A stretch of 64,000 nucleotides of DNA from contig NZ_SWBP01000004.1 of NCBI RefSeq assembly GCF_005116455.1, forward strand, positions 186,001 to 250,000. The letters are read 5' to 3'. Below the pieces are notes generated by a model. That model was not told the DNA's origin. It saw only the letters and a list, made by a program, of their open reading frames with translations, and made no database searches. Below, piece by piece: positions 1 through 64,000 of this stretch (position 1 is the stretch's first letter; each line of letters starts with the position of its first letter). The translations under genes and the position numbers were made by a program. Source of the DNA: Pedobacter cryophilus (GTDB taxonomy: Bacteria > Bacteroidota > Bacteroidia > Sphingobacteriales > Sphingobacteriaceae).

Positions 1-315
1 CTCAAAAAGCATATAAGAGAAGATTGAGTTTTCTATGTCGATGTTTTTATCAGCATATAAATGTTTGAGCATTTTACGCCCGTCCGTTTGATTTAAACCC
101 ATATCTAAGCGAAACAAAGGTTCTGATATGTCGGAAAATTTAAAGTGCTTTATATAAACACAAACGCATTCGCCAAAAATTTCATCGTTAATTTCAATAT
201 CGTAAGCGTGGTTTAATTGAAATTTCACTTCGTCTTTTAACCTGATTGTAGACCAATTTTTGCAGATCAATTTTAAATTCCAGTTATGGCAGAATTTTAT
301 TTTTTTGTTGCTCAT
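1..315 (-). CDS. small hypothetical protein, cut by the window edge (ASCH/PUA-like)
   Basis: Open frame of 105 codons from an ATG at 313-315 (complement) to the window edge, so the C-terminus is missing. The sequence is basic at the N-terminus and then reads as a short beta-rich domain (IRLKDEVKF, then YDIEINDEIFGECVCVYI), which recalls ASCH/PUA-like proteins common in phages and mobile elements; this is a weak resemblance. Its ATG overlaps the stop of the upstream gene in an ATGA arrangement, typical of translational coupling, which supports it being a real gene and fixes the start. It is the last visible gene of a minus-strand operon of small proteins. Function unknown. Confidence 0.55.
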   Translation of the reverse strand, partial: MSNKKIKFCHNWNLKLICKNWSTIRLKDEVKFQLNHAYDIEINDEIFGECVCVYIKHFKFSDISEPLFRLDMGLNQTDGRKMLKHLYADKNIDIENSIFSYMLFE

Positions 316-536
316 GATTCTATGAATTTTAGATCATCGAATTTTACTGATACATTTATTCTTCTAAAAAATCGTATAGACGTAGTAAAAGTTGTTTTTC
401 TGATTGTTAATATCCCAAGATATTCCTCATTTTTAGTACACAAACAATCAATCTCATGATTGTAACGAGCTAGCGTACAAAAAGAACTGGGAATTTCAAA
501 TATATGTCCAGCTAAAAATTTTTCTTTATTTGTCAT
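312..536 (-). CDS. small hypothetical protein (74 aa) in phage-like operon
   Basis: A longer frame begins at 557, but the ATG at 534-536 (MTNKEKFL) is preferred because it overlaps the stop codon of the upstream 55-codon gene as ATGA, while its own stop overlaps the next ATG the same way. This chain of 4-bp overlaps is strong evidence for co-translated genes. The protein has two cysteines near the middle (DCLCTKN) and a basic patch (RFFRR), but no domain I recognise. Confidence 0.5.
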   Translation of the reverse strand: MTNKEKFLAGHIFEIPSSFCTLARYNHEIDCLCTKNEEYLGILTIRKTTFTTSIRFFRRINVSVKFDDLKFIES

Positions 537-700
537 GATGTTATTCTTTTTAAGCACTCATTTAATTCGTTAACTCTCATTTTTAACTCCATTAAATAAT
601 CTGAATGAAATCTACTTCTATGTATTTCTGGTATTTGCTCTAAGGCGTTTTTTGCATTAGTAAACATTTCCAATTGCTGTTTAATAGTTAGTGTTTCCAT
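533..700 (-). CDS. very small hypothetical protein (55 aa)
   Basis: A 55-residue frame starting METLTIKQQLEMF and ending in ECLKRITS. It is predicted to be almost all helical with heptad-like leucines and methionines. It starts 13 bp inside the end of the 148-residue gene and its stop overlaps the next ATG (ATGA). The perfect nesting between two neighbours is the main reason to believe it. No known family; could be a small phage-type accessory protein. Confidence 0.45.
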   Translation of the reverse strand: METLTIKQQLEMFTNAKNALEQIPEIHRSRFHSDYLMELKMRVNELNECLKRITS

Positions 701-1134
701 TCTATAATAGTTTGATAAACATTTTCTTTTTCGGTAATCAGTAATCGCATATCGGTATTAAAAAGCGCCAATTTTACCGGGCATAAGGTTTTTTTAATGA
801 TGCTTTCTAAATCGGCTATTTTCTTAATGGTAAGGTAATAGCGGTTTTGTAGGGCGGCATGTTCTTCTTCTGTCATGTGCTTGGTGTAGGTTGGCATCAT
901 TTGTAAAAATGGTTCAATAGAATAATCGGGGCTTTTAAGAAAAGAATCAATATGCTTTTCGGCATTAGCTTTTCCTTTGGTGAAAAATGAAATTTTGGTT
1001 TCCAGTTCCATAAAATCAAAACCTGTTTGGGCGAAAGGCTTTTTGTTTTGCGCCTCTTTAATTTCTTTGATGCAGATAGAACGGAATAGCAGGTTACTGT
1101 CTAAATTCCATTCTGGGACTGTTAGGTTGTGCAT
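688..1134 (-). CDS. hypothetical helical protein (148 aa) in phage-like operon
   Basis: Mostly helical, highly charged 148-residue protein without signal peptide or membrane segment, so presumably cytosolic. Residues roughly 80-125 look like a coiled coil (EEEHAALQNRYYLTIKKIA). It starts 6 bp downstream of the 77-residue gene and overlaps the following 55-residue gene by 13 bp, as in a compact mobile-element operon. I do not recognise the family. Confidence 0.5.
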   Translation of the reverse strand: MHNLTVPEWNLDSNLLFRSICIKEIKEAQNKKPFAQTGFDFMELETKISFFTKGKANAEKHIDSFLKSPDYSIEPFLQMMPTYTKHMTEEEHAALQNRYYLTIKKIADLESIIKKTLCPVKLALFNTDMRLLITEKENVYQTIIEWKH

Positions 1135-1140
1135 AGCTTA

Positions 1141-1374
1141 TTAAATTAAATTGTCTGATTCATTTACTAAGAAATGTTGCATCGCATTTTTTAAAGCTTC
1201 TAAAGCTTCTTTATGGCTATGTATAGAATTTACATTTACCTCTATAGTTATTTTTCTAATGTGAGGGCCTGCATTTTTGTACCTGAGTACCGCTTTATTT
1301 TTTGTAATAATTGGTTTATGGTTTAAATCTCTTTCTAACCATGTTTGAACTTTTTTAATTTCTTGATTTTCCAT
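1141..1374 (-). CDS. small hypothetical protein (77 aa)
   Basis: Compact alpha/beta-looking protein: a basic N-terminal helix, then beta strands (KITIEVNVNSI) and a C-terminal helix (KEALEALKNAMQHFL). No signal peptide. Lies between the 97-residue putative DNA-binding protein and the 148-residue protein in the same minus-strand operon. No family recognised. Confidence 0.5.
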   Translation of the reverse strand: MENQEIKKVQTWLERDLNHKPIITKNKAVLRYKNAGPHIRKITIEVNVNSIHSHKEALEALKNAMQHFLVNESDNLI

Positions 1375-1425
1375 TTTTTTTAGGGGTTAAATTGTAAAGT
1401 ATATTGTATACTAAATTGTTACAGT

Positions 1426-1719
1426 TTAAGGAGCGACTAATGTATTTTTACTCTCGTCTTCATTTAAAAGAGTTTGGATTGAAGGCGTTTCAATCTTAAA
1501 ATTTTGTAGCCCGCCGCTTTCTAGTGAAAACATTTTCTCTAGCATGATTACTTTTTCATAAGGGATATCTTGAATATCGTTTAACTGGATATTTCTATAA
1601 TTTGAAAAAGTGGCCGGACTTACATTTATTTTTTTAGGAATTATTACAGATGCTTTTCTGTGCAATTTGATGGGTAAATTTTCCATCATTTCATTGATGC
1701 GGTATTTATAACTTTTCAT
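1426..1719 (-). CDS. putative small HTH/Cro-like DNA-binding protein (97 aa)
   Basis: First gene of the minus-strand block, divergent from the HTH gene at 1872. Residues about 15-60 (LHRKASVIIPKKINVSPATF, then a short helix and YEKVIMLEKMF) read as a four-helix HTH core in which NVSPATFSNYRN would be the turn and recognition helix. Placement opposite a second HTH regulator across a shared AT-rich region with repeated sites is the classic layout of a lysis/lysogeny-type switch. Assignment is inference from context and a weak helix pattern. Confidence 0.45.
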   Translation of the reverse strand: MKSYKYRINEMMENLPIKLHRKASVIIPKKINVSPATFSNYRNIQLNDIQDIPYEKVIMLEKMFSLESGGLQNFKIETPSIQTLLNEDESKNTLVAP

Positions 1720-1754
1720 AAAATTTTTTATAGTTTTACTAATATTTTAAATTG

Positions 1755-1831
1755 TTATATAATATTTTATATGCAATTATAAATATTTTATATAATACGA
1801 ACCAAATAAATATATAATAAATTATATAATA
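1755..1831. promoter_or_regulatory. divergent promoter region with repeated TTATATAATA sites
   Basis: The 152-bp space between the divergent genes at 1719 and 1872 carries TTATATAATA exactly at 1755-1764, 1788-1797 and 1822-1831, with a one-mismatch copy at 1810-1819. The exact copies are 33 and 34 bp apart, about three helical turns, so they face the same side of the helix. That is what repeated operators for the adjacent HTH protein would look like. The caveat is that the whole region is extremely AT-rich, so some repetition is expected by chance. Confidence 0.4.
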
Positions 1832-1871
1832 AAATCATAAATCATTGATAATCAATTAAATTATTTTATAC

Positions 1872-2213
1872 ATGGACTTAAAGAAAATTATTGATGAGAT
1901 TTTAAAGCAGCAGGATAAACCGCTTAGTTGGTTGGCTTTAGAAATGGAAAAAACCTACGCTGGTTTTAGACTTTCCTTATCTAATGAAACTTTAAAGTAT
2001 AGTGATATAAAAAAAATGGCAGAAATATTAAATGTACCTGTTAGCTTATTCTTTGATGTAAATAATACTCAAAAAATAAAAGGTAATTATAACAGTCAAA
2101 TCAGCAATTCAATTGTTAGCGAAAGCGAAGCGAAATATAAGATTGAAAACGAATATTTAAAACAACAGATTACGGATAAAGAAGAAATTATTAAACTTTT
2201 AAAAAATAAATAA
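1872..2213 (+). CDS. HTH transcriptional regulator with C-terminal coiled coil
   Basis: 113 residues. The first ~60 residues form an XRE/Cro-like helix-turn-helix core (IDEILKQQDKPLSWLALEME through IKKMAEILNVPVSLFFD). An Asn/Ser-rich linker follows, and then a charged coiled coil at residues ~88-112 (ENEYLKQQITDKEEIIKLLK) that probably oligomerises the protein. This is the common build of small phage-type repressors in Bacteroidota. It lies divergent to the minus-strand block and is followed after 2 bp by the lipoprotein gene, so it probably represses the divergent operon and its own. Confidence 0.7.
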   Translation: MDLKKIIDEILKQQDKPLSWLALEMEKTYAGFRLSLSNETLKYSDIKKMAEILNVPVSLFFDVNNTQKIKGNYNSQISNSIVSESEAKYKIENEYLKQQITDKEEIIKLLKNK

Positions 2214-2215
2214 AT

Positions 2216-2629
2216 ATGAAAAGAAATTACATTCTACCAATCCTAATTGCAGGGACATTATTAACTCAAAGTTGTGCAACAATTTTCACCGGAAATAAAA
2301 CTGGAGTTCGCATTCCAAACGGAACGCCGGAAGGTGCAAAAATATTTGTTAATGGTAAGTATGAAAAAACAGCTCCAGAAACGGTTCAAATTCCAAAAGC
2401 AGCTTTAAAAAATGGTTCTATTATTACTATAAAAGCTGATGGGTACCAAAACACCGAAATTAAAATTAATAGAAAAGTACAGATAGGCATGGTAGCATTA
2501 GATATTGTTACGGGTGGTATTTGGCTAATTGTAGATTTTATTACCGGAAACATTTATACAGCTACGCCTGATAGGGTTAAGTACGAACTAGAAAAGAAAG
2601 AAAGCAATGGATCAGTTACAACTCAATAA
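2216..2629 (+). CDS. lipoprotein with PEGA-like domain
   Basis: 137 residues with an N-terminal lipoprotein signal ending in a lipobox (LLTQSCA, Cys20). Residues ~35-80 (EGAKIFVNGKYEKTAP...ITIKADGYQ) match the look of PEGA domains, small beta-rich modules found in surface lipoproteins. A hydrophobic, Gly-rich stretch at ~92-115 (ALDIVTGGIWLIVDFITGN) could be a glycine-zipper-like membrane segment. Co-transcribed with the HTH gene (2 bp gap). In a phage-like setting it could be a lysogenic conversion (exclusion) lipoprotein, which is inference only. Confidence 0.65.
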   Translation: MKRNYILPILIAGTLLTQSCATIFTGNKTGVRIPNGTPEGAKIFVNGKYEKTAPETVQIPKAALKNGSIITIKADGYQNTEIKINRKVQIGMVALDIVTGGIWLIVDFITGNIYTATPDRVKYELEKKESNGSVTTQ

Positions 2630-2783
2630 AAAATTAGATGCTATTGAAGCACAACAAGGCCCGGGCGTTTTTAAAGATATGTATAGGGATTTGGTTAACA
2701 ATATAGCCTCCATAGATCGTATTACCGGTGATGAGCTTTTAAAGAAAATAGAAGGTGATTTAGAAGAAATGTTTCCTAATTAA
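2607..2783 (+). CDS. small hypothetical protein (58 aa)
   Basis: 58 codons starting at an ATG inside the last 23 bp of the lipoprotein gene, in another frame. Acidic helical protein (MDQLQLNKKLDAIEA ... LLKKIEGDLEEMFPN) without signal peptide. Its stop is followed within 7 bp by a long hairpin, which fits it being the last gene of the HTH-lipoprotein operon. No family recognised. Confidence 0.4.
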   Translation: MDQLQLNKKLDAIEAQQGPGVFKDMYRDLVNNIASIDRITGDELLKKIEGDLEEMFPN

Positions 2784-2789
2784 TTTTTC

Positions 2790-2824
2790 ATATTCAATTA
2801 ACTAGCTGATAGTTAATTGAATAT
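2790..2824. terminator. perfect 15-bp inverted repeat after the island operon
   Basis: Arms at 2790-2804 and 2810-2824 are exact reverse complements around a 5-nt loop (gctga). The stem is all A/T apart from two pairs. It sits immediately after the last small gene and could serve as a terminator or mark the island edge. Confidence 0.5.
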
Positions 2825-2857
2825 ATAGTTTGATATTTTACGGCGCTGGGTACAATT

Positions 2858-2893
2858 AAAAACCGCTTTCATTAAATATGGAAGCGGTTTTTT
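2858..2893 (+). terminator. intrinsic terminator
   Basis: Stem AAAACCGCTTTC/GAAGCGGTTTT (roughly 2859-2870 with 2881-2892) with an A/T loop, followed by T-rich sequence. The bases just before it (TGGGTACAA at 2848-2856) resemble those before the hairpins at 25043 and 49898; see findings. Confidence 0.6.
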
Positions 2894-3170
2894 GTTTTTT
2901 AAATGTTTCAAGATTTTGTTGAATGGAACTTTTGGCTAAAATGTTTCTTAATTTTTTTTAAATAGAGCTTTTAAGTTAAGACGCTATCAATACTACCAAA
3001 CTGGTTCAACTAACATATAAATAATATAAAGGGTGTTTAATCAGACAACGTTGTTAATAACCTCTATAATGACATGTTTTTACCCCAATAAGGGTCTTAT
3101 TTTGCTCTACAATTAAAATTTAAACTACAATTTTTTAACATTCATCTTATTTACAATAAGCATTAGCCGC
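2894..3170. other. intergenic region upstream of PUL1, with leader of the first esterase
   Basis: No complete gene seen. It holds a 10-bp palindrome ACAACGTTGT (3045-3054) and an ACCC-type motif at 3082 resembling those upstream of other PUL1 genes. From 3117 there is an open frame reading into the esterase that encodes a plausible signal peptide but has no ATG, GTG or TTG before 3171. Confidence 0.5.
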
Positions 3171-5027
3171 TTGTATGCTCAAAATTTAGCCTTAGCAAAT
3201 TTGTTTAATGATGGTATGGTTCTACAGCAAGGAATTTCGTGTCCATTATGGGGTTATGCAGCTAAAAATCAGATTATAGAAATTAAAATCAATAACAAAA
3301 CTGTAACAACTAAATCAGATGATGAAGGAAAATGGCTTGTTAAATTACCTGTTTTTAAGGCTGGAGGGCCTTATACATTAACGATTGAAGCTGCTGAGAA
3401 GATCACCGTTGAAAACGTAATGTTTGGGGAGGTATGGCTTGCATCTGGACAATCTAATATGAATTTTAGTATTGATAGGCCTATTTTAAACTATAAAGAA
3501 GTAGCTGATGAAGCTAATTATCCAATGATTAGGATGCTAACCATAGAGCCATCAGTGAGTAGCTATCCATTAGATAAAGCTAAAACTAAAGGTTGGGTGG
3601 TATGTAGTCCGCAAACGGTAGAGAAATTCTCGGCTGTAGCCTACTTTTTTGCCCGTAAACTACATCAAGAAAAACAAGTTGCTGTAGGTATTATTCATTC
3701 TTCTTACAGTGGTTCGCCGGCAGAATCTTGGTTGAGTAAAGATATGTTGTCCACCGATTCTATATTTAAAAAGCAAATAGACTTATTACAGAATGAGAGA
3801 GAAAACTGGGCCGAATTGCAAGAACAAGAAAAGGAAATCTCTATCCAGTATAATGAACTGGTGAAAACGGCAAGTAATGGTTTAGATTCAGGTTTTCATC
3901 AATTAAAATACATTGATAAACATTGGAAAAAGGCTAATTTTCCTATAACTGCTGCTAAATTAAAGCTTCCTGGTTACAGGTTAATTTGGCTTAGAAAAGT
4001 GTTTTATCTTAATGATGAACCAAAAAACGATTATGAAATCTGTTTAGGAGAAATAAAAATGCGAGACAGAACTTATGTAAATGGAGTTTTGGTGGGTGAA
4101 GTAGATAAAGAGCAAGAGAGAATTTATACCATCCCTAAAACGGTTTTAAAGAAGGGAGAAAATGTGATTGCTATTCGTTGGTTGTCTGAATGGAGTTATG
4201 GTAGAGTAGGCGACAGCAATCAAAAGCCTGTGATTAAAAATCTGAATTCGGGTGAAGAAATTTCTTTATTGGGCGAATGGAAATATAACGCATCAGTAGA
4301 ACCTGAATTAAGACCAGCAAACTCTTATCATAGAAATCCAACCGCAATTTTTAATGCGATGATCGCACCTATTGCAACTTATGGGATTAAGGGGATGTTG
4401 TGGTATCAAGGAGAAAGTAATGCAGGAAAAGCAAATCAATACGCTAGATTAATTCAATTGATGATTAAAGACTGGCGAAACAGATGGGGGCAAGGCGATA
4501 TTCCATTTTTTATAGTGCAATTGCCAAATTACGAAGAAGGAGGAATGGCTTGGGTGAGATTAAGAGAGGCTCAGGCTAATATTGCTAAAAATAATAAAAA
4601 CACCTTTTTGGTAACCACCATTGATGTTGGCGACCCTAATGATTTGCATCCAAAAAATAAATTACCAATTGGAGAAAGACTTTATAATGCTGCGGCTAAA
4701 TACACTTACAAAGATAAGGTTATTGCTGATGGGCCGATCTTGAAAAAAACTTACCTAAAAAATGGTGCTTTATGGTTAGAGTTTTCAAATGCAGCTGGAC
4801 TTTCTGTAGGAGGAAAGGGTTTAGGTGGCGCTTTTATGGTGGCTGGCGAAGATCAAAAGTTTGTGAAAGCAAATGCAGTTATCTTTAAAAACAAAGTGAA
4901 GTTGGAAAGTGAAATAGTTAAGCCTATTGCTGTTCGATACAATTGGGAGGCTAATCCTTCTGCGTATCTGTACAATAATGCGGGCCTACCTGCTGCTCCA
5001 TTTAGAACAGATAATTGGGAATATTAA
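3171..5027 (+). CDS. sialate O-acetylesterase-like (SASA family) carbohydrate esterase
   Basis: SASA/SGNH-type esterase predicted to remove O-acetyl groups from glycans in the periplasm. It shows the block GEVWLASGQSNMNF with nucleophile Ser95 (counted from 3171), the block MLWYQGESNAG, and a C-terminal DLHP where Asp/His would complete the triad. Residues ~265-370 form an inserted jelly-roll-like segment (TYVNGVLVGEVD), as in larger members. About 620 residues is normal. The start is uncertain: the only canonical start is TTG at 3171, which leaves no signal peptide. The in-frame codons back to the TAA at 3114 encode FLTFILFTISISRLYAQ, a convincing signal sequence without a start codon. The gene may be 5'-damaged or use a rare start. 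Confidence 0.85.
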   Translation: MYAQNLALANLFNDGMVLQQGISCPLWGYAAKNQIIEIKINNKTVTTKSDDEGKWLVKLPVFKAGGPYTLTIEAAEKITVENVMFGEVWLASGQSNMNFSIDRPILNYKEVADEANYPMIRMLTIEPSVSSYPLDKAKTKGWVVCSPQTVEKFSAVAYFFARKLHQEKQVAVGIIHSSYSGSPAESWLSKDMLSTDSIFKKQIDLLQNERENWAELQEQEKEISIQYNELVKTASNGLDSGFHQLKYIDKHWKKANFPITAAKLKLPGYRLIWLRKVFYLNDEPKNDYEICLGEIKMRDRTYVNGVLVGEVDKEQERIYTIPKTVLKKGENVIAIRWLSEWSYGRVGDSNQKPVIKNLNSGEEISLLGEWKYNASVEPELRPANSYHRNPTAIFNAMIAPIATYGIKGMLWYQGESNAGKANQYARLIQLMIKDWRNRWGQGDIPFFIVQLPNYEEGGMAWVRLREAQANIAKNNKNTFLVTTIDVGDPNDLHPKNKLPIGERLYNAAAKYTYKDKVIADGPILKKTYLKNGALWLEFSNAAGLSVGGKGLGGAFMVAGEDQKFVKANAVIFKNKVKLESEIVKPIAVRYNWEANPSAYLYNNAGLPAAPFRTDNWEY

Positions 5028-5173
5028 ACCTCAAAATCTTAAATTTATTCGTTTTCTAGTATCTTTTTTATCATTTCACTTTTTGCTTAAACCTCATTAG
5101 AAGTTGAGCAAGTTGCTTTTATTAGTTTCAATAAACTACAACTAAGAATAGCTTTTAGACTCTAATTTTAAAA

Positions 5174-5205
5174 TTTGATAGTTCTTATATAATTCAATAT
5201 GTTTG
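5174..5205 (+). promoter_or_regulatory. Bacteroidota-type promoter of the hybrid regulator
   Basis: TTTG at 5174-5177 and TATGTTTG at 5198-5205 are separated by 20 bp, an essentially perfect match to the -33/-7 consensus (TTTG-N19-21-TAnnTTTG) of the primary Bacteroidota sigma factor. The ATG follows 28 bp later, so the leader is short. Confidence 0.75.
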
Positions 5206-5233
5206 AACAAAATTGACCAATTTTTAATTCCTA

Positions 5234-8200
5234 ATGCAGTTTAAAAAAGCTATAATTTTTAGTGCTTTTATCATTTATCAAGTCATTGGTATTGCATCCC
5301 TATTTGCTCAAAATCAAATTAAATTTAATCATCTAAGTGTAGAAGAAGGGCTTTCTAGCAGTTCTGTTTTATCAATCACACAAGACCAAACAGGCTTTAT
5401 TTGGTTTGGCTGTAGTTATGGTCTTAACAAGTACGATGGTAAAAATTTTAAGATCTATCATTTCAGTCCTGATAATAATAAAAGTTTATCATCAGACAAT
5501 AGGATAAAAGTATATAAAGGAGTTAACCAAAAAATTTGGGTACTATCTTTCGCAGGATTAGATACCTATAATCAACAATTAGATAATTTTGATAGAGTTT
5601 TAAAGGCAGAAGGCTTAAAATGCTTTTATCAGGAGCAAAATGGGAAAATATGGTTAGGAACTGAAACCGGATTAATTTATTCTAATGGGAATAAGAATTA
5701 TACTTTTAAATCTTTCCCATTACTTAAAAATAATGTTGGATTAGCTATTAACTGCATATTTCAAGATAAAGACAATAAATTATGGATAGGCTCTAATAAA
5801 GGATTGTTTTGCATTGATAGTGGAAAAGCTGTTCGTATAAAGGTAGTAAATGGTGTAAATGTTAGCACTATTATTCAAGATGCTAATCAGAATTTGTGGT
5901 TAGGCACTATTGGTAAAGGAATACTTGTTTTTAATCCAAAATCTAGCACAGTTATTAAAAAACTAAATCAAGATGTTAATACTTCTGAAAGCCTTGCTAG
6001 CAATGATGTTTTTAAAATTATTAATACCAAATCTGGCGATTTATGGGTAGGCACTCAAACTGGTTTATCTGTTGTAAATCCTCAAACTTTTAAAGTAAAA
6101 ACCTATAAAAACGTTCCGTCTGATATCAATAGCCTAAACCATAATTCTATTTATGATGTTTTTGAAGATATAAATGGTTCTATTTGGATAGGTACTTACT
6201 TTGGCGGAATTAACGTTGTTCATCAAGCTTCCACACCTTTTAAAGTTTTATCTGCTGGTGATAATCCCAAAAGTCTTAACATCAACGTCATCAGCACTAT
6301 TTATCAAGATGAGTTTAATGATGTTTGGGTAGGTACAGAAAACTCGGGTTTAAATCATCTAGATAAAAAGCTTAATAAAATTAGTGTATTCAGAAATTCT
6401 GTAAACAATCCCAATTCACTTTCTTATAATCACGTTAAGGGTATCATTAAAGATGATAAAGGCAGATTTTGGGTAGCCACTTATAAAGGAGGGCTCAACC
6501 TTTTTAACCCAAAAAACCAAACATTTACCAGTTTTAAAACCAACCCTAAAGACAATACAACCATTGAGGCCAATAACATTTATTCTATTTTACAAGACAG
6601 TAAAAAGCGGTTTTGGATAGGTACAGAAGAAGGTTTAAACTTGTTTTACCCAGAGGCTGGCAAGTTTAAAAGGAGCGATGTTATTGAAAGAGAGTTTAAG
6701 ATTAAGGGTGGTTTTGTGATGAATTTGTTTGAAGATTCTCGAAAAAATTTATTCGTTTCCAATAACTTAGGATTGTTTGTTTTAGAAGCAAATACCAGCC
6801 AATTTAAGCATATCCCATATTTTTCTAAGGCAAATTTAACCAATTACAGAATTAATTATTTTTTTGAAGATTCTAAAAAGCAAATTTGGATAGCCAACTA
6901 TCAAGGTGGAATCACGAAGTTTGATTATAAGAAGCAAACTTTTAAAACCTACAATACCAATCAAGGATTGCCTAGTAATGATGTATTAGCTGTTTTAGAA
7001 GATAATAACGGGATGCTTTGGTTAAGTACAAGCAACGGTTTATCTAAGTTTGATGTAGCTAAAGAAGTATTTAATAATTACGATCAAAAAGATGGTTTAC
7101 CTGGTAATGAATTTAACAGAGCCTCCTGCTTAAAATTAAGAAACGGAGAATTGCTTTTTGGAAATTACAAAGGTTTGGTGAGCTTTAATCCTAATGATAT
7201 CAAAGAAAATTTATTTGCTCCTGCGGTATTATTAACAGATTTAAAACTTTTTAATAAAACTGTTAAAATAAACGATGAAGACAATTTGCTTAAACAAAGT
7301 ATAGCTTTTACCAAAGAGTTAGTTTTTGATTATGATCAAAATAGTTTTACCCTAGAATTTGCGGCACTTAATTACATACAATCTGATAAAAATAGATATG
7401 CTTATAAATTAGAAGGCTTTGATAAGGATTGGCAATATGGCACCAATTCTTTTGCTACTTATGCTAATTTGCTACCTGGTAAATATAAATTTTTGGTAAA
7501 GGCGGCCAATAATAATGGTGTTTGGACAACTAGCGTTAAAGCCTTAGATATTAAAGTTTTGAGTCCGCCTTGGATATCATGGTGGGCCTATTTAATTTAC
7601 CTTTCGGTAGGTTTTATAGTTGCTGTTTTAATTGTGAGATACATCAAAATTAAAACCATACTTAAACAAGAAGAGGAGATTCATCAGCTTAAGCTTGATT
7701 TCTTTACCAATATTTCTCATGAAATTAGAACGCCGTTAACCTTAATAAAAGCACCTGTAGAAGAGCTTATTTTAAATCAAAATCAAGATAAGCAACAAAA
7801 AGAGTCATTAATTCAAGTTAAAAATAACACCGATAGGCTGTTAAGATTAGTGAATGAGTTGATGGATTTTAGAAAGGCCGAAACAGGTAAATTAGATTTA
7901 GAAGTACAAAATCAGAATATTATAGATTTCTTAAATGATATATGCCAGTCTTTTAACATTCTAGCCAATAAGAAAAATATAACATTCAAGTTTAATCATC
8001 AAGTAGAAGAGTTGAATATTTATTTTGATAGGAATCAATTAGAAAAGGTATTCTTTAATTTATTGTCTAACGCCTTTAAATTTACTCCAGAAGGAGGGGT
8101 GATAAACGTTGAAGTAAAAGAAACGGCCTCTCATTGTATTGTAGAAGTTTCAGATAATGGTTGTGGTATTCCAGAAACTGACCATAAAAACCTTTACAGG

Positions 8201-9247
8201 AGGTTTTTTCAGTCGAGTCTTAAACAAGCAGAAATGCCTGGAAGTGGTATTGGCTTGGCATTTTCTAAAAGCATTATAGAGCTGCATAAAGGAATAATTA
8301 GCTTTACCAGTAAGTTGGCAGAAAATGGGGCCAATGGCTACACCGTTTTTAGTGTAAGTTTATTAAAGGGAAATCAGCATTTTGATAAAATTAATTTAAA
8401 GCGAGGTAAGGAACAAGGAAACTACAGGTTAGTAGATGATTTTGACTTATTAGATGATCCATCAGTTGATGATGAACAAGAGCAAACCGAAACACAAATT
8501 TTGGTGATTGAGGATAATGATGAGATCAGAGAATTTATTAAAAACTCACTTCAAAAAACCTATAAAGTAGAAACCGCAAAAGACGGAACAGAAGGTTTAG
8601 AAAAAGCCTTTGAAACTTTGCCAGATTTAATTATTAGCGATGTTAAAATGCCAGGTAAAGATGGTTTGGAGATATGTAAAATACTTAAATCTGATGAAAG
8701 AACTAGTCATATCCCAATAATACTGCTTACTGCAAGAACCACAATGGTTCATCAATTGGCAGGCTTAGAAAACGGTGCTGATGTTTATTTAACAAAACCT
8801 TTTAGCTTGTACATGCTAAAGCTTAATATTAAAAACTTAATGTCAAGTAGAATGGCGATGCGTGAACGTTTTAGTCAAGAAATGATGCTAAAACCAAGCA
8901 ATGTAATTGTAAACACCACCGATGAAAAGTTTTTGAAAAGAATCATAAAAATTGTAGAAGATCATATGGATGATTCTGAGTTTGATGTAGAGCAATTGAT
9001 AACAGAAGTTGGAATGAGTAAGCGAGTACTTTACAAGAAATTATCTTCTTTAACAAATATGACCGCTGCTGATTTTGTTCGCTCTATTAGATTAAATAAA
9101 GCAGTCATGCTTTTGGAAAACGGAGGATTCAATGTTTCTGAAGTGGCTTTTGCTGTTGGATTCAACGATCCAAAATATTTCACCAAATCATTCAAAAAAC
9201 AGTTTGGTAAGTCACCCAGAGAATATCAAAATGGAATGAGTCAATAA
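5234..9247 (+). CDS. hybrid two-component system sensor/regulator (HTCS)
   Basis: 1337-residue one-polypeptide signalling protein of the PUL-regulator type. Signal peptide (residues 1-25), then about 14 two-component-regulator propeller repeats (recurrent W-hG motifs such as IWIGTYFGG) to ~660, a Y_Y_Y domain (~690-775) and one membrane helix (~783-805). Next come HisKA with phospho-acceptor His829 (FFTNISHEIRTPLTL), HATPase (SDNGCGIP, GSGIGLAFSKS), a receiver with Asp1136 (LIISDVKMPG) and its lysine in KPFS, and a C-terminal AraC HTH (~1250-1337). All key residues are present. The periplasmic propeller should bind an oligosaccharide from the target glycan and the AraC domain should activate PUL1 transcription. 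It sits between the first esterase and the beta-helix genes with its own promoter. Confidence 0.95.
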   Translation: MQFKKAIIFSAFIIYQVIGIASLFAQNQIKFNHLSVEEGLSSSSVLSITQDQTGFIWFGCSYGLNKYDGKNFKIYHFSPDNNKSLSSDNRIKVYKGVNQKIWVLSFAGLDTYNQQLDNFDRVLKAEGLKCFYQEQNGKIWLGTETGLIYSNGNKNYTFKSFPLLKNNVGLAINCIFQDKDNKLWIGSNKGLFCIDSGKAVRIKVVNGVNVSTIIQDANQNLWLGTIGKGILVFNPKSSTVIKKLNQDVNTSESLASNDVFKIINTKSGDLWVGTQTGLSVVNPQTFKVKTYKNVPSDINSLNHNSIYDVFEDINGSIWIGTYFGGINVVHQASTPFKVLSAGDNPKSLNINVISTIYQDEFNDVWVGTENSGLNHLDKKLNKISVFRNSVNNPNSLSYNHVKGIIKDDKGRFWVATYKGGLNLFNPKNQTFTSFKTNPKDNTTIEANNIYSILQDSKKRFWIGTEEGLNLFYPEAGKFKRSDVIEREFKIKGGFVMNLFEDSRKNLFVSNNLGLFVLEANTSQFKHIPYFSKANLTNYRINYFFEDSKKQIWIANYQGGITKFDYKKQTFKTYNTNQGLPSNDVLAVLEDNNGMLWLSTSNGLSKFDVAKEVFNNYDQKDGLPGNEFNRASCLKLRNGELLFGNYKGLVSFNPNDIKENLFAPAVLLTDLKLFNKTVKINDEDNLLKQSIAFTKELVFDYDQNSFTLEFAALNYIQSDKNRYAYKLEGFDKDWQYGTNSFATYANLLPGKYKFLVKAANNNGVWTTSVKALDIKVLSPPWISWWAYLIYLSVGFIVAVLIVRYIKIKTILKQEEEIHQLKLDFFTNISHEIRTPLTLIKAPVEELILNQNQDKQQKESLIQVKNNTDRLLRLVNELMDFRKAETGKLDLEVQNQNIIDFLNDICQSFNILANKKNITFKFNHQVEELNIYFDRNQLEKVFFNLLSNAFKFTPEGGVINVEVKETASHCIVEVSDNGCGIPETDHKNLYRRFFQSSLKQAEMPGSGIGLAFSKSIIELHKGIISFTSKLAENGANGYTVFSVSLLKGNQHFDKINLKRGKEQGNYRLVDDFDLLDDPSVDDEQEQTETQILVIEDNDEIREFIKNSLQKTYKVETAKDGTEGLEKAFETLPDLIISDVKMPGKDGLEICKILKSDERTSHIPIILLTARTTMVHQLAGLENGADVYLTKPFSLYMLKLNIKNLMSSRMAMRERFSQEMMLKPSNVIVNTTDEKFLKRIIKIVEDHMDDSEFDVEQLITEVGMSKRVLYKKLSSLTNMTAADFVRSIRLNKAVMLLENGGFNVSEVAFAVGFNDPKYFTKSFKKQFGKSPREYQNGMSQ

Positions 9248-9286
9248 TTTTATTTCCATCAAAACGAACATAAGGAACCATATTTT

Positions 9287-9341
9287 ACCCTTATCAGGCT
9301 CTTTTTTTACTCCCTAGGCAAACTTCAAATTTGCACTTTTG
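9287..9341 (+). promoter_or_regulatory. candidate HTCS site and promoter of beta-helix gene 1
   Basis: ACCC at 9287, a second element ACTCCC at 9309 (22 bp on), and CACTTTTG at 9334-9341, one mismatch from TAnnTTTG and 47 bp from the first ACCC. Same architecture as at 11067, 15686 and 50072. The downstream element would overlap the -33 region, as for AraC-type activators. Motif found by eye. Confidence 0.4.
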
Positions 9342-9442
9342 AATACCAATTAATTCAAACCAATTAATGAAGTTTAGCTAAGCATTTAAAATAATCTGTT
9401 TTACGCCGCTTTTTTGCTTGGTTTCTAATAAATCAAAATTAA

Positions 9443-10990
9443 ATGAATAAAAAACTTAAGCTGTCTTTAGCATTTTTATTGACTACTTCAATTGCTTATT
9501 CGCAAAAAGCTGTAGAATCTAAATTATTTGCAGCCTATAGGGCTGATAAGTCTAAATCGGTATTACCAGATTTTTCTTATGCAGGTTATAAAACCGGTGA
9601 GCTAGCGATTCCCAATGTAAAGCACAAGATTTTTAACGTAACTGATTTTGGTGCAGTAGCAAATGATAATGTATCAGACAAAGTTGCAATTGAGGCAGCA
9701 ATTGCTGCTGCTAAAGCTAACGGTTCTGGAATTATTCTATTTCCTGCCGGAAGGTTTTTGATTAATGAAGATAGCGATGTTAAAAAAAGCATACAGATAA
9801 ATGCTAGTAACATAGTTTTTAGAGGTACTGGGATAGGAGCGGGAGGAACAGAGATTTACATGAAAAATACTTTAATTCCTGCTAACCCTAATCAAATGTG
9901 GACTACCCCTAAGATGTTTGTAGTGGGTAAGGGAGCTGGAAATATTACCATAGGTAAAATCACTGAAAGCTCAAATATTGGTGATTTCAATATTAAACTA
10001 AGTTCAACAAAATCTTTAAAGGCTGGTGATTGGTTACTATTAAGCATGAACAGCAATGATCAGGCATTAATAGATGATGATGTTGCAAACCGTTTATTAG
10101 ATACAGCTTGGGCGTTAACCAAAGAAGGTGTAGAATTAAAAATATATCATCAGGTTAAAAGTGTGAATAGTAACTCAGTTACTTTAGTACAACCCATTAC
10201 CTACGCCATACACCCTAAACATAGTTGGACAGTTTCTAAAGTAAACAATGCTACACAAGAAGTAGGTTTTGAAAACATTACTTTCTCTGGGAATTGGCAA
10301 GAGCCTTTTGTTCATCATCAATCTTGGGTGCATGATAGCGGTTGGAGCATGTTTGTTTTTAACAACACTTTTAATTCTTGGATGAAAAATTGCAGATTTA
10401 ACGATTTAAGTGCCGCGGCAGTAGTAAATTCAGGGGCAAACATAAGTTTTTTAAGTTGCGAGATTACAGGTAACCCAGGTCACGAGGCTATTTCAAATAC
10501 TGGTGGTACAAATATTTTAATTGCCAATGTTAAGGATAAAGCATCGCAATGGCATTCTTTTGGAGTAGCCAATGCTTCTATGAACACTGTAATATTAAAC
10601 GCCGAATACCCTTCAACAACTTGTTTCGAAAGTCATTCTTCTCAACCTAGAAATACTCTACTAGATAATGTTAAAGGTGGGTTTATGAACGGACATGGTG
10701 GAGGTGCTAAACAAAACATGCCCAACCATTTAAAGAATTTGGTAATGTGGAATTATGAACAAACCAATGAAGGAAAAAAAGATTTTGAGTTTTGGCCTTC
10801 AAACCCTTGGTTTTGGCGCATACCAGATCCTATAATTGCCGGTTTTACAGGAACAACTACTTTTAAAAGCAATCAAATACATCATCAATCAGAGGTAACG
10901 TATTCAAAGGTATCGCCTAATTCTTTATATGAGGCACAGTTAACCTTTCGTTTAGGTAAATTACCTAGCTGGTTAAAAGAACTGAAATAA
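9443..10990 (+). CDS. secreted right-handed beta-helix protein, putative polysaccharide lyase
   Basis: 515 residues with a signal peptide (cleavage near AYSQ-KAVES). Residues ~60-110 carry the Pectate_lyase_3-type opening (FNVTDFGAVANDNVSDKVAI...GIILFPAGRF), followed by beta-helix repeats with recurring N-I/V-x-F/L ladders to ~470. The N-terminal DFSYAGYK motif resembles PUL beta-helix proteins often annotated with DUF4955 or as pectate-lyase superfamily. With GH88 in the same locus, a lyase making unsaturated uronyl ends is the natural reading, but GH28/GH55-like hydrolases share this fold and no catalytic residues can be assigned with certainty. Paralogue of the N-terminal half of the 11416 gene; lacks its T9SS tail. 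Confidence 0.75.
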   Translation: MNKKLKLSLAFLLTTSIAYSQKAVESKLFAAYRADKSKSVLPDFSYAGYKTGELAIPNVKHKIFNVTDFGAVANDNVSDKVAIEAAIAAAKANGSGIILFPAGRFLINEDSDVKKSIQINASNIVFRGTGIGAGGTEIYMKNTLIPANPNQMWTTPKMFVVGKGAGNITIGKITESSNIGDFNIKLSSTKSLKAGDWLLLSMNSNDQALIDDDVANRLLDTAWALTKEGVELKIYHQVKSVNSNSVTLVQPITYAIHPKHSWTVSKVNNATQEVGFENITFSGNWQEPFVHHQSWVHDSGWSMFVFNNTFNSWMKNCRFNDLSAAAVVNSGANISFLSCEITGNPGHEAISNTGGTNILIANVKDKASQWHSFGVANASMNTVILNAEYPSTTCFESHSSQPRNTLLDNVKGGFMNGHGGGAKQNMPNHLKNLVMWNYEQTNEGKKDFEFWPSNPWFWRIPDPIIAGFTGTTTFKSNQIHHQSEVTYSKVSPNSLYEAQLTFRLGKLPSWLKELK

Positions 10991-11013
10991 CTGATTATCC
11001 CTTTCTAATTTTT

Positions 11014-11042
11014 AAAGCCTCAATTTAATTGGGGCTTTTTTT
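11014..11042 (+). terminator. intrinsic terminator after beta-helix gene 1
   Basis: AAAGCCTCAATT (11014-11025) pairs with AATTGGGGCTTT (11027-11038) with one G-T wobble, and a run of seven T follows the GGGGC. Confidence 0.75.
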
Positions 11043-11066
11043 GTGGAATGGTTTTGCACTAAAAAC

Positions 11067-11122
11067 ACCCCATTTTGGGCTTCAAAATTACCCTATACAT
11101 GTGTTAAACCCTAGTAATTTAG
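11067..11122 (+). promoter_or_regulatory. candidate HTCS site and promoter of beta-helix gene 2
   Basis: Lies in the 425-bp gap 10991-11415, which holds no gene. ACCC at 11067 is repeated at 11090 (23 bp), and TAATTTAG (11115-11122, one mismatch from TAnnTTTG) begins 48 bp from the first ACCC. The implied 5' leader of nearly 300 nt is long; nothing structured was recognised in it. Confidence 0.4.
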
Positions 11123-11415
11123 TATCATAAAATAAACCAATTACTGGTATGAAACTTAAAAATTGCCCTTTGGGTATTTAAAATCATATCAAAGTATTTA
11201 TAAACCAATTTAACGCTAATAATAAATTATTGAGAAAACTAAATCTTTGTTGTTTTTTAAGTGCTTGGCCATTCTGTTTTAAGTTGTGGGCAGTAGAGAA
11301 AAAATCAAAATGTGAAGTCATAGTTTTAGAACTAGTATCAAGATTAATTTGATATGCTTCGCTTAAGAGTTAGTAGTTAATGATTTAACAAAAGTGTTTT
11401 TATTCTATAATCAAT

Positions 11416-14373
11416 ATGATAAAATATTTACTCCTTTGCATCACTTCATTTTTCGTTGTTTTTACACAAGCTCAAACAGTTATAAACTCTACTTTATACG
11501 CAGATTATAACATAGATAAAACCACTTCTATTTTACCTGATTTTTCATACGTAGGCTACCACAATGGTAACGATGCTATTCCAACCGTTAATCATACAGT
11601 TTTTAATGTGACTAATTACGGTGCTATAGCTGATGATAATTTATCAGACCGAGCAGCCATTGAGGCAGCTATTGCAGCAGCTAGAACAAATGGATCTGGA
11701 ATTATCTTTTTTCCTCCGGGTAGGTTTAGAATTAATGAAGTGGGAGATTCAGACACTCAATCCATTCTTATTAATGGGAGCAATATTGTTTTTAGAGGAA
11801 GTGGATCGGGGCCTGGTGGTACCGAATTGTTTATTTCTAGAACCATGCAACCTACAGATCCTGATGTACTGTATTCTACAGTAAAAATGTTTAATACTAC
11901 ATCAGCAGGTTCTAATGCCTTAGCTGGTACCATTACCACCGCTGCAAACATTGGCGATTTTAATATTACTTTAACTTCTAAAGGGGCTTTGGCAGTTGGC
12001 GATAGAATTATATTGACTATGCTGAGTACCGACCCAGCTTTGCTAACATATGAAATCGGAACAAAAGCAACTTCTTCAAGTTGGGACATTACTACTAGAG
12101 GGGTAGAGGTAAAAGTTTATCATAGAATTAAAAGCATCAGTGGTAATACCCTAACGCTATATGAGCCAATTACTTATCCTATTAATCCAACCCACAATTG
12201 GTCGGTAAGTAGATTTGCCGCTATTTCAGAAATTGGATTTGAAGACATTGCATTTGTAGGTAATTGGAAAACTAGCTTTGTGCATCATAGGTCTTGGCAA
12301 GATGATTCTGGCTATAGTATGATGAATCTATCGAGAGTGTTTGATAGCTGGATACGTAGATGTAGGTTTACTGATGTAAATGTAGCTTTAGTAATATCAT
12401 CAGGTGGAAATATTACCGTACAAGATTGCGAAGTAACCGGCACTGGCGGGCATGAAGCCATCTTAAACAACGGAGCTACCAATGTTTTGATTAGTAATGT
12501 AGAAGATAAAGCTGGGCAATGGCATTCGGTTGGTGTAGCAGAAACTTCTATGAATACCGTACTTTATAATGTTACTTATCCCTCAACTACTTCATTTGAG
12601 TGCCATGCATCGCAACCAAGAAATACCTTATTAGACAATGTAACTGGCGGTTTATTAACGAATAGAGGAGGGGGAGCTACTGGAAATTTACCCAATCATT
12701 TAAGAAATTTTATATTCTGGAATTTTACACAAACAAATACTGCTGCCTCTAATTTTACTTTTTGGCCTAGTTCAGTCAGTGCGAGTAGTATAAGAATTCC
12801 AAACCCTATTATTGTTGGTTTTAAATCAAGTTCTGGTACTCCAACCTTTACCTCTAGTACAATTCACCCAAACTCTGAAGCGATTGGTGCAAGTGTTTAT
12901 CCAGAATCTTTATATCAAGCGCAACTTAACTTAAGACTTTCAGAAAATAACAATCAAATATTCCCTAACGAACCTTGGGCAACCAAAACCGATTGGAGTT
13001 ATTCGTTTGGAACGCAAACCGGTACTTTTACCAATACTGTGGGGACTACCGGGGTTTCATCTCTTACAAATAGTACCAATACAGGCTTTTTGCCGCTTGC
13101 AACAAATGCCAATACAGGTGTTTACATCAGAAGTTCCGGAAACATGATGTTCAGTTTAACTGGTGCTCAAGGTTTAAACATAAACACCTCAACTGCTGGT
13201 ACTTTATCTCGTTATTCGGCATATGATATTAACTCGGCAACTCCTGTAGCTAAATTTTCTTTCGATATAGATTTTAGCGCTTCTGGTTTGGCCGATGCCG
13301 GTAATTATGTTTTTGCAGTAGGTAATAATAAGAATAAGTTATTTACCCATGCTTTTAGTGGTTCTGTTTTTAGAAGTAATGATGAAGTTTTTATGGCTAT
13401 GCGTTTTCTTCCAAACACTTCGGCAAGTTCTACTGCTATAAATTTAGAATATAGAGTGGGTAGTGACGCAAGTACCACAACTACTCATACCACTCTCAGT
13501 TCAACTACTTTTGTAAAAGGTGGAAGTTACCACGTGGATGTTTACTGCAATAACTCGGGAGTTTCTAAAACCTATACAAAAGGAACTATTGTTTACACTT
13601 TACCTAATAATACTTTTCACTTATGGGTAAATAGTGTTAAAGTGGGTGGAGATTTCCCAAGATCTATAGAGGTAGATGGTGCAGCGGGTTTAAGTGCAGG
13701 TAATTCTATCGCTTTAAGCAATGGCTCACCTTTAAATTCGTTTCAATTTGCTTCTAATAATGGTAATGTCAATTCATCAGGTAATATTACTTTAAAAGCT
13801 CCATCGATAACTTACTTAGTAGAAAATACAACTCCAGTGTCTTTGGTTTCTTTTGATGCTTATAGATATGCTAATACTACTCGTTTAAATTGGAGCACAG
13901 CATCAGAAAGCAACAATAAACATTTTGAACTTTATCGAGCTGTAAACGACAATAACTTTAGCTTGATAGCCAAAGTTGATGGTGCAGGAAATTCTACAGA
14001 AAGAAGGTTTTATTCTTATACCGATCCTGAGAAATATGCAGGAACAGGTTATTATAAACTAAAACAAGTAGATTTTGATGGTACAAGCGAACTTTTTGAC
14101 ATTATCAGATCAGTTAGGTCAGAAATTGCTGAAAAAGATTTAACCTTATATGAGGCCAATAATTACATCTACGGAAGCTATTTAGCTAAGAAAGAAGGTA
14201 CTGCAAAATTAGCAGTTTACGATATGACCGGTAGAGTACTTTTTAACGCAGATGTTCAATTAATTGAAGGCTTAAATAAGATTGAAGTTCTTTTAATAAG
14301 CCTTCAAAAAGGTGTTTACATTGCTGTATTTAGTGATGGTACAACCATAGAAAAACTCAAGTTTGTAAAATAA
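11416..14373 (+). CDS. T9SS-secreted beta-helix lyase-like protein with extra C-terminal module
   Basis: 985 residues. Signal peptide (VVFTQAQ-TV). Residues ~25-505 are a right-handed beta-helix clearly paralogous to the 9443 product (shared PDFSY-GY, NYGA, GSGIIFFPPGRF and GHEAI blocks). Residues ~520-805 are an uncharacterised beta-rich module that also makes up most of the 15908 product. Then follows an FN3-like segment (LVSFDAYRYANTTRLNWSTA) and a type A T9SS C-terminal domain (~905-985, ending LKFVK). It should therefore be secreted by the type IX system and anchored or released at the cell surface, making the first cuts in the polymer outside the cell. Tandem duplication with domain gain is inferred from the similarity. 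Confidence 0.8.
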   Translation: MIKYLLLCITSFFVVFTQAQTVINSTLYADYNIDKTTSILPDFSYVGYHNGNDAIPTVNHTVFNVTNYGAIADDNLSDRAAIEAAIAAARTNGSGIIFFPPGRFRINEVGDSDTQSILINGSNIVFRGSGSGPGGTELFISRTMQPTDPDVLYSTVKMFNTTSAGSNALAGTITTAANIGDFNITLTSKGALAVGDRIILTMLSTDPALLTYEIGTKATSSSWDITTRGVEVKVYHRIKSISGNTLTLYEPITYPINPTHNWSVSRFAAISEIGFEDIAFVGNWKTSFVHHRSWQDDSGYSMMNLSRVFDSWIRRCRFTDVNVALVISSGGNITVQDCEVTGTGGHEAILNNGATNVLISNVEDKAGQWHSVGVAETSMNTVLYNVTYPSTTSFECHASQPRNTLLDNVTGGLLTNRGGGATGNLPNHLRNFIFWNFTQTNTAASNFTFWPSSVSASSIRIPNPIIVGFKSSSGTPTFTSSTIHPNSEAIGASVYPESLYQAQLNLRLSENNNQIFPNEPWATKTDWSYSFGTQTGTFTNTVGTTGVSSLTNSTNTGFLPLATNANTGVYIRSSGNMMFSLTGAQGLNINTSTAGTLSRYSAYDINSATPVAKFSFDIDFSASGLADAGNYVFAVGNNKNKLFTHAFSGSVFRSNDEVFMAMRFLPNTSASSTAINLEYRVGSDASTTTTHTTLSSTTFVKGGSYHVDVYCNNSGVSKTYTKGTIVYTLPNNTFHLWVNSVKVGGDFPRSIEVDGAAGLSAGNSIALSNGSPLNSFQFASNNGNVNSSGNITLKAPSITYLVENTTPVSLVSFDAYRYANTTRLNWSTASESNNKHFELYRAVNDNNFSLIAKVDGAGNSTERRFYSYTDPEKYAGTGYYKLKQVDFDGTSELFDIIRSVRSEIAEKDLTLYEANNYIYGSYLAKKEGTAKLAVYDMTGRVLFNADVQLIEGLNKIEVLLISLQKGVYIAVFSDGTTIEKLKFVK

Positions 14374-14382
14374 ACTCATTTT

Positions 14383-14420
14383 AAAAAAGTGTGTAGGCGA
14401 TAAAATCTACACACTTTTTT
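14383..14420. terminator. bidirectional-type intrinsic terminator
   Basis: Perfect 14-bp stem: AAAAAAGTGTGTAG (14383-14396) with CTACACACTTTTTT (14407-14420) around a 10-nt loop. Confidence 0.85.
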
Positions 14421-14507
14421 ACTTCTATTACCTTTGAATTAAACCAAAGATTTTTATTTTATATTAAACCAATTTTAAACTGTTTCAGTTAAGTTTTATT
14501 TTACAAT

Positions 14508-15488
14508 ATGTGCAGCATCATTAAAGAAAGAAAACCATTAGTTTTAATTTCTCATAAAAAGATATTGTTTTTATTTATTTCAACTTTGTTGTTGAGCATT
14601 AATTCTTTTGCTCAAGATTATACCAAAGAGGTTGTTAAACTTTGGGATAAAAATAATATCCCTTTTAATAAGAAAAATATTACGCTAAAAGAGATAGTTG
14701 ATTCTACAGGGAGAAGAATTAGTCAGATTTCAGAACCTGTTTTATATGTTTATCGAAAAAAGAATACAAATTCTGTTGGTGCGGCAATAATGTACTGCCC
14801 TGGTGGAGGTTATACTAATGTTAGTTTGGCAAATGATGGAGAAGGTTTTGCTGCCAATTTTCTTAAAATGGGTTTTGATGTAGTTGCTGTCTTAAAATAT
14901 AGGCTTCCTGACCCTAGAATTGTAAACGAGCAAGAAAATATACCACTTTGTGATGCTCAAAAGGCTCTTTCTTTATTGCATCAAAACGCAAAAAAGTGGC
15001 AAATTAACAGGAATAAAATAGCAATTTCTGGAGGCTCGGCAGGTGGGCATTTAGCGGCTTCTTTAGCAAATTTAAAAGATAAAATAGTGGCTCCTGGAGT
15101 TAAGTCAAATGAATTAAAGCAAGCAGTATCGATATTGATGTATCCGGTAGTAACATTTAATTTACCACATAGACATGAAGGGTCTTATAACAAACTATTG
15201 GGGGATAAATCAAATGATCAAACTTTAATAGATTATTATTCTATGGAGAATAAAGTATCCAAAAAAACACCTCCAACTTTTGTTGTTCATGCAAAAGACG
15301 ACCAAACTGTAACATACCTAAACAGTAGAATTTATATAGATAGCCTTAATAAATATCAAATAAAAAATAAATATGTTGAATTAGATAAGGGTGGTCACGG
15401 ATTTGTATTTGATTTTAAAAAGACCGGTGTAGACTGGACCATTGAATTAGCACAATGGTTGCAAAATGAAACAGATTTATTTAAATAA
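14508..15488 (+). CDS. periplasmic alpha/beta-hydrolase, acetylxylan-esterase/BD-FAE-like
   Basis: 326 residues. Signal peptide at ~18-36 (ILFLFISTLLLSINSFAQ); no internal ATG fits better, so the upstream ATG is kept. Alpha/beta-hydrolase core: oxyanion segment CPGGGYTNVS, nucleophile Ser177 in ISGGSAGGH, Asp in HAKDDQTV and His in GGHGFVF. This pattern is typical of PUL esterases related to bifunctional acetyl/feruloyl esterases and acetylxylan esterases. It probably de-esterifies oligosaccharides made by the neighbouring lyase-like proteins. Exact ester unknown. Confidence 0.8.
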   Translation: MCSIIKERKPLVLISHKKILFLFISTLLLSINSFAQDYTKEVVKLWDKNNIPFNKKNITLKEIVDSTGRRISQISEPVLYVYRKKNTNSVGAAIMYCPGGGYTNVSLANDGEGFAANFLKMGFDVVAVLKYRLPDPRIVNEQENIPLCDAQKALSLLHQNAKKWQINRNKIAISGGSAGGHLAASLANLKDKIVAPGVKSNELKQAVSILMYPVVTFNLPHRHEGSYNKLLGDKSNDQTLIDYYSMENKVSKKTPPTFVVHAKDDQTVTYLNSRIYIDSLNKYQIKNKYVELDKGGHGFVFDFKKTGVDWTIELAQWLQNETDLFK

Positions 15489-15685
15489 TTGAAGTTTTAG
15501 AAAATCAATATATCATAGAAGCTAATTTTTCTTTTATCATCATTTATAGATCTATTTTTAAATAGCATATTTTCTTTATCGTTTATTAAGGAAGTTCGTT
15601 AAGCAATAGTAACCTAATAAATCTATCTAAAAGGCTACTCAAATAAGTCTCAAACTACTTTTTTCTTCTACATGCACCAATTTTC

Positions 15686-15740
15686 ACCCATATTGGTAGC
15701 TTATATTCCACCTTTCTGGCATTTCTACTCGCTAAATTTG
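15686..15740 (+). promoter_or_regulatory. candidate HTCS site and promoter of the SusCD operon
   Basis: In the gene-free gap 15489-15907. ACCC at 15686, a second ACC at 15710 (24 bp), and a perfect TAnnTTTG box (TAAATTTG, 15733-15740) exactly 47 bp from the first ACCC. This is the best example of the architecture seen also at 9287, 11067 and 50072. Leader of ~165 nt to the 15908 start. No other feature was recognised in the gap. Confidence 0.5.
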
Positions 15741-15907
15741 GTATAACCAATTATAAAAGGAATCAAATATTTAGGTCTAAAAACTGATTTGTGAGCAAAT
15801 GTTATTTACAGCATTTAAACATTCACAAATAGCAATTGCCTCAATAATTATATTCCTAATTCATAAACCAATTATTTAAAATAATATAACCATTAAACCA
15901 AATTAGC

Positions 15908-17428
15908 ATGAGAATTAAACTTTTACTCTCTTTATTTTTTCTTTTAAGCTGTAAAATTGCTTCAGCACAGTGGGCTAATCAGGTCTCCACTCCTTGGGTT
16001 TACAATTTTACTAGTGGAACATCTGCCACAATTAATACAACATCTGCGGCTATTGACAATTCATCTACTAGCGGTTCACCATTTTTACCTGCACCACCGT
16101 CTGGTGTTTCAAGAGTATATGCACCTATTACAACTGGAAGTGTTTATACTTTAGATAAAGCTGCCAATACTTTAGTTATGGTTCCTTCATCTACTTCAGG
16201 TATTTCAAAATTTTCTGTCTATGATGTTACAGGATCAAGCCCTATAGTTACAGCATCTATTACGCTCAACATGGGGCGAGTTGGAGCCACAGCTCCAGCA
16301 AATAATTTAGCTTACAATTGGATATTAGGTAATAGAGGTGCAAACGGTAAAGCAAGTAATTTATTTAATAATGCATCCTCTGGTTTTAATGCAGCAGGTG
16401 CAGATAGTAGTTTGTTTACCTCAATAAGGCTTATTTATAGCAATACCAATGATAATTACACTGCGGGTTATAGATCTAGTGGGGGCTCCAGTAATACGCA
16501 CACTACTTTAAATGGTGGTACATTAAGTCCTGATGTGGATTATAAATTAGAAGCGTTCATTAATAATTCTACTGTTTCTAAAACTTATACCAAAAACGCT
16601 ACCATTTATACAGTGCCAGCTGGTACTTTTCATTTATGGATTACAAACTTAACAGATGTTTCTCCTGATCCTCCTCTTCCTGCAGTTAGATATTCCGTTG
16701 GGGCTAATTTCGACCTTCCAAAATCAGTAGAGACAGCTCCAGGACCTCCAACTGCAAACGAAACTATGCCAGCGGACGTTTCAATCAATTCATTTCTAGT
16801 TCAGGCTGCATCTAATACATCTAATGCTGGTAAAATTACCATTACTGGCGGTATGAGTTTAGCGTATGATTTATCTACCCTTCCTGTTACTTTAACTTCT
16901 TTTAAAGGAGACGAACAAAACAACGTAGTCAATTTAAATTGGAGAACAGCCTCAGAATTAAACAATGATTATTTCGAATTATTAAGAGCTGGTGATGACA
17001 GAAATTTTGCAAGCATTGGTAAAGTTTATGGTAACGGTACCAAAAATCAAAATAGTGATTATTATTTCAAAGACAAAGCTCCTTTAGCAGGTAATAACTA
17101 CTACAAATTAAAGCAAGTAGATTTTGATGGTAAAACAACTATTCATGATGATATTGTTTTCGTAAAAACTTTAGCTAATGCAGCAACTTTAGCAGTAAGC
17201 AGTACTAAAAATGCTGACGTGAATGTAAATATTTTAGCCAATAATAATTCAAAAGCAACCTTGGGTTTTTACAATACCAATGGGCAAAAAGTATTTGAAA
17301 CTAATGTGGTATTAAGCAAAGGCTTTAATCAATTCAACTATAATGTAGGCACTTTAAATAGTGGTGTTTATGTAGCCAAAGTATTTGGAGACGGCTTACA
17401 ATTAGTGACCAAGTTTTTAAAAGATTAA
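15908..17428 (+). CDS. T9SS-secreted protein with module shared with the 11416 lyase-like protein
   Basis: 506 residues. Signal peptide ending CKIASAQ. Residues ~21-320 are Ser/Thr/Asn-rich, beta-rich and align by eye with residues ~520-805 of the 11416 product (shared SKTYTK...IYT, TFHLW, PKSVE and SINSFLVQA-type blocks). Then the FN3-like LPVTLTSFKGDEQNN segment and a T9SS C-terminal domain (~425-506). There is no catalytic module. As the gene immediately before susC, in the place where surface glycan-binding proteins often sit, it is best read as a secreted glycan-binding or adhesion protein. This is inference. Confidence 0.65.
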   Translation: MRIKLLLSLFFLLSCKIASAQWANQVSTPWVYNFTSGTSATINTTSAAIDNSSTSGSPFLPAPPSGVSRVYAPITTGSVYTLDKAANTLVMVPSSTSGISKFSVYDVTGSSPIVTASITLNMGRVGATAPANNLAYNWILGNRGANGKASNLFNNASSGFNAAGADSSLFTSIRLIYSNTNDNYTAGYRSSGGSSNTHTTLNGGTLSPDVDYKLEAFINNSTVSKTYTKNATIYTVPAGTFHLWITNLTDVSPDPPLPAVRYSVGANFDLPKSVETAPGPPTANETMPADVSINSFLVQAASNTSNAGKITITGGMSLAYDLSTLPVTLTSFKGDEQNNVVNLNWRTASELNNDYFELLRAGDDRNFASIGKVYGNGTKNQNSDYYFKDKAPLAGNNYYKLKQVDFDGKTTIHDDIVFVKTLANAATLAVSSTKNADVNVNILANNNSKATLGFYNTNGQKVFETNVVLSKGFNQFNYNVGTLNSGVYVAKVFGDGLQLVTKFLKD

Positions 17429-17455
17429 GCGTGTAATAATTAAACCTTATAAATA

Positions 17456-17492
17456 AACTTATTGTATAAAAACTCTTTTTACACAATAAGTT
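17456..17492. terminator. 17-bp hairpin between the 15908 gene and susC
   Basis: Arms 17456-17472 and 17476-17492 pair at 16 of 17 positions around a 3-nt loop (ctc), with an A-run on one side and a T-run on the other. It lies 32 bp before the susC ATG. It could be a terminator of the upstream gene, a partial terminator setting the gene ratio, or an RNA-stability element protecting the susC mRNA. Confidence 0.6.
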
Positions 17493-17524
17493 CTTAAACG
17501 AAAACCAAACAATTAAACCAACTA

Positions 17525-20500
17525 ATGATGATTAAAAGAATTTTTTATTTGTTACTGTTGCTATTTGCCTTTCAAGGCTTATATGCCCAACAGCAAACTA
17601 GGCAGATAACCGGAAAAGTATTAGAAGAGGGTACAGATTTACCACTCCCAGGCGTTAGTGTTTCTGTAAAAGGCACCACTGCAGGTGTAGTTACAGATGT
17701 TAATGGAAAGTACACCTTAAGGGTGCCACAAAAAAGTGATGTTGTTTTACAATTTCGTTATTTGGGTTTTAATACCGAAGAAGTAATTGTAGGCGATAAA
17801 AGTACAATAGATATAACGCTTCAAGCAAGCGCCGAAGCATTAAGTGAAGTAGTAGTAATAGGCTACGGCGAAGTGCAAAGAAGAGATGTTACAGGTTCTG
17901 TAGCAACTGTAAATATTGAGGATGTACAGAAAGCACCAGTTGGCTCTGCAGTAGAAGCCTTGGCAGGTAGGGTAGCGGGTGTGCAAGTAACATCAGAAAG
18001 TGGGCAGCCAGGTTCTAACTTAAATATTGTAATTAGAGGAGCAAACTCTTTAACTCAGGATAACTCTCCGTTATACGTTATTGATGGTTTCCCTACAGAA
18101 GATGCTAATGCAGGAACTCTAAATCCTGCAGAAATTGAATCTATAGAAGTATTAAAAGATGCTTCTGCAACGGCAATTTACGGCGCTAGAGGTGCAAACG
18201 GAGTAATTTTAATTACCACCAAAAAAGCTAAAATTGGCGCACCTACTATCAATTATTCAGGCTATTACGGTTTGCAGGAAGTAATTAAAACAGTGGATGT
18301 GATGAGCCCTTATGAATTTGTAAGGATGGAAGCAGAAAGAAATCCTGTAACTATATTAGCTAGTTATCTTAGAGATGGAAAAACATTAGAAGATTATAGA
18401 AATGTAGAAGGTACAAATTGGCAAGATTTGATGTTGCGTACAGCGCCCATGCAAGATCACTCCATCTCTATTTCTAGCGGTACCAAAAACACAAAATATA
18501 CCCTTAGTGGAAACCTTTTTGACCAAGATGGTATTGTAATTAATTCTAATTTCAATAGAAAGCAAGGTAGATTTAACATCGATCAAACTATCAATAATAA
18601 GCTTAAAGTAGGTGGAAACGCTTTATATTCTTCTTCAATAACTACGGGTACAAACCCGGTAAATCCAGGAGGTGCCGGAACCGGTAATTCAGCCATGAGT
18701 GGATTGTTTTACAGCGTTTGGGGTTATTTTCCAGTTTCGGCAAGTGGAGTAGATTTAGTGGATGCCTTAATAGATCCAGAAATTAATCCAACTGTTGATT
18801 ATAGAGTTAATCCAGTATCTTCAGCAAATAACGAGTTAAGAGAGTTTATTGATAATAGATTAACCGTAAATGGTTTTTTTGAATATGCCATTACTAAAGA
18901 TTTAAAAGCAAGAATATCAGGTGGTATTAATCAAAGTAAATCAGAACGTAACGTATTCAATAATTCTAAAACCAGAGGTGGTAGTCCTTTTGGTTTAAAC
19001 GGTGTAAACGGTTCAATTACCTTTAATGATAACAAATCCATCTTAAATGAAAACATTCTTACCTACAATAAAAAAATCAATAAAAACAATTCTATAAATG
19101 TAGTTGGCGGGGTTACTTTCCAAGAAAATACATTAACTAGTAATGGATTATCGGCTATTCTACTTCCAAATGAAAACTTAGGTTTAACTGGTTTAAGCCA
19201 AGGAGTACCACAACCTATTGTTTCTACCTTAGGCGAATCATCTTTAATGTCTTACTTAGCAAGATTTAATTATAGTTACAAAAGTAAATATTTGTTAACT
19301 GGCTCTTTTAGGGCAGATGGTTCTTCAAAGTTTAGAGAAGGGAATAATTGGGGTTATTTTCCATCAACTTCATTTGCTTGGCGTATGATCGATGAAGATT
19401 TTATGAAAAAACTACCAGTTTTTTCTGATGCCAAATTACGTGTTGGATATGGAGTTACGGGTAACAATAGGGTAAATGATTATGCCAGCTTTAGCGGATT
19501 AAATTTTGATTTTTTTGGAGGATATTATTCATTTAATAATGCCCTTACCCAAGGTGCATATCCAAGTTCTATTGCCAACCCTGATTTAAGATGGGAAACA
19601 ACTGCACAAACCAACCTAGGTTTAGATTTAGGAATTTTAAAGCAAAGAGTATTGGTAACAGTAGATTATTATAAAAAAGTTACTGATGATTTGTTATTAA
19701 ATGCCTTATTGCCATCATCAACTGGCTATGCATCAGCGTTTAAAAATATTGGTAAAACTTCTAACGAAGGTTTAGAATTTAGCCTTAATACAGTAAACAT
19801 TGCTACCAAGAACTTTAACTGGACAAGCTCTTTTAATATTTCATTTAACAGAAGTAAAGTATTAGCGTTAACAGAAAACCAAGAGAGTATTACCAGTACC
19901 ATGAACGTGGATATTGATTACAGAAATCTGCCTTTATATATCACTAAAATCAATCAACCTATAGGTCAGATGTATGGTTTTATTTGGGATGGTATTTATC
20001 AATTATCTGATTTTAATGTATCATCAAGTGGCACATTAACCCTAAAAAATGAAGTCCCAAACAATGGTGATGCAAGGACTATCATTAGACCAGGTGATGT
20101 AAAATATAAAGACATTAATGGAGATGGACTTGTAAATGATTTAGATAGAACTGTTATAGGAAGAGCTTATCCAATGCACATAGGTGGTTTTACTAATAAT
20201 TTAAGATACAAAAACTTTGATTTAAACGTGTTTTTACAATGGTCTTCTGGTAATGATATCATGAATGCCAACCGAGTATTTATGGAATCGGGTAGAAGAC
20301 CAGGAACTAATCAGTTTGCAACTTTTGCCAACAGATGGACTCCAGACAATAACAGCACTACCATGCATAGATTAGGTGGTCAAGGTCCGGCAGTTTACTC
20401 TAGTAGGTTTGTAGAAGATGGCTCATTCTTGAGGTTAAAGACTGCATCATTAGGTTATACCTTACCAACCAGTTTTGTTAAAAAGATGAAAATCAAATCT

Positions 20501-20662
20501 GCTCGTTTATATGTGTCGGCTCAAAACTTAGTCACTTTTACCAATTATTCTGGGTATGACCCAGAGGTAAGTGTTTTATACAGCCCACTAACACCTGGAT
20601 ACGATTTTTCAGCTTATCCTCGTCCTCAAACTTATGTATTTGGTTTTAACATCTCGCTTTAA
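17525..20662 (+). CDS. susC: SusC-like TonB-dependent outer-membrane transporter
   Basis: 1045 residues. Signal peptide (LLLLLFAFQGLYAQ), CarboxypepD-regulatory-like domain (~25-100; ITGKVLEEGTDLPLPGVSV), TonB box region (SEVVVIGYG), plug domain (~115-235; ALAGRVAGVQV, YVIDGFP, LKDASATAIYGARGANGVI), then a 22-strand barrel ending YVFGFNISL with terminal aromatic/Leu signature. It imports oligosaccharides in complex with the SusD encoded next. Very similar by eye to the 41406 product. A second ATG three bases downstream could also be the start. Confidence 0.95.
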   Translation: MMIKRIFYLLLLLFAFQGLYAQQQTRQITGKVLEEGTDLPLPGVSVSVKGTTAGVVTDVNGKYTLRVPQKSDVVLQFRYLGFNTEEVIVGDKSTIDITLQASAEALSEVVVIGYGEVQRRDVTGSVATVNIEDVQKAPVGSAVEALAGRVAGVQVTSESGQPGSNLNIVIRGANSLTQDNSPLYVIDGFPTEDANAGTLNPAEIESIEVLKDASATAIYGARGANGVILITTKKAKIGAPTINYSGYYGLQEVIKTVDVMSPYEFVRMEAERNPVTILASYLRDGKTLEDYRNVEGTNWQDLMLRTAPMQDHSISISSGTKNTKYTLSGNLFDQDGIVINSNFNRKQGRFNIDQTINNKLKVGGNALYSSSITTGTNPVNPGGAGTGNSAMSGLFYSVWGYFPVSASGVDLVDALIDPEINPTVDYRVNPVSSANNELREFIDNRLTVNGFFEYAITKDLKARISGGINQSKSERNVFNNSKTRGGSPFGLNGVNGSITFNDNKSILNENILTYNKKINKNNSINVVGGVTFQENTLTSNGLSAILLPNENLGLTGLSQGVPQPIVSTLGESSLMSYLARFNYSYKSKYLLTGSFRADGSSKFREGNNWGYFPSTSFAWRMIDEDFMKKLPVFSDAKLRVGYGVTGNNRVNDYASFSGLNFDFFGGYYSFNNALTQGAYPSSIANPDLRWETTAQTNLGLDLGILKQRVLVTVDYYKKVTDDLLLNALLPSSTGYASAFKNIGKTSNEGLEFSLNTVNIATKNFNWTSSFNISFNRSKVLALTENQESITSTMNVDIDYRNLPLYITKINQPIGQMYGFIWDGIYQLSDFNVSSSGTLTLKNEVPNNGDARTIIRPGDVKYKDINGDGLVNDLDRTVIGRAYPMHIGGFTNNLRYKNFDLNVFLQWSSGNDIMNANRVFMESGRRPGTNQFATFANRWTPDNNSTTMHRLGGQGPAVYSSRFVEDGSFLRLKTASLGYTLPTSFVKKMKIKSARLYVSAQNLVTFTNYSGYDPEVSVLYSPLTPGYDFSAYPRPQTYVFGFNISL

Positions 20663-20672
20663 TTCTATTTCG

Positions 20673-22301
20673 ATGATTAATAAAAAAGAAAAATTAGAGA
20701 AAAACTTTAGAAGATTTTCTTTAAACAAATTGAATTTAAAAAGAACAATCTACGGTGTATTCTTTATGCTAACTGTAGGTTTAATTTCTGGCTGTGAAGA
20801 TTTTTTAGTAAAAGACCCCACATTTATAGCTAAAGAGAATTATTTTAAAACCGCAGCAGATGCCAATACCGCATTGGCAGGAGTTTATGATATTTTAGGT
20901 AGGGAGCAAACTTTTGCTGGTCAAAACGTATCTCATTATACATTGTCTGATGAAGGTTTTTATGCCAGAACAGCCACAACCGGAGTATTTGTTTACAATT
21001 TTGATGCAGCTAATAATGATATTGCTAACCTATGGAGATTGTTATATGAAGGAATAGAGAGGGCTAATATTTTAATAGAAAGAATAGACCAAGTAGATAT
21101 GGACGCTACAGAGAAAGCGGCCATAAAAGGAGAAGCAAAATTTTTAAGAGCTTTCTACTATTTCTCTTTAGTTTCAGATTTTGGTGATGTGCCTCTAAGA
21201 ATTATACCTACTCCATCAGTAAACAACGTAGATGTACCTAGAGCACCACAAAGAGAAGTGTACAATTTTATAGTTACTGAGATGGAAGAAGCCGAATCAA
21301 TGGTTAAAACAGCTACCCAAATTGGTTTTGGTGGTAGAGTTTCTAAATCTGCAGTAAGAGGTCTTTTGGCAAAAGTTAATTTAAAAATGGCTGGCGCTCC
21401 TTTAAATGATCCAAGCAGGTATGCTGAAGCTTTAAAGTGGGCCAGAAAAATTGTTTTTCCAGATAGTGGCCCTGTTGAGCATAGCTTAAACCCTAATTTT
21501 AAACAGATATTCACTAATCTTGCTTCAGATAGATATGATGTTAGAGAGTGTATTTGGGAGGTAGAGTGTTTTGGTAATAATTTAGGAACATTTGAAGGTG
21601 GACGTTTTGGAAATACTGTTGGATTGGCTAATAATGATGATGCTATGGGCTTTAGCTTTGGTTTTATAAATGCTAATGCTAAACTTTACAATAGTTATGG
21701 CGCAACAGATACCAGAAGAGATTGGACTATCGCATCTTACAGATATAACTATAATACTATAAATGGAGTACCAAAAATGCGTGACTCTACTTTCTGGACT
21801 GGTGCCGAAATTTATAACAGAAATACAGGTAAATACAGAAGATCTTACGAAGTTGTTAACCCTAGAAACAAAAATTACACGCCTATAAACTTTCCAATGT
21901 TACGCTATTCTGATGTTTTATTAATGTTAGCTGAAGCTGAGACCGAAGTAAACGGGCTTACAGCTGTAGGAAGAACAGCATTAAAGCAAGTTAGAGACAG
22001 AGCAAATGCAAGTGATGTAACTACTTTAGTATCTGGCCCAGAAGAATTAAAGCTATTAATTAAAAATGAGCGCTTTTTAGAACTAGCTTTTGAAGGCAAT
22101 AGAAAGTTTGATTTAATTAGATGGGGTATTTTTGTATCTACCATGAATCAATTAGGCAGTGATATTCAAGCAAATGCCCCTGCAGCTTTTAAATACGCTT
22201 CAAATGCAGGAAGAAACATCACCTCAAGAAATAATTTATTTCCAATTCCATTGAGAGAAACTTCTTTAAACAAGGCTGCAACTCAAAATCCAGGATGGTA
22301 A
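20673..22301 (+). CDS. susD: SusD-like surface glycan-binding lipoprotein
   Basis: 542 residues from the ATG at 20673. A longer frame starts inside susC, but 20673 lies 10 bp after the susC stop and gives a sensible N-terminus. The lipoprotein signal is internal to a basic leader: FFMLTVGLISGCEDFL. SusD/RagB features: TPR helices (RAFYYFSLVSDFGDVP), LRYSDVLLMLAEAE, VRDRA, and the C-terminal ELAFEGNRKFDLIRWG and FPIPLRE. Partner lid of the preceding SusC. Confidence 0.93.
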   Translation: MINKKEKLEKNFRRFSLNKLNLKRTIYGVFFMLTVGLISGCEDFLVKDPTFIAKENYFKTAADANTALAGVYDILGREQTFAGQNVSHYTLSDEGFYARTATTGVFVYNFDAANNDIANLWRLLYEGIERANILIERIDQVDMDATEKAAIKGEAKFLRAFYYFSLVSDFGDVPLRIIPTPSVNNVDVPRAPQREVYNFIVTEMEEAESMVKTATQIGFGGRVSKSAVRGLLAKVNLKMAGAPLNDPSRYAEALKWARKIVFPDSGPVEHSLNPNFKQIFTNLASDRYDVRECIWEVECFGNNLGTFEGGRFGNTVGLANNDDAMGFSFGFINANAKLYNSYGATDTRRDWTIASYRYNYNTINGVPKMRDSTFWTGAEIYNRNTGKYRRSYEVVNPRNKNYTPINFPMLRYSDVLLMLAEAETEVNGLTAVGRTALKQVRDRANASDVTTLVSGPEELKLLIKNERFLELAFEGNRKFDLIRWGIFVSTMNQLGSDIQANAPAAFKYASNAGRNITSRNNLFPIPLRETSLNKAATQNPGW

Positions 22302-22322
22302 AATTTAAAATTTGTAACTAAA

Positions 22323-23252
22323 ATGAAAAAGATATTAATTGTACCAATTTTATTAATGCTTTTTGTAGCATGTAATAAAAAGGAAGTTCCAGAGCTAGAT
22401 TTCTCTGTAAGTACCGAAAGAAGTAGTTATCGTGTAGGAGATACTGTTAGATTTTTATTGTCAGGTAACCCAGATCAAGTGGTGTTTTACTCTGGTTTGG
22501 CAGGTAGTAAATATATTTATAAGGATAGAACAAAAGCAGAAAGTGATAATATTACTTTAGAATTTAACTCCAACAGAAGATTTGGTGCTGATGCGCAACA
22601 ACCGCTATCAATCAGGCTTTTAGCTTCTCAAAAGTTTAATGGATCTTACTTAGAAGCAGATATTAACGAATCAGCAGACTGGGTAGACATTACTTCGGCT
22701 TTCACTTTTTCAGGTAATCAAGCTAGTCAAGATACATATGTTAATTCTGGAGTGGTTAACTTGTTAAGTTTAACTAGTTTGGGTTTAACCATTGATAAAA
22801 CTAAACCTATTTATTTTGCATTTAAGTTTGTTGGTAATACTGGGAGTACCCAAAGAACTTGGAGACTAACAAAATTTGATATTAATTTAACTGCTCCAGA
22901 CGGACAAGTACTACCCGTTACTAATATTGGAGGCGCTGGTTGGACATCAGTAAAATTTGGTGCTTCTCCGGCAAACTGGACATTTACTGCGGGTACTAGC
23001 CTTTTAACAATAGCAGGAGGTAACGCAACTGCTTTAAATAACCAAGTTTGGGCGGTTACTAATCCAATTAATCTTGTTAATGTTGTGCCAGATAAGGGTA
23101 CTCCACTTAAAAACATGACCACAAGAGTGGATCAATACAACTTTATTTATAACCAACCAGGTACTTACAAAGTAACATTTGATGTATTTAATATCAATGT
23201 ATATGGCGAAAGTAGAACAGTTAAAGATATAGACCTTATTATAAATCCATAA
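22323..23252 (+). CDS. DUF5017-type surface lipoprotein (SusE-position protein)
   Basis: 309 residues, lipobox LLMLFVACNKK. N-terminal Ig-like part (FSVSTERSSYRVGDTVRFLLSGNPDQVVFYSG, a pattern of DUF5017/PKD-like starts), then a jelly-roll-like body with WVDIT, IYFAFKFVG and TWRLTKFDI. Ends ESRTVKDIDLIINP. Located directly after susD (21 bp), where SusE/F-like glycan-binding proteins sit. A paralogue follows the second SusD (46399). Binding role inferred. Confidence 0.8.
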   Translation: MKKILIVPILLMLFVACNKKEVPELDFSVSTERSSYRVGDTVRFLLSGNPDQVVFYSGLAGSKYIYKDRTKAESDNITLEFNSNRRFGADAQQPLSIRLLASQKFNGSYLEADINESADWVDITSAFTFSGNQASQDTYVNSGVVNLLSLTSLGLTIDKTKPIYFAFKFVGNTGSTQRTWRLTKFDINLTAPDGQVLPVTNIGGAGWTSVKFGASPANWTFTAGTSLLTIAGGNATALNNQVWAVTNPINLVNVVPDKGTPLKNMTTRVDQYNFIYNQPGTYKVTFDVFNINVYGESRTVKDIDLIINP

Positions 23253-23269
23253 TCATAAAACTTTATTCT

Positions 23270-23311
23270 TTAGCGCTATCCACACAATTTTTTAAGTGTA
23301 GATAGCGCTAA
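23270..23311 (+). terminator. strong terminator after the first SusC/D/DUF5017 operon
   Basis: 16-bp arms 23270-23285 and 23296-23311 (TTAGCGCTATC...GATAGCGCTAA) with one mismatch and a 10-nt loop, then TTTT. The GCGC core makes it unusually stable for this region. Confidence 0.8.
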
Positions 23312-23379
23312 TTTTAACCGCTATTTTAGATAGTATAACATTTTATTGCCCATATAATAGTATTAAACACTTTAAGTTC

Positions 23380-24615
23380 ATGAAAACTAAATATCTGGTT
23401 CTTATTGCCCTTTTCATTTCAAATGTCGGATTTGCTCAAAAAAACACCGATATAAAAATCATTAAAACTCTTTCTCTTGCAGATAAACAGTATAAAAACA
23501 TGCTTAACGTATCTCAAGATTTAAATTGGTATCCAAGAACGCAAGCTAAAGATGGTTCTTTAAAATATGTAGAGATTAAAGACTGGACAGGAGGCTTTTG
23601 GCCAGGAAATCTTTGGTACATGTATGAACTAACTAATGACACTTATTGGAAATATTATGCCACCAAATGGACAGAATCTTTAGAGAAAAACCAATTTAAT
23701 ACCTCTAACCATGATTTAGGTTTTATGATGTATTGTAGCTACGGTAACGCTTATAAAAATACTTCAAACCCTAAGTATAAAGAAGTGCTAATTCAATCTG
23801 CAAAATCATTAATGAGTAGGTTTAGCCCAATAATTGGAAGTATAGAATCATGGAATTCTAGAATGTCTTGGGACGGAAAAACCTTTTGGGATTATCCAGT
23901 AATTATTGATAATTTGATGAATTTAGAACTGCTGTTTTTTGCATCCAAAGAAACAGGAGACAGCAGTTTTAAAGATGTGGCCATAAAACATGCAGAAACA
24001 TCTTTAAAACACCATATCAGACCAGATTTTAGCACTTACCACGTAGTTAATTACGATACCCTCTCCGGTAAAATGTTACACCGTCAAACCTGCCAAGGTT
24101 ATGCAGACAATTCTACATGGGCCAGAGGGCAAGCATGGGCTATTTACGGTTACACCATGATTTATAGAGAAACTAAGGACAAAAAATTCTTAAATGCCGC
24201 TATTGGTTTAACAGATTTCTTTTTGCAGAATAAAAATTTACCGAAAGACCATATTCCGTATTGGGATTTTAATGCCAACCAAGAAGGTTACAAACCCGAT
24301 TTCAAATATGATGAAAACGAGTATAAAGTAATACCCCGAGATGCTTCTGCAGCTGCAATTGTAAGTTCTGCTTTGCTAGAACTATGCAAATATGTTCCTG
24401 AAAAGAGAGCTAACTATATAAATGCAGCAAAAAATATGCTTCAATCGTTAAGTTCATCTCAATATTTGGCAAAAGCAGGCACAAATAACAATTTTTTATT
24501 GAAGCACAGTACGGGTAGCTTACCTCACAATCAAGAAATTGATGTGCCTTTGGTGTATGCAGACTATTACTATTTAGAAGCGCTTTTACGTTATAAAAAC
24601 ATTAATAAACAATAA
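23380..24615 (+). CDS. GH88 unsaturated glucuronyl hydrolase
   Basis: 411 residues with signal peptide (FISNVGFAQ). (alpha/alpha)6-barrel family GH88: WTGGFWPGNLW, catalytic-type Asp112 in SNHDLGFMMY and Asp177 in PVIIDNLMNLELL, CQGYADNSTWARGQAWAIYGY, RDASAAAIVSSALLEL. Such enzymes hydrate the 4,5-double bond of unsaturated uronyl residues left by polysaccharide lyases. It is the strongest clue that PUL1 handles a uronic-acid glycan cut by a lyase, presumably one of the beta-helix proteins. Separated from the DUF5017 gene by a strong terminator, so it probably has its own promoter, which I could not identify. Confidence 0.9.
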   Translation: MKTKYLVLIALFISNVGFAQKNTDIKIIKTLSLADKQYKNMLNVSQDLNWYPRTQAKDGSLKYVEIKDWTGGFWPGNLWYMYELTNDTYWKYYATKWTESLEKNQFNTSNHDLGFMMYCSYGNAYKNTSNPKYKEVLIQSAKSLMSRFSPIIGSIESWNSRMSWDGKTFWDYPVIIDNLMNLELLFFASKETGDSSFKDVAIKHAETSLKHHIRPDFSTYHVVNYDTLSGKMLHRQTCQGYADNSTWARGQAWAIYGYTMIYRETKDKKFLNAAIGLTDFFLQNKNLPKDHIPYWDFNANQEGYKPDFKYDENEYKVIPRDASAAAIVSSALLELCKYVPEKRANYINAAKNMLQSLSSSQYLAKAGTNNNFLLKHSTGSLPHNQEIDVPLVYADYYYLEALLRYKNINKQ

Positions 24616-25176
24616 ACTATGAGTGTTTGAAGTATTTATTTATATAGCTATTATTGTTTTTAAATATGGTTGGTAAAGTTTAATTTGTGATTAATTCAAT
24701 ATCTACGCTATAAATAATTAGTGAAACAAAAATATAGCTTTTGTATGCTTTACGCTAAAGAGGGAATAGAACTTTGAAATTGTTTGTTAAAATTAAAAGA
24801 CTTAAACAGCCTTTTAAGTAAAACTGTAAAATTAAATGATTTGAATAAGCCAAAAAATGTTTTTTATCTAAATTTGGGGTCTAAAACTTATATCCTGAAG
24901 GTTTAAACAAGTGTTTATTTTAATATATAAACGAATCTTTATTTGATAAAAACGTTAGATTTCAAACCAAAAATAAATGGATCTAAGCGTTAAAGAAAGC
25001 GTTTTAAATGGTCCATATAAACCCTGTAATGGTACAAAACAAAAACCTCTTTTAAATTCTAATTAAAAGGGTTTTTTTGTTTTATAAACGTTTATAATAA
25101 TTGATTTTTACTAGTTTTTAAAACTAGAACTGAATTTTATAGTCAGGGTATTAATTTAAGCCGCAACTACAAAAAA
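24616..25176. other. 561-bp gene-free region between PUL1 and PUL2
   Basis: No credible coding frame on either strand; A/T-rich. It separates the GH88 gene from the convergent LacI-type gene. The only structured part is at its right end: a segment ATATAAACCCTGTAATGG (25015-25032) followed by TACAAAA and the hairpin at 25043-25078. A similar segment occurs at 49876. The terminator lies over 400 bp after the GH88 stop, so it may belong to a separate untranslated transcript. Confidence 0.5.
25043..25078 (+). terminator. intrinsic terminator (possible end of a small RNA)
   Basis: AAACCTCTTTTAA (25043-25055) pairs with TTAAAAGGGTTT (from 25063) with one bulged base; seven T follow. Confidence 0.6.
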
Positions 25177-26214
25177 TTAGTATTTAGCAATATGGTTTTT
25201 TACCGTAGAATTTCTAATAATAAGCTCGGTCTCTAAAATTTTTGTGGTGGCTTTCCAGTTCTCAACATCTCTATTAATTTGTTCAACCAGCATTTGAATC
25301 GCTGATTTACCTATCTCTTCAATAGGTTGTGACATGGTACTTAAAGACGGTTCTATTAATGCCGAAGCATAATCATCGCTAAAACCAATAATTGCAATAT
25401 CTTCTGGTATTTTTAATTGATGTTGTTTAATAACCTGGATAGCTTGTATGGCCGTAGGGTCATTTATTGCAAAAATTGCATCGGGTGGATTTTTTAAGCT
25501 CAACAAATGTTTAACATAAATATTCACTTTATTAATTGATAAATCGTATGAAATAATTAATTCATCATCTACAGGGATATCATGTTTTTTAAGAGCATCC
25601 AAATAGCCATTCAATCTTTTTTTACTGATAGATAAAGAGCTTGGCCCAGTTAAATGAGCTATTCTTTTTTTGCCAGTTAAAATAAGATGTTCAACTGCTT
25701 TAAAAGCGCCTTCATAATCATTCACAATTACTTTAGGTACAATCATTTCTTCGCATACGCGATTAAAAAAAACAATCGGAATTCCCTTTCTTTGAAACAC
25801 CTTTAAATGGTCAAAATTTAAAGTCTCTTTGGTGATAGATACAATTAAACCATCAACTTGGCTGGCCAACATTACTTTTGTGTTAGCTACTTCTGTTTCA
25901 TAAGATTCGTTAGATTGAGAAACAATAATATGATAGCCATTTAAAGCGGCTTCTTCTTGCGCTGCCACCACAACTTTAGGAAAGTAAGAACTTCTAAACT
26001 CGGGCACCATTATTCCTATAGTGTTGCTCTTACTGGTAATTAAGCTAATAGCCAGCATATTACGCTGGTAGTCCATCTTTTCTGCAAGTTCTAATACTAA
26101 TTTTTTAGTATGTTCATTTACATTTGGATGATTTGTAAGTGCTCTTGAAACCGTTGATTTAGAGATATTTAATTCTCTAGCAATATCAAAAATTGTGGTT
26201 TGGTGTTTCTTCAT
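25177..26214 (-). CDS. LacI/GalR-family transcriptional regulator of PUL2
   Basis: 345 residues. N-terminal LacI HTH (TIFDIARELNISKSTVSRAL, residues ~6-25) with hinge helix to ~60, then a periplasmic-binding-protein-like sensor domain (NTIGIMVPEFRSSYFP, DGLIVSITKE, HLTGPSSLSISKKRLNGY, DDYASALIEPSLSTMSQP). It is cytosolic and so would sense an imported sugar, unlike the membrane HTCS of PUL1. Divergent from the 26481 gene, with a pair of dyads (26256-26286) between them; the same dyads recur before 28125 and 41406, defining its probable regulon. Confidence 0.9.
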   Translation of the reverse strand: MKKHQTTIFDIARELNISKSTVSRALTNHPNVNEHTKKLVLELAEKMDYQRNMLAISLITSKSNTIGIMVPEFRSSYFPKVVVAAQEEAALNGYHIIVSQSNESYETEVANTKVMLASQVDGLIVSITKETLNFDHLKVFQRKGIPIVFFNRVCEEMIVPKVIVNDYEGAFKAVEHLILTGKKRIAHLTGPSSLSISKKRLNGYLDALKKHDIPVDDELIISYDLSINKVNIYVKHLLSLKNPPDAIFAINDPTAIQAIQVIKQHQLKIPEDIAIIGFSDDYASALIEPSLSTMSQPIEEIGKSAIQMLVEQINRDVENWKATTKILETELIIRNSTVKNHIAKY

Positions 26215-26255
26215 CTACATACAATTTAAAACAAGGTAATAAATTTTTAGCTATT

Positions 26256-26340
26256 GGGATTACTCCCAATAAATGGGAACGCTCCCATAAAATAATAACC
26301 ACAACAATTGACTTTTTTTTATCATCGACTTATACTTTTG
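26256..26340 (+). promoter_or_regulatory. double operator and promoter upstream of the SGNH esterase
   Basis: Two 12-bp dyads GGGA-N4-TCCC: GGGATTACTCCC at 26256-26267 and GGGAACGCTCCC at 26275-26286, centres 19 bp apart; the second has the central CG typical of LacI-family operators. TTG at 26308-26310 and TACTTTTG at 26333-26340 form a promoter for the rightward gene. First dyad to -7 box: 77 bp. The dyads also lie 42 bp upstream of the leftward LacI start and may control it. Confidence 0.75.
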
Positions 26341-26480
26341 GATATTCAACAATAATAAATTTTCCAAATACTGTATCATTATACTTTTAGCCAATTCTTT
26401 TTATAGATGCTTTTTTGTTGAGAAACTTATAAGAGCCTAATTAAATAGGTAAGGTTAAATAATAATTAAGAATTGAAAAT

Positions 26481-27869
26481 ATGAATAAGTTAGTTCTTTG
26501 TTTTTTTACCTCTGTTATTTGTTTACTGTGCTTAGTTTTTAGGGTTGATGCCCAGCAATCTCAAAAAAGCAGTTTAATAGAAGCCAGTCAGGCTGGCGCA
26601 TCACCTTTATTTTTTAAAGTTAACAATCCCAATACTCCAATTATTAGTTTGGGAAAAAGGAGTTATCCGCTTGAATTTTTTTTAAGAGGCGGCTTACCAA
26701 ATTTTATCTACAAGGCAAATAAAGGAGATTCTTTAAAATTGGGTTTTATTGGAGGTAGTATTACCAAAGCAGATGACCTTTACAGAACGCAAATTGCAAA
26801 GCATTTACAGAAAACTTTTCCTAAAGCTAAAATGATAGGTTTAAATACTGGAGTTTCTGGAACAGGATCTGATTTGGGTGCGTTTAGAGTTACAACGCAA
26901 TTATTAGCTTATCAGCCAGATTTAGTATTTATAGAATTTGCGGTAAACGGAGCCTTTGCGCCTGGTGTAGAAGGTATTATCAGGCAAATACGAAAGCATA
27001 ATTCTAAAACAGAAATATGCTTACTTTATACCATTAGTGAAGGCCAAGCAGAACAATATGCCAATGGAAAAATATCTAATAACATCAAAAATTTAGAAAA
27101 AATAGCAGAACACTACCAAGTACCATCGGTACATTTTGGTGCAAGTATTGGTGTAATGCAACAAGAAGGAAGCTTGATTTGGAAAGGCAGCGGCAACAGT
27201 GAAAAAAGCAAAATAGTTTTCTCTAATGATGGTTTACATCCTACTAAAGATGGAGGAAATTTATATGCTGCTGCAATTGGTAGAGCTTTTGAGCTGATTA
27301 AGATGCAGAAAACAAATCAAAAGTTAATCAGTTATGAACTTTTAAGTCCTTTATTAAATGAAGATTGGGAAGATGCAAAAATGCTTGATCCAAAAGATTT
27401 TGCATCATTTAAAGGAGATTGGATTACTATAAATCCTGATACAACATTAACAATCAATAAGTTTAAACCTTGGTTTCCTTATGTAATGAAGGCTGCAAAA
27501 CCTGGTTCAGAATTTACTTTTAAATTTAAGGGAGATGTTTTTGGTTTATTTGATATTGGTGGCCCAGAGGTAGGAGAGATAGAGATTTTTGTAGACGAAG
27601 AAAAAGGTGCTGATAGTTTAAAATTTATAAATAATAGGTTTAATAAATTTTGCAATGATAGATATCGCGGGCAATATTTTAAATATAAAGTTCCTTACGG
27701 CGAGCACATTGTTAGGGTTATAATTTCTCAAAATATTCCAAATAAGCAACAAATATTAGGAGATTCTCAGCTATCAGATATTACTGTAAACCCCGCCAAA
27801 TACAATCAATCTGTAATTTATTTAGGTAAAATATTGATTAAGGGAGAACCTATGAGTTTGAAAAAGTAA
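26481..27869 (+). CDS. secreted SGNH/GDSL-type hydrolase, probable carbohydrate esterase
   Basis: 462 residues; signal peptide ending FRVDAQ. SGNH blocks: LGFIGGSITKA with nucleophile Ser93 (GGS instead of GDS), Gly/Asn blocks NTGVSGTGSD and FAVNGAF, and the catalytic dyad region Asp250/His253 in DGLHPTKDGG. Residues ~290-455 form a C-terminal beta-sandwich-like part. It likely removes acetyl or similar esters from the PUL2 glycan. Controlled by the double operator just upstream; monocistronic, since another operator follows it. Confidence 0.8.
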   Translation: MNKLVLCFFTSVICLLCLVFRVDAQQSQKSSLIEASQAGASPLFFKVNNPNTPIISLGKRSYPLEFFLRGGLPNFIYKANKGDSLKLGFIGGSITKADDLYRTQIAKHLQKTFPKAKMIGLNTGVSGTGSDLGAFRVTTQLLAYQPDLVFIEFAVNGAFAPGVEGIIRQIRKHNSKTEICLLYTISEGQAEQYANGKISNNIKNLEKIAEHYQVPSVHFGASIGVMQQEGSLIWKGSGNSEKSKIVFSNDGLHPTKDGGNLYAAAIGRAFELIKMQKTNQKLISYELLSPLLNEDWEDAKMLDPKDFASFKGDWITINPDTTLTINKFKPWFPYVMKAAKPGSEFTFKFKGDVFGLFDIGGPEVGEIEIFVDEEKGADSLKFINNRFNKFCNDRYRGQYFKYKVPYGEHIVRVIISQNIPNKQQILGDSQLSDITVNPAKYNQSVIYLGKILIKGEPMSLKK

Positions 27870-27958
27870 ATCCCCTTTCATACATCAAAATTATTTTAAC
27901 GCTCCACAAAACTAAATTTTACTATCAAACAACTATCGTCTATCACAATTTAGCTTTT

Positions 27959-28043
27959 GGGAACACTCCCAATAATTGGGAACGCTCCCGAATAATTTAT
28001 AAGGTTTACAAAAGCTTATTTTTTTTTGCACTATGTACTTTTG
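27959..28043 (+). promoter_or_regulatory. double operator and promoter of the long PUL2 operon
   Basis: Dyads GGGAACACTCCC (27959-27970) and GGGAACGCTCCC (27978-27989), centres 19 bp apart. TACTTTTG -7 box at 28036-28043, again 77 bp from the first dyad. No good TTTG/TTG lies 19-22 bp upstream of the -7 box, as expected of a promoter that needs an activator. Confidence 0.75.
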
Positions 28044-28124
28044 ATTCTATAACCAATAATTAAACTTAAATCTATTTACCCTAAGTAGACTAAGATTAAT
28101 GTTTAATATTTTTTATCGAAATAT

Positions 28125-30404
28125 ATGTTAAAAGAAGATTTTAGTTTAGATAGAGCATTAAAAAACGAGAAAATAATCACCGATTTTTTAGTTGTAGGTG
28201 GTGGCATGTCGGGTATTTGTGCAGCCATTGCAGCAGCTAGGATGGGGTTAAAAGTAATTCTTATTCAAGACCGTCCGGTTTTAGGTGGTAATGCTTCTAG
28301 CGAAGTAAGACTTTGGATATTAGGGGCTACATCACACATGGGAAATAATAACCGCTGGGCCAGAGAAGGAGGAATTATTGATGAATTATTAGTTGAGAAT
28401 TTATACCGCAACAAAGAAGGTAATCCTTTAATATTTGATACCATACTTTTAGAAAAAGTTTATCAAGAAGAAAACATCACTTTACTATTAAACACCGCTG
28501 CTTTTGAAGTAAGTAAAAATGATCAAAATAATATTAGTAGTGTAAAAGCATTTTGCAGCCAAAATTCTACTATGTACACCATCTCATCTCCTTTATTTTG
28601 CGATGCATCTGGTGATGGTGTTTTAGGTTTTTTAGCTGGAGCCTCTTTTAGAATGGGAGCAGAAACCAAAGATGAGTTTGGAGAAGGCTTTGCTCCGGAT
28701 GTAAAAGATTATGGTGAACTACTAGGTCACTCTATTTATTTTTATACCAAAGATACCGGTTTACCAGTAAAATATGTTGCTCCAGCATTTGCCAAAAAAG
28801 AGGTAGGATCTTTACCAAGAATCAAAAACTACAAATTAAAAGAGTACGGTTGTCGCTTATGGTGGGTAGAGTATGGTGGAAGGTTAGATACTATACATGA
28901 GTCAGAAAACATTAAACTAGAACTTTGGAAAGTTATTTATGGCCTTTGGGACCATGTGAAAAATAGTGGTGATTTTCCAGAAGCAGAGAATTTAACTTTA
29001 GAATGGGTAGGTACAATCCCAGGAAAAAGAGAAAGTCGCCGTTTTGAAGGCGATTATATGATGGTGCAGCAAGATATTGTAGAACAAAGACAACATGAAG
29101 ATGCCATTGCATTTGGTGGTTGGGCAATGGATTTACACCCTGCAGATGGTGTTTATAGCGATAAAAGCGGTTGTACACAATGGCATGCTAAAGGAGTTTA
29201 CCAAATACCATACCGGTGCTTTTATAGTAAAGACATTGATAATTTATTTTTAGCGGGTAGAATTATAAGCGTTTCTCACGTAGCTTTTAGTTCAACCCGT
29301 GTGATGGCTACTTGTGCTATGGGCGGACAAGCAGTAGGCGTTGCGGCATCTTTAGCCAAAAAATCGGGCCTCAAGCCCAGAGATTTATCTACAGGAGAAA
29401 ACCTTAAAAAACTACAATTAGAATTGAATAAAATGGGGCAGAGTATTCCTTTTATTCCTTTAATTGATGAGAAAAATCTATTACAATCTGCTCATATTAA
29501 AGCATCTTCAGAACAGCGAATACAACAACTTCCAGATAATGGCAATTGGTTAACTCTTGATTTTTCTGCCGCTCAAATGCTGCCATTTAAGCGAAAAGAA
29601 AATTATAACATCAGTTTTAAAGTAAAGGCAGAAGTAGCTACTTCCTTACAATTTGAGTTTAGAACAAGTTCTAAAACACAAAACTATACGCCTGATGTAA
29701 TTTTAGAAAAACAAGCAATTGCTTTAAAAGCAGGCGAACAGATTATTCATATTTCCCTTAAAAAATCTCTTAACGAAGATCAATATGCTTTTTTAACTTT
29801 TCTTAAAAACGATGACGTAAGTATTAAATGTAGTGAAACCAAAATATCAGGTGTAATTGCAGTACTTAACAAAACCAATAAAGCAGTTTCTAACTACGGC
29901 AGGCAAGATCCACCAGCGAATATTGGTGTGGATTCATTTGAATTTTGGACACCTTACAGAAGACCTCAAGGACAGAATTTTGCTTTCCAAATTAGCCCGG
30001 CCATTACTTGTTTTGAAGTAGAAAACCTAAATAATGGTTATTTAAGGCCATACAATAGTCCTAATGCCTGGGTTGCCAATACAAACGATAAAAATCCAAC
30101 AGTTCAAATTAACTGGGATAATGAGGTAACCATCAATGAAATTGTTTTAATGTTTGATACAGACCAAGATCATGCTTTAGAATCATCATTATACGGGCAT
30201 CCCGAAGATGTTTTGCCATTTTGTATCAGAGATTTTGAATTAAAAAGTGATCAATCTACAGTGGTTTACAGCGTGAAAGGTAATTTCCAAACCATCAATA
30301 AAATAAAATTAACAGCACCATTAAGAACTAAAGAACTGATTTTAGAAATGAAAAATCCTTCAGAAAATGTTCCTGCTGCTATATTTCAAATCTTAATTTA
30401 TTAA
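28125..30404 (+). CDS. cytosolic FAD-dependent oxidoreductase with C-terminal beta-sandwich region
   Basis: 759 residues, no signal peptide, so probably cytosolic. Residues ~20-55 are a Rossmann FAD-binding motif (LVVGGGMSGICAAIAA; LIQDRPVLGGNASSEV) of the FAD_oxidored type, closing with FLAGRIISVSHVAFSSTRVM and GGQAVGVAASLA at ~385-425. Residues ~440-759 are beta-rich and unlike a redox domain. First gene of a 13-kb operon. PUL members of this family are uncharacterised as far as I know; redox chemistry on an imported sugar or sugar acid is plausible but inferred. The enzyme's reaction cannot be read from the sequence. Confidence 0.75.
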   Translation: MLKEDFSLDRALKNEKIITDFLVVGGGMSGICAAIAAARMGLKVILIQDRPVLGGNASSEVRLWILGATSHMGNNNRWAREGGIIDELLVENLYRNKEGNPLIFDTILLEKVYQEENITLLLNTAAFEVSKNDQNNISSVKAFCSQNSTMYTISSPLFCDASGDGVLGFLAGASFRMGAETKDEFGEGFAPDVKDYGELLGHSIYFYTKDTGLPVKYVAPAFAKKEVGSLPRIKNYKLKEYGCRLWWVEYGGRLDTIHESENIKLELWKVIYGLWDHVKNSGDFPEAENLTLEWVGTIPGKRESRRFEGDYMMVQQDIVEQRQHEDAIAFGGWAMDLHPADGVYSDKSGCTQWHAKGVYQIPYRCFYSKDIDNLFLAGRIISVSHVAFSSTRVMATCAMGGQAVGVAASLAKKSGLKPRDLSTGENLKKLQLELNKMGQSIPFIPLIDEKNLLQSAHIKASSEQRIQQLPDNGNWLTLDFSAAQMLPFKRKENYNISFKVKAEVATSLQFEFRTSSKTQNYTPDVILEKQAIALKAGEQIIHISLKKSLNEDQYAFLTFLKNDDVSIKCSETKISGVIAVLNKTNKAVSNYGRQDPPANIGVDSFEFWTPYRRPQGQNFAFQISPAITCFEVENLNNGYLRPYNSPNAWVANTNDKNPTVQINWDNEVTINEIVLMFDTDQDHALESSLYGHPEDVLPFCIRDFELKSDQSTVVYSVKGNFQTINKIKLTAPLRTKELILEMKNPSENVPAAIFQILIY

Positions 30405-30415
30405 AGATTCAGCAA

Positions 30416-32956
30416 ATGAAATTATTTGTCAGATATATATTCTTGCTGTTCTTTTACTCAGTTTCATTTGCAGCATCAACAGATACGGTTTCTTTAAACG
30501 GAAGTTGGAAATTTAAAACCGACCCATATAAAAATGGACTAAGCGAAAAGTGGTTTAGTGCAGCTAACAATAAAGCAAACTGGGATAATATGCAGGTGCC
30601 CGGTAATTGGGATTTAAAAAATGAATATGCAGATTATACTGGCGATGCTTGGTACAGTTACACTTTTGAAGGTAAAGAAAATTGGAAAAATAATCATGTT
30701 CGGTTAGTTTTTGAATCAGTTTATAATGATGCTGAGGTATGGCTAAACGGCAATAAATTGGGTGAGAACCATTTCGGTTTTTTACAATTTTATTTTGATA
30801 TTTCTAAATATCTACTCACAAATAAAACCAACCAAGTAGTTGTAAAAGTTAATAATGTTTTTAAAAAGGGTGCAATTTGGAATTGGGGCGGAATAAGAAG
30901 ACCGGTTTGGTTAGAAATTTCAAACCCAATAAGAATTAATCAAATAGCCATTACTTCTAATCCTAATCTTAAAAAATTAAATGCTACTGTAAATGTTAAA
31001 GTAGATTTAGCCAACTACAGCAAAAGTGATGCGGATTTAAGTTATGAGGTGAAACTGTTTTATCAAAATAAAAACATCTATTCATCTGGCATACAAAAAA
31101 CTTTAACGCTAAAAGCTGATGAAAGTAGCGTCTTCATAAAAGCCATAAATCTATCATCGGCAAACACTCATTTGTGGCATTTTGATCATCCACAACTCTA
31201 TCAAGCTCAAATAAGTATTTATCAAGGTAAAGAGTTATTGCATTCTTACGCCGATAAATTTGGGATTAGAAAAATTGAAGTAGATGGCATAAAATTGAGA
31301 TTAAATGGTGAAGAAATAAGGTTAGTAGGTTTTAATCTGGTTCCTGAGGATAGAGTTACAGGGAATACCCTTCCGTTAGATAGAATTAAAAAGATGGTAG
31401 ATATGATGAAAGAATCTGGTGCTAATATGGCGAGGATGAGTCACATGTCTTTACCAAAAGAGTTTTTAGATTATTTGGATGAAAAGGGCATCATGACTTT
31501 TGAAGAAGTAACGCTTTGGGGTAAAGATGTGCTGGTAGACCCTGCAAATCCGCTTCCTAAACTATGGTTAGAGAAACTAATTAAGCAAGAATTTAATCAC
31601 CCAAGTATTATTGGTTGGAGTGTGGGTAATGAGATAGGGGCCTTAAAAAACAATCCATTAGCTAATGAATACATTAAAGGAGCTATTGCAAATGCTAAAA
31701 AATTAGATCCAAATCGTTTGGCAGTTTATGTTTCTAACTCGGTGCAAAGCCAAGATAACGACCCTATGGCTTACAGCGATTTAATTATGCAGAATACCTA
31801 CGGTGGTTGGTTAAATGCTGCCGAAAAAGCACATAAACAGTTTCCAAATAAGCCATTATTTATGTCGGAATTTGGTTTAAATCTAATTGGCGAAAATTTA
31901 GAAGCTGACGCTGATTTTAATAAAATGTTAAGCGGTTTAAGAACCAAAGATTACATTATTGGCGCTTCACTATGGACATTTAATGATTACAGAAGCAATT
32001 ATTGGTCGGCAATAAAAGGCTGGGAATCGCCACCATCACATAACCGTACTTGGGGTGTGGTAAATACATTTTTACAAAAAAAGAAAGCTTTTTATACCAT
32101 ACAAAAAGAATTTTTACCGGTAAAAATTGAAAGCATTAGTTCTAATACTAATCAAAATTTGTTTTCGGGTAAAATTGTATTGAAACCTAAAGCAAAGCCA
32201 GATTTTCCAGCGTATCAATTAAAAAATTATCAGTTTTTGATTAAAGCCCTAAACGGAGATCAAGAAACTAAACAAGTAGCGGTTAAGCTACCCGTTTTAA
32301 ATCCGGGAGATGATTCAAAATCTTTTGATTATAGCATTTCATTGCCAAATACCTCAACAGCTGTTAAAATAGCTTTGCTTGATGCTCAAAATTATTCCCG
32401 TTTTGATACTATAATTTATGTGACAGTGCCTTTGGTTGGTAAAATTAAAGCAGTGCATACCAGTGCTACAGCCGCTAGAATCATATTCGAAAAAAATCCA
32501 ACTGTAGCATATTATACTTTAAAATACGGGGAGAAAGATTTAGATAAAGAAACTGCTGCAATAAGCGCCAATAACTTTATCGATTTAAAAGACCTTAAAG
32601 CTAAAGGGACTTATCAATATCAATTGGTAGCACATAACAATAAGGGAAGTAAAAGTACCGAAAAGGCAACTTTTACATTAGATGAGAGCGAGTTACCACC
32701 TATAATTTGGGGAGTTGAGCCTGTTAAAAACGGGTTTTTTATCTCTTTTTCAGGCGATCTTTTAGATTATAGATATGAAGTAGAATATGGTACAGCCTCA
32801 GGTAAATATGATAAGCTGTTAACCATTAACACACATGGGGTTTTGCAAATACCAAATCTTGAGGCTAATAAAGAGTATTTTTTTAGACTAAGAAGGGTTT
32901 TGCAGTGGGGTTTTGCAAGTGAATGGTCTCATGAAATGACAACTAAAACTTTGTGA
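30416..32956 (+). CDS. GH2 family beta-glycosidase
   Basis: 846 residues with signal peptide (FFYSVSFAAS). Jelly-roll N-domain (LNGSWKFKTDP, AEVWLNGNKLG), Ig-like domain, then TIM barrel (LVGFNLVPEDRV...) with acid/base Glu406 in SVGNEIG and nucleophile Glu485 in MSEFG. Residues ~670-846 carry two FN3-like domains. Likely beta-galactosidase or beta-glucuronidase activity; specificity not decidable. Begins 11 bp after the FAD oxidoreductase, same operon, but is exported to the periplasm. Confidence 0.9.
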   Translation: MKLFVRYIFLLFFYSVSFAASTDTVSLNGSWKFKTDPYKNGLSEKWFSAANNKANWDNMQVPGNWDLKNEYADYTGDAWYSYTFEGKENWKNNHVRLVFESVYNDAEVWLNGNKLGENHFGFLQFYFDISKYLLTNKTNQVVVKVNNVFKKGAIWNWGGIRRPVWLEISNPIRINQIAITSNPNLKKLNATVNVKVDLANYSKSDADLSYEVKLFYQNKNIYSSGIQKTLTLKADESSVFIKAINLSSANTHLWHFDHPQLYQAQISIYQGKELLHSYADKFGIRKIEVDGIKLRLNGEEIRLVGFNLVPEDRVTGNTLPLDRIKKMVDMMKESGANMARMSHMSLPKEFLDYLDEKGIMTFEEVTLWGKDVLVDPANPLPKLWLEKLIKQEFNHPSIIGWSVGNEIGALKNNPLANEYIKGAIANAKKLDPNRLAVYVSNSVQSQDNDPMAYSDLIMQNTYGGWLNAAEKAHKQFPNKPLFMSEFGLNLIGENLEADADFNKMLSGLRTKDYIIGASLWTFNDYRSNYWSAIKGWESPPSHNRTWGVVNTFLQKKKAFYTIQKEFLPVKIESISSNTNQNLFSGKIVLKPKAKPDFPAYQLKNYQFLIKALNGDQETKQVAVKLPVLNPGDDSKSFDYSISLPNTSTAVKIALLDAQNYSRFDTIIYVTVPLVGKIKAVHTSATAARIIFEKNPTVAYYTLKYGEKDLDKETAAISANNFIDLKDLKAKGTYQYQLVAHNNKGSKSTEKATFTLDESELPPIIWGVEPVKNGFFISFSGDLLDYRYEVEYGTASGKYDKLLTINTHGVLQIPNLEANKEYFFRLRRVLQWGFASEWSHEMTTKTL

Positions 32957-33051
32957 TTAGTTTTTTTGGGATAATATTTCATACAGCGTTAAAAGCCAAT
33001 AGTAATAGTGAAAAAACCAATTAAAATTTTAAACCATTTAATTAAATCAAA

Positions 33052-33693
33052 ATGAAAAAAGTAATTATTCAAGCAGCATTTTTTATGCTACTCGCACTTA
33101 CCTCTTTTGCTCAAAAATCAGAAACAATTGTTTCTTGGAATTTTTTTACCCAAATAGATGGTGGAACTGATAATTCGGTGCCTTCTATTATGAGTGCCGA
33201 CATATCATCTAAAGGAATCGTGAAGGGCAAAGGCTTATCAAAAAACAATGAGTTTAAACAGCCAAAATATTGGGGCGCAAAAGGTTTTTCATTTGATAAA
33301 AATGGCCCAGAAGATGGCATCAAAAAAGAGAAATTTATTACTTTTTCTTTTATTACAAATGCGGCAAAACCACTTTCATTAGATGAGATTAAACCCCTAA
33401 GAATCAAAATATCTTCTATAGGTCCGGTTAATTATACTTTCCAATATTCTTTTGATGGAGTGGAGTTTAAAGATATAACAACGATAAAAGTTGATAACCC
33501 AGTAAAATTCTCAGATTTAATTACCCCTGCTGTTAAATTATCAGATGTTAAAGATTTACAAAGAATTGCAACAGGTAAAACTGTTTATATGAGAATTATT
33601 CCGTGGGGAGCAAAAGGTAATGAGTATAACGATTGTTACTTAGGCAGTTCTTACGATTATGCCGCTTTAACTGTAACAGGAAACTTCAAATAA
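33052..33693 (+). CDS. secreted protein consisting of a single copy of an unnamed beta module
   Basis: 213 residues; signal peptide ending LTSFAQ. The whole mature chain is one ~190-residue module: SWNFFTQIDGGTD start, WGAKGFSF, FFSF/ITFSF, LDEIKPLRIKISSIGPVNYTF, and RIIPWGAKGNEYNDCYLGS end. The same module occurs once in the next gene and twice in the one after. It has no T9SS tail, so probably stays periplasmic or is released. A carbohydrate-binding role is likely by context only. Confidence 0.7.
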   Translation: MKKVIIQAAFFMLLALTSFAQKSETIVSWNFFTQIDGGTDNSVPSIMSADISSKGIVKGKGLSKNNEFKQPKYWGAKGFSFDKNGPEDGIKKEKFITFSFITNAAKPLSLDEIKPLRIKISSIGPVNYTFQYSFDGVEFKDITTIKVDNPVKFSDLITPAVKLSDVKDLQRIATGKTVYMRIIPWGAKGNEYNDCYLGSSYDYAALTVTGNFK

Positions 33694-33719
33694 TCATTTA
33701 ATTATAAAACAAAATAATC

Positions 33720-34922
33720 ATGAAAAAATTTCTACAATTCAACGCTTTAAGCTTAATGCTCTTTATAGCATTGGCATTTTCTAATTCTAGAGCTCAGGCA
33801 CAAGTTTATGCCTCTTGGAACATGTTTGGCCAGTCAGGTTTTGGCGTAAGCCCATTAGCTCCAACTGTACTTTCTGCCGATGCTGTTGCAACTGAAGGTT
33901 TAACCAGAAGTGCTAATTTAAGTACTGCATCAGCTATAGCCGCTCAATCAAACAGATGGGGAGGCGAAACTAGCGCTGGTACATCAGCAAACGCTATTAG
34001 TACTCCTCGTTTCTTTACTTTTGCCATTACACCAGCAGCTACTAAAACACTTTCATTTGGTAGTATATCTGCTATTTCGCTTTACCTTTCGTCAAATAGT
34101 GCAATTAGTTATTTGATGCAATATTCTTTAGACGGAACCGCCTATACAGATATTACAACTCACAGTATAACTAGGCCTACTACTTCAGGTAATCAAACTA
34201 TTCCAGCTACAGATCTTTCTGCTATAACAGCTTTGCAAGGTGTAACAAGCGCAACAACGGTATATTTTAGAATTGTTCCTTTTAATGCAGGTTCTCCAGC
34301 AGTTACAGATTTTAACTTTGTTTACTTTGGTCATGGCACCAATACAACAGCTTTTTCAGTAAATGGTCCTGTCACTTTACCAGTTAAGTTATCCTCTTTC
34401 ACCTCTTCTATCCAAAACCAAGCGGCATTTTTAAAATGGACTACAGAGTCTGAAGTGAATTTCGATTATTTTTCAGTAGAGAAAAGAGATCAAAACTCAG
34501 AATTTAGAGAAATAGGTAGAGTGGCTGCAAAAGGTGGTAATGGTAAAACTTTATATAGTTTTTCTGATAAAAATATTTCTTTTGAAACCAGTTATTACAG
34601 ACTTAAAATGGTTGATAAAGATGGAACTTTTGAATACAGTGATGTGATTGATGAAGCCTTAATCTCTTCAAATCAAGCGCTATCAATTTGGCCAAATCCA
34701 GCAGTTAATCAAAATGCTAAAGTGGCTTTTAAAGAATTGTCAATAACATCAAATTTAAAAGTTATTGATTTATCTGGTAGAGTAGTCATCAATCAGCAGT
34801 TAAAAAAAGGTACAAGTAATATCGAGTTAGATTTGAGTAAACTTAACAATGGTCAGTTTGTTCTTTTATTAGAAAGTAATGGCGCAAAGCTCGATTATTT
34901 AAAGTTTTTAAAAGAAAACTAG
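33720..34922 (+). CDS. T9SS-secreted protein with one copy of the unnamed module
   Basis: 400 residues; signal peptide (LMLFIALAFSNSRAQA). Residues ~29-215 are the repeated module (ASWNMFGQSG...YFRIVPFNAG...VYFG). Residues ~222-310 are FN3-like (LPVKLSSFTSSIQNQ, FLKWTTESEVNFDYF). Residues ~320-400 are a T9SS sorting domain (SIWPNPAVNQ...LDYLKFLKEN). Starts 26 bp after the previous gene. Predicted to be cell-surface exposed; likely glycan binding. Confidence 0.75.
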   Translation: MKKFLQFNALSLMLFIALAFSNSRAQAQVYASWNMFGQSGFGVSPLAPTVLSADAVATEGLTRSANLSTASAIAAQSNRWGGETSAGTSANAISTPRFFTFAITPAATKTLSFGSISAISLYLSSNSAISYLMQYSLDGTAYTDITTHSITRPTTSGNQTIPATDLSAITALQGVTSATTVYFRIVPFNAGSPAVTDFNFVYFGHGTNTTAFSVNGPVTLPVKLSSFTSSIQNQAAFLKWTTESEVNFDYFSVEKRDQNSEFREIGRVAAKGGNGKTLYSFSDKNISFETSYYRLKMVDKDGTFEYSDVIDEALISSNQALSIWPNPAVNQNAKVAFKELSITSNLKVIDLSGRVVINQQLKKGTSNIELDLSKLNNGQFVLLLESNGAKLDYLKFLKEN

Positions 34923-35079
34923 TGTAAGATGCTTGTTTGCATCTTATTAATTGGTTCCGGAAATGGCGATTTATCCCAATCTCCATTTCCGTTATAAACT
35001 TTTTGCTTTAAAGATTCTAACCAGATCAAATCAATTTATAACCATCAGCATACTTGAAATTAAATTCAACTCTATTATC

Positions 35080-37656
35080 ATGCGGAGAATTAATAATAAT
35101 GTAAAATACACCATTTTAAGTTTTTTAATGGGGATTTTATCTTTCAATTCCCTCTTGGTAAATGCACAATCAACTAAAAAAGGATTGTGTTTAGGCGTAA
35201 GCACTACTGATTTTTCGTTAAAACTGCGCTTAACAAAATCTACATGGCATTATGGCTGGAACTTAAGAAAAAGTAGTTTACAGCCAGTAAGTGTGGAATT
35301 TGTACCCATGATATTTGGTAATCCTAGTGCCTCAAGTTATACTTATTTAGATTCGGCATACAGAGCTGGAGACTTTACGCATTTATTAGGTTTTAATGAG
35401 CCTGATGCTGCTGAACAAGGTAATGTTACAGTTGAGCAAGCAATTGCAGCATGGCCAAATATGGTAAATTTAGGTATTCCTTTGGGTAGCCCTGCTGCAA
35501 CCAATGCCGAAGGGGTTTGGATGACTGAGTTTATGAGCAGGGCAAACGCCTTAAATTATAGGGTAGATTTTGTTACTTTACATTGGTATGGTGGTCCAAA
35601 TGCGGCAAACTTTTTAGCATTATTAAATAGGGTTTATGCGTTGTACAATAAACCAATTTGGATAACCGAATTTGCCATTGCTGATTGGTCTGCTACGCCT
35701 TCAAGACCAAATATATATTCAGAACCACAGGTTCTTGATTTTATGAAAACTGTTTTAACGGCTTTAGAAACACCAGAATATAGTTTTGTACATCGTTTTT
35801 CTTGGTTTTCCAAAACCAATATATCTCCTGATAATACAAGTCCATTAGGTAAATCACTTTTGTTTGATGGTGATGGGGGGCTTACTTATTTGGGTCAATA
35901 CTACGCTAATCATAAAATAGCAACACCTAGGGTTGCATTGGTTAACCCATTAATTGCATGGAATGTGTTTGGCCAACCATCAGTTGGTGCACAGAACATT
36001 ATGCCTACCACCTTAAATTCGGCTTTAGAAACTAGTGGTTTTGTTAGAGGGGCAGGGGTGAATTTAACGTCAAGTACCAATACTAATATATGGGGAGGCT
36101 CTGGTTGGTCAACAGAAATTATAGATGTTGGTCCTGCTATTTCTCAAGGTAAATACATTGATTTTAATATATCGGCGAAAGCAAATAAAAGTTTTTCATT
36201 AAGCAAATTAGGGGCTTTAAAGATCATTACCAACTCTACAGGGCCTATTTATTTTAAGTTACAATACGCCATAGATAATGGTGCTTATAAAGGAATAACT
36301 ACTTTATTTGTTGACAGACCAAGTGCTACTACTGTTTTTTTTCTAGATGATGTTGATCTTTCAATATTTCCTGATTTACAAGATGTAGCTGCCGGCAAAA
36401 CGGTAAAATTTAGGATGATTCCTTTCGGCGCAACATCAGCTTCTACAGGTGTTTTTTACATAGGGAGCAATGTTACTGCTAACAATAATTCAAATTCTTT
36501 AGGTTTTGAAGGAACAATTAAAACAATACAAACCGGCGCAACTACTGAGTTGGCTTCATGGAATTTTTTCAATCAAACAGGTGGCGGTACACAAGCCATG
36601 GCGCCTACTTTTTTAAATTCATCTTTAAATTCTTCTGGATTAATTAAAGGGAGTGGTGTAACTAATGTTACTGCAACAACTGATAGGTTATGGGGAGCAA
36701 GAGCATGGTCTTTAGATTTAACAGGACCAGATGCCGGCATCACTGGTAACAAGTTTTTCACCTTTAGTTTTACACCAAAGGCAGATAACTTTGTGTCTTT
36801 CACAGAAATAAATCCATTTAAAATTAGGATATCATCACTAGGGCCTATTAATTATTCTATCCAGTATGCCATAGGAAACGAAGCTTTTAAAGATATAACG
36901 GTTTTAAATATTATAAGACCATCCACAACATCAAATTTCACCCTACCAGTTATAGATATTTCAGGCATTTCAGAACTTCAAAATGTATCGCCTAATAAAA
37001 CAGTAAACTTTAGAATTATACCATGGGGAGCTACTAACAATGAATTTAGCCATTTTTACTTAGGAGATTTAACAAATGTTAATTCTTTTGGTATTAATGG
37101 TTCTATTGCAAATGTGCTTCCCGTAAAACTTAAAAGCTTTACGGCTAAAAATGTAAATGATAAAGTAGTTTTAAAATGGCAAACTAGCTCAGAGATAAAT
37201 TTCAGTCATTTTATTATTGAAAGAAAAGTGGGAAATGGTGATTTTAAAGAGCTTTCTAAAGTTAAATCTGCGGGGTTAACTAGTGGGAGTAATTATAGTT
37301 TTACTGATGATTTTGCATCTTTTGAAACGCATTATTATCGTTTAAAAATGATTGATTTTGATGGTACTATTGCTTATAGTTACATTCAATTTGCCAATTT
37401 AAATAACTTTAAAAATCAAAGTCTTAGCTTATACCCTAATCCGGCAGTTTCAGAAGTTACGGTTTCATACCCAATTGCAAACCCAAACAGCAGGTTAAAA
37501 ATAATAGGTATTGATGGTAAAGCACATGCTGATTATCCTTTAGAAGTGGGCAGCATTAACAAGAAAATTGATGTTTCTGATTTAGAAAAAGGCTATTATA
37601 TAATTATTTACAATAACTCTTCATCCTCAAAAGGGCTTAAATTTATTAAAAACTAA
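35080..37656 (+). CDS. GH128-type beta-1,3-glucanase with two copies of the unnamed module, T9SS-secreted
   Basis: The frame opens at 34951, but the ATG at 35080 is chosen because it directly precedes a signal peptide (ILSFLMGILSFNSLLVNAQ). 858 residues. Residues ~35-285 are a Glyco_hydro_cc/GH128 barrel: HLLGFNEPD with Glu107 and PIWITEFAIADW with Glu197 as the catalytic pair, plus FVTLHWYGG and HRFSWFSK. Then the unnamed module twice (~292-483 and ~490-678), an FN3-like segment and a T9SS tail (SLYPNPAVSE...GLKFIKN). GH128 enzymes cleave beta-1,3-glucan, so this is the probable surface endo-enzyme of PUL2. Confidence 0.8.
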   Translation: MRRINNNVKYTILSFLMGILSFNSLLVNAQSTKKGLCLGVSTTDFSLKLRLTKSTWHYGWNLRKSSLQPVSVEFVPMIFGNPSASSYTYLDSAYRAGDFTHLLGFNEPDAAEQGNVTVEQAIAAWPNMVNLGIPLGSPAATNAEGVWMTEFMSRANALNYRVDFVTLHWYGGPNAANFLALLNRVYALYNKPIWITEFAIADWSATPSRPNIYSEPQVLDFMKTVLTALETPEYSFVHRFSWFSKTNISPDNTSPLGKSLLFDGDGGLTYLGQYYANHKIATPRVALVNPLIAWNVFGQPSVGAQNIMPTTLNSALETSGFVRGAGVNLTSSTNTNIWGGSGWSTEIIDVGPAISQGKYIDFNISAKANKSFSLSKLGALKIITNSTGPIYFKLQYAIDNGAYKGITTLFVDRPSATTVFFLDDVDLSIFPDLQDVAAGKTVKFRMIPFGATSASTGVFYIGSNVTANNNSNSLGFEGTIKTIQTGATTELASWNFFNQTGGGTQAMAPTFLNSSLNSSGLIKGSGVTNVTATTDRLWGARAWSLDLTGPDAGITGNKFFTFSFTPKADNFVSFTEINPFKIRISSLGPINYSIQYAIGNEAFKDITVLNIIRPSTTSNFTLPVIDISGISELQNVSPNKTVNFRIIPWGATNNEFSHFYLGDLTNVNSFGINGSIANVLPVKLKSFTAKNVNDKVVLKWQTSSEINFSHFIIERKVGNGDFKELSKVKSAGLTSGSNYSFTDDFASFETHYYRLKMIDFDGTIAYSYIQFANLNNFKNQSLSLYPNPAVSEVTVSYPIANPNSRLKIIGIDGKAHADYPLEVGSINKKIDVSDLEKGYYIIIYNNSSSSKGLKFIKN

Positions 37657-38705
37657 TGCGAAAAAATCAAGGTTATATTTTATTGTTGGGTATAATAATA
37701 TACTTTTTTAGCTCCTATCAAGCAGTAGCTCAACAAAACAAAAACAACCAATTTAAACCAGGTTTACCGTGGTTAGATAATAATGGAATTCCTATAAATG
37801 CTCATGGTGGAGGCGTTTTATTTCACAAAGGAACTTATTATTGGTACGGTGAGCATAAATTACCTAATAAATCAGAAAAAGAAATGGCTGATGCCGGTAT
37901 ACACTGTTATTCTTCTAAAGATCTTTTGAATTGGAGTGATGAAGGCTTGGTATTATCAGTAAATTTTGACGACCCCAAAAGTGAGATTGCTTACGGTTGT
38001 ATTTTAGAAAGACCTAAAGTTATTTTTAATAAAAAAACTAAAAAGTTTAACGCCTTTTTTAAATTTTATCCTAAAGGAACAGGTTATTTAAAAGGTTATA
38101 TAGGTGTTGCTACCGCAGATAAACCAAATGGTCCTTTTAAATTTCAACATAAATTTTTAGGTGCCGACTCTGATTTTGGTTCAGGAGATTTCTCGATGTT
38201 TAAAGATCAAGATCACACCGTTTATCACCTTACAGTAAGAAAACCTGATAAAACTTTTGTAATAGGCAAACTACGTGATGATTACTTATTCACGGTACCA
38301 AAAAGTTATCATTTAGCCGATGGAATAGAAAAGCATACAGAAGCGCCAGCTGTTATTTTTCATAACAGTAAATATTATTTGATAGGTTCTGGATCTAGTG
38401 GTTGGGAACCCAATGCGGCAAGGTCTTATGTAACAGATGCGGTTACTGGTAAATATACAAACCTAGGAAATCCGGTTAAAGGCATTAATCCACATAATAG
38501 TTTAGGGCCTGAGAAAACATTTGGCGGACAAATTTCCTATATCATTAAAGTACAAGGAAAAAAGGACGCTTACATTGCCATGATTGATGTTTGGAAACCC
38601 AATGAACCAATTAATGGATTGTATATATGGCTTCCGTTAACCTTTAAAGACGGAAAACCAGAGATCATCTGGAAAGACAATTGGGATTTAACCATATTTA
38701 AATAA
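37656..38705 (+). CDS. GH43-like five-bladed propeller glycosidase (exo-beta-1,3-galactanase-like subfamily)
   Basis: 349 residues; signal peptide (YFFSSYQAVAQ). Starts within the TAATG overlap with the GH128 stop, so translationally coupled. The opening NAHGGGVLFHKGTYYWYGEHK is typical of the GH43 group containing exo-beta-1,3-galactanases, where the usual first catalytic Asp is absent; here too no DP-type Asp is visible at that position. ERPKVIFN and KHTEAPAVIFHN could supply the general acid Glu. Beta-1,3-galactan is one possible substrate, but the call is from pattern memory. Confidence 0.65.
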   Translation: MRKNQGYILLLGIIIYFFSSYQAVAQQNKNNQFKPGLPWLDNNGIPINAHGGGVLFHKGTYYWYGEHKLPNKSEKEMADAGIHCYSSKDLLNWSDEGLVLSVNFDDPKSEIAYGCILERPKVIFNKKTKKFNAFFKFYPKGTGYLKGYIGVATADKPNGPFKFQHKFLGADSDFGSGDFSMFKDQDHTVYHLTVRKPDKTFVIGKLRDDYLFTVPKSYHLADGIEKHTEAPAVIFHNSKYYLIGSGSSGWEPNAARSYVTDAVTGKYTNLGNPVKGINPHNSLGPEKTFGGQISYIIKVQGKKDAYIAMIDVWKPNEPINGLYIWLPLTFKDGKPEIIWKDNWDLTIFK

Positions 38706-38707
38706 TT

Positions 38708-39517
38708 ATGAAACGATATTACATTCCTCAGTTTTGCTTGGGACTTGTTTTTTTAACAGCAAGTTGTTCAAAAAAGGTATCAGAGAATAAAATAGCTAAT
38801 GAAAAATCTAAGGCTGAAGTGCCGTCAGGATTTGTACCTCAGGGATATAAATTATCCTTTAATGATGAGTTTGAAGGAAAAAGCTTGGATATTACTAAAT
38901 GGGATTATAGGTTAGCCGCTAAAATTGGTGGGGGATACTCTTCAAATCAACTAGAAGATAATGTTTCTATTAATAACGGGGTTTTATTGGTAAAAGGAGT
39001 TTTTAAAGACCCCAAAGCTGGCGGTATAAATTCTGGCGGCGGTGTGATTTCTAAAGCTCATTTTAGATATGGCTATTATGAATCTCGAGTGAAAACTCAA
39101 GATGGTCCATTTTGGCATTCATCTTTTTGGACCTATAATACCAAAGACAAAACAAGAGCTACAGAAATTGATGTTTTTGAAAGAGATTCTGAATACGATA
39201 AACCAGACGGCATTATTAAAATAAGACAAAATGTAATTCAGCACTCATCAGGCAAACCCATCACTTTAAAAGGCAGTATTAAATTACCGCTCAATTTTGA
39301 TCCATCAGCAGATTATCATATTTATGGGATGCTTTGGGAAGAGAATCAAGTAACTTTTTATATTGATGGTAAATTAACCAATACCATTTCATACCCTGCA
39401 AGTAAATATCCGCATGATGATACCGCCATTTGGTTATCAATGATTGCTAGAAATACAGCTACCGCCAATACAGCTTGTTATTTTGATTATGTAAGATTTT
39501 ATTCGAAAACCAATTAA
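38708..39517 (+). CDS. GH16 family endo-glycosidase lipoprotein
   Basis: 269 residues; lipobox LTASCSKK. GH16 jelly roll: SFNDEFEGKSLDITKWDYR, YYESRVKTQDGPFW, catalytic Glu153-Ile-Asp155-Val-Phe-Glu158 (EIDVFE, the bulged ExDxxE form), and YHIYGMLWEENQVTFYIDG. The ExDxxE form occurs in subfamilies acting on beta-1,3-glucans and on marine galactans. Begins 2 bp after the GH43-like stop. Probably surface-anchored. Confidence 0.85.
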   Translation: MKRYYIPQFCLGLVFLTASCSKKVSENKIANEKSKAEVPSGFVPQGYKLSFNDEFEGKSLDITKWDYRLAAKIGGGYSSNQLEDNVSINNGVLLVKGVFKDPKAGGINSGGGVISKAHFRYGYYESRVKTQDGPFWHSSFWTYNTKDKTRATEIDVFERDSEYDKPDGIIKIRQNVIQHSSGKPITLKGSIKLPLNFDPSADYHIYGMLWEENQVTFYIDGKLTNTISYPASKYPHDDTAIWLSMIARNTATANTACYFDYVRFYSKTN

Positions 39518-39640
39518 TATAACTCCAAGTATGGATGGAAGAAGAAGGCTTGTATTTTTAATTCAGATTTAATTAGAATCTAAGAAGTAAATAATTTTTG
39601 TTTAAGACATATATCTAATAGATAACAATAAATAATTATC

Positions 39641-41029
39641 ATGAAAATAAAAGGAATGCGATGGTGGATAGTAGTATTGTTATTTCTTGCCGCAGTACTA
39701 AATTATGTAGATAGGCAAACACTTTCTGCTTTAGCACCAACCATACAGAAAGATTTAAATATGGATGATAATGATTATGCAAACGTTATCAATATTTTTC
39801 TAGTTGCATATACCATCGCTTACCTTATTTCAGGAAGAATAGCTGATAAAATAGGAACCCGAGCAGGTATGGTAGTTTTTGTTGCTTGGTGGTCTATAGC
39901 CAATATGTTTACCGCTGCAGCTAGAGGCGTAACCTCTTTAGGCGTTTATAGATTTATGCTAGGACTTGGTGAGGCAGGTGTTTGGCCAGCGGCAAGTAAA
40001 GCAGTTTCCGAGTGGTTTCCTGCTAAAGAAAGAGGTGTTGCCATAGGTTTATACACCATGGGTGCTACTATTGGCGCAACTCTAGCTCCATATATAGTTA
40101 TACCACTTGCTACGCATGCTTATACTGAAACCATGCCCGTTATCGCAAATCTATTAGGGCAAGGTACTGGTTGGCGACTGGCTTTTATCATTACAGGATT
40201 TATAGGGCTATTATGGCTCATCCCATGGATAATAGCCTATCGCAGACCAGAGAAGAGCAAACTCATTACTACTTCAGAATTACAAATGCTTCAGGAAGCT
40301 GAAGCTAAAGAAAGCCCAGATGATTTAGAAACTAAGAATGCATGGTCTTGGAAACAAGTTCTTCTTTTTAGAGGAACGTGGTTATTACTAGTAGGTCGTT
40401 TAATAACAGATCCAGTATGGTATTTCTATCAATTTTGGTTTCCAAAATATTTATCTGCTGATAGAGGGCTAAATCAAGAAGAGTTAAAAATAACATGGCT
40501 AATTTATGCAGCAGCAGGAATAGGAAGTTTACTAGGCGGAGTACTTTCTGGTGTAATCATCAAACGTGGTTCAACACCGGCCAATAGCAGGTTGTGGGTA
40601 ATGTTAGGTTGTGCTTGCATCATGCCTTTATCACCATTTATAGCAAATGTTACGGGTTTAAGTTTATCCATGGTATTAACTTTTTGTACGGTTTTAGCAT
40701 CCCTAGCATGGCTTACCAATATTACTTCTTTAGTGGTAGATGTAGTTCCAAAACATTCTTTAGGAACTGTTTTTAGCGTAGTAGCAGCCGGAAGCACAAT
40801 TGGTGGCATCATCATGAATATGATTGTAGCAGCTATGGTAACCCAAGGTTCTAAAGCCACAGGCGGGTTTTTAGATCAAGGCATGCATGTACTTATAGAT
40901 CCTGTATTGAATTTAGTTAGAGGCAATGGTTATGCTCAATGGTTTTTAATTATGGCTTTTTTACATCCATTAGCTTGGGTTATCTTAAAATTTGGAGGTG
41001 TAAATAAGTTATCAGTATTAAAAAAATAA
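39641..41029 (+). CDS. MFS transporter, anion:cation symporter (hexuronate-type) family
   Basis: 462 residues, 12 predicted membrane helices. The N-terminus MRWWIVVLLFLAAVLNYVDRQTLS is the hallmark of ACS-family (ExuT/GarP-like) importers, with GRIADKIGTR between helices 2 and 3 and RFMLGLGEAGVWPAASK. These carry hexuronates or other sugar acids across the inner membrane. Last gene of the 28125 operon (terminator at 41180), suggesting the end product is an acidic or modified monosaccharide that the cytosolic FAD oxidoreductase may then process. Confidence 0.85.
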   Translation: MKIKGMRWWIVVLLFLAAVLNYVDRQTLSALAPTIQKDLNMDDNDYANVINIFLVAYTIAYLISGRIADKIGTRAGMVVFVAWWSIANMFTAAARGVTSLGVYRFMLGLGEAGVWPAASKAVSEWFPAKERGVAIGLYTMGATIGATLAPYIVIPLATHAYTETMPVIANLLGQGTGWRLAFIITGFIGLLWLIPWIIAYRRPEKSKLITTSELQMLQEAEAKESPDDLETKNAWSWKQVLLFRGTWLLLVGRLITDPVWYFYQFWFPKYLSADRGLNQEELKITWLIYAAAGIGSLLGGVLSGVIIKRGSTPANSRLWVMLGCACIMPLSPFIANVTGLSLSMVLTFCTVLASLAWLTNITSLVVDVVPKHSLGTVFSVVAAGSTIGGIIMNMIVAAMVTQGSKATGGFLDQGMHVLIDPVLNLVRGNGYAQWFLIMAFLHPLAWVILKFGGVNKLSVLKK

Positions 41030-41179
41030 GAATATCCAATTTAAGAAAATCTATCAATCTATTTTAAGCCGCGGCTACTAGTACATTATTAATATTGTTT
41101 TTAGGTAAACGTAAATAATCATTGAAATAAATTTTAATTAATGAAAATTTAAAACGGAAACTAAACAACTAATTCATCT

Positions 41180-41218
41180 AAGCCTAAGTTCAAAACCTAT
41201 TTGATCTTAGGCTTTTTT
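41180..41218 (+). terminator. intrinsic terminator of the 28125-41029 operon
   Basis: Perfect 9-bp stem AAGCCTAAG (41180-41188)/CTTAGGCTT (41206-41214) with T-run to 41218. Lies in the gene-free gap 41030-41405, just before the third double operator. Confidence 0.8.
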
Positions 41219-41236
41219 AGTTGTAAGAAGTTTTTT

Positions 41237-41321
41237 GGGAACACTCCCATAATTGGGAGTGTTCCCAAAATAAGAAATATTTCTCAGCCATGTGTTTTAA
41301 TGAGTTTTGATTTTAGATTTG
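41237..41321 (+). promoter_or_regulatory. double operator and promoter of the second SusCD operon
   Basis: Dyads GGGAACACTCCC (41237-41248) and its exact reverse complement GGGAGTGTTCCC (41255-41266), centres 18 bp apart. TAGATTTG -7 box at 41314-41321, once more 77 bp from the first dyad although the second dyad has moved by 1 bp. The two dyads could also fold as a 12-bp hairpin, but the copies at 26256 and 27959 cannot do so as well, so binding sites are the better reading. Confidence 0.75.
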
Positions 41322-41405
41322 ATTTATAAATTAAAATAAACCTAGAAGAAACAATTCTTCTATTTATTGATTTTTTTATAAACCTAAACCAATTAATTTC
41401 CAAGT

Positions 41406-44400
41406 ATGAAACAATTTTACAAGGCAAGCCTTTTTGTGCTCTTGAGTTTGTTTTTCTGTTATCAAAATTCTAATGCGCAAGATTTAAATATTAGCGGGAT
41501 AGTTAGAGATCAGATAGATAAAACCCCTTTAATAGGCGTAAGTATTTACATTAAAAATGGCAATAAAGCTACTACTTCTGATATTGACGGTAAGTTTAAA
41601 TTAGTTGGAATAAAAAAGTCGGATATTATAATGTTATCTTATTTGGGCTTTAAAACTCAAACAATATCATCATCAAATTTCACAAATGGTTTTTTAGATA
41701 TTTATTTAACAATAGACCAAGAAAGTTTAGATGAAGTTATTGTTGTTGGTTATGGAGATAAGAAAATAAGCGAAATTAGTGGTGCTGTGGCTAGGGTAAG
41801 CATGGAAGAAATCTTGCTTGCGCCAGTTGTATCATTTGAAGATGCACTAGCAGGTAGAGTAGCGGGTGTTCAGGTTTCATCTAATGATGGGCAACCAGGT
41901 GAAGCACCTAATATTGTGATTAGAGGTCCAAGCTCTGTTACACAATCAAACTCACCTCTTTACGTGGTAGATGGTTTTCCGCTAGAAGAAAGCAATAATA
42001 ACACCATTAATCCGGCTGATATAGAGTCAATTACAGTTTTAAAAGATGCGTCTTCAACCTCTCAATATGGCTCTAGAGGAGCTAACGGGGTAATTTTAAT
42101 TACTACTAAAAGTGGTAAAATTGGGGCGCCAACTATATCTTATGATGTAAATGCTGGAGTTCAAGAGAACTTGAAATTTCAAAAAATGCTTAGTCCGTAT
42201 GAGTTTGTGAAATATCAATTTGAATTAAACCCTTCTATAACTGCCTCTCAATATTTTACTGGCGGCCAAACATTAGAAAGTTTTAGAGATGTAGATGGTT
42301 TTGATTTTCAACAACCTTTATTAAGAGATGCCTTATTTTTAAACCATAATTTATCAGTTAGAGGCGGTACAGAAAAAACAAAGTATTCTATATCTGGCTC
42401 ATTAACCGGGCAAGATGGTTTAATTATAAATTCTGGTTTTAACAGACAGCAAGGGCGTTTAAGATTAGATCAAAACATTAATAACAAATTAAAATTGGCG
42501 TTAAATAGTAATTATTCGGCCACCAAAACTTATGGAACATTTGTAGCCCAAGCAAATAATACCAGTCCATCAGAAAATTTAATGTATAGTGTATGGGGAT
42601 ATAGACCAATTACAGGAAACATTAATGATACCCAATTCTTTGAAGAATTATTTGATGAAGCGGTAGATCCTGCTGCCGAGTTAAGAATTAACCCTATTAT
42701 TAACGTTAAAAACGCTTTAAGAGAAAATAGAAATAGCGTATTTACCAATAATTTATACTTAACTTATGATTTTAACTCCAATCTGTCTTTAAAAGTTTCT
42801 GGCGGGGCCACACTAACCAACTCACAGTCAGATGTGTTTAACAACAGTAACACTCGCTCAGGTAGTAGATTTAGTGCAACAGGCGTAGGCGTAAATGGCT
42901 CTGTAATTAATAGAACCAATAAAAATCTCTTAAACGAGAATATTTTAACCTACAAAAAGCTTTTTTCTAAAGTACATAAGGTAACTTTAATAGGCGGGGT
43001 TAACTACCAAAAAGTAGTTTATAGTTCTTTTGGGGCTTCGGCAATTCTGTTGCCTAACGAAACTTTAGGTAGTAGCGGTTTAGACGAAGGAACGGCGCAA
43101 ACCATTACTTCTACATCTTCTCAGTACAGTTTAGCTTCCTATTTAGGAAGTGGATCTTATGCTTACAAAAGTAAATACTTTTTTGATGCAGGTTTTAGAA
43201 CTGATGGATCTTCTAGATTTTCCGAGGGTAAAAAATGGTCGGTATTTCCATCAGCAGCTTTTGCCTGGAATTTAGGATCAGAAAAATTTATGCAAGCGTT
43301 AAAAATTGTGAATAGCGCAAAATTGAGATCCAGTTACGGTATTACAGGTAATAACAGAGTCAATGATTTTGCTTATCAATCAACCTTAGTTATCAATAAC
43401 GGTACAGGATACTCCTTTGGTAACCAACCGCAAATTGGTATTATAACGAGTGCGTTTGGAAACGATAATTTGAAATGGGAAAGTACCGCACAATTTGATA
43501 TTGGTTTAGATATAGAAATATTAAAGAAAAGAGTAGCCCTAACAGTAGATTATTACGAGAAAAGAACTTCTGACTTATTGTTAAACGCCACTATACCCCC
43601 TTCATCTGGCTTTACAAGTGCCTTTATTAATGTAGGTAAAGTAAGTAATTACGGTTTAGAATTTGCTTTAAATACCGTTAACGTTAAGTCTAAAAATTTC
43701 ACTTGGACATCAAGCTTTAACATTTCGTTTAACAGAAACCGCTTGTTAGAATTATATAGTAACCAAACAAGTCTTCAAAACAATGTAAATTGGGATTCTA
43801 ATTATGGAGGTGCTGCGCCATACATTTCTGTAGTAGGCCAGCCTATATCAAGTATTTACGGATATATATGGGATGGTAATTATCAATATGATGACTTCGA
43901 TTTATTGCCAAATGGTACTTATTTATTGAAGGCTAATATTCCAACAAATGGTAACCCTAGAGCCTCTATACAACCAGGCTTTGTAAAGTACAGAGATATT
44001 AATGGAGATGGTGTTGTAAATAATGCTGATAGAACCGTAATTGGCAGGCCTTACCCAATACACAATGGTGGTTTTAGTAATAACTTTAGATATTTAGGTT
44101 TCGATTTAAACATCTTCTTTCAATGGTCTTACGGTAATGATTTATTTAACGCCAACAGAATTGTTTTTGAAGGTGGTAACAGAAGATACAATTTAAACCA
44201 GTTTGATACCTATAAAAACAGATGGAGCCCAACCAATCAAACCAATGAGTTAAATGCAGCAGGAGGATCTGGTCCTTTTGTTTACTCATCTCGTACCGTA
44301 GAAGATGGCTCTTATTTAAGATTAAAAACAGCAGCCATAGGTTATACTTTTAATAAAAAGTTGTTTAGTAAGCTAGGCTTAAAGTCGTTAAGAGTTTTTG

Positions 44401-44549
44401 CATCTGGCCAAAATCTTTTTACTTGGACAAACTACTCTGGTTTAGATCCTGAGGTTTCTACAAGAAACTCTGTTAGAACACCAGGTTTCGATTTTTCTGC
44501 TTATCCAAGAGCCAGAACCATTACCGCAGGCTTAAATGTTAGTTTATAA
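41406..44549 (+). CDS. susC: SusC-like TonB-dependent outer-membrane transporter
   Basis: 1047 residues; signal peptide ending QNSNAQ, CarboxypepD-regulatory-like domain (ISGIVRDQIDKTPLIGVSIY), DEVIVVGYG TonB box region, plug (ALAGRVAGVQVSS, YVVDGFPLEES, LKDASSTSQYGSRGANGVI) and barrel ending ITAGLNVSL. Close paralogue of the 17525 product across the full length. First gene after the third double operator, so controlled by the LacI-type regulator instead of the HTCS. Confidence 0.95.
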   Translation: MKQFYKASLFVLLSLFFCYQNSNAQDLNISGIVRDQIDKTPLIGVSIYIKNGNKATTSDIDGKFKLVGIKKSDIIMLSYLGFKTQTISSSNFTNGFLDIYLTIDQESLDEVIVVGYGDKKISEISGAVARVSMEEILLAPVVSFEDALAGRVAGVQVSSNDGQPGEAPNIVIRGPSSVTQSNSPLYVVDGFPLEESNNNTINPADIESITVLKDASSTSQYGSRGANGVILITTKSGKIGAPTISYDVNAGVQENLKFQKMLSPYEFVKYQFELNPSITASQYFTGGQTLESFRDVDGFDFQQPLLRDALFLNHNLSVRGGTEKTKYSISGSLTGQDGLIINSGFNRQQGRLRLDQNINNKLKLALNSNYSATKTYGTFVAQANNTSPSENLMYSVWGYRPITGNINDTQFFEELFDEAVDPAAELRINPIINVKNALRENRNSVFTNNLYLTYDFNSNLSLKVSGGATLTNSQSDVFNNSNTRSGSRFSATGVGVNGSVINRTNKNLLNENILTYKKLFSKVHKVTLIGGVNYQKVVYSSFGASAILLPNETLGSSGLDEGTAQTITSTSSQYSLASYLGSGSYAYKSKYFFDAGFRTDGSSRFSEGKKWSVFPSAAFAWNLGSEKFMQALKIVNSAKLRSSYGITGNNRVNDFAYQSTLVINNGTGYSFGNQPQIGIITSAFGNDNLKWESTAQFDIGLDIEILKKRVALTVDYYEKRTSDLLLNATIPPSSGFTSAFINVGKVSNYGLEFALNTVNVKSKNFTWTSSFNISFNRNRLLELYSNQTSLQNNVNWDSNYGGAAPYISVVGQPISSIYGYIWDGNYQYDDFDLLPNGTYLLKANIPTNGNPRASIQPGFVKYRDINGDGVVNNADRTVIGRPYPIHNGGFSNNFRYLGFDLNIFFQWSYGNDLFNANRIVFEGGNRRYNLNQFDTYKNRWSPTNQTNELNAAGGSGPFVYSSRTVEDGSYLRLKTAAIGYTFNKKLFSKLGLKSLRVFASGQNLFTWTNYSGLDPEVSTRNSVRTPGFDFSAYPRARTITAGLNVSL

Positions 44550-44558
44550 ATAATAGCA

Positions 44559-46388
44559 ATGATGAAAAAGATAAAGATTTTTATATTCACAACTTTAGCA
44601 TTTATTACGCTTTCATGTAATAAATCTTTAGAATTAAATCCAACCGATTTTAGCTCACCCGAAAATTATTATAACACTGAGCAGCAATTAAATTTTGCTT
44701 TAAATGGCATATATGGTGTTTTAAGAGGAAGTTCTATGTACGGCGGTAATTTAAATTCTTCATTAGCTCATCCAAGTGATGAAGCATTGTGGAGATACAA
44801 TACAGCCAGTTCAACCGGTTTTGAATTTCTAACTTATAACTCCAGTGCTCCACTTATTAGCAGCTTATGGGGTAATTTATACAACGGCATTAATTTATCT
44901 AACCTATTGTTAGAAAACATGGATAAAGCCACAGCTAGTGATGAGGGTAAAAAAGTAATAAGAGGAGAAGCATTATTTTTAAGAGCCTATTACTATTTTC
45001 TATTGGTTGATCATTTTGGAGGCGTTCCATTAAAATTAAAACCATCTCAATCACCAGATAGGGCAGAAGACGTATCCTTGCCAAGAAGTTCTATTGCAGA
45101 AGTTTATGCTCAAATAACAAAAGACATGCTAGAGGCGGAAACATTGGTAAAACCTATTTCTGCTTTTACACATAGCGGAAGAGTTACACAAACGGTGGTT
45201 CAAGGTATGTTAGCTCGAGTTTATTTAACCATGGCTGGTGCGCCACTAAGAGATGTTTCTAAGTATGTTGATGCTAAATTATGGGCCGGAAAAGTGATAG
45301 AATCTGGTTTACACAGTTTAAATCCTAACTATAAACAAATATTTGTTAATCATAATCAAGATTTGTACGATAATAGAGAAAGCATGTGGGAAGTCGAATT
45401 TTTTGGCAATACCAACACTACCAATTTAAGTTTAGGCGGAAGATTAGGAATACTGACAGGCATTTTCTCAACTAACGAGGCTTACCCTGGTTTTTGTACC
45501 GATAATTATCATACAACGGCTAAACTTTACAATTTATACCAGCAAAACCCTAACGATTTAAGAAGAGATGTAAGTATTGCCGCTTATAGATATGTTGGTA
45601 CAAGCAGTTTACCTGTTTTGCATACCGCAACTCAAATTTACGAAAGAGCTACTGCAAAATGGAGAAGAGAGTATGAAACTTTACTACCAAGAAGCAGAGC
45701 CAATACTTCTACAAACTTCCCACTATTAAGATATGCTGATGTTTTATTAATGTATGCAGAAGCAGAAAACGAACTTAACGGACCAACACAAGACGCCTTA
45801 GATAAAATTAATATGGTGAGAAGAAGAGCCATGGGAACAGGTAGTAGAATTAGTGCAATTAATATTGTAACCCAAGGAACTGGCTATAACGCTAACCATA
45901 CAATTTCATTTTCTGGCGGTGGCGGAGATATGGCTTACGCCGATGCTATCCTTACATCAGGTAGAATTACAGGGATTAGATTAGTGAGTGGCGGAGCATT
46001 TTATACCTCGGCGCCAACGGTTACTATTACCGGTGTAACCGCCGGAACCGGAGCAACTGCTACTGCTGTTTTAACGCCTATTAATCCGGCAGCTGCCGAT
46101 TTAGCTATGCCAACTACTAATCCTAAAATCACATTTTTTAAGGCTATTCAAGATGAAAGAGCAAGAGAATTAGCTTTTGAAACTATCCGTTTACATGATT
46201 TAAAAAGATGGGGAATTTATATAGAATCTTTAAGAGAAGTATCAGATGATATTACCAATAACGCCCCAGCAACTTGGAAGTTTTTGGCCCAATCGGGTTT
46301 AAATGCAACTCCTAGAAATGTGCTTTTCCCAATTCCATTAGTAGAATTAACTAGTAACCCTAACCTAGTTCAAAATTTAGGATATTAA
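44559..46388 (+). CDS. susD: SusD-like lipoprotein with an inserted Gly-rich beta domain
   Basis: 609 residues; lipobox TLAFITLSCNK. Standard SusD body (RAYYYFLLVDHFGGVP, LLRYADVLLMYAEAENEL, VRRRA) and C-terminus (ERARELAFETIRLHDLKRWG, FPIPLVEL). Between VRRRA and ERAREL, where the other SusD has ~25 residues, there is an insertion of about 80 residues (~427-510) containing two Gly-rich motifs (GTGYNANHTISFSGGGG and GGAFYTSAPTVTITG). It begins 9 bp after susC. Confidence 0.92.
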   Translation: MMKKIKIFIFTTLAFITLSCNKSLELNPTDFSSPENYYNTEQQLNFALNGIYGVLRGSSMYGGNLNSSLAHPSDEALWRYNTASSTGFEFLTYNSSAPLISSLWGNLYNGINLSNLLLENMDKATASDEGKKVIRGEALFLRAYYYFLLVDHFGGVPLKLKPSQSPDRAEDVSLPRSSIAEVYAQITKDMLEAETLVKPISAFTHSGRVTQTVVQGMLARVYLTMAGAPLRDVSKYVDAKLWAGKVIESGLHSLNPNYKQIFVNHNQDLYDNRESMWEVEFFGNTNTTNLSLGGRLGILTGIFSTNEAYPGFCTDNYHTTAKLYNLYQQNPNDLRRDVSIAAYRYVGTSSLPVLHTATQIYERATAKWRREYETLLPRSRANTSTNFPLLRYADVLLMYAEAENELNGPTQDALDKINMVRRRAMGTGSRISAINIVTQGTGYNANHTISFSGGGGDMAYADAILTSGRITGIRLVSGGAFYTSAPTVTITGVTAGTGATATAVLTPINPAAADLAMPTTNPKITFFKAIQDERARELAFETIRLHDLKRWGIYIESLREVSDDITNNAPATWKFLAQSGLNATPRNVLFPIPLVELTSNPNLVQNLGY

Positions 46389-46398
46389 TTTATTAGAT

Positions 46399-47277
46399 AT
46401 GAAAAAGTTAAATTTAATAGCATTATTGTTTTGTGTTGCGCTATTTGGATGTGAAAAATATCAATTAGATAATCTTCAATTTGATGTTACAGCACCCAAA
46501 ACCACTTTAAAAGTAGGTGAAGAAGTAACTTTTAATTTTACCGGTAATCCAGATAATATCACTTTTTTTTCTGGTGAAATTGGAAAGCAATATGAATTTA
46601 AAGATCGTAAATCTGGTAATGGTAAGGTAGAACTTCAATTTACTTCCTACCTACAAAATAATAAGCCAAACACCTTAAAGTTTTTAGCGTCCACTAATTT
46701 TACCGGTATATCAGATTCTGCCAGTATTGTAAATGCCACTTGGGTGGATATTACCAATCGAGTTACTTTATCATCCGGGTTGGATAATACCGCATCTGGT
46801 GTGGTAGATTTAACTGATTTTAGAGACCTCAATAAAAAAGTTTATTTCGCATTTAGATATACTGATAATACCAGTACAACAGCACAAGCAACTTGGACTT
46901 TAAGAGATTTTGTAGTTAAAAACACCGTAAATAATAGAGTTTTCGAAATTATGAATTTAGCGGATGCTGCCTGGGGAAGATACAGTATGATTAATAAAAC
47001 TAACATTTGGACAGTTTCTGCAACTGGGCTTAGGTTTACAGGCGGTGGGGCAAACTCTCCAAATAATGATGCTTGGGTGATCGCTCGTCCGGCTGATTTA
47101 AGTTTTGTGTCCAAAGATTTAGGAGAAGCTATAAAAGATATTAATCAGCGATTACTGCCACAAAAGTGTATTTTTAATACACCCGGAACTTACAAAGTAT
47201 CATTTTTGGCTTCAAAAGGTAATTTAGAAACTTTTAAAAGTGTTTTAAAAGAGATTACAATTAGGGTTGAACCTTAA
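46399..47277 (+). CDS. DUF5017-type surface lipoprotein
   Basis: 292 residues; lipobox LFCVALFGCEK. Same build as the 22323 product: Ig-like start (FDVTAPKTTLKVGEEVTFNFTGNPDNITFFSG), then WVDITNRVTL, VYFAFRYTDN, TWTLRDFVV and the end TFKSVLKEITIRVEP. Third gene of the operon, 10 bp after susD. Probably binds the same glycan as its SusD. Confidence 0.8.
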   Translation: MKKLNLIALLFCVALFGCEKYQLDNLQFDVTAPKTTLKVGEEVTFNFTGNPDNITFFSGEIGKQYEFKDRKSGNGKVELQFTSYLQNNKPNTLKFLASTNFTGISDSASIVNATWVDITNRVTLSSGLDNTASGVVDLTDFRDLNKKVYFAFRYTDNTSTTAQATWTLRDFVVKNTVNNRVFEIMNLADAAWGRYSMINKTNIWTVSATGLRFTGGGANSPNNDAWVIARPADLSFVSKDLGEAIKDINQRLLPQKCIFNTPGTYKVSFLASKGNLETFKSVLKEITIRVEP

Positions 47278-47341
47278 TTTAAGTGATGATTATAATTTAT
47301 ATATAATCTTATCACAAATTAATTGTACTCATTATTTTTAA

Positions 47342-47373
47342 AAAAGCACATCTAATTATTTAAATGTGCTTTT
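47342..47373. terminator. intrinsic terminator after the second SusCD operon
   Basis: Perfect 10-bp stem AAAAGCACAT (47342-47351)/ATGTGCTTTT (47364-47373), then a T-rich stretch. Confidence 0.75.
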
Positions 47374-47445
47374 ACTTTTTTAACACATCACTAATATAAC
47401 CAATCAATTAGTTCACAGATTTCTAAAAAAAAGAAATTTCAAATC

Positions 47446-48933
47446 ATGATTTTTATCAAAGTAAGAGTTTTATTAATATTGATAATTTGTAGCCCCGTTA
47501 TCTTAAAAGCTCAAGTATCGGTCAACAGTATTTTCACCAACCACATGGTGTTACAACAAAATGCAAAAGTTAAAATATGGGGAAAAGCATCTTTAAATGA
47601 AAATGTAGAAATTATACCTTCTTTTTTGAAAAAATCGGTAAAAACCGTAACAGATGATAAAGGTAATTGGATAGTTGAAATAAATACCCCAGCTCATGGC
47701 GGGCCATACAAAATGTCTGTAAAAGGCAAAAACAATCAAATTGATATAGAAGATATTTACTTAGGCGAAGTATGGCTAGCATCCGGACAGTCTAATATGC
47801 AGTTTCCTTTAGATAGCAATTCAAAAGGCTATAATGGGGTTACAAATTTTAAAGAGGAAGTTGAAAATGCTAATTACCCATTCATTAGACAATTTGTTGT
47901 TAAAGGAGCTATAGCCCGTACAGAAAGCGATACCCAAAAGGGCGAATGGCTAATTTCAAATCAAGAGAATGCTAAAAAAATATCTGCCTTAGCTTATTTT
48001 TTCTCACTTAATCTTCAAAAAGATTTAAAGGTTCCAATAGGAATTATAAATGCTAGTTGGGGCGGCACTTGTATTGAGGCATGGATGAGTGCCAAAGATT
48101 TAGATATTTTTGAAAACGAAGTTTTAAAGCTTCAAAAAATTACTGATGTCAAAGTGAAAATGACAGAAAATTATCCTTCTGTTTTATATAATGGGATGAT
48201 TCACCCGTTAAAAAATTATACGGTAAAGGGGGTAGTATGGTGTCAAGGAGAAAATAACATTAATGATCCAAGAGATTATGCTCAAAAAATGGAGAAATTA
48301 GTTTCAGGCTGGAGAACATCTTTAAATCAAAAAAAATTACCATTTCTTTATGTACAAATAGCCCCATTTAATTATCTACAGCGAACAAAACAATATTTTT
48401 GGGGAACCGAGAATTCTTTAGGTTTTTTGGTAGAACAGCAAACAAAAGTTCTAGCTATGTCTCATGTTTTTATGGCAAGAACAGGAGATGTTGGTGTGAT
48501 TAATAACATACATTATCGCAATAAGCAAGAGGTAGGTTATCGCCTTTCATTACTAGCCTTAAAAGAAGTTTATAAAAAAGATAAAGGCATCATCAATGGT
48601 CCCAATGTTTCTAAAATAGAATATTTAGCTAATCAAGCATTTATTAGCTATAGCAATATAGGTACAGGTTTAAAAATTAAGGGAAGTTTATTAAATGGGT
48701 TTGAATTAAGTGAAGATGGCGTTAAATTTTATCCCGCCACTGCAAATTTAGAGGGTAATAAGGTAACTGTTAAAGCTGATTACTTATTAAAAGTTACAGC
48801 TATACGATATTGTTTTAAAAATATACACGAAGCCAATCTTTTTAACTCAGATGGATTGCCTGCCTTACCATTTAGAACAGACAATGTTCCTTATGAAAAG
48901 CCCAACAACCAAATGCCGCTTTTGAAACAATAA
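47446..48933 (+). CDS. sialate O-acetylesterase-like (SASA family) carbohydrate esterase
   Basis: 495 residues; signal peptide (IICSPVILKAQ). SASA blocks: GEVWLASGQSNMQF with nucleophile Ser116, INASWGGTCIEAWMS, VVWCQGENNIND, FLYVQIAPFN, and a C-terminal GDVGVINNIHYRNKQE that should carry Asp and His. Smaller than the 3171 esterase because it lacks the inserted jelly roll. Follows the terminator at 47342, so expression may be by read-through or an unseen promoter; it forms a pair with the GH16 gene 30 bp downstream. Confidence 0.88.
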   Translation: MIFIKVRVLLILIICSPVILKAQVSVNSIFTNHMVLQQNAKVKIWGKASLNENVEIIPSFLKKSVKTVTDDKGNWIVEINTPAHGGPYKMSVKGKNNQIDIEDIYLGEVWLASGQSNMQFPLDSNSKGYNGVTNFKEEVENANYPFIRQFVVKGAIARTESDTQKGEWLISNQENAKKISALAYFFSLNLQKDLKVPIGIINASWGGTCIEAWMSAKDLDIFENEVLKLQKITDVKVKMTENYPSVLYNGMIHPLKNYTVKGVVWCQGENNINDPRDYAQKMEKLVSGWRTSLNQKKLPFLYVQIAPFNYLQRTKQYFWGTENSLGFLVEQQTKVLAMSHVFMARTGDVGVINNIHYRNKQEVGYRLSLLALKEVYKKDKGIINGPNVSKIEYLANQAFISYSNIGTGLKIKGSLLNGFELSEDGVKFYPATANLEGNKVTVKADYLLKVTAIRYCFKNIHEANLFNSDGLPALPFRTDNVPYEKPNNQMPLLKQ

Positions 48934-48963
48934 ATTTTCAAGTACAATTAAATTTAAGATAAA

Positions 48964-49722
48964 ATGAGAAGAAGCATTTACATAGTGATGGCACTAATAA
49001 TATTAACAGCAAATAAAGGATTTGCACAGCCGCCTAGTGATAAAAAATGGAAATTAATTTTTAAAGATGAGTTTAATGGCACTAATAAAAAGCTAGAAAA
49101 AAAGTGGATTTTTCAAAACGGCCCTACAAATAAACCTAGTGCATTAAAAGTATATAGTAGATGGCGAGATAATGCTGTAGAAGGCAATGGAATTTTAAAA
49201 ATGATGAATAAAAAAGAAAGTAGGGCAGGAGCAGAGTGGACATCGGTAAATATGTGGACCAAACAACCTTTTAAATACGGGTATTATGAATGCAGGTTTA
49301 AATACGGCAACACAACAGGTTTAAACAATGCTTTTTGGTTAATTACCTCAAAAGCCGATTTACAACCAGGCGATAAAGGATTTGAATTAGATATTAATGA
49401 AGGTCATTATCCTGATACCATTAGTATGACAATACACGATTGGTACAAACGTGGGTTAAAAAAACCACATGTTAACTATGTGGTAAAAGGGGCGAATTTA
49501 AGTGACGACTTTCATACTTACGCACTTGAATGGACAGAAGATGAGTTTATTTGGTATTTTGATGGGAAGGTAATTAGAAGAGATAAAAATATTGTAGCTC
49601 AGGTACCAGCAAGAGTCTACTTAAGCTCGGCCATTATTACTTGGGGAGGCGGTCCAATTACTGATGCAATAGATGGTACCAGTATGGATGTAGATTATGT
49701 AAGAATTTATAAAAGAAAGTAA
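48964..49722 (+). CDS. GH16 family endo-glycosidase
   Basis: 252 residues; signal peptide ending ANKGFAQ. KLIFKDEFNGTNKKLEKKW, YYECRFKYGNTTGLNNAFW, catalytic Glu141-Leu-Asp143-Ile-Asn-Glu146 (ELDINE, bulged ExDxxE), DFHTYALEWTEDEFIWYFDG. Only moderately similar to the 38708 GH16, so it probably recognises a different linkage or chain end. Followed by a terminator at 49898. Confidence 0.82.
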   Translation: MRRSIYIVMALIILTANKGFAQPPSDKKWKLIFKDEFNGTNKKLEKKWIFQNGPTNKPSALKVYSRWRDNAVEGNGILKMMNKKESRAGAEWTSVNMWTKQPFKYGYYECRFKYGNTTGLNNAFWLITSKADLQPGDKGFELDINEGHYPDTISMTIHDWYKRGLKKPHVNYVVKGANLSDDFHTYALEWTEDEFIWYFDGKVIRRDKNIVAQVPARVYLSSAIITWGGGPITDAIDGTSMDVDYVRIYKRK

Positions 49723-49875
49723 GTTAATTGCTTATTAAAATAGAACGATTCAACCATTTTTGAATCTAAAAGCTTAAAAACAGGGCGACATTTACATTTC
49801 TTCTTTTAAAATGCCTTTAGACTTTAAGTCAATGACAATAGGCTTTACTAGCTTTAAAAGATGTTTTATTGTTGG

Positions 49876-49931
49876 ATATAAACCCTGTGATGGGTGCAAA
49901 AGGGAAAGCGTTAAAAACTTTCCCTTTTTTT
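49876..49931 (+). terminator. terminator preceded by a segment shared with 25015
   Basis: AAAAGGGAAAG (49898-49908) pairs with CTTTCCCTTTT (49918-49928), followed by T-run. Immediately before it, ATATAAACCCTGTGATGGG (49876-49894) and TGCAAAA nearly repeat the bases before the 25043 hairpin. The surrounding gap 49723-50424 contains no gene I believe in. Confidence 0.6.
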
Positions 49932-50071
49932 GTTTATTAAATTTTCAAAAAAAGCAACTCGTATCCATCATTTGCCAGTTTAAAAACAATAAATTGAAAA
50001 TACATTTTCAGAGGTCTAAACTATAGGTATAGGCTCATTTTTATTCACAGAATCTTTAAACGAACATTTTA

Positions 50072-50127
50072 ACCCCACACTAAGGATGTCTGCACCCCCA
50101 ACAATCGCAAATAGTAAATCATATTTG
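50072..50127 (+). promoter_or_regulatory. candidate HTCS-type site and promoter of the GH3 gene
   Basis: ACCC at 50072, ACCCCC at 50094 (22 bp) and CATATTTG (50120-50127, one mismatch from TAnnTTTG) 48 bp from the first ACCC, as upstream of the PUL1 genes. The ~300-nt leader that follows shows no structure I recognise. Confidence 0.4.
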
Positions 50128-50424
50128 TAGAGTCTAATTTCTAAAACGGCTTAGACAAAAAACCAATTTTAAATAGCAGTTTAATTAAGACTTTATTGTT
50201 TGCAATAAGAATATAGGAGGGGCTTAAACCATAAAAAATACGCTTATCCCAAATAAATTAAATTGTTACAAATAAGAATTGATGCCGCCACAAAATTGGG
50301 TATAAAACATTTTTATTTTGAGGATAAAAGCAAAGAAATAAACTTACAAGTTCCTATCAGTTTAACTTTTTTGAAGTCTTTATAATTGATTTCAAATTCA
50401 AAACAACAAAACAACAAATCATAA

Positions 50425-52635
50425 ATGAAGAAGCATATTTTAAGCAGTATATCGGTTCTTATTTTACTCACCATTACTCAATTTGCAGCAGCGCAACAAA
50501 AAACTAATCAAAAAGTTGAAAAGCAAATTACAAAGCTGTTAAAGCAAATGACTTTAGAAGAAAAAGTTGGAATGATACATGGAAATTCCTCTTTCACATC
50601 AGGCGGAGTGGCCAGATTGGGCATTCCAGAATTGGTCATGTCTGATGGTCCGCATGGAGTGAGACCAGAGCATGGCCGAGATTGGGTTTTAGATAAAGGA
50701 GTTGATGATGCCGGAACATATTTACCTACCGGGATAAATTTAGCCGCTACTTGGAATGCCAAATTAGGGTACGATTACGGAGCGGTTTTAGGCAGAGAAG
50801 CCAGATATAGAGGTAAAGATGTGATTTTAGGTCCGGGTGTAAATATCATTCGTTCGCCTTTAAATGGTAGAAATTTTGAATACCTAAGTGAAGACCCCTT
50901 TTTAACTTCTCAAATGGCGGTAGGCTACATTAAAGGAGTGCAGGCTCAGGGTGTTTCGGCCTGTGTAAAGCATTATGCCGCCAATAATGAGGAAGCTGAT
51001 AGAAATACGGTTGATGTAAAAATGAGTGAAAGAGCTCTAAGAGAAATTTATTTGCCTGCTTTTAAAGCCGCTGTTAAAACCGCTGATGTAGATGTAGTGA
51101 TGGGCTCGTACAATAAGTTTAGAGGTCAGTTTGCTACACATAATGAGTATTTGGTGAATAAAATTTTAAAAGGAGAATGGGGTTTTAAAGGTGTTTTGCT
51201 GAGTGATTGGGGCTCGGTTCACAACACCAAAGATGGCTTACTTTATGGTACAGATTTAGAAATGGGAACCGATTTAAAGCTGATGAATAATAATGTTTCT
51301 CAGTCTGATGCATCAGGAAAAACTATTAAGCAAAGCCTATATGATCAGTTTTTCTTTGCTGATCCAGCTTTAGCAATGGTGAAAGAGGGTTCAATCTCAG
51401 AATCTATTATTGATGAAAAAGTAAGAAGAATTTTAAGAATCATGTTTAAAACCAACATGATAAAAGCTAATAGAAAACTAGGTTTATATAATTCGCCACA
51501 GCACCAAAAAGTAGCTTTACAAGTTGCCGAAGAAGGCATTGTTTTACTAAAAAATCAGCAACAAATGCTGCCATTAAATAAAACTTCTATTAAAAGTATT
51601 GCAGTAATTGGCGAAAATGCTACCCAAGAAAATGCAATGGGAGGCGGCAGCTCTCAGGTAAAAGCTAAATATGAAATTACGCCTTTACAGGGGCTTAAAA
51701 ATTTATTAGGAACAAGTACTGAAATCACTTATGCCAGAGGATATAGAATACAAAGAAACCAAAATGCAGATGCTCAGTTAATTGAAGAAGCGGTTAATGC
51801 AGCTAAAAAAGCTGATGTAGCTATTGTTTATTGCGGTTGGACACACGGCTATGATTACAGCAAATGGAATGATAATGCTTTTGATGCCGAAGCAGTTGAT
51901 AAACCAAATTTAACCATGCCTTTTGAGCAAGACGAATTGATAAAAGCAGTTTTAAAAGCTAATCCTAAAACTATTGTTGTTTTAATTGGAGGTGGGCCAG
52001 TAGATATGACAAAATGGGTAGCGCAAACTCCAGCTATTATTCAAGGGTGGTACTCGGGAATGGAAGGTGGAAATGCTTTGGCGAAAATTATATTTGGTGA
52101 GGTAAATCCATCTGGTAAATTACCCATTACATTCCCAAAAAAATTGGAAGATTCTCCTGCTCACAAATTAGGTGATTTTCATGGTGTAAATGGCGTAGTG
52201 GAGTATAAAGAAGATATTTTTGTTGGTTACAGATACAACGATACTTATAAAATTGAACCACAATTTGCTTTTGGCCATGGCTTGTCTTACACCTCATTTT
52301 CTTATGATCAATTAGAATTAAAAAAATCAAAAGGAGGTGTAATTGTAAAGGTTAAATTGACAAATACAGGTGCTAAAGCTGGTGCAGAGGTGGTTCAGTC
52401 TTATGTGAAAGACATGCAGTCGGCAGTAAAAAGGCCCGAAAAAGAATTAAAAGCTTTTGAAAAAGTGTTTTTAAACCCTAACGAGTCAAAAATCATCACC
52501 TTAACTTTACCAAAAGAAGCTTTTCAATATTTTGATGAAAGTAAAAATAATTGGGTTTTAGAACCCGGTAGTTTTGAAATATTAATAGGCAGTTCTTCGG
52601 CAGATATTAGGATTAAAAAGCAGATAGCGTTATAG
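50425..52635 (+). CDS. GH3 family beta-glucosidase/exo-glucanase
   Basis: 736 residues; signal peptide (LTITQFAAAQ). GH3 TIM barrel (MTLEEKVGMIHG; MSDGPHGVR; GPGVNIIRSPLNGRNFEYLSEDP; KHYAANNEE) with nucleophile Asp261 in VLLSDWGSVHNT; (alpha/beta)6 sandwich (GIVLLKNQQQMLPL; VAIVYCGWTHGYD) and C-terminal FN3-like domain (FAFGHGLSYTSF; ELKAFEKVFLNPNES). Acts as periplasmic exo-enzyme releasing glucose or a related sugar from beta-linked oligosaccharides. Its promoter carries the PUL1-type ACCC motif and no LacI-type dyad, so it may serve both loci. Confidence 0.92.
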   Translation: MKKHILSSISVLILLTITQFAAAQQKTNQKVEKQITKLLKQMTLEEKVGMIHGNSSFTSGGVARLGIPELVMSDGPHGVRPEHGRDWVLDKGVDDAGTYLPTGINLAATWNAKLGYDYGAVLGREARYRGKDVILGPGVNIIRSPLNGRNFEYLSEDPFLTSQMAVGYIKGVQAQGVSACVKHYAANNEEADRNTVDVKMSERALREIYLPAFKAAVKTADVDVVMGSYNKFRGQFATHNEYLVNKILKGEWGFKGVLLSDWGSVHNTKDGLLYGTDLEMGTDLKLMNNNVSQSDASGKTIKQSLYDQFFFADPALAMVKEGSISESIIDEKVRRILRIMFKTNMIKANRKLGLYNSPQHQKVALQVAEEGIVLLKNQQQMLPLNKTSIKSIAVIGENATQENAMGGGSSQVKAKYEITPLQGLKNLLGTSTEITYARGYRIQRNQNADAQLIEEAVNAAKKADVAIVYCGWTHGYDYSKWNDNAFDAEAVDKPNLTMPFEQDELIKAVLKANPKTIVVLIGGGPVDMTKWVAQTPAIIQGWYSGMEGGNALAKIIFGEVNPSGKLPITFPKKLEDSPAHKLGDFHGVNGVVEYKEDIFVGYRYNDTYKIEPQFAFGHGLSYTSFSYDQLELKKSKGGVIVKVKLTNTGAKAGAEVVQSYVKDMQSAVKRPEKELKAFEKVFLNPNESKIITLTLPKEAFQYFDESKNNWVLEPGSFEILIGSSSADIRIKKQIAL

Positions 52636-52719
52636 TATTCGGTTCCGTTTTCTTGCTCTTATTAAAAGAAAACAATTTCTTAAAATCGTTAAGTTTTTTT
52701 GCTTAAGCTGTAAAGCTAA

Positions 52720-52756
52720 AAAGCCGCTTCAAATCATTAAGACTTAAAGCGGCTTT
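52720..52756. terminator. bidirectional terminator between convergent genes
   Basis: Perfect 10-bp stem AAAGCCGCTT (52720-52729)/AAGCGGCTTT (52747-52756), located between the GH3 stop and the convergent BON-protein stop. Confidence 0.7.
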
Positions 52757-52805
52757 GGAGCGAATTTTCTGGGTTTGAGATCTGAAAATAATGCTAATTC
52801 TAAAA

Positions 52806-53480
52806 TTAGCTTTCATAGGCATACTCAGGTTCTTCAATCTCCAATTCATTAACTACTGACAATACGCCTGGCGCAGCCCAAGCCGCATCTTCGGCATCAT
52901 CATTTTCAGCAAACGATCTTACTTTTCCTCTTAAAATTACTTTGCTTCCATCAACTTCGGCAGTAATTTTTCGGGCATCAATAGTGGCGCTTCTGTGAAA
53001 AGCAGCACTAATTTTTTGTTCTAACTGGTGAGGACTAACCTTAGGCTTTACAATAATTGAATTAATTACTGATTTTACGCCTCTTAAATTTTGAATGGCA
53101 ATTTTTGCGTTACTTTTTTGGTATTCCCATTCTACTTCTCCCTCTAGCTTCACAATGCCATTTTCTACTTTAATTTTAATTTTCTCTTCTTTTACCGCGG
53201 TATGCCATTTTAAAGCTTTTAATACGGCTTCAGCAATTTCAGTATCAGATTTGCTGAAAGTAGATGAAATGCCTACTTCTATATCCTCGGCAACAGCTTT
53301 TACACCGGCTACTTTTTTAGCGGCTTTTTCTGCTTTTATTTTTTTAAAGTAAGAATCCACTTTTCCTGATAGCGTAACAATACCTTTTTTAACAGTTACA
53401 CCAATTTCAGAAGTATTTAATTGTGGTTCCCATAGTAATTCATCAATTACATCTTGTTGAATTTGTTCGTCGGTTTTCAT
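52806..53480 (-). CDS. three-BON-domain protein (OsmY-like)
   Basis: 224 residues without signal peptide. Three BON repeats: ~3-70 (IQQDVIDELLWEPQL...VTVKKGIVTLSGKVDSY...VAGVKAVAEDIEV), ~77-145 and ~150-218, each ending in a G-V-x-x-V/A motif. BON domains bind phospholipid or membrane and appear in osmotic/general stress proteins; the lack of an export signal is unusual compared with OsmY but common in Bacteroidota homologues. Last gene of a three-gene minus-strand operon. Confidence 0.85.
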   Translation of the reverse strand: MKTDEQIQQDVIDELLWEPQLNTSEIGVTVKKGIVTLSGKVDSYFKKIKAEKAAKKVAGVKAVAEDIEVGISSTFSKSDTEIAEAVLKALKWHTAVKEEKIKIKVENGIVKLEGEVEWEYQKSNAKIAIQNLRGVKSVINSIIVKPKVSPHQLEQKISAAFHRSATIDARKITAEVDGSKVILRGKVRSFAENDDAEDAAWAAPGVLSVVNELEIEEPEYAYES

Positions 53481-53514
53481 AGTTTTTAATCTAAATAGGT
53501 ATAAAATATCAGCG

Positions 53515-54147
53515 TTAATTTGTTGGACTTAGCTTATGCATTTTATCAAGATAAAAAAGCACCTCATCATCATTTACCTCCATAAAATTATCATAAAAGG
53601 CACCTACACCATAAAATGTAGCAGGTGCAAAAACAGTAATTACTTCATCTACCTCTATTGATAATTTTTTGATGGCATCAGGTGAGGCTACAGGTACTGC
53701 AACAACAATTTTTTTAGGGTTACTTTTGCGAATCACATTTACAGAATTTAAAATGGTATTGCCGGTAGCCATTCCATCATCCACAATAATTACAGTTTTA
53801 CCCATCAAGTTTTCGGGTTCTTTATCACCCATAAATTTTTGTTTCATCTCTTTTAATCTGATACGAATACGTTTTAATTCAGATTGGATATACTCGTCGG
53901 TTACATCTTTATGAGGGAGAACAAAATAATTGGTTAAACTTGCTGCACCAATAGCGTATTCCTTATTTAAGGGATGTCCTATTTTTTTGGTCAGTATAAT
54001 TTCCATAGGGAAGTCTAATTCCTTTGCAACGGTATAAGCCACAGGCACTCCGCCCCTTGGTACAGCTAAAATAACACTGGGGTCATTTTTATATTTTTTA
54101 AGTTTTGCGGCTAAAAATAAACCAGCTTCTATTCTATTTTTAAACAT
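53515..54147 (-). CDS. phosphoribosyltransferase-fold protein
   Basis: 210 residues, cytosolic. PRPP-binding loop VIIVDDGMATGNTI (~118-131), N-terminal ILAVPRGGVPVAYTVAKEL and flexible loop with KKIGHP. Type I PRTase fold of the kind repeatedly found next to dienelactone-hydrolase and erythromycin-esterase-like genes in stress clusters. Its substrate is unknown; it is not a recognisable purine or pyrimidine salvage enzyme. 34 bp from the BON gene and 27 bp from the hydrolase gene. Confidence 0.8.
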   Translation of the reverse strand: MFKNRIEAGLFLAAKLKKYKNDPSVILAVPRGGVPVAYTVAKELDFPMEIILTKKIGHPLNKEYAIGAASLTNYFVLPHKDVTDEYIQSELKRIRIRLKEMKQKFMGDKEPENLMGKTVIIVDDGMATGNTILNSVNVIRKSNPKKIVVAVPVASPDAIKKLSIEVDEVITVFAPATFYGVGAFYDNFMEVNDDEVLFYLDKMHKLSPTN

Positions 54148-54174
54148 AACGTTAAGCTTAATTTTCCTTAATCT

Positions 54175-54828
54175 TTACTCGTGAATTACAGGGATGTAGC
54201 TTTTAAACCAATCCACAGCAAAGTCAGATACCACTTCTAATTTTCCGGGTTCTTCAAATAAATGGGTAGCACCTTCTACTATTTCCAGTTTCTTAATGCA
54301 GGTTAATTGTTGGTAAGCCTTTTGGTTTAATTGTAATACCTGATGGTCTAAACTGCCTACTATAAATAGTGTAGGCACTTGTACAAAAGGTAAATCTTGT
54401 AAGGCTAAATCTGGGCGGCCACCTCTTGATACTACTGCACAAATTTGAGGTAATTTTGCAGCCGCCTTTAAAGCTGATGCAGCACCTGTACTTGCGCCAA
54501 AAAAGCCTATGCAAATATCCTTTGCAGCCGGAATTCTCTCTAACCATAATGTTGCGACAATTAGCCTTTCGGCAAGCAAATCAATGGCAAACCTATTTTG
54601 AATATTCTTATCCTCATCTGCGGTAAGCAAATCAAACAATAAAGTTCCAAAACCCTTTTCTTGCAGGTGTTTGGCCACCATTTGGTTGCGTTTACTTAGC
54701 CTACTACTGCCGCTACCATGCGAAAAAATGATAATTGCTATTGCGTTTTGGGGAATAAATAATTCGCCTTTTAACCTAAGATCCTCTACTGGGATACTTA
54801 CTTCTTTATGATAATTTAATTGATCCAT
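54175..54828 (-). CDS. dienelactone-hydrolase-type alpha/beta hydrolase
   Basis: 217 residues, no signal peptide. IIIFSHGSGSSRLSKRN (oxyanion region), nucleophile Ser in GFFGASTGAASAL, VPTLFIVGSLDHQVL (Asp) and EGATHLFEEPG (His). This family is typically the partner of the PRTase next door. Substrate unknown. Confidence 0.8.
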   Translation of the reverse strand: MDQLNYHKEVSIPVEDLRLKGELFIPQNAIAIIIFSHGSGSSRLSKRNQMVAKHLQEKGFGTLLFDLLTADEDKNIQNRFAIDLLAERLIVATLWLERIPAAKDICIGFFGASTGAASALKAAAKLPQICAVVSRGGRPDLALQDLPFVQVPTLFIVGSLDHQVLQLNQKAYQQLTCIKKLEIVEGATHLFEEPGKLEVVSDFAVDWFKSYIPVIHE

Positions 54829-54952
54829 CAGCTTAATTTTAAAGGTTTAAATGGATAATAGATTGAATTGTAGACTCTAATAATGCGTTGTTTTTTCATG
54901 ATAAGTTTTGCTTTAGGATAACAAAACTAACTGGCTAGCTAGGTTGTGGAAA

Positions 54953-54986
54953 TGATGATAATCAGCGTTAAGCTTGATAATCATCA
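54953..54986. other. inverted repeat in the divergent promoter region of the stress island
   Basis: TGATGATAATCA (54953-54964) and TGATAATCATCA (54975-54986) pair at 10 of 12 positions around a 10-nt spacer. It lies between the leftward hydrolase operon and the rightward membrane-protein operon, so it could be an operator for both. On the leftward strand a TAGTTTTG -7-like box is at 54922-54929. Confidence 0.35.
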
Positions 54987-55121
54987 CCATCTCAAATTTT
55001 TAAATGCCCTTACTTTAATAAATTTCAAAATAGGATGCTGAATTTATTTTTAGGGCATCAGAATCAACGTGACCATCAAACCATAAAGAATAATTAAGCA
55101 CCTCATTTTTATTTGCTAGCA

Positions 55122-55868
55122 ATGAAAATTACCCTCTTAGATGACGATAAATTGGCTCAAGAAGTTGATGAAATATTAGAGATATCTAGATGGAATAATC
55201 TTTTTAAAATGGCCGTTATAGCCGCTATTATTATGGCAATAATGATTCCTGTTCAAGTACTGGTTTTTTTGGTTTACCCTCCGCCAAGTTCTGTAGAGGG
55301 GTTTTTTAGGCTTTTTAATGAGAATGCTTTTGTTGGCCTGTTAGAATATGATTTTTTAATGATTTTTGATATGCTGTTGATCACATTTATCTATTTGGCA
55401 CTTTATTTTTTATTAAAAAACATCAATGAATCTATGATTACCGTGGCTTTGGTATTGGGGCTTTTAGGGATAGCTTCATTTTTTGCTTCAAACACATCTT
55501 TAGAAATGTTATCGCTAAGCAAGCAATTTGCGGCAGCAACTACATCAGAACAGCGAATGATTTTAAGAGCCGCAGGCTTGGCTTTAATAGAAACCTATAA
55601 CGGCACATCATTTACCATTTATTATTCATTAAGTGCCATTTCTTTATTGGTTTTTAGTTTTGCCATGTTAAAGAACAAAATATTTACTAAAGCAAATGCT
55701 TATGCAGGCTTAATAACCGGTTTATTTATGGTTATACCGCCTATAGCTATAATAGGTAAAGTGGGTTTGTTTTCTTCCTTAATAGCTCTTTTACCATTAG
55801 AAATTTGGCTCATATTGTTTGCTAAAAATCTAAAAAAACTAAATCGTAAAGCTTTTAGGGCTTATTAA
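55122..55868 (+). CDS. polytopic membrane protein (DUF4386-like)
   Basis: 248 residues from the ATG at 55122; an in-frame TTG lies three codons upstream and is not needed. About six to seven membrane helices (MAVIAAIIMAIMIPVQVLVF; FDMLLITFIYLALYFLL; VALVLGLLGIASFFA; IYYSLSAISLLVFSFAML; YAGLITGLFMVIPPIAIIG; SLIALLPLEIWLILFA). The pattern fits DUF4386-type integral membrane proteins. No transport or catalytic motif visible. Operon with the downstream gene (21 bp gap). Confidence 0.7.
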   Translation: MKITLLDDDKLAQEVDEILEISRWNNLFKMAVIAAIIMAIMIPVQVLVFLVYPPPSSVEGFFRLFNENAFVGLLEYDFLMIFDMLLITFIYLALYFLLKNINESMITVALVLGLLGIASFFASNTSLEMLSLSKQFAAATTSEQRMILRAAGLALIETYNGTSFTIYYSLSAISLLVFSFAMLKNKIFTKANAYAGLITGLFMVIPPIAIIGKVGLFSSLIALLPLEIWLILFAKNLKKLNRKAFRAY

Positions 55869-55889
55869 TTTAACCTTAAAAATTAGATT

Positions 55890-57221
55890 ATGCTACTCAC
55901 AAAACCATCCATTTTAAATGAAAAAGAGGTAGTAAATACCATTCAAAAACATGCTCATCCTTTAAATAATATAAAAGATTTAAAACCATTATTTGACCGT
56001 ATTGGTGATGCCCGAATAGTGATGCTCGGCGAAGCAAGTCATGGAACTCATGAATATTATACTTGGCGGGCTCATATTTCTAAAAAATTAATAGAAGAAA
56101 AAGGATTTAATTTTATTGCCGTAGAAGGAGATTGGCCAGATTGTTACCGCCTTAATAGATATGTAAAAGGTTATGAAAGTGATGATAAAGACGCTGTGGA
56201 AGTATTAAAAGATTTTAACAGGTGGCCAACTTGGATGTGGGCTAATTGGGAAGTAGTGGCTTTAGCCGAGTGGTTAAAGCAGCATAATAAAGGCTTATCG
56301 GCACATAAAAAAACAGGAATTTATGGCTTAGATGTTTATAGTTTATGGGAAAGTATGGAAAGCATTATGCAATATCTGGAAAAGACAGATCCTGCGGCTT
56401 ATCATTTAGCCGAAGATGCTTTTCGTTGTTTTGAGCCTTATAGAAAAGACGAAGGCCGTTCTTATGCCGAAGCATTAAATTTTGTTCCTAAACTTTGTCA
56501 AAATGAGGTGGTTAACCTGCTTAAAGAAGTGAGAAGGAGAATGCCTCTTTACGATTCAGATTTTGAGAATGTTTTTAGTGCTGAGCAAAATGCACTGGTT
56601 GCCGTAAATGCCGAAAAGTATTATGAGGCCATGCTTGCAGGAGGTGCAAATAGTTGGAATGTAAGAGATCAGCACATGGCAAGTACTTTAGATAGATTAT
56701 TAACTTTTTATGGAGAAAATTCTAAAGCAATTGTATGGGAACATAATACGCATATTGGCGATGCTAGGGCTACCAATATGCAAACAGATGGGATGTATAA
56801 CATAGGTCAATTGGCTAGGTTTCAGCATCAAAATAAAGGAGTGGTATTGGTTGGCTTTGGTTCTTATGAAGGAAGTGTAATGGCAGGAAATGGCTGGGGC
56901 GCACCTATGAAAACAATGCCAGTTCCGGCAGCAACAAAAGGAAGCTGGGAATATTTTTTGCATCAGGCCGGAGCCAAAAATAAATTACTAATTATGGCTA
57001 ATTTTAAGAATAATGATGCGATGATGAAAAATTATATTGGTCACCGGGCTATTGGTGTGGTTTATCATCCAGAATTTGAACATCGTGGAAATTACGTTCC
57101 CTCTATTTTACCATCCAGATATGATGCATTTATATATTTAGATAAAACTAAAGCTTTGCATCCGTTAAATACTAAGGCAGATACGCAGCAAATGCCAGGG
57201 ACTTACCCTTTTGGTGTTTGA
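55890..57221 (+). CDS. erythromycin-esterase-like protein
   Basis: 443 residues, cytosolic. Erythromycin_esterase family signatures: RIVMLGEASHGTHEYYTWR (with the catalytic-type Glu and His), FIAVEGDWPDCYRLN, VWEHNTHIGDARAT, VLVGFGSYEGSVMAG, HRAIGVVYHPEFEH. Most chromosomal members in this PRTase-linked context are not antibiotic resistance enzymes and their true substrate is unknown, so resistance should not be inferred from the name. Confidence 0.85.
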   Translation: MLLTKPSILNEKEVVNTIQKHAHPLNNIKDLKPLFDRIGDARIVMLGEASHGTHEYYTWRAHISKKLIEEKGFNFIAVEGDWPDCYRLNRYVKGYESDDKDAVEVLKDFNRWPTWMWANWEVVALAEWLKQHNKGLSAHKKTGIYGLDVYSLWESMESIMQYLEKTDPAAYHLAEDAFRCFEPYRKDEGRSYAEALNFVPKLCQNEVVNLLKEVRRRMPLYDSDFENVFSAEQNALVAVNAEKYYEAMLAGGANSWNVRDQHMASTLDRLLTFYGENSKAIVWEHNTHIGDARATNMQTDGMYNIGQLARFQHQNKGVVLVGFGSYEGSVMAGNGWGAPMKTMPVPAATKGSWEYFLHQAGAKNKLLIMANFKNNDAMMKNYIGHRAIGVVYHPEFEHRGNYVPSILPSRYDAFIYLDKTKALHPLNTKADTQQMPGTYPFGV

Positions 57222-57393
57222 GTTGTACTCCATCAATTCAAAAAAAACAGAAATTCGCAACCCAAGAATAATCTAATTTTTGGGACTTCTTTATTTATTA
57301 TTTACCCTAATATACCGTCCGTTTTAATTTAAACTATCGGTTTCCAATCAATTTTTAAATCTTAAATAGGTTGTTAAACATTTGATATATGAT

Positions 57394-57438
57394 CATGCAC
57401 AATTGTGCATGTTAAAATTTGGTTATAGGATACTTTTG
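57394..57438 (+). promoter_or_regulatory. 18-bp palindrome and promoter of the xylan-type cluster
   Basis: In the gene-free gap 57222-57594. A perfect palindrome CATGCACAATTGTGCATG (57394-57411) is followed by a TACTTTTG -7 box at 57431-57438. The palindrome occupies the expected -33 position, so a bound regulator would either block or assist polymerase. No second copy was found in the window. Confidence 0.6.
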
Positions 57439-57594
57439 ACAATCAATTAATAAATCGACTTTAATTTTAATTCTTTTGATTTTTTAGGTCATCATGACTT
57501 CGTCAAATGGTTTGATGATGGTTATTTATGAAAATCATTCGGAATTTAAAACTACTAGCATTTTAAGATCCATTTTTAAACTTATTTCAAATCA

Positions 57595-58881
57595 ATGACA
57601 CATCCCCAAAAAGTTAAATTCTGTCTTAAACTTATAATCATTTCTGCGTGTTTAGTCACTATTTCTTCTGCTGTAATTGCTCAATCCAATAAAAAAAATA
57701 AAGACGGGGCTTCAACTACTGCCAACTATCAAAACTTGTTTCGTGAGGCAGGTTACAGTAAAAAAGACATCAATAAAAAAGTAGAAAAGGCTTATAAAGA
57801 TTTATTTGAAGGACCTGATAAAATCTATTTTGAAGTAGGCGATTCAATGGCTTACGTATCTGATATTAAAAATAAGGATGCCAGAACAGAAGGACTTTCT
57901 TATGGGATGATGGTTGCCGTACAATTAGATAAAAAGGAAATTTTTGACCGAATTTGGAGATGGTCTAAAAAATATTTGCAACATCAAGAAGGTCCGAGAA
58001 GAGGATATTTTGCTTGGAGTATCAATACCGCAACCATGAAAAAAAACTCAGAGGGTTCAGCATCAGACGGAGAATTGTATTACATCACTAGCTTACTTTT
58101 TGCATCTAATAAGTGGGGAAATAATACAGGAATCAATTACTACGCAGAAGCAAGAAACATTTTAGATGCCATGTGGCAAAAAGATGGAACTGGAAATATT
58201 TATAATTTAATCAATACAGACGCAAAGCAAATCACTTTTGTACCCGAGGGAAATAACTATAAATGGACAGATCCATCATACCATTTACCAGCTTTTTATG
58301 AGGTTTGGGTGATGTATGCCAAAGACGGTCACGAACAATTTTATAAAGATTGTGCAGATACTTCCCGAGCTTTCTTAAAAAGAACTACGCATCCTATTAC
58401 AGGTTTAAATCCTGATTATGCCGAGTTTAGTGGAGCACCACATTCAACAAGTTGGATGCCCGCTGCTTTTAGATACGATTCTTGGCGAGTGCCGATGAAC
58501 ATTGCCATGGATTATACTTGGTTTGGAGCTGATAAAAAATGGCAAGAATCTTATGCCTCAAAAATTCAAAATTTCTTTGTTTCTAAAGGGTTAGATAATT
58601 ATGATGACCAGTTTGAACTAGATGGTTCAAAACCCAATTTTATTTTACAAGCTGGGCCCGTGAAAAAGTTACGTCATTCTATTGGTTTAGTTTCTACCGT
58701 TGCCACTACAGAACTAATTCAGAAAGATAAAGACTCCAAATTTTTAAAAGAAATATGGAATGCCAAATTAGAACCTTATGAGGATGGTTATTTTGATCCT
58801 TATTATGATGGCTTAATGTATCTTTTTAGTTTAATGCACCTAAGTGGCAAATACCAAATTATTCATCCTTCAACTAAATAA
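57595..58881 (+). CDS. GH8 family glycosidase (reducing-end xylose-releasing exo-oligoxylanase-like)
   Basis: 428 residues; signal peptide (ISACLVTISSAVIAQ). (alpha/alpha)6 barrel GH8: DARTEGLSYGMMVAVQ with general acid Glu99, SASDGELYYITSLLFAS with the conserved Asp, YKWTDPSYHLPAFYEVW, FRYDSWRVPMNIAMDYTW. The HLPAFYEVW block resembles the exo-oligoxylanase (Rex) group that trims xylose from reducing ends. First gene of a cluster with CE1, CE6 and GH43, consistent with xylan. Confidence 0.85.
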   Translation: MTHPQKVKFCLKLIIISACLVTISSAVIAQSNKKNKDGASTTANYQNLFREAGYSKKDINKKVEKAYKDLFEGPDKIYFEVGDSMAYVSDIKNKDARTEGLSYGMMVAVQLDKKEIFDRIWRWSKKYLQHQEGPRRGYFAWSINTATMKKNSEGSASDGELYYITSLLFASNKWGNNTGINYYAEARNILDAMWQKDGTGNIYNLINTDAKQITFVPEGNNYKWTDPSYHLPAFYEVWVMYAKDGHEQFYKDCADTSRAFLKRTTHPITGLNPDYAEFSGAPHSTSWMPAAFRYDSWRVPMNIAMDYTWFGADKKWQESYASKIQNFFVSKGLDNYDDQFELDGSKPNFILQAGPVKKLRHSIGLVSTVATTELIQKDKDSKFLKEIWNAKLEPYEDGYFDPYYDGLMYLFSLMHLSGKYQIIHPSTK

Positions 58882-58900
58882 TTTCAATTCTACTCCATAA

Positions 58901-60826
<1,926 letters not shown>

Positions 60827-60921
60827 GATTTCGCCTTACCTAAATAGTTATCGCAGAATCATTGTCAAACAAGATTCTTAAGCATCTTATATAAGTTTTT
60901 ACCGTCAATACAAAATTTGAA

Positions 60922-62277
60922 ATGAAAATTTTTAAAGTCAAAAGGTTTTTACTGAGTATCCTCAGCTTGTTTGCTTTATCGGTAGCATCGGCCCAAAATC
61001 CACTAATTACCAACCAATTTACAGCAGATCCATCTGCCCGAGTTTTCGGCGATAGTATTTACATCTATCCGTCTCATGATATTTTGGCTAACAAAGTTCG
61101 TGGTCGTATGGGGTGGTTTTGTATGGAAGATTACCATGTTTTTTCCTCTGCTAACCTAACAGATTGGAAAGATCATGGCGTAATTGTCACTCAAAACAAG
61201 GTGCCTTGGGTAAAACCTGATAGTTATAGCATGTGGGCGCCCGATTGTGTAGAACGCAATGGAAAATATTATTTCTATTTCCCCTCTACGCCAAAAGATA
61301 CTACGCTAGGAAGAGGTTTTAAAATTGGTGTGGCTGTTGCCGATCAACCTACAGGACCTTTTATTCCTCAGCAAAAACCTATCGAAGGGGTAAACGGGAT
61401 TGATCCGAATGTTTTTATAGATAAAGATGGACAGGCTTACATCTATTGGTCGCAGGGAAATATTTATGCGGCCAAATTAAAAGATAATATGCTCGAACTG
61501 GCTTCAAAACCTGTTATCCTACAAGAATTGCCCACAAAGGGTTTAAAAGAAGGACCTTATTTGTTTGAACGGAACGGTATTTATTACCTGACTTATCCTC
61601 ATGTAGAAAATAAAACTGAAAGACTGGAATATGCCATTGCCGATAATCCTCTAGGTCCATTTAAAATGACTGGGGTAATTATGGACGAAACGCCGGGCTG
61701 TTGGACAAATCATCATTCTATTTTGCCCTTTAAAAAGCAATGGTATCTTTTTTATCATGCAAATGATTTATCTCCCGAATTTGATAAAGCCCGCTCCATA
61801 AGGGCAGATAGTTTGTCTTTTAATGCCGATGGAACCATCCAAAAAGTAACGCCAACCTTAAGAGGTGTAGGAATAACAATGGCTAATCAAAAAATTCAGA
61901 TTGACCGTTACAGTGAGATTAGTTCTAAAGGAGCTTCTATTGCATTTGTTGATACACTAAACAAGTTTGATGGTTGGAAATTGATTTTAGATCATGATAA
62001 GGCTTGGGCAAAATACAACAATATTGATTTTGGTGATGGCAAATTAAAGCATTTGAAAATGAGGCTTAGATCAATTAATGGAGGAGATATTCAGATTAAA
62101 ATTAGTGATCAGATTAAGACGGAATACATAAATGCGAAAGTAGTATCAGGACATGATTGGGTTATTGTAGAGGTGCCTTTGTTAGGAATTTCAAAAATTG
62201 AAGGGATTAAAAATCTAACGGTTTCAAACTTAAAAAATACTTCAGTTGAAATAGATTGGATGACTTTTACTAATTAA
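60922..62277 (+). CDS. GH43 family beta-xylosidase/arabinofuranosidase with C-terminal CBM6-like domain
   Basis: 451 residues; signal peptide (LSLFALSVASAQ). Five-bladed propeller with the three GH43 acids: Asp36 in TADPSAR, Asp161 in NGIDPNVFID, Glu210 in KEGPYLFE. Residues ~325-451 form a CBM6-like jelly roll (HLKMRLRSINGGDIQIKI; TSVEIDWMTF). Expected to remove xylose or arabinose from xylan oligosaccharides. Confidence 0.88.
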   Translation: MKIFKVKRFLLSILSLFALSVASAQNPLITNQFTADPSARVFGDSIYIYPSHDILANKVRGRMGWFCMEDYHVFSSANLTDWKDHGVIVTQNKVPWVKPDSYSMWAPDCVERNGKYYFYFPSTPKDTTLGRGFKIGVAVADQPTGPFIPQQKPIEGVNGIDPNVFIDKDGQAYIYWSQGNIYAAKLKDNMLELASKPVILQELPTKGLKEGPYLFERNGIYYLTYPHVENKTERLEYAIADNPLGPFKMTGVIMDETPGCWTNHHSILPFKKQWYLFYHANDLSPEFDKARSIRADSLSFNADGTIQKVTPTLRGVGITMANQKIQIDRYSEISSKGASIAFVDTLNKFDGWKLILDHDKAWAKYNNIDFGDGKLKHLKMRLRSINGGDIQIKISDQIKTEYINAKVVSGHDWVIVEVPLLGISKIEGIKNLTVSNLKNTSVEIDWMTFTN

Positions 62278-62325
62278 ATATGTTCTCGACCTAGTTAAAT
62301 AAATAAATAAAAACCATTTTAAATA

Positions 62326-63180
62326 ATGAAACTAAAATTCACATTCATAGCCACTATTTTATTTCTTTTTATCCAATTAAAAGGATTTGCACAGGATAAA
62401 AAGTTTTACATTTTTCTTTGTTTTGGACAGTCAAATATGGAGGGAAATGCAAAAATTCAACCTCAAGATACCCTTCATGTTGATCCTCGCTTTAAAGTAT
62501 TAGAAGCTTTAAATTGCCCTGATTTAAACCGAAAAATGGGAAATTGGTACACTGCATTTCCCCCTTTAAGTCGATGTAATACAGGTTTAACTCCGGTAGA
62601 TTATTTTGGACGAACGTTGGTTGCCAACCTCCCAAAAGATGTAAGAGTAGGAGTTATTAACGTAGCTGTTGGTGGCTGTAAAATAGAATTATTTGATAAG
62701 GATCATTATGAATCTTATGTATCCACAGCTCCTGATTGGATGCAGGCATTTATCAAACAATATGATGGTAACCCTTACAAAAGATTGGTTGAGATGGCAA
62801 AAATCGCCCAAAAGGATGGTGTAATCAAAGGGATTTTGCTTCATCAAGGAGAATCTAATAAAGGCGATGTTTTATGGCCAAAAAAGGTAAATGTGGTATA
62901 TCAGAATTTATTGAAAGATCTTCATTTAAAGGGCAAAAAAGTTCCTCTTTTGGCTGGAGAAACTGTAAATAAAGATCAGGGCGGTATTTGCGCCAACATG
63001 AATAATATCATTGCTACACTTCCGCAAACTATACCAAATTCTTATATTATATCCTCTGCTGGTTGTCCAGATGGGCCAGATAATTTGCATTTTAATGCAG
63101 AGGGATATAGAATGCTTGGAAATAGGTATGCAGAGAAAATGCTTTCATTGTTGGGTCATCCTTTTAAAAACGATCATTAA
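62326..63180 (+). CDS. CE6/SASA-type acetylxylan esterase
   Basis: 284 residues; signal peptide (LFIQLKGFAQ). FLCFGQSNMEGN with nucleophile Ser36, INVAVGGCKIELF, GILLHQGESNKG, and C-terminal DNLHFNAEGYRMLG with Asp and His. This compact single-domain form matches CE6 acetylxylan esterases and differs from the larger SASA proteins at 3171 and 47446. Fits xylan deacetylation beside the GH8, CE1 and GH43 products. Confidence 0.85.
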   Translation: MKLKFTFIATILFLFIQLKGFAQDKKFYIFLCFGQSNMEGNAKIQPQDTLHVDPRFKVLEALNCPDLNRKMGNWYTAFPPLSRCNTGLTPVDYFGRTLVANLPKDVRVGVINVAVGGCKIELFDKDHYESYVSTAPDWMQAFIKQYDGNPYKRLVEMAKIAQKDGVIKGILLHQGESNKGDVLWPKKVNVVYQNLLKDLHLKGKKVPLLAGETVNKDQGGICANMNNIIATLPQTIPNSYIISSAGCPDGPDNLHFNAEGYRMLGNRYAEKMLSLLGHPFKNDH

Positions 63181-63448
63181 GTTTTACTGGTTTGAAATCT
63201 CAGTTAGCAAACAATTTTTTAGACTTTAATTCTGCAGTAATTAATTTCCTTTATTTGGAATGATAAAAAACAAGAATTGGAAATTGGAGCTACTCAAGGA
63301 TCATTCAATGGGCAAAAAAAACAGGACGTTTGACGTGACACTTATTGATTCATCTAAACATAATAAAACACAAAACATATCAATTAAAAAAGTTTTGAAC
63401 TACAAAGGGTCGAGGCATTAAATCAAAAATTAAATAAATATCATTTTT

Positions 63449-64000
63449 ATGAAGAGAATAACAAAGCATTACTTAGCAACACTATTACTGGTATTTGTTG
63501 CCACTAATTTGTTTTCACAAAACCCAATTATTTCACATATCTACACTGCAGATCCGTCTCCAATTGTATATAATAATACGGTTTATTTATACACCGGGCA
63601 TGATACAGCCTCAGTAGATGATACCAATTATAAAATGCCTGATTGGCATGTGTTCTCTTCAAAAGATATGGTTACGTGGAAAGATCATGGAGCGCTTTTG
63701 TCGCCTAAAACATTCTCTTGGGCAACGGGTGATGCTTATGCAGCTCAGTGTATAGAAAGCAATGGTAAATTTTATTGGTTTGTTTCCACTTTTCATAAGA
63801 GTGATAGTGTAAGTAAAGGTGGTGCTGCTATTGGCGTAGCGGTTTCTGATAGTCCAACTGGTCCTTTTAAAGATGCTATTGGTAAAGCCTTAATTATTAA
63901 CGAGATGACCATTGATAAAAAACATGCTTGGGATGATATTGATCCAACCGTTTTTATGGATGACGATGGCACACCTTACATGTATTGGGGTAATGGTAGC
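63449..64000 (+). CDS. GH43 family glycosidase, cut by the right window edge
   Basis: 184 codons open to the edge. Signal peptide ([11 protein letters not shown]), then first-blade Asp in [36 protein letters not shown], and the second catalytic Asp in [13 protein letters not shown]. This start is typical of GH43 arabinofuranosidases/beta-xylosidases. Different subfamily from the 60922 enzyme, as the blade spacing and insert differ. The C-terminal half lies outside the window. Confidence 0.85.

Follow-up and report, generated by a model that had tools for sequence, protein, structure and literature searches.

Paired LacI-type operators at one fixed distance recur ahead of polysaccharide utilization promoters in many relatives of Pedobacter cryophilus and probably serve to switch them on rather than off

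Genomic Context of the Paired Operators

The window analyzed here is a 64,000-nt stretch of Pedobacter cryophilus DNA (NZ_SWBP01000004.1, assembly GCF_005116455.1, positions 186,001-250,000, forward strand). It holds a LacI-family regulator gene, 25177, and three promoters at which two GGGA-N4-TCCC dyads stand ahead of a -7 box, whose numbering of -12 to -5 was taken from the available part of PMC9723704 (Table 1). The genes behind the second promoter (28125..41029) presumably form one operon, as do those behind the third (41406..49722).

Table 1. Coordinates of the regulator gene, operators, -7 boxes and target genes in the window.
Feature	Position	Strand	Remark
LacI-family regulator gene (25177)	25177..26214	-	345 aa, LacI HTH + Peripla_BP sensor; predicted operator owner
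lacI candidate -7 box TACCTTGT	26231..26238	-	incomplete consensus; 17 bp off the lacI-side end of pair 1
Promoter 1 distal operator GGGATTACTCCC	26256..26267	.	
Promoter 1 proximal operator GGGAACGCTCCC	26275..26286	.	46 bp ahead of -7 box
Promoter 1 -7 box TACTTTTG	26333..26340	+	inferred transcription start near 26345
Target 1: GDSL-type esterase	26481..27869	+	
Promoter 2 distal operator GGGAACACTCCC	27959..27970	.	
Promoter 2 proximal operator GGGAACGCTCCC	27978..27989	.	46 bp ahead of box
Promoter 2 -7 box TACTTTTG	28036..28043	+	predicted transcription start near 28048
Target 2: co-directional run of FAD oxidoreductase, GH2, two without enzyme family, GHcc, GH43, GH16, MFS	28125..41029	+	
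Promoter 3 distal operator GGGAACACTCCC	41237..41248	.	
Promoter 3 proximal operator GGGAGTGTTCCC	41255..41266	.	47 bp ahead of box
Promoter 3 -7 box TAGATTTG	41314..41321	+	predicted transcription start near 41326
Target 3: SusC, SusD, DUF5017, SASA esterase, GH16	41406..49722	+	

As stated in the preliminary description of this DNA, the first dyad begins exactly 77 bp before a TAnnTTTG box in all three promoters (26256 to 26333, 27959 to 28036 and 41237 to 41314). The chance that three of three promoters share one exact distance within 30-150 bp was estimated at about 6e-7, a rough figure in which the promoters count as independent; the + strand of the window has 35 copies of TAnnTTTG, and the 2,870 bases counted as intergenic have five (0.0017 per base), the three promoter boxes included. 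Promoter 3 also shows the described change in its second dyad, with a pitch of 18 instead of 19 bp and a proximal dyad that is the reverse complement of the distal one, an inversion that would have little meaning for a dyad bound by a homodimer. Likewise, two of the three promoters lack a good -33 element, only promoter 1 having a -33-like TTG, 22 bp ahead of its box.

The six GGGA-N4-TCCC dyads of the window are those of the three pairs, and the genome-wide scan proposed at the outset revealed no unrelated paired copies, as the whole 4.0-Mb genome contains three dyad pairs, all of them in the window, vs. none in a reversed control. A search of the same genome for further single sites gave no usable signal (WTGGGAN4TCCCAW with 2 mismatches, 396 matches vs. 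380 in the control).

Conservation of the Operator Pairs in Related Genomes

Paired dyads were found in 44 of 399 genomes of the family, P. cryophilus included, and in none under the reversed control. These comprise 63 distinct pairs, a pair being left out only if its context was identical to one already present. Their gaps are confined to 6, 7, or 8 bp (15, 43, and 5 pairs), though 2-12 bp were allowed, and all 63 have a pitch of 18-20 bp, vs. customary LacI/GalR intersite peaks at 13, 22, and 32 bp, which describe arrangement rather than family membership. Among 47 new pairs from orthologue loci, five have a pitch of 22 bp and one of 21 bp.

A TAnnTT[TC]G box lies exactly 46 or 47 bp past one end of 40 of the 63 pairs, and these account for 40 of all 62 such boxes found in the 126 directions; a looser box occurs at 45-48 bp in 51 pairs, and the remaining 12 have no box there even under the loose pattern. 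After removal of redundancy, 31 of 46 boxes stand at 46/47 bp, whereas the best two adjacent offsets in 2000 shuffles together held five. In a second set, taken upstream of named LacI orthologues and nonredundant also against the first, 12 of 21 pairs show a box matching at least 5 of 6 positions at 45-47 bp (1, 7, and 4 cases), compared with 0.33 per other offset. Unlike the first set, this second set has no strict box at 46/47 bp (0/21), and the 47 new orthologue pairs have five.

The genes behind the boxes are non-homologous and include those for an FAD oxidoreductase, SusC, GH2, MFS, GH16, GDSL, an SSF transporter, a sulfatase, and GH97. In only three of 40 target directions does a further box of this kind lie near the pair end (from 60 bp ahead of it to 40 bp past it), and therefore the dyads rarely cover the target promoter. 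Between operator and box, no alignment column exceeds 0.51 bits among 31 nonredundant promoters.

Across the phylum, pairs were detected in six of 395 genomes, P. cryophilus included, and the reversed control gave two matches. Six of these phylum loci were read, and a box was found at 47 bp in L118 and at 46 bp in L120, with none in register at L129, L135, L119, and L121; the matches in genome G456, a tandem array, lie outside these six. The orthologues of Spirosoma and Arsenicibacter, which have a 22-bp pitch, likewise show no box in register (0/3 nonredundant).

The Proximal Operator as the Ruler

The preliminary description had placed the fixed distance at the first, distal dyad. The rigid upstream position holds across unrelated targets, but its anchor is the other dyad: the proximal dyad stands 46 or 47 bp from the box in 50 of 51 cases, vs. 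76-79 bp from the distal one. The distal dyad was accordingly rejected as the ruler, the offset variance being 0.46 from the distal start vs. 0.29 from the proximal end, and a class of operators with a 12-bp pitch (see below) keeps the proximal register. The ruler is the proximal operator, because pitch varies between 12, 18, 19, and 20 bp while the distance from its center to the -7 box stays at 51-53 bp. Gap and offset show a weak tendency to compensate (permutation p = 0.08).

A rigid operator position upstream of the core promoter, as in class I-type arrangements, is thus found in 40 (strict) or 51 (loose) of the 63 pairs. Because this position is rigid to about 1 bp and lies outside the core promoter, it implies that the bound protein would contact RNA polymerase.

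The Regulator Gene and Its Link to the Sites

The 25177 protein has the domains of the LacI/GalR family (PF00356 at 45.3 bits with a cut-off of 27, plus PF00532 and PF13377; Pfam), and its best PDB sequence match is a CcpA chain (3oqm, E 2.8e-53). Its alignment to E. coli LacI chains stops at residue 312 of 345, which would suggest a dimer, perhaps without the C-terminal tetramerization helix of looping LacI proteins. The adjacent gene had been named as the obvious candidate regulator, and this choice gained support: a LacI gene 60-79% identical to 25177 is present in 34 of the 52 fetched stretches bearing paired dyads, and the exact pair is present at 60 of the 80 named orthologue loci, the best of at least 508 listed. 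Six of the other 20 have a near pair (gap of 6-8 bp, at most 450 bp upstream) and 14 have none. Pedobacter puniceum, a relative with this locus, encodes a LacI 80% identical to 25177. The paired sites thus very probably belong to 25177. An even palindromic operator with a central CG is the LacI norm (PMC4052901, as far as accessible), and the dyads conform to it, with CG at the center of 128 of 252 dyad readings (both strands), followed by TG and CA with 41 each. LacI genes were often seen beside SusC genes in the genomes examined.

On the lacI side, strict boxes 17-19 bp away were found in nine of 22 cases of the first set, from about four sequence groups, and in only two of 38 in the second. 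The dyads are predicted to cover the -33 region of lacI's own candidate promoter, an arrangement that would lead to autorepression.

Other LacI Groups

The register is also kept, fully or nearly, in two LacI groups that are more distant. In one (four loci, 34-36% identity, pitch of 20 bp), it stays at 46/47 bp. In the other, the 12-bp-pitch class with LacI genes of 35-40% identity, the proximal center lies 51/52 bp before a box in 13 of 31 gene-directed vs. one of 19 other directions, and in 11 of 27 nonredundant cases (0/2000 shuffles); the search pattern was blind to the box but was composed after examples with boxes near 45 bp had made that offset expected, so that this test is partly post hoc. 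Since the pattern is little commoner than its reversed control (36 vs. 23 matches; 21 vs. 19 of 151 genomes), its single sites may be due to chance. The matches listed fall at 27 distinct places, and the 25 with a locus were read. One of these lies inside an ORF, and 10 of the 25 3-kb stretches contain a gene resembling 25177. Only four boxes at offset 44/45 in this class are strict.

A simple rule for every LacI was rejected, as 43 CG-centered palindromes at 66 LacI loci show no 46/47 peak. A box-centered scan yielded no more than weak clustering (at 51, 52, and 57), and a tandem-palindrome finder returned zero and five pairs in its two versions.

Promoter Strength and HTCS Control

A TTG 17-23 bp before the box was found in two of 29 cases, compared with 21 of 90 for background boxes (p = 0.06, Fisher test), and TTTG in one of 29 vs. 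five of 90, so that the missing -33 element is a trend only. The full TAnnTTTG at 45-48 bp in only 28 of 63 pairs is in keeping with weak core promoters. It had further been suggested that LacI replaces the usual membrane HTCS. An HTCS (Reg_prop, Y_Y_Y, HisKA, HATPase, receiver, AraC-HTH) is encoded at 5234-9247, and the first of the LacI operators lies about 17 kb away. This HTCS adjoins a neighboring pectin-like PUL, and therefore LacI could replace HTCS control at the 26-49 kb locus only, where additional HTCS input may exist.

Proposed Mechanism and Alternatives

Computation shows the sites, how rigidly they are spaced, that this spacing is conserved in many genomes, and that LacI genes accompany it; that the protein binds there, contacts polymerase, activates, senses a ligand, and represses its own gene is inferred. 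In the model favored here, to which we assign a probability of roughly three in four, the 25177 protein would be a cytoplasmic, sugar-sensing regulator of which two neighboring dimers occupy the two adjacent dyads. The proximal dimer, centered 52-53 bp upstream of the -7 box and thus at about -64.5/-65.5 from the inferred start, would touch RNA polymerase, probably through the alpha C-terminal domain, and thereby activate the weak promoters of a SusCD-type polysaccharide locus, while the distal dimer would bind cooperatively and so steady it. In the lacI direction, these dyads probably overlie the -33 region of the regulator's own gene and would repress it. Activation is the best reading of the rigid spacing, which in itself speaks to contact geometry and not to sign, because GalR, a relative of LacI, both inhibits and activates by contact.

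A contact repressor, in which a LacI dimer near -65 touches polymerase and blocks open-complex formation until sugar releases it, would account equally well for the rigid position, and most characterized LacI proteins are repressors. GalR itself represses galP1 by contact from -60.5, but from the same operator it activates P2, which starts 5 bp further upstream and for which the operator is therefore at -55.5 (PMC4693257, accessible part). Relative to these two GalR positions, the sites at -64.5/-65.5 would be offset by about one helical turn from the one that activates and by about half a turn from the one that inhibits, in a comparison that spans another polymerase and inferred starts. Moreover, weak core promoters, here a trend only, need no repression, and contact repression is considered unlikely.

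A classical repressor that occludes an unrecognized promoter, with the TAnnTTTG at +77 as a bystander, would agree with the family prior and with dyads that may overlap the lacI promoter on their other side; with another box near the pair in three of 40 target directions, vs. the box at 46/47 bp in 40 of 63 pairs, this scenario seems quite improbable. Least probable is that LacI blocks or aids an unseen factor between operator and promoter, for which CcpA offers a precedent by stopping productive LevR-polymerase contact at lev from an upstream site (PMC3463425, in part), since the interval holds no clearly conserved block in the 31 nonredundant promoters and other LacI groups, whose targets are unrelated, show the register as well.

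Beyond direct activation by the 25177 protein, several Bacteroidota LacI groups that differ in operators and pitch (12 and 18-20 bp) might share one polymerase-contact register, with the proximal center 51-53 bp before the -7 box. The chances seem evenly balanced that these LacI proteins, as a widespread and so far unrecognized class, are dedicated to activating PUL and uronate genes in parallel to HTCS and SusR, with some or all of them repressing their own gene from the same sites. A rigid promoter register would predict from sequence alone which LacI regulators act by touching polymerase. It would also allow the sign of this action to be tested directly in harmless soil strains, and would offer a simple rule by which to design promoters that respond to sugar and carry the unusual -7 box of Bacteroidota. 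A literature search, with subscription papers largely outside its reach and others represented in part, found no Bacteroidota LacI activator of a PUL, and phrases naming a LacI-family or LacI-type activator gave no match.

Comparison With Known Systems

LacI is the textbook repressor family, and most of its characterized members are repressors, including CebR of Streptomyces, which is released by cellobiose and for which we know of no fixed tandem geometry. The CebR operator TGGGAGCGCTCCCA has nearly the same core as the sites described here (string and name co-occur in the accessible text of PMC5332605 and others). In Bacteroidota, LacI-family regulators of uronate genes include KdgR, UxaR, UxuR, and UxmR of Bacteroides (PMC3878776) and UxuR2 of Algoriphagus (PMC5507952); these differ in being predicted uronate-pathway regulators, and the available portions of both papers describe neither activation nor a fixed register for them. 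HTCS and SusR also regulate SusCD loci from tandem direct-repeat sites, with an average HTCS pitch of 21 bp (PMC3878776, in part), but they are membrane sensors with other DNA-binding domains, whereas the 25177 protein is a cytoplasmic LacI.

According to the accessible sections of PMC4693257, E. coli GalR at gal OE is likewise a LacI-family dimer near -60 that contacts polymerase and activates P2, but it represses P1, loops with OI, and uses a single upstream operator. AraQ and MalR1 of Bifidobacterium breve are LacI-type proteins proposed to activate from upstream and repress from overlapping sites; they differ in that they use several distances, with sites either 15-16 or 33-35 bp ahead of the -35 element, and the authors state that no particular distance applies (PMC6882875, in part). 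CcpA, also of the LacI family, activates ackA, pta, and ilvB of Bacillus subtilis from sites upstream of -35, with a reported dependence on helix face (PMC3463425, in part), with one activating site described 14 bp upstream of -35 (PMC6882875). However, CcpA is a global regulator that acts with HPr-Ser-P and mostly represses, whereas the 25177 protein would act locally on a PUL, from tandem operators that stand further upstream in a single fixed register.

Paired dyads in the window and in related genomes

Each of the three promoters has a pair of GGGA-N4-TCCC dyads, the first of which stands exactly 77 bp from a TAnnTTTG box (the -7 box), as the preliminary description had stated, and the scan of the whole 4.0-Mb genome that it called for returned these three pairs only. 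The adjoining polysaccharide utilization locus (PUL) encodes two DUF4955/pectate-lyase-like proteins and a pectin-acetylesterase-like hydrolase, and its SusCD pair is without dyads.

Features of the window, with one array from a searched genome (G456)
Feature	Position	Strand	Remarks
LacI-family protein gene	25177-26214	minus	adjoins three dyad-bearing promoters
Candidate LacI-side box, TACCTTGT	26231-26238	minus	
Promoter 1 target: GDSL esterase gene			downstream of box
Promoter 2 target: gene run			FAD oxidoreductase first, then GH2, GH43 and GH16 genes, MFS transporter last
Promoter 3 target: SusC/SusD operon			downstream of box
Second, adjoining PUL	5234-24615		HTCS, SusCD pair, pectin-type proteins
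CCAA at promoter of neighbouring PUL, TAAATTTGgtataACCAATTATAAA	15733-15757		
Tandem array, GGGACGACTCCC units at 18-bp spacing	G456:C1:1102079-1102235		perhaps coding repeat

The proposed comparison with related genomes showed that the arrangement recurs: when 399 family genomes (own included) were searched for dyads separated by any distance from 2 to 12 bp, pairs were found in 44 and the reversed pattern in none. Sixty distinct pairs were fetched from the other 43 genomes, giving 63 with the window, and their gap is always 6, 7 or 8 bp (15, 43 and 5 pairs, respectively). The 126 flanking directions contain 62 TAnnTT[TC]G boxes, 40 of which, each belonging to a different pair, begin 46 or 47 bp past the pair end. 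With sequences of 60% or greater identity removed, this holds for 31 of 46 boxes; across 2000 shuffles, no two adjacent offsets did better than 5. If A is also permitted at the last position, 51 of the 63 pairs have a box at offsets 45-48 (TTTG 28, TTCG 12, TTTA 11), and all 51 directions reach an ORF within 450 bp, the three window targets being assigned by hand. Labelled by similarity to window proteins, the targets comprise FAD oxidoreductase (16), SusC (14), GH2 (4), MFS (2), GH16 (1), GDSL (1) and others (13); six of the latter were searched and represent an SSF transporter, a sulfatase, GH97, an O-antigen-ligase-like protein, a mannitol-dehydrogenase-family enzyme and one protein without family.

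Association with the LacI gene

The adjacent LacI gene, previously suggested as the candidate regulator, is supported from both sides. Among 52 fetched stretches, two of them overlapping, 34 contain a LacI gene that is 60-79% identical to that of the window; in 4 the identity is 34-36% and in 2 it is 39-49%. The remaining 12, some being short contigs, have none. Conversely, relatives are encoded at no fewer than 508 named loci, and of the best 80 (53-80% identity; Pedobacter, Chitinophaga, Spirosoma, Mucilaginibacter and others), 60 carry an exact pair and 6 more a near pair. Central CG, described as typical of LacI operators (PMC4052901), is seen in roughly half the dyad readings.

These loci added 47 pairs to the first set, with gaps of 6 (1), 7 (28), 8 (12), 9 (1) and 10 bp (5). 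A strict box at 46/47 is rare among them (5/47). With one mismatch permitted, 14 of 23 nonredundant LacI-divergent promoters carry a box at 45-47 (other offsets average 0.35 each); when lookalikes of the first set are also excluded, the count is 12 of 21 (0.33 each), with no strict boxes. In the Spirosoma group, with 22-bp pitch, none of three nonredundant promoters has a box in register. Five Spirosoma and Arsenicibacter orthologue loci (L196, L201, L202, L204, L214) have operators 22 bp apart and no box in register, and most contain a TTGACA-like element.

The proximal operator as the ruler

The first (distal) dyad had been taken as the anchor, a view that did not hold: measured from the proximal dyad, the offset is 46 or 47 in 50 of 51 cases, whereas from the distal start it varies between 76 and 79. 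A separate class, in which two dyads overlap at 12-bp pitch (CGnnAACGnnnnCGnnAACGnTnnCG), agrees. As the reversed control is nearly as frequent (19 versus 21 of 151 genomes; 23 versus 36 matches), the 12-bp-pitch pattern alone is weak evidence. Among 25 sites read, 24 lie outside ORFs, and the surrounding stretches contain LacI genes of 35-40% identity to the window's in 10 cases and SusC genes in 12. A box (at least 5 of 6 positions) follows the site end at 44/45 bp in 13 of 31 gene-ward directions versus 1 of 19 others; the nonredundant count, 11 of 27, was reached by none of 2000 shuffles. A proximal operator centre 51-53 bp before the -7 box is common to both classes. At six loci (L282, L283, L286, L293, L294, L295), 12-bp-pitch LacI operators preceding SusC are followed after about 20 bp by a conserved inverted repeat similar to TTAGTGT-N4/5-TTACACTT, and no box lies at 44/45 on that side.

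The 46/47 register is also kept at four loci with a distant LacI (34-36% identity) and 20-bp pitch (L079, L080, L081, L083). At L079 this gene is divergent from a mannitol-dehydrogenase-family gene, and the other three have an ORF of the same size there; the family includes uronate reductases. No peak at this centre-to-box distance emerged from a simple scan that took in every CG-centred palindrome at other LacI loci, so the rule does not extend to every LacI gene, and some of these genes appear to carry sites resembling ordinary repressor operators.

Promoter geometry and direction of regulation

With the box numbered -12 to -5 as in Flavobacterium (PMC9723704), the centre of the proximal operator falls at -64.5 or -65.5 and that of the distal operator near -83.5. 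Such a fixed spacing is contact geometry and does not give the direction of the effect. We consider activation of the target promoters probable (about three in four); repression through contact by a LacI dimer, which the spacing would equally allow, is unlikely. From a single operator at -60.5, GalR inhibits P1 and activates P2, which starts 5 bp upstream (PMC4693257); the present register is about half a helical turn from the inhibiting and about one turn from the activating position, a comparison that is suggestive only, because LacI-type activators described in bifidobacteria use other registers (PMC6882875). The non-consensus cores, a full TAnnTTTG being present in 28 of 63 pairs, also favour activation. 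The weak -33 element noted earlier stands in part: the operator-to-box interval of nonredundant promoters has no column above 0.51 bits and no visible -33 signal, but against background boxes this is a trend only.

A regulator that touches the polymerase at its targets would fit this arrangement, in which the dyads cover another such box in only 3 of 40 target directions. Of 22 first-set cases, 9 (from about four sequence groups) have a strict box 17-19 bp away on the LacI side; in the second set only 2 of 38 do. The candidate box of the window (26231-26238) lies at this place. Such a distance would place the dyads over the -33 region, and in some genomes, at least, the regulator may repress its own gene by occluding the promoter. 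CCAA occurs within the first 24 bp past the -7 box, mostly 3-9 bp past, in 15 of 31 LacI-type promoters and also at the neighbouring PUL; it may be an initial-transcribed element that PUL leaders have in common.

Comparison with known systems

Control of Bacteroidota PULs has been attributed to HTCS, SusR and ECF sigma factors (PMC3878776, PMC10766802), and the literature searched yielded no report of a LacI activator for such a locus. Since an HTCS lies beside the neighbouring PUL, two control styles would stand side by side in the window. Known activators of the LacI family are CcpA, AraQ/MalR1 and GalR at P2. The intersite peaks given in a LacI regulon survey are 13, 22 and 32 bp (PMC4052901), as compared with 18-20 bp here.
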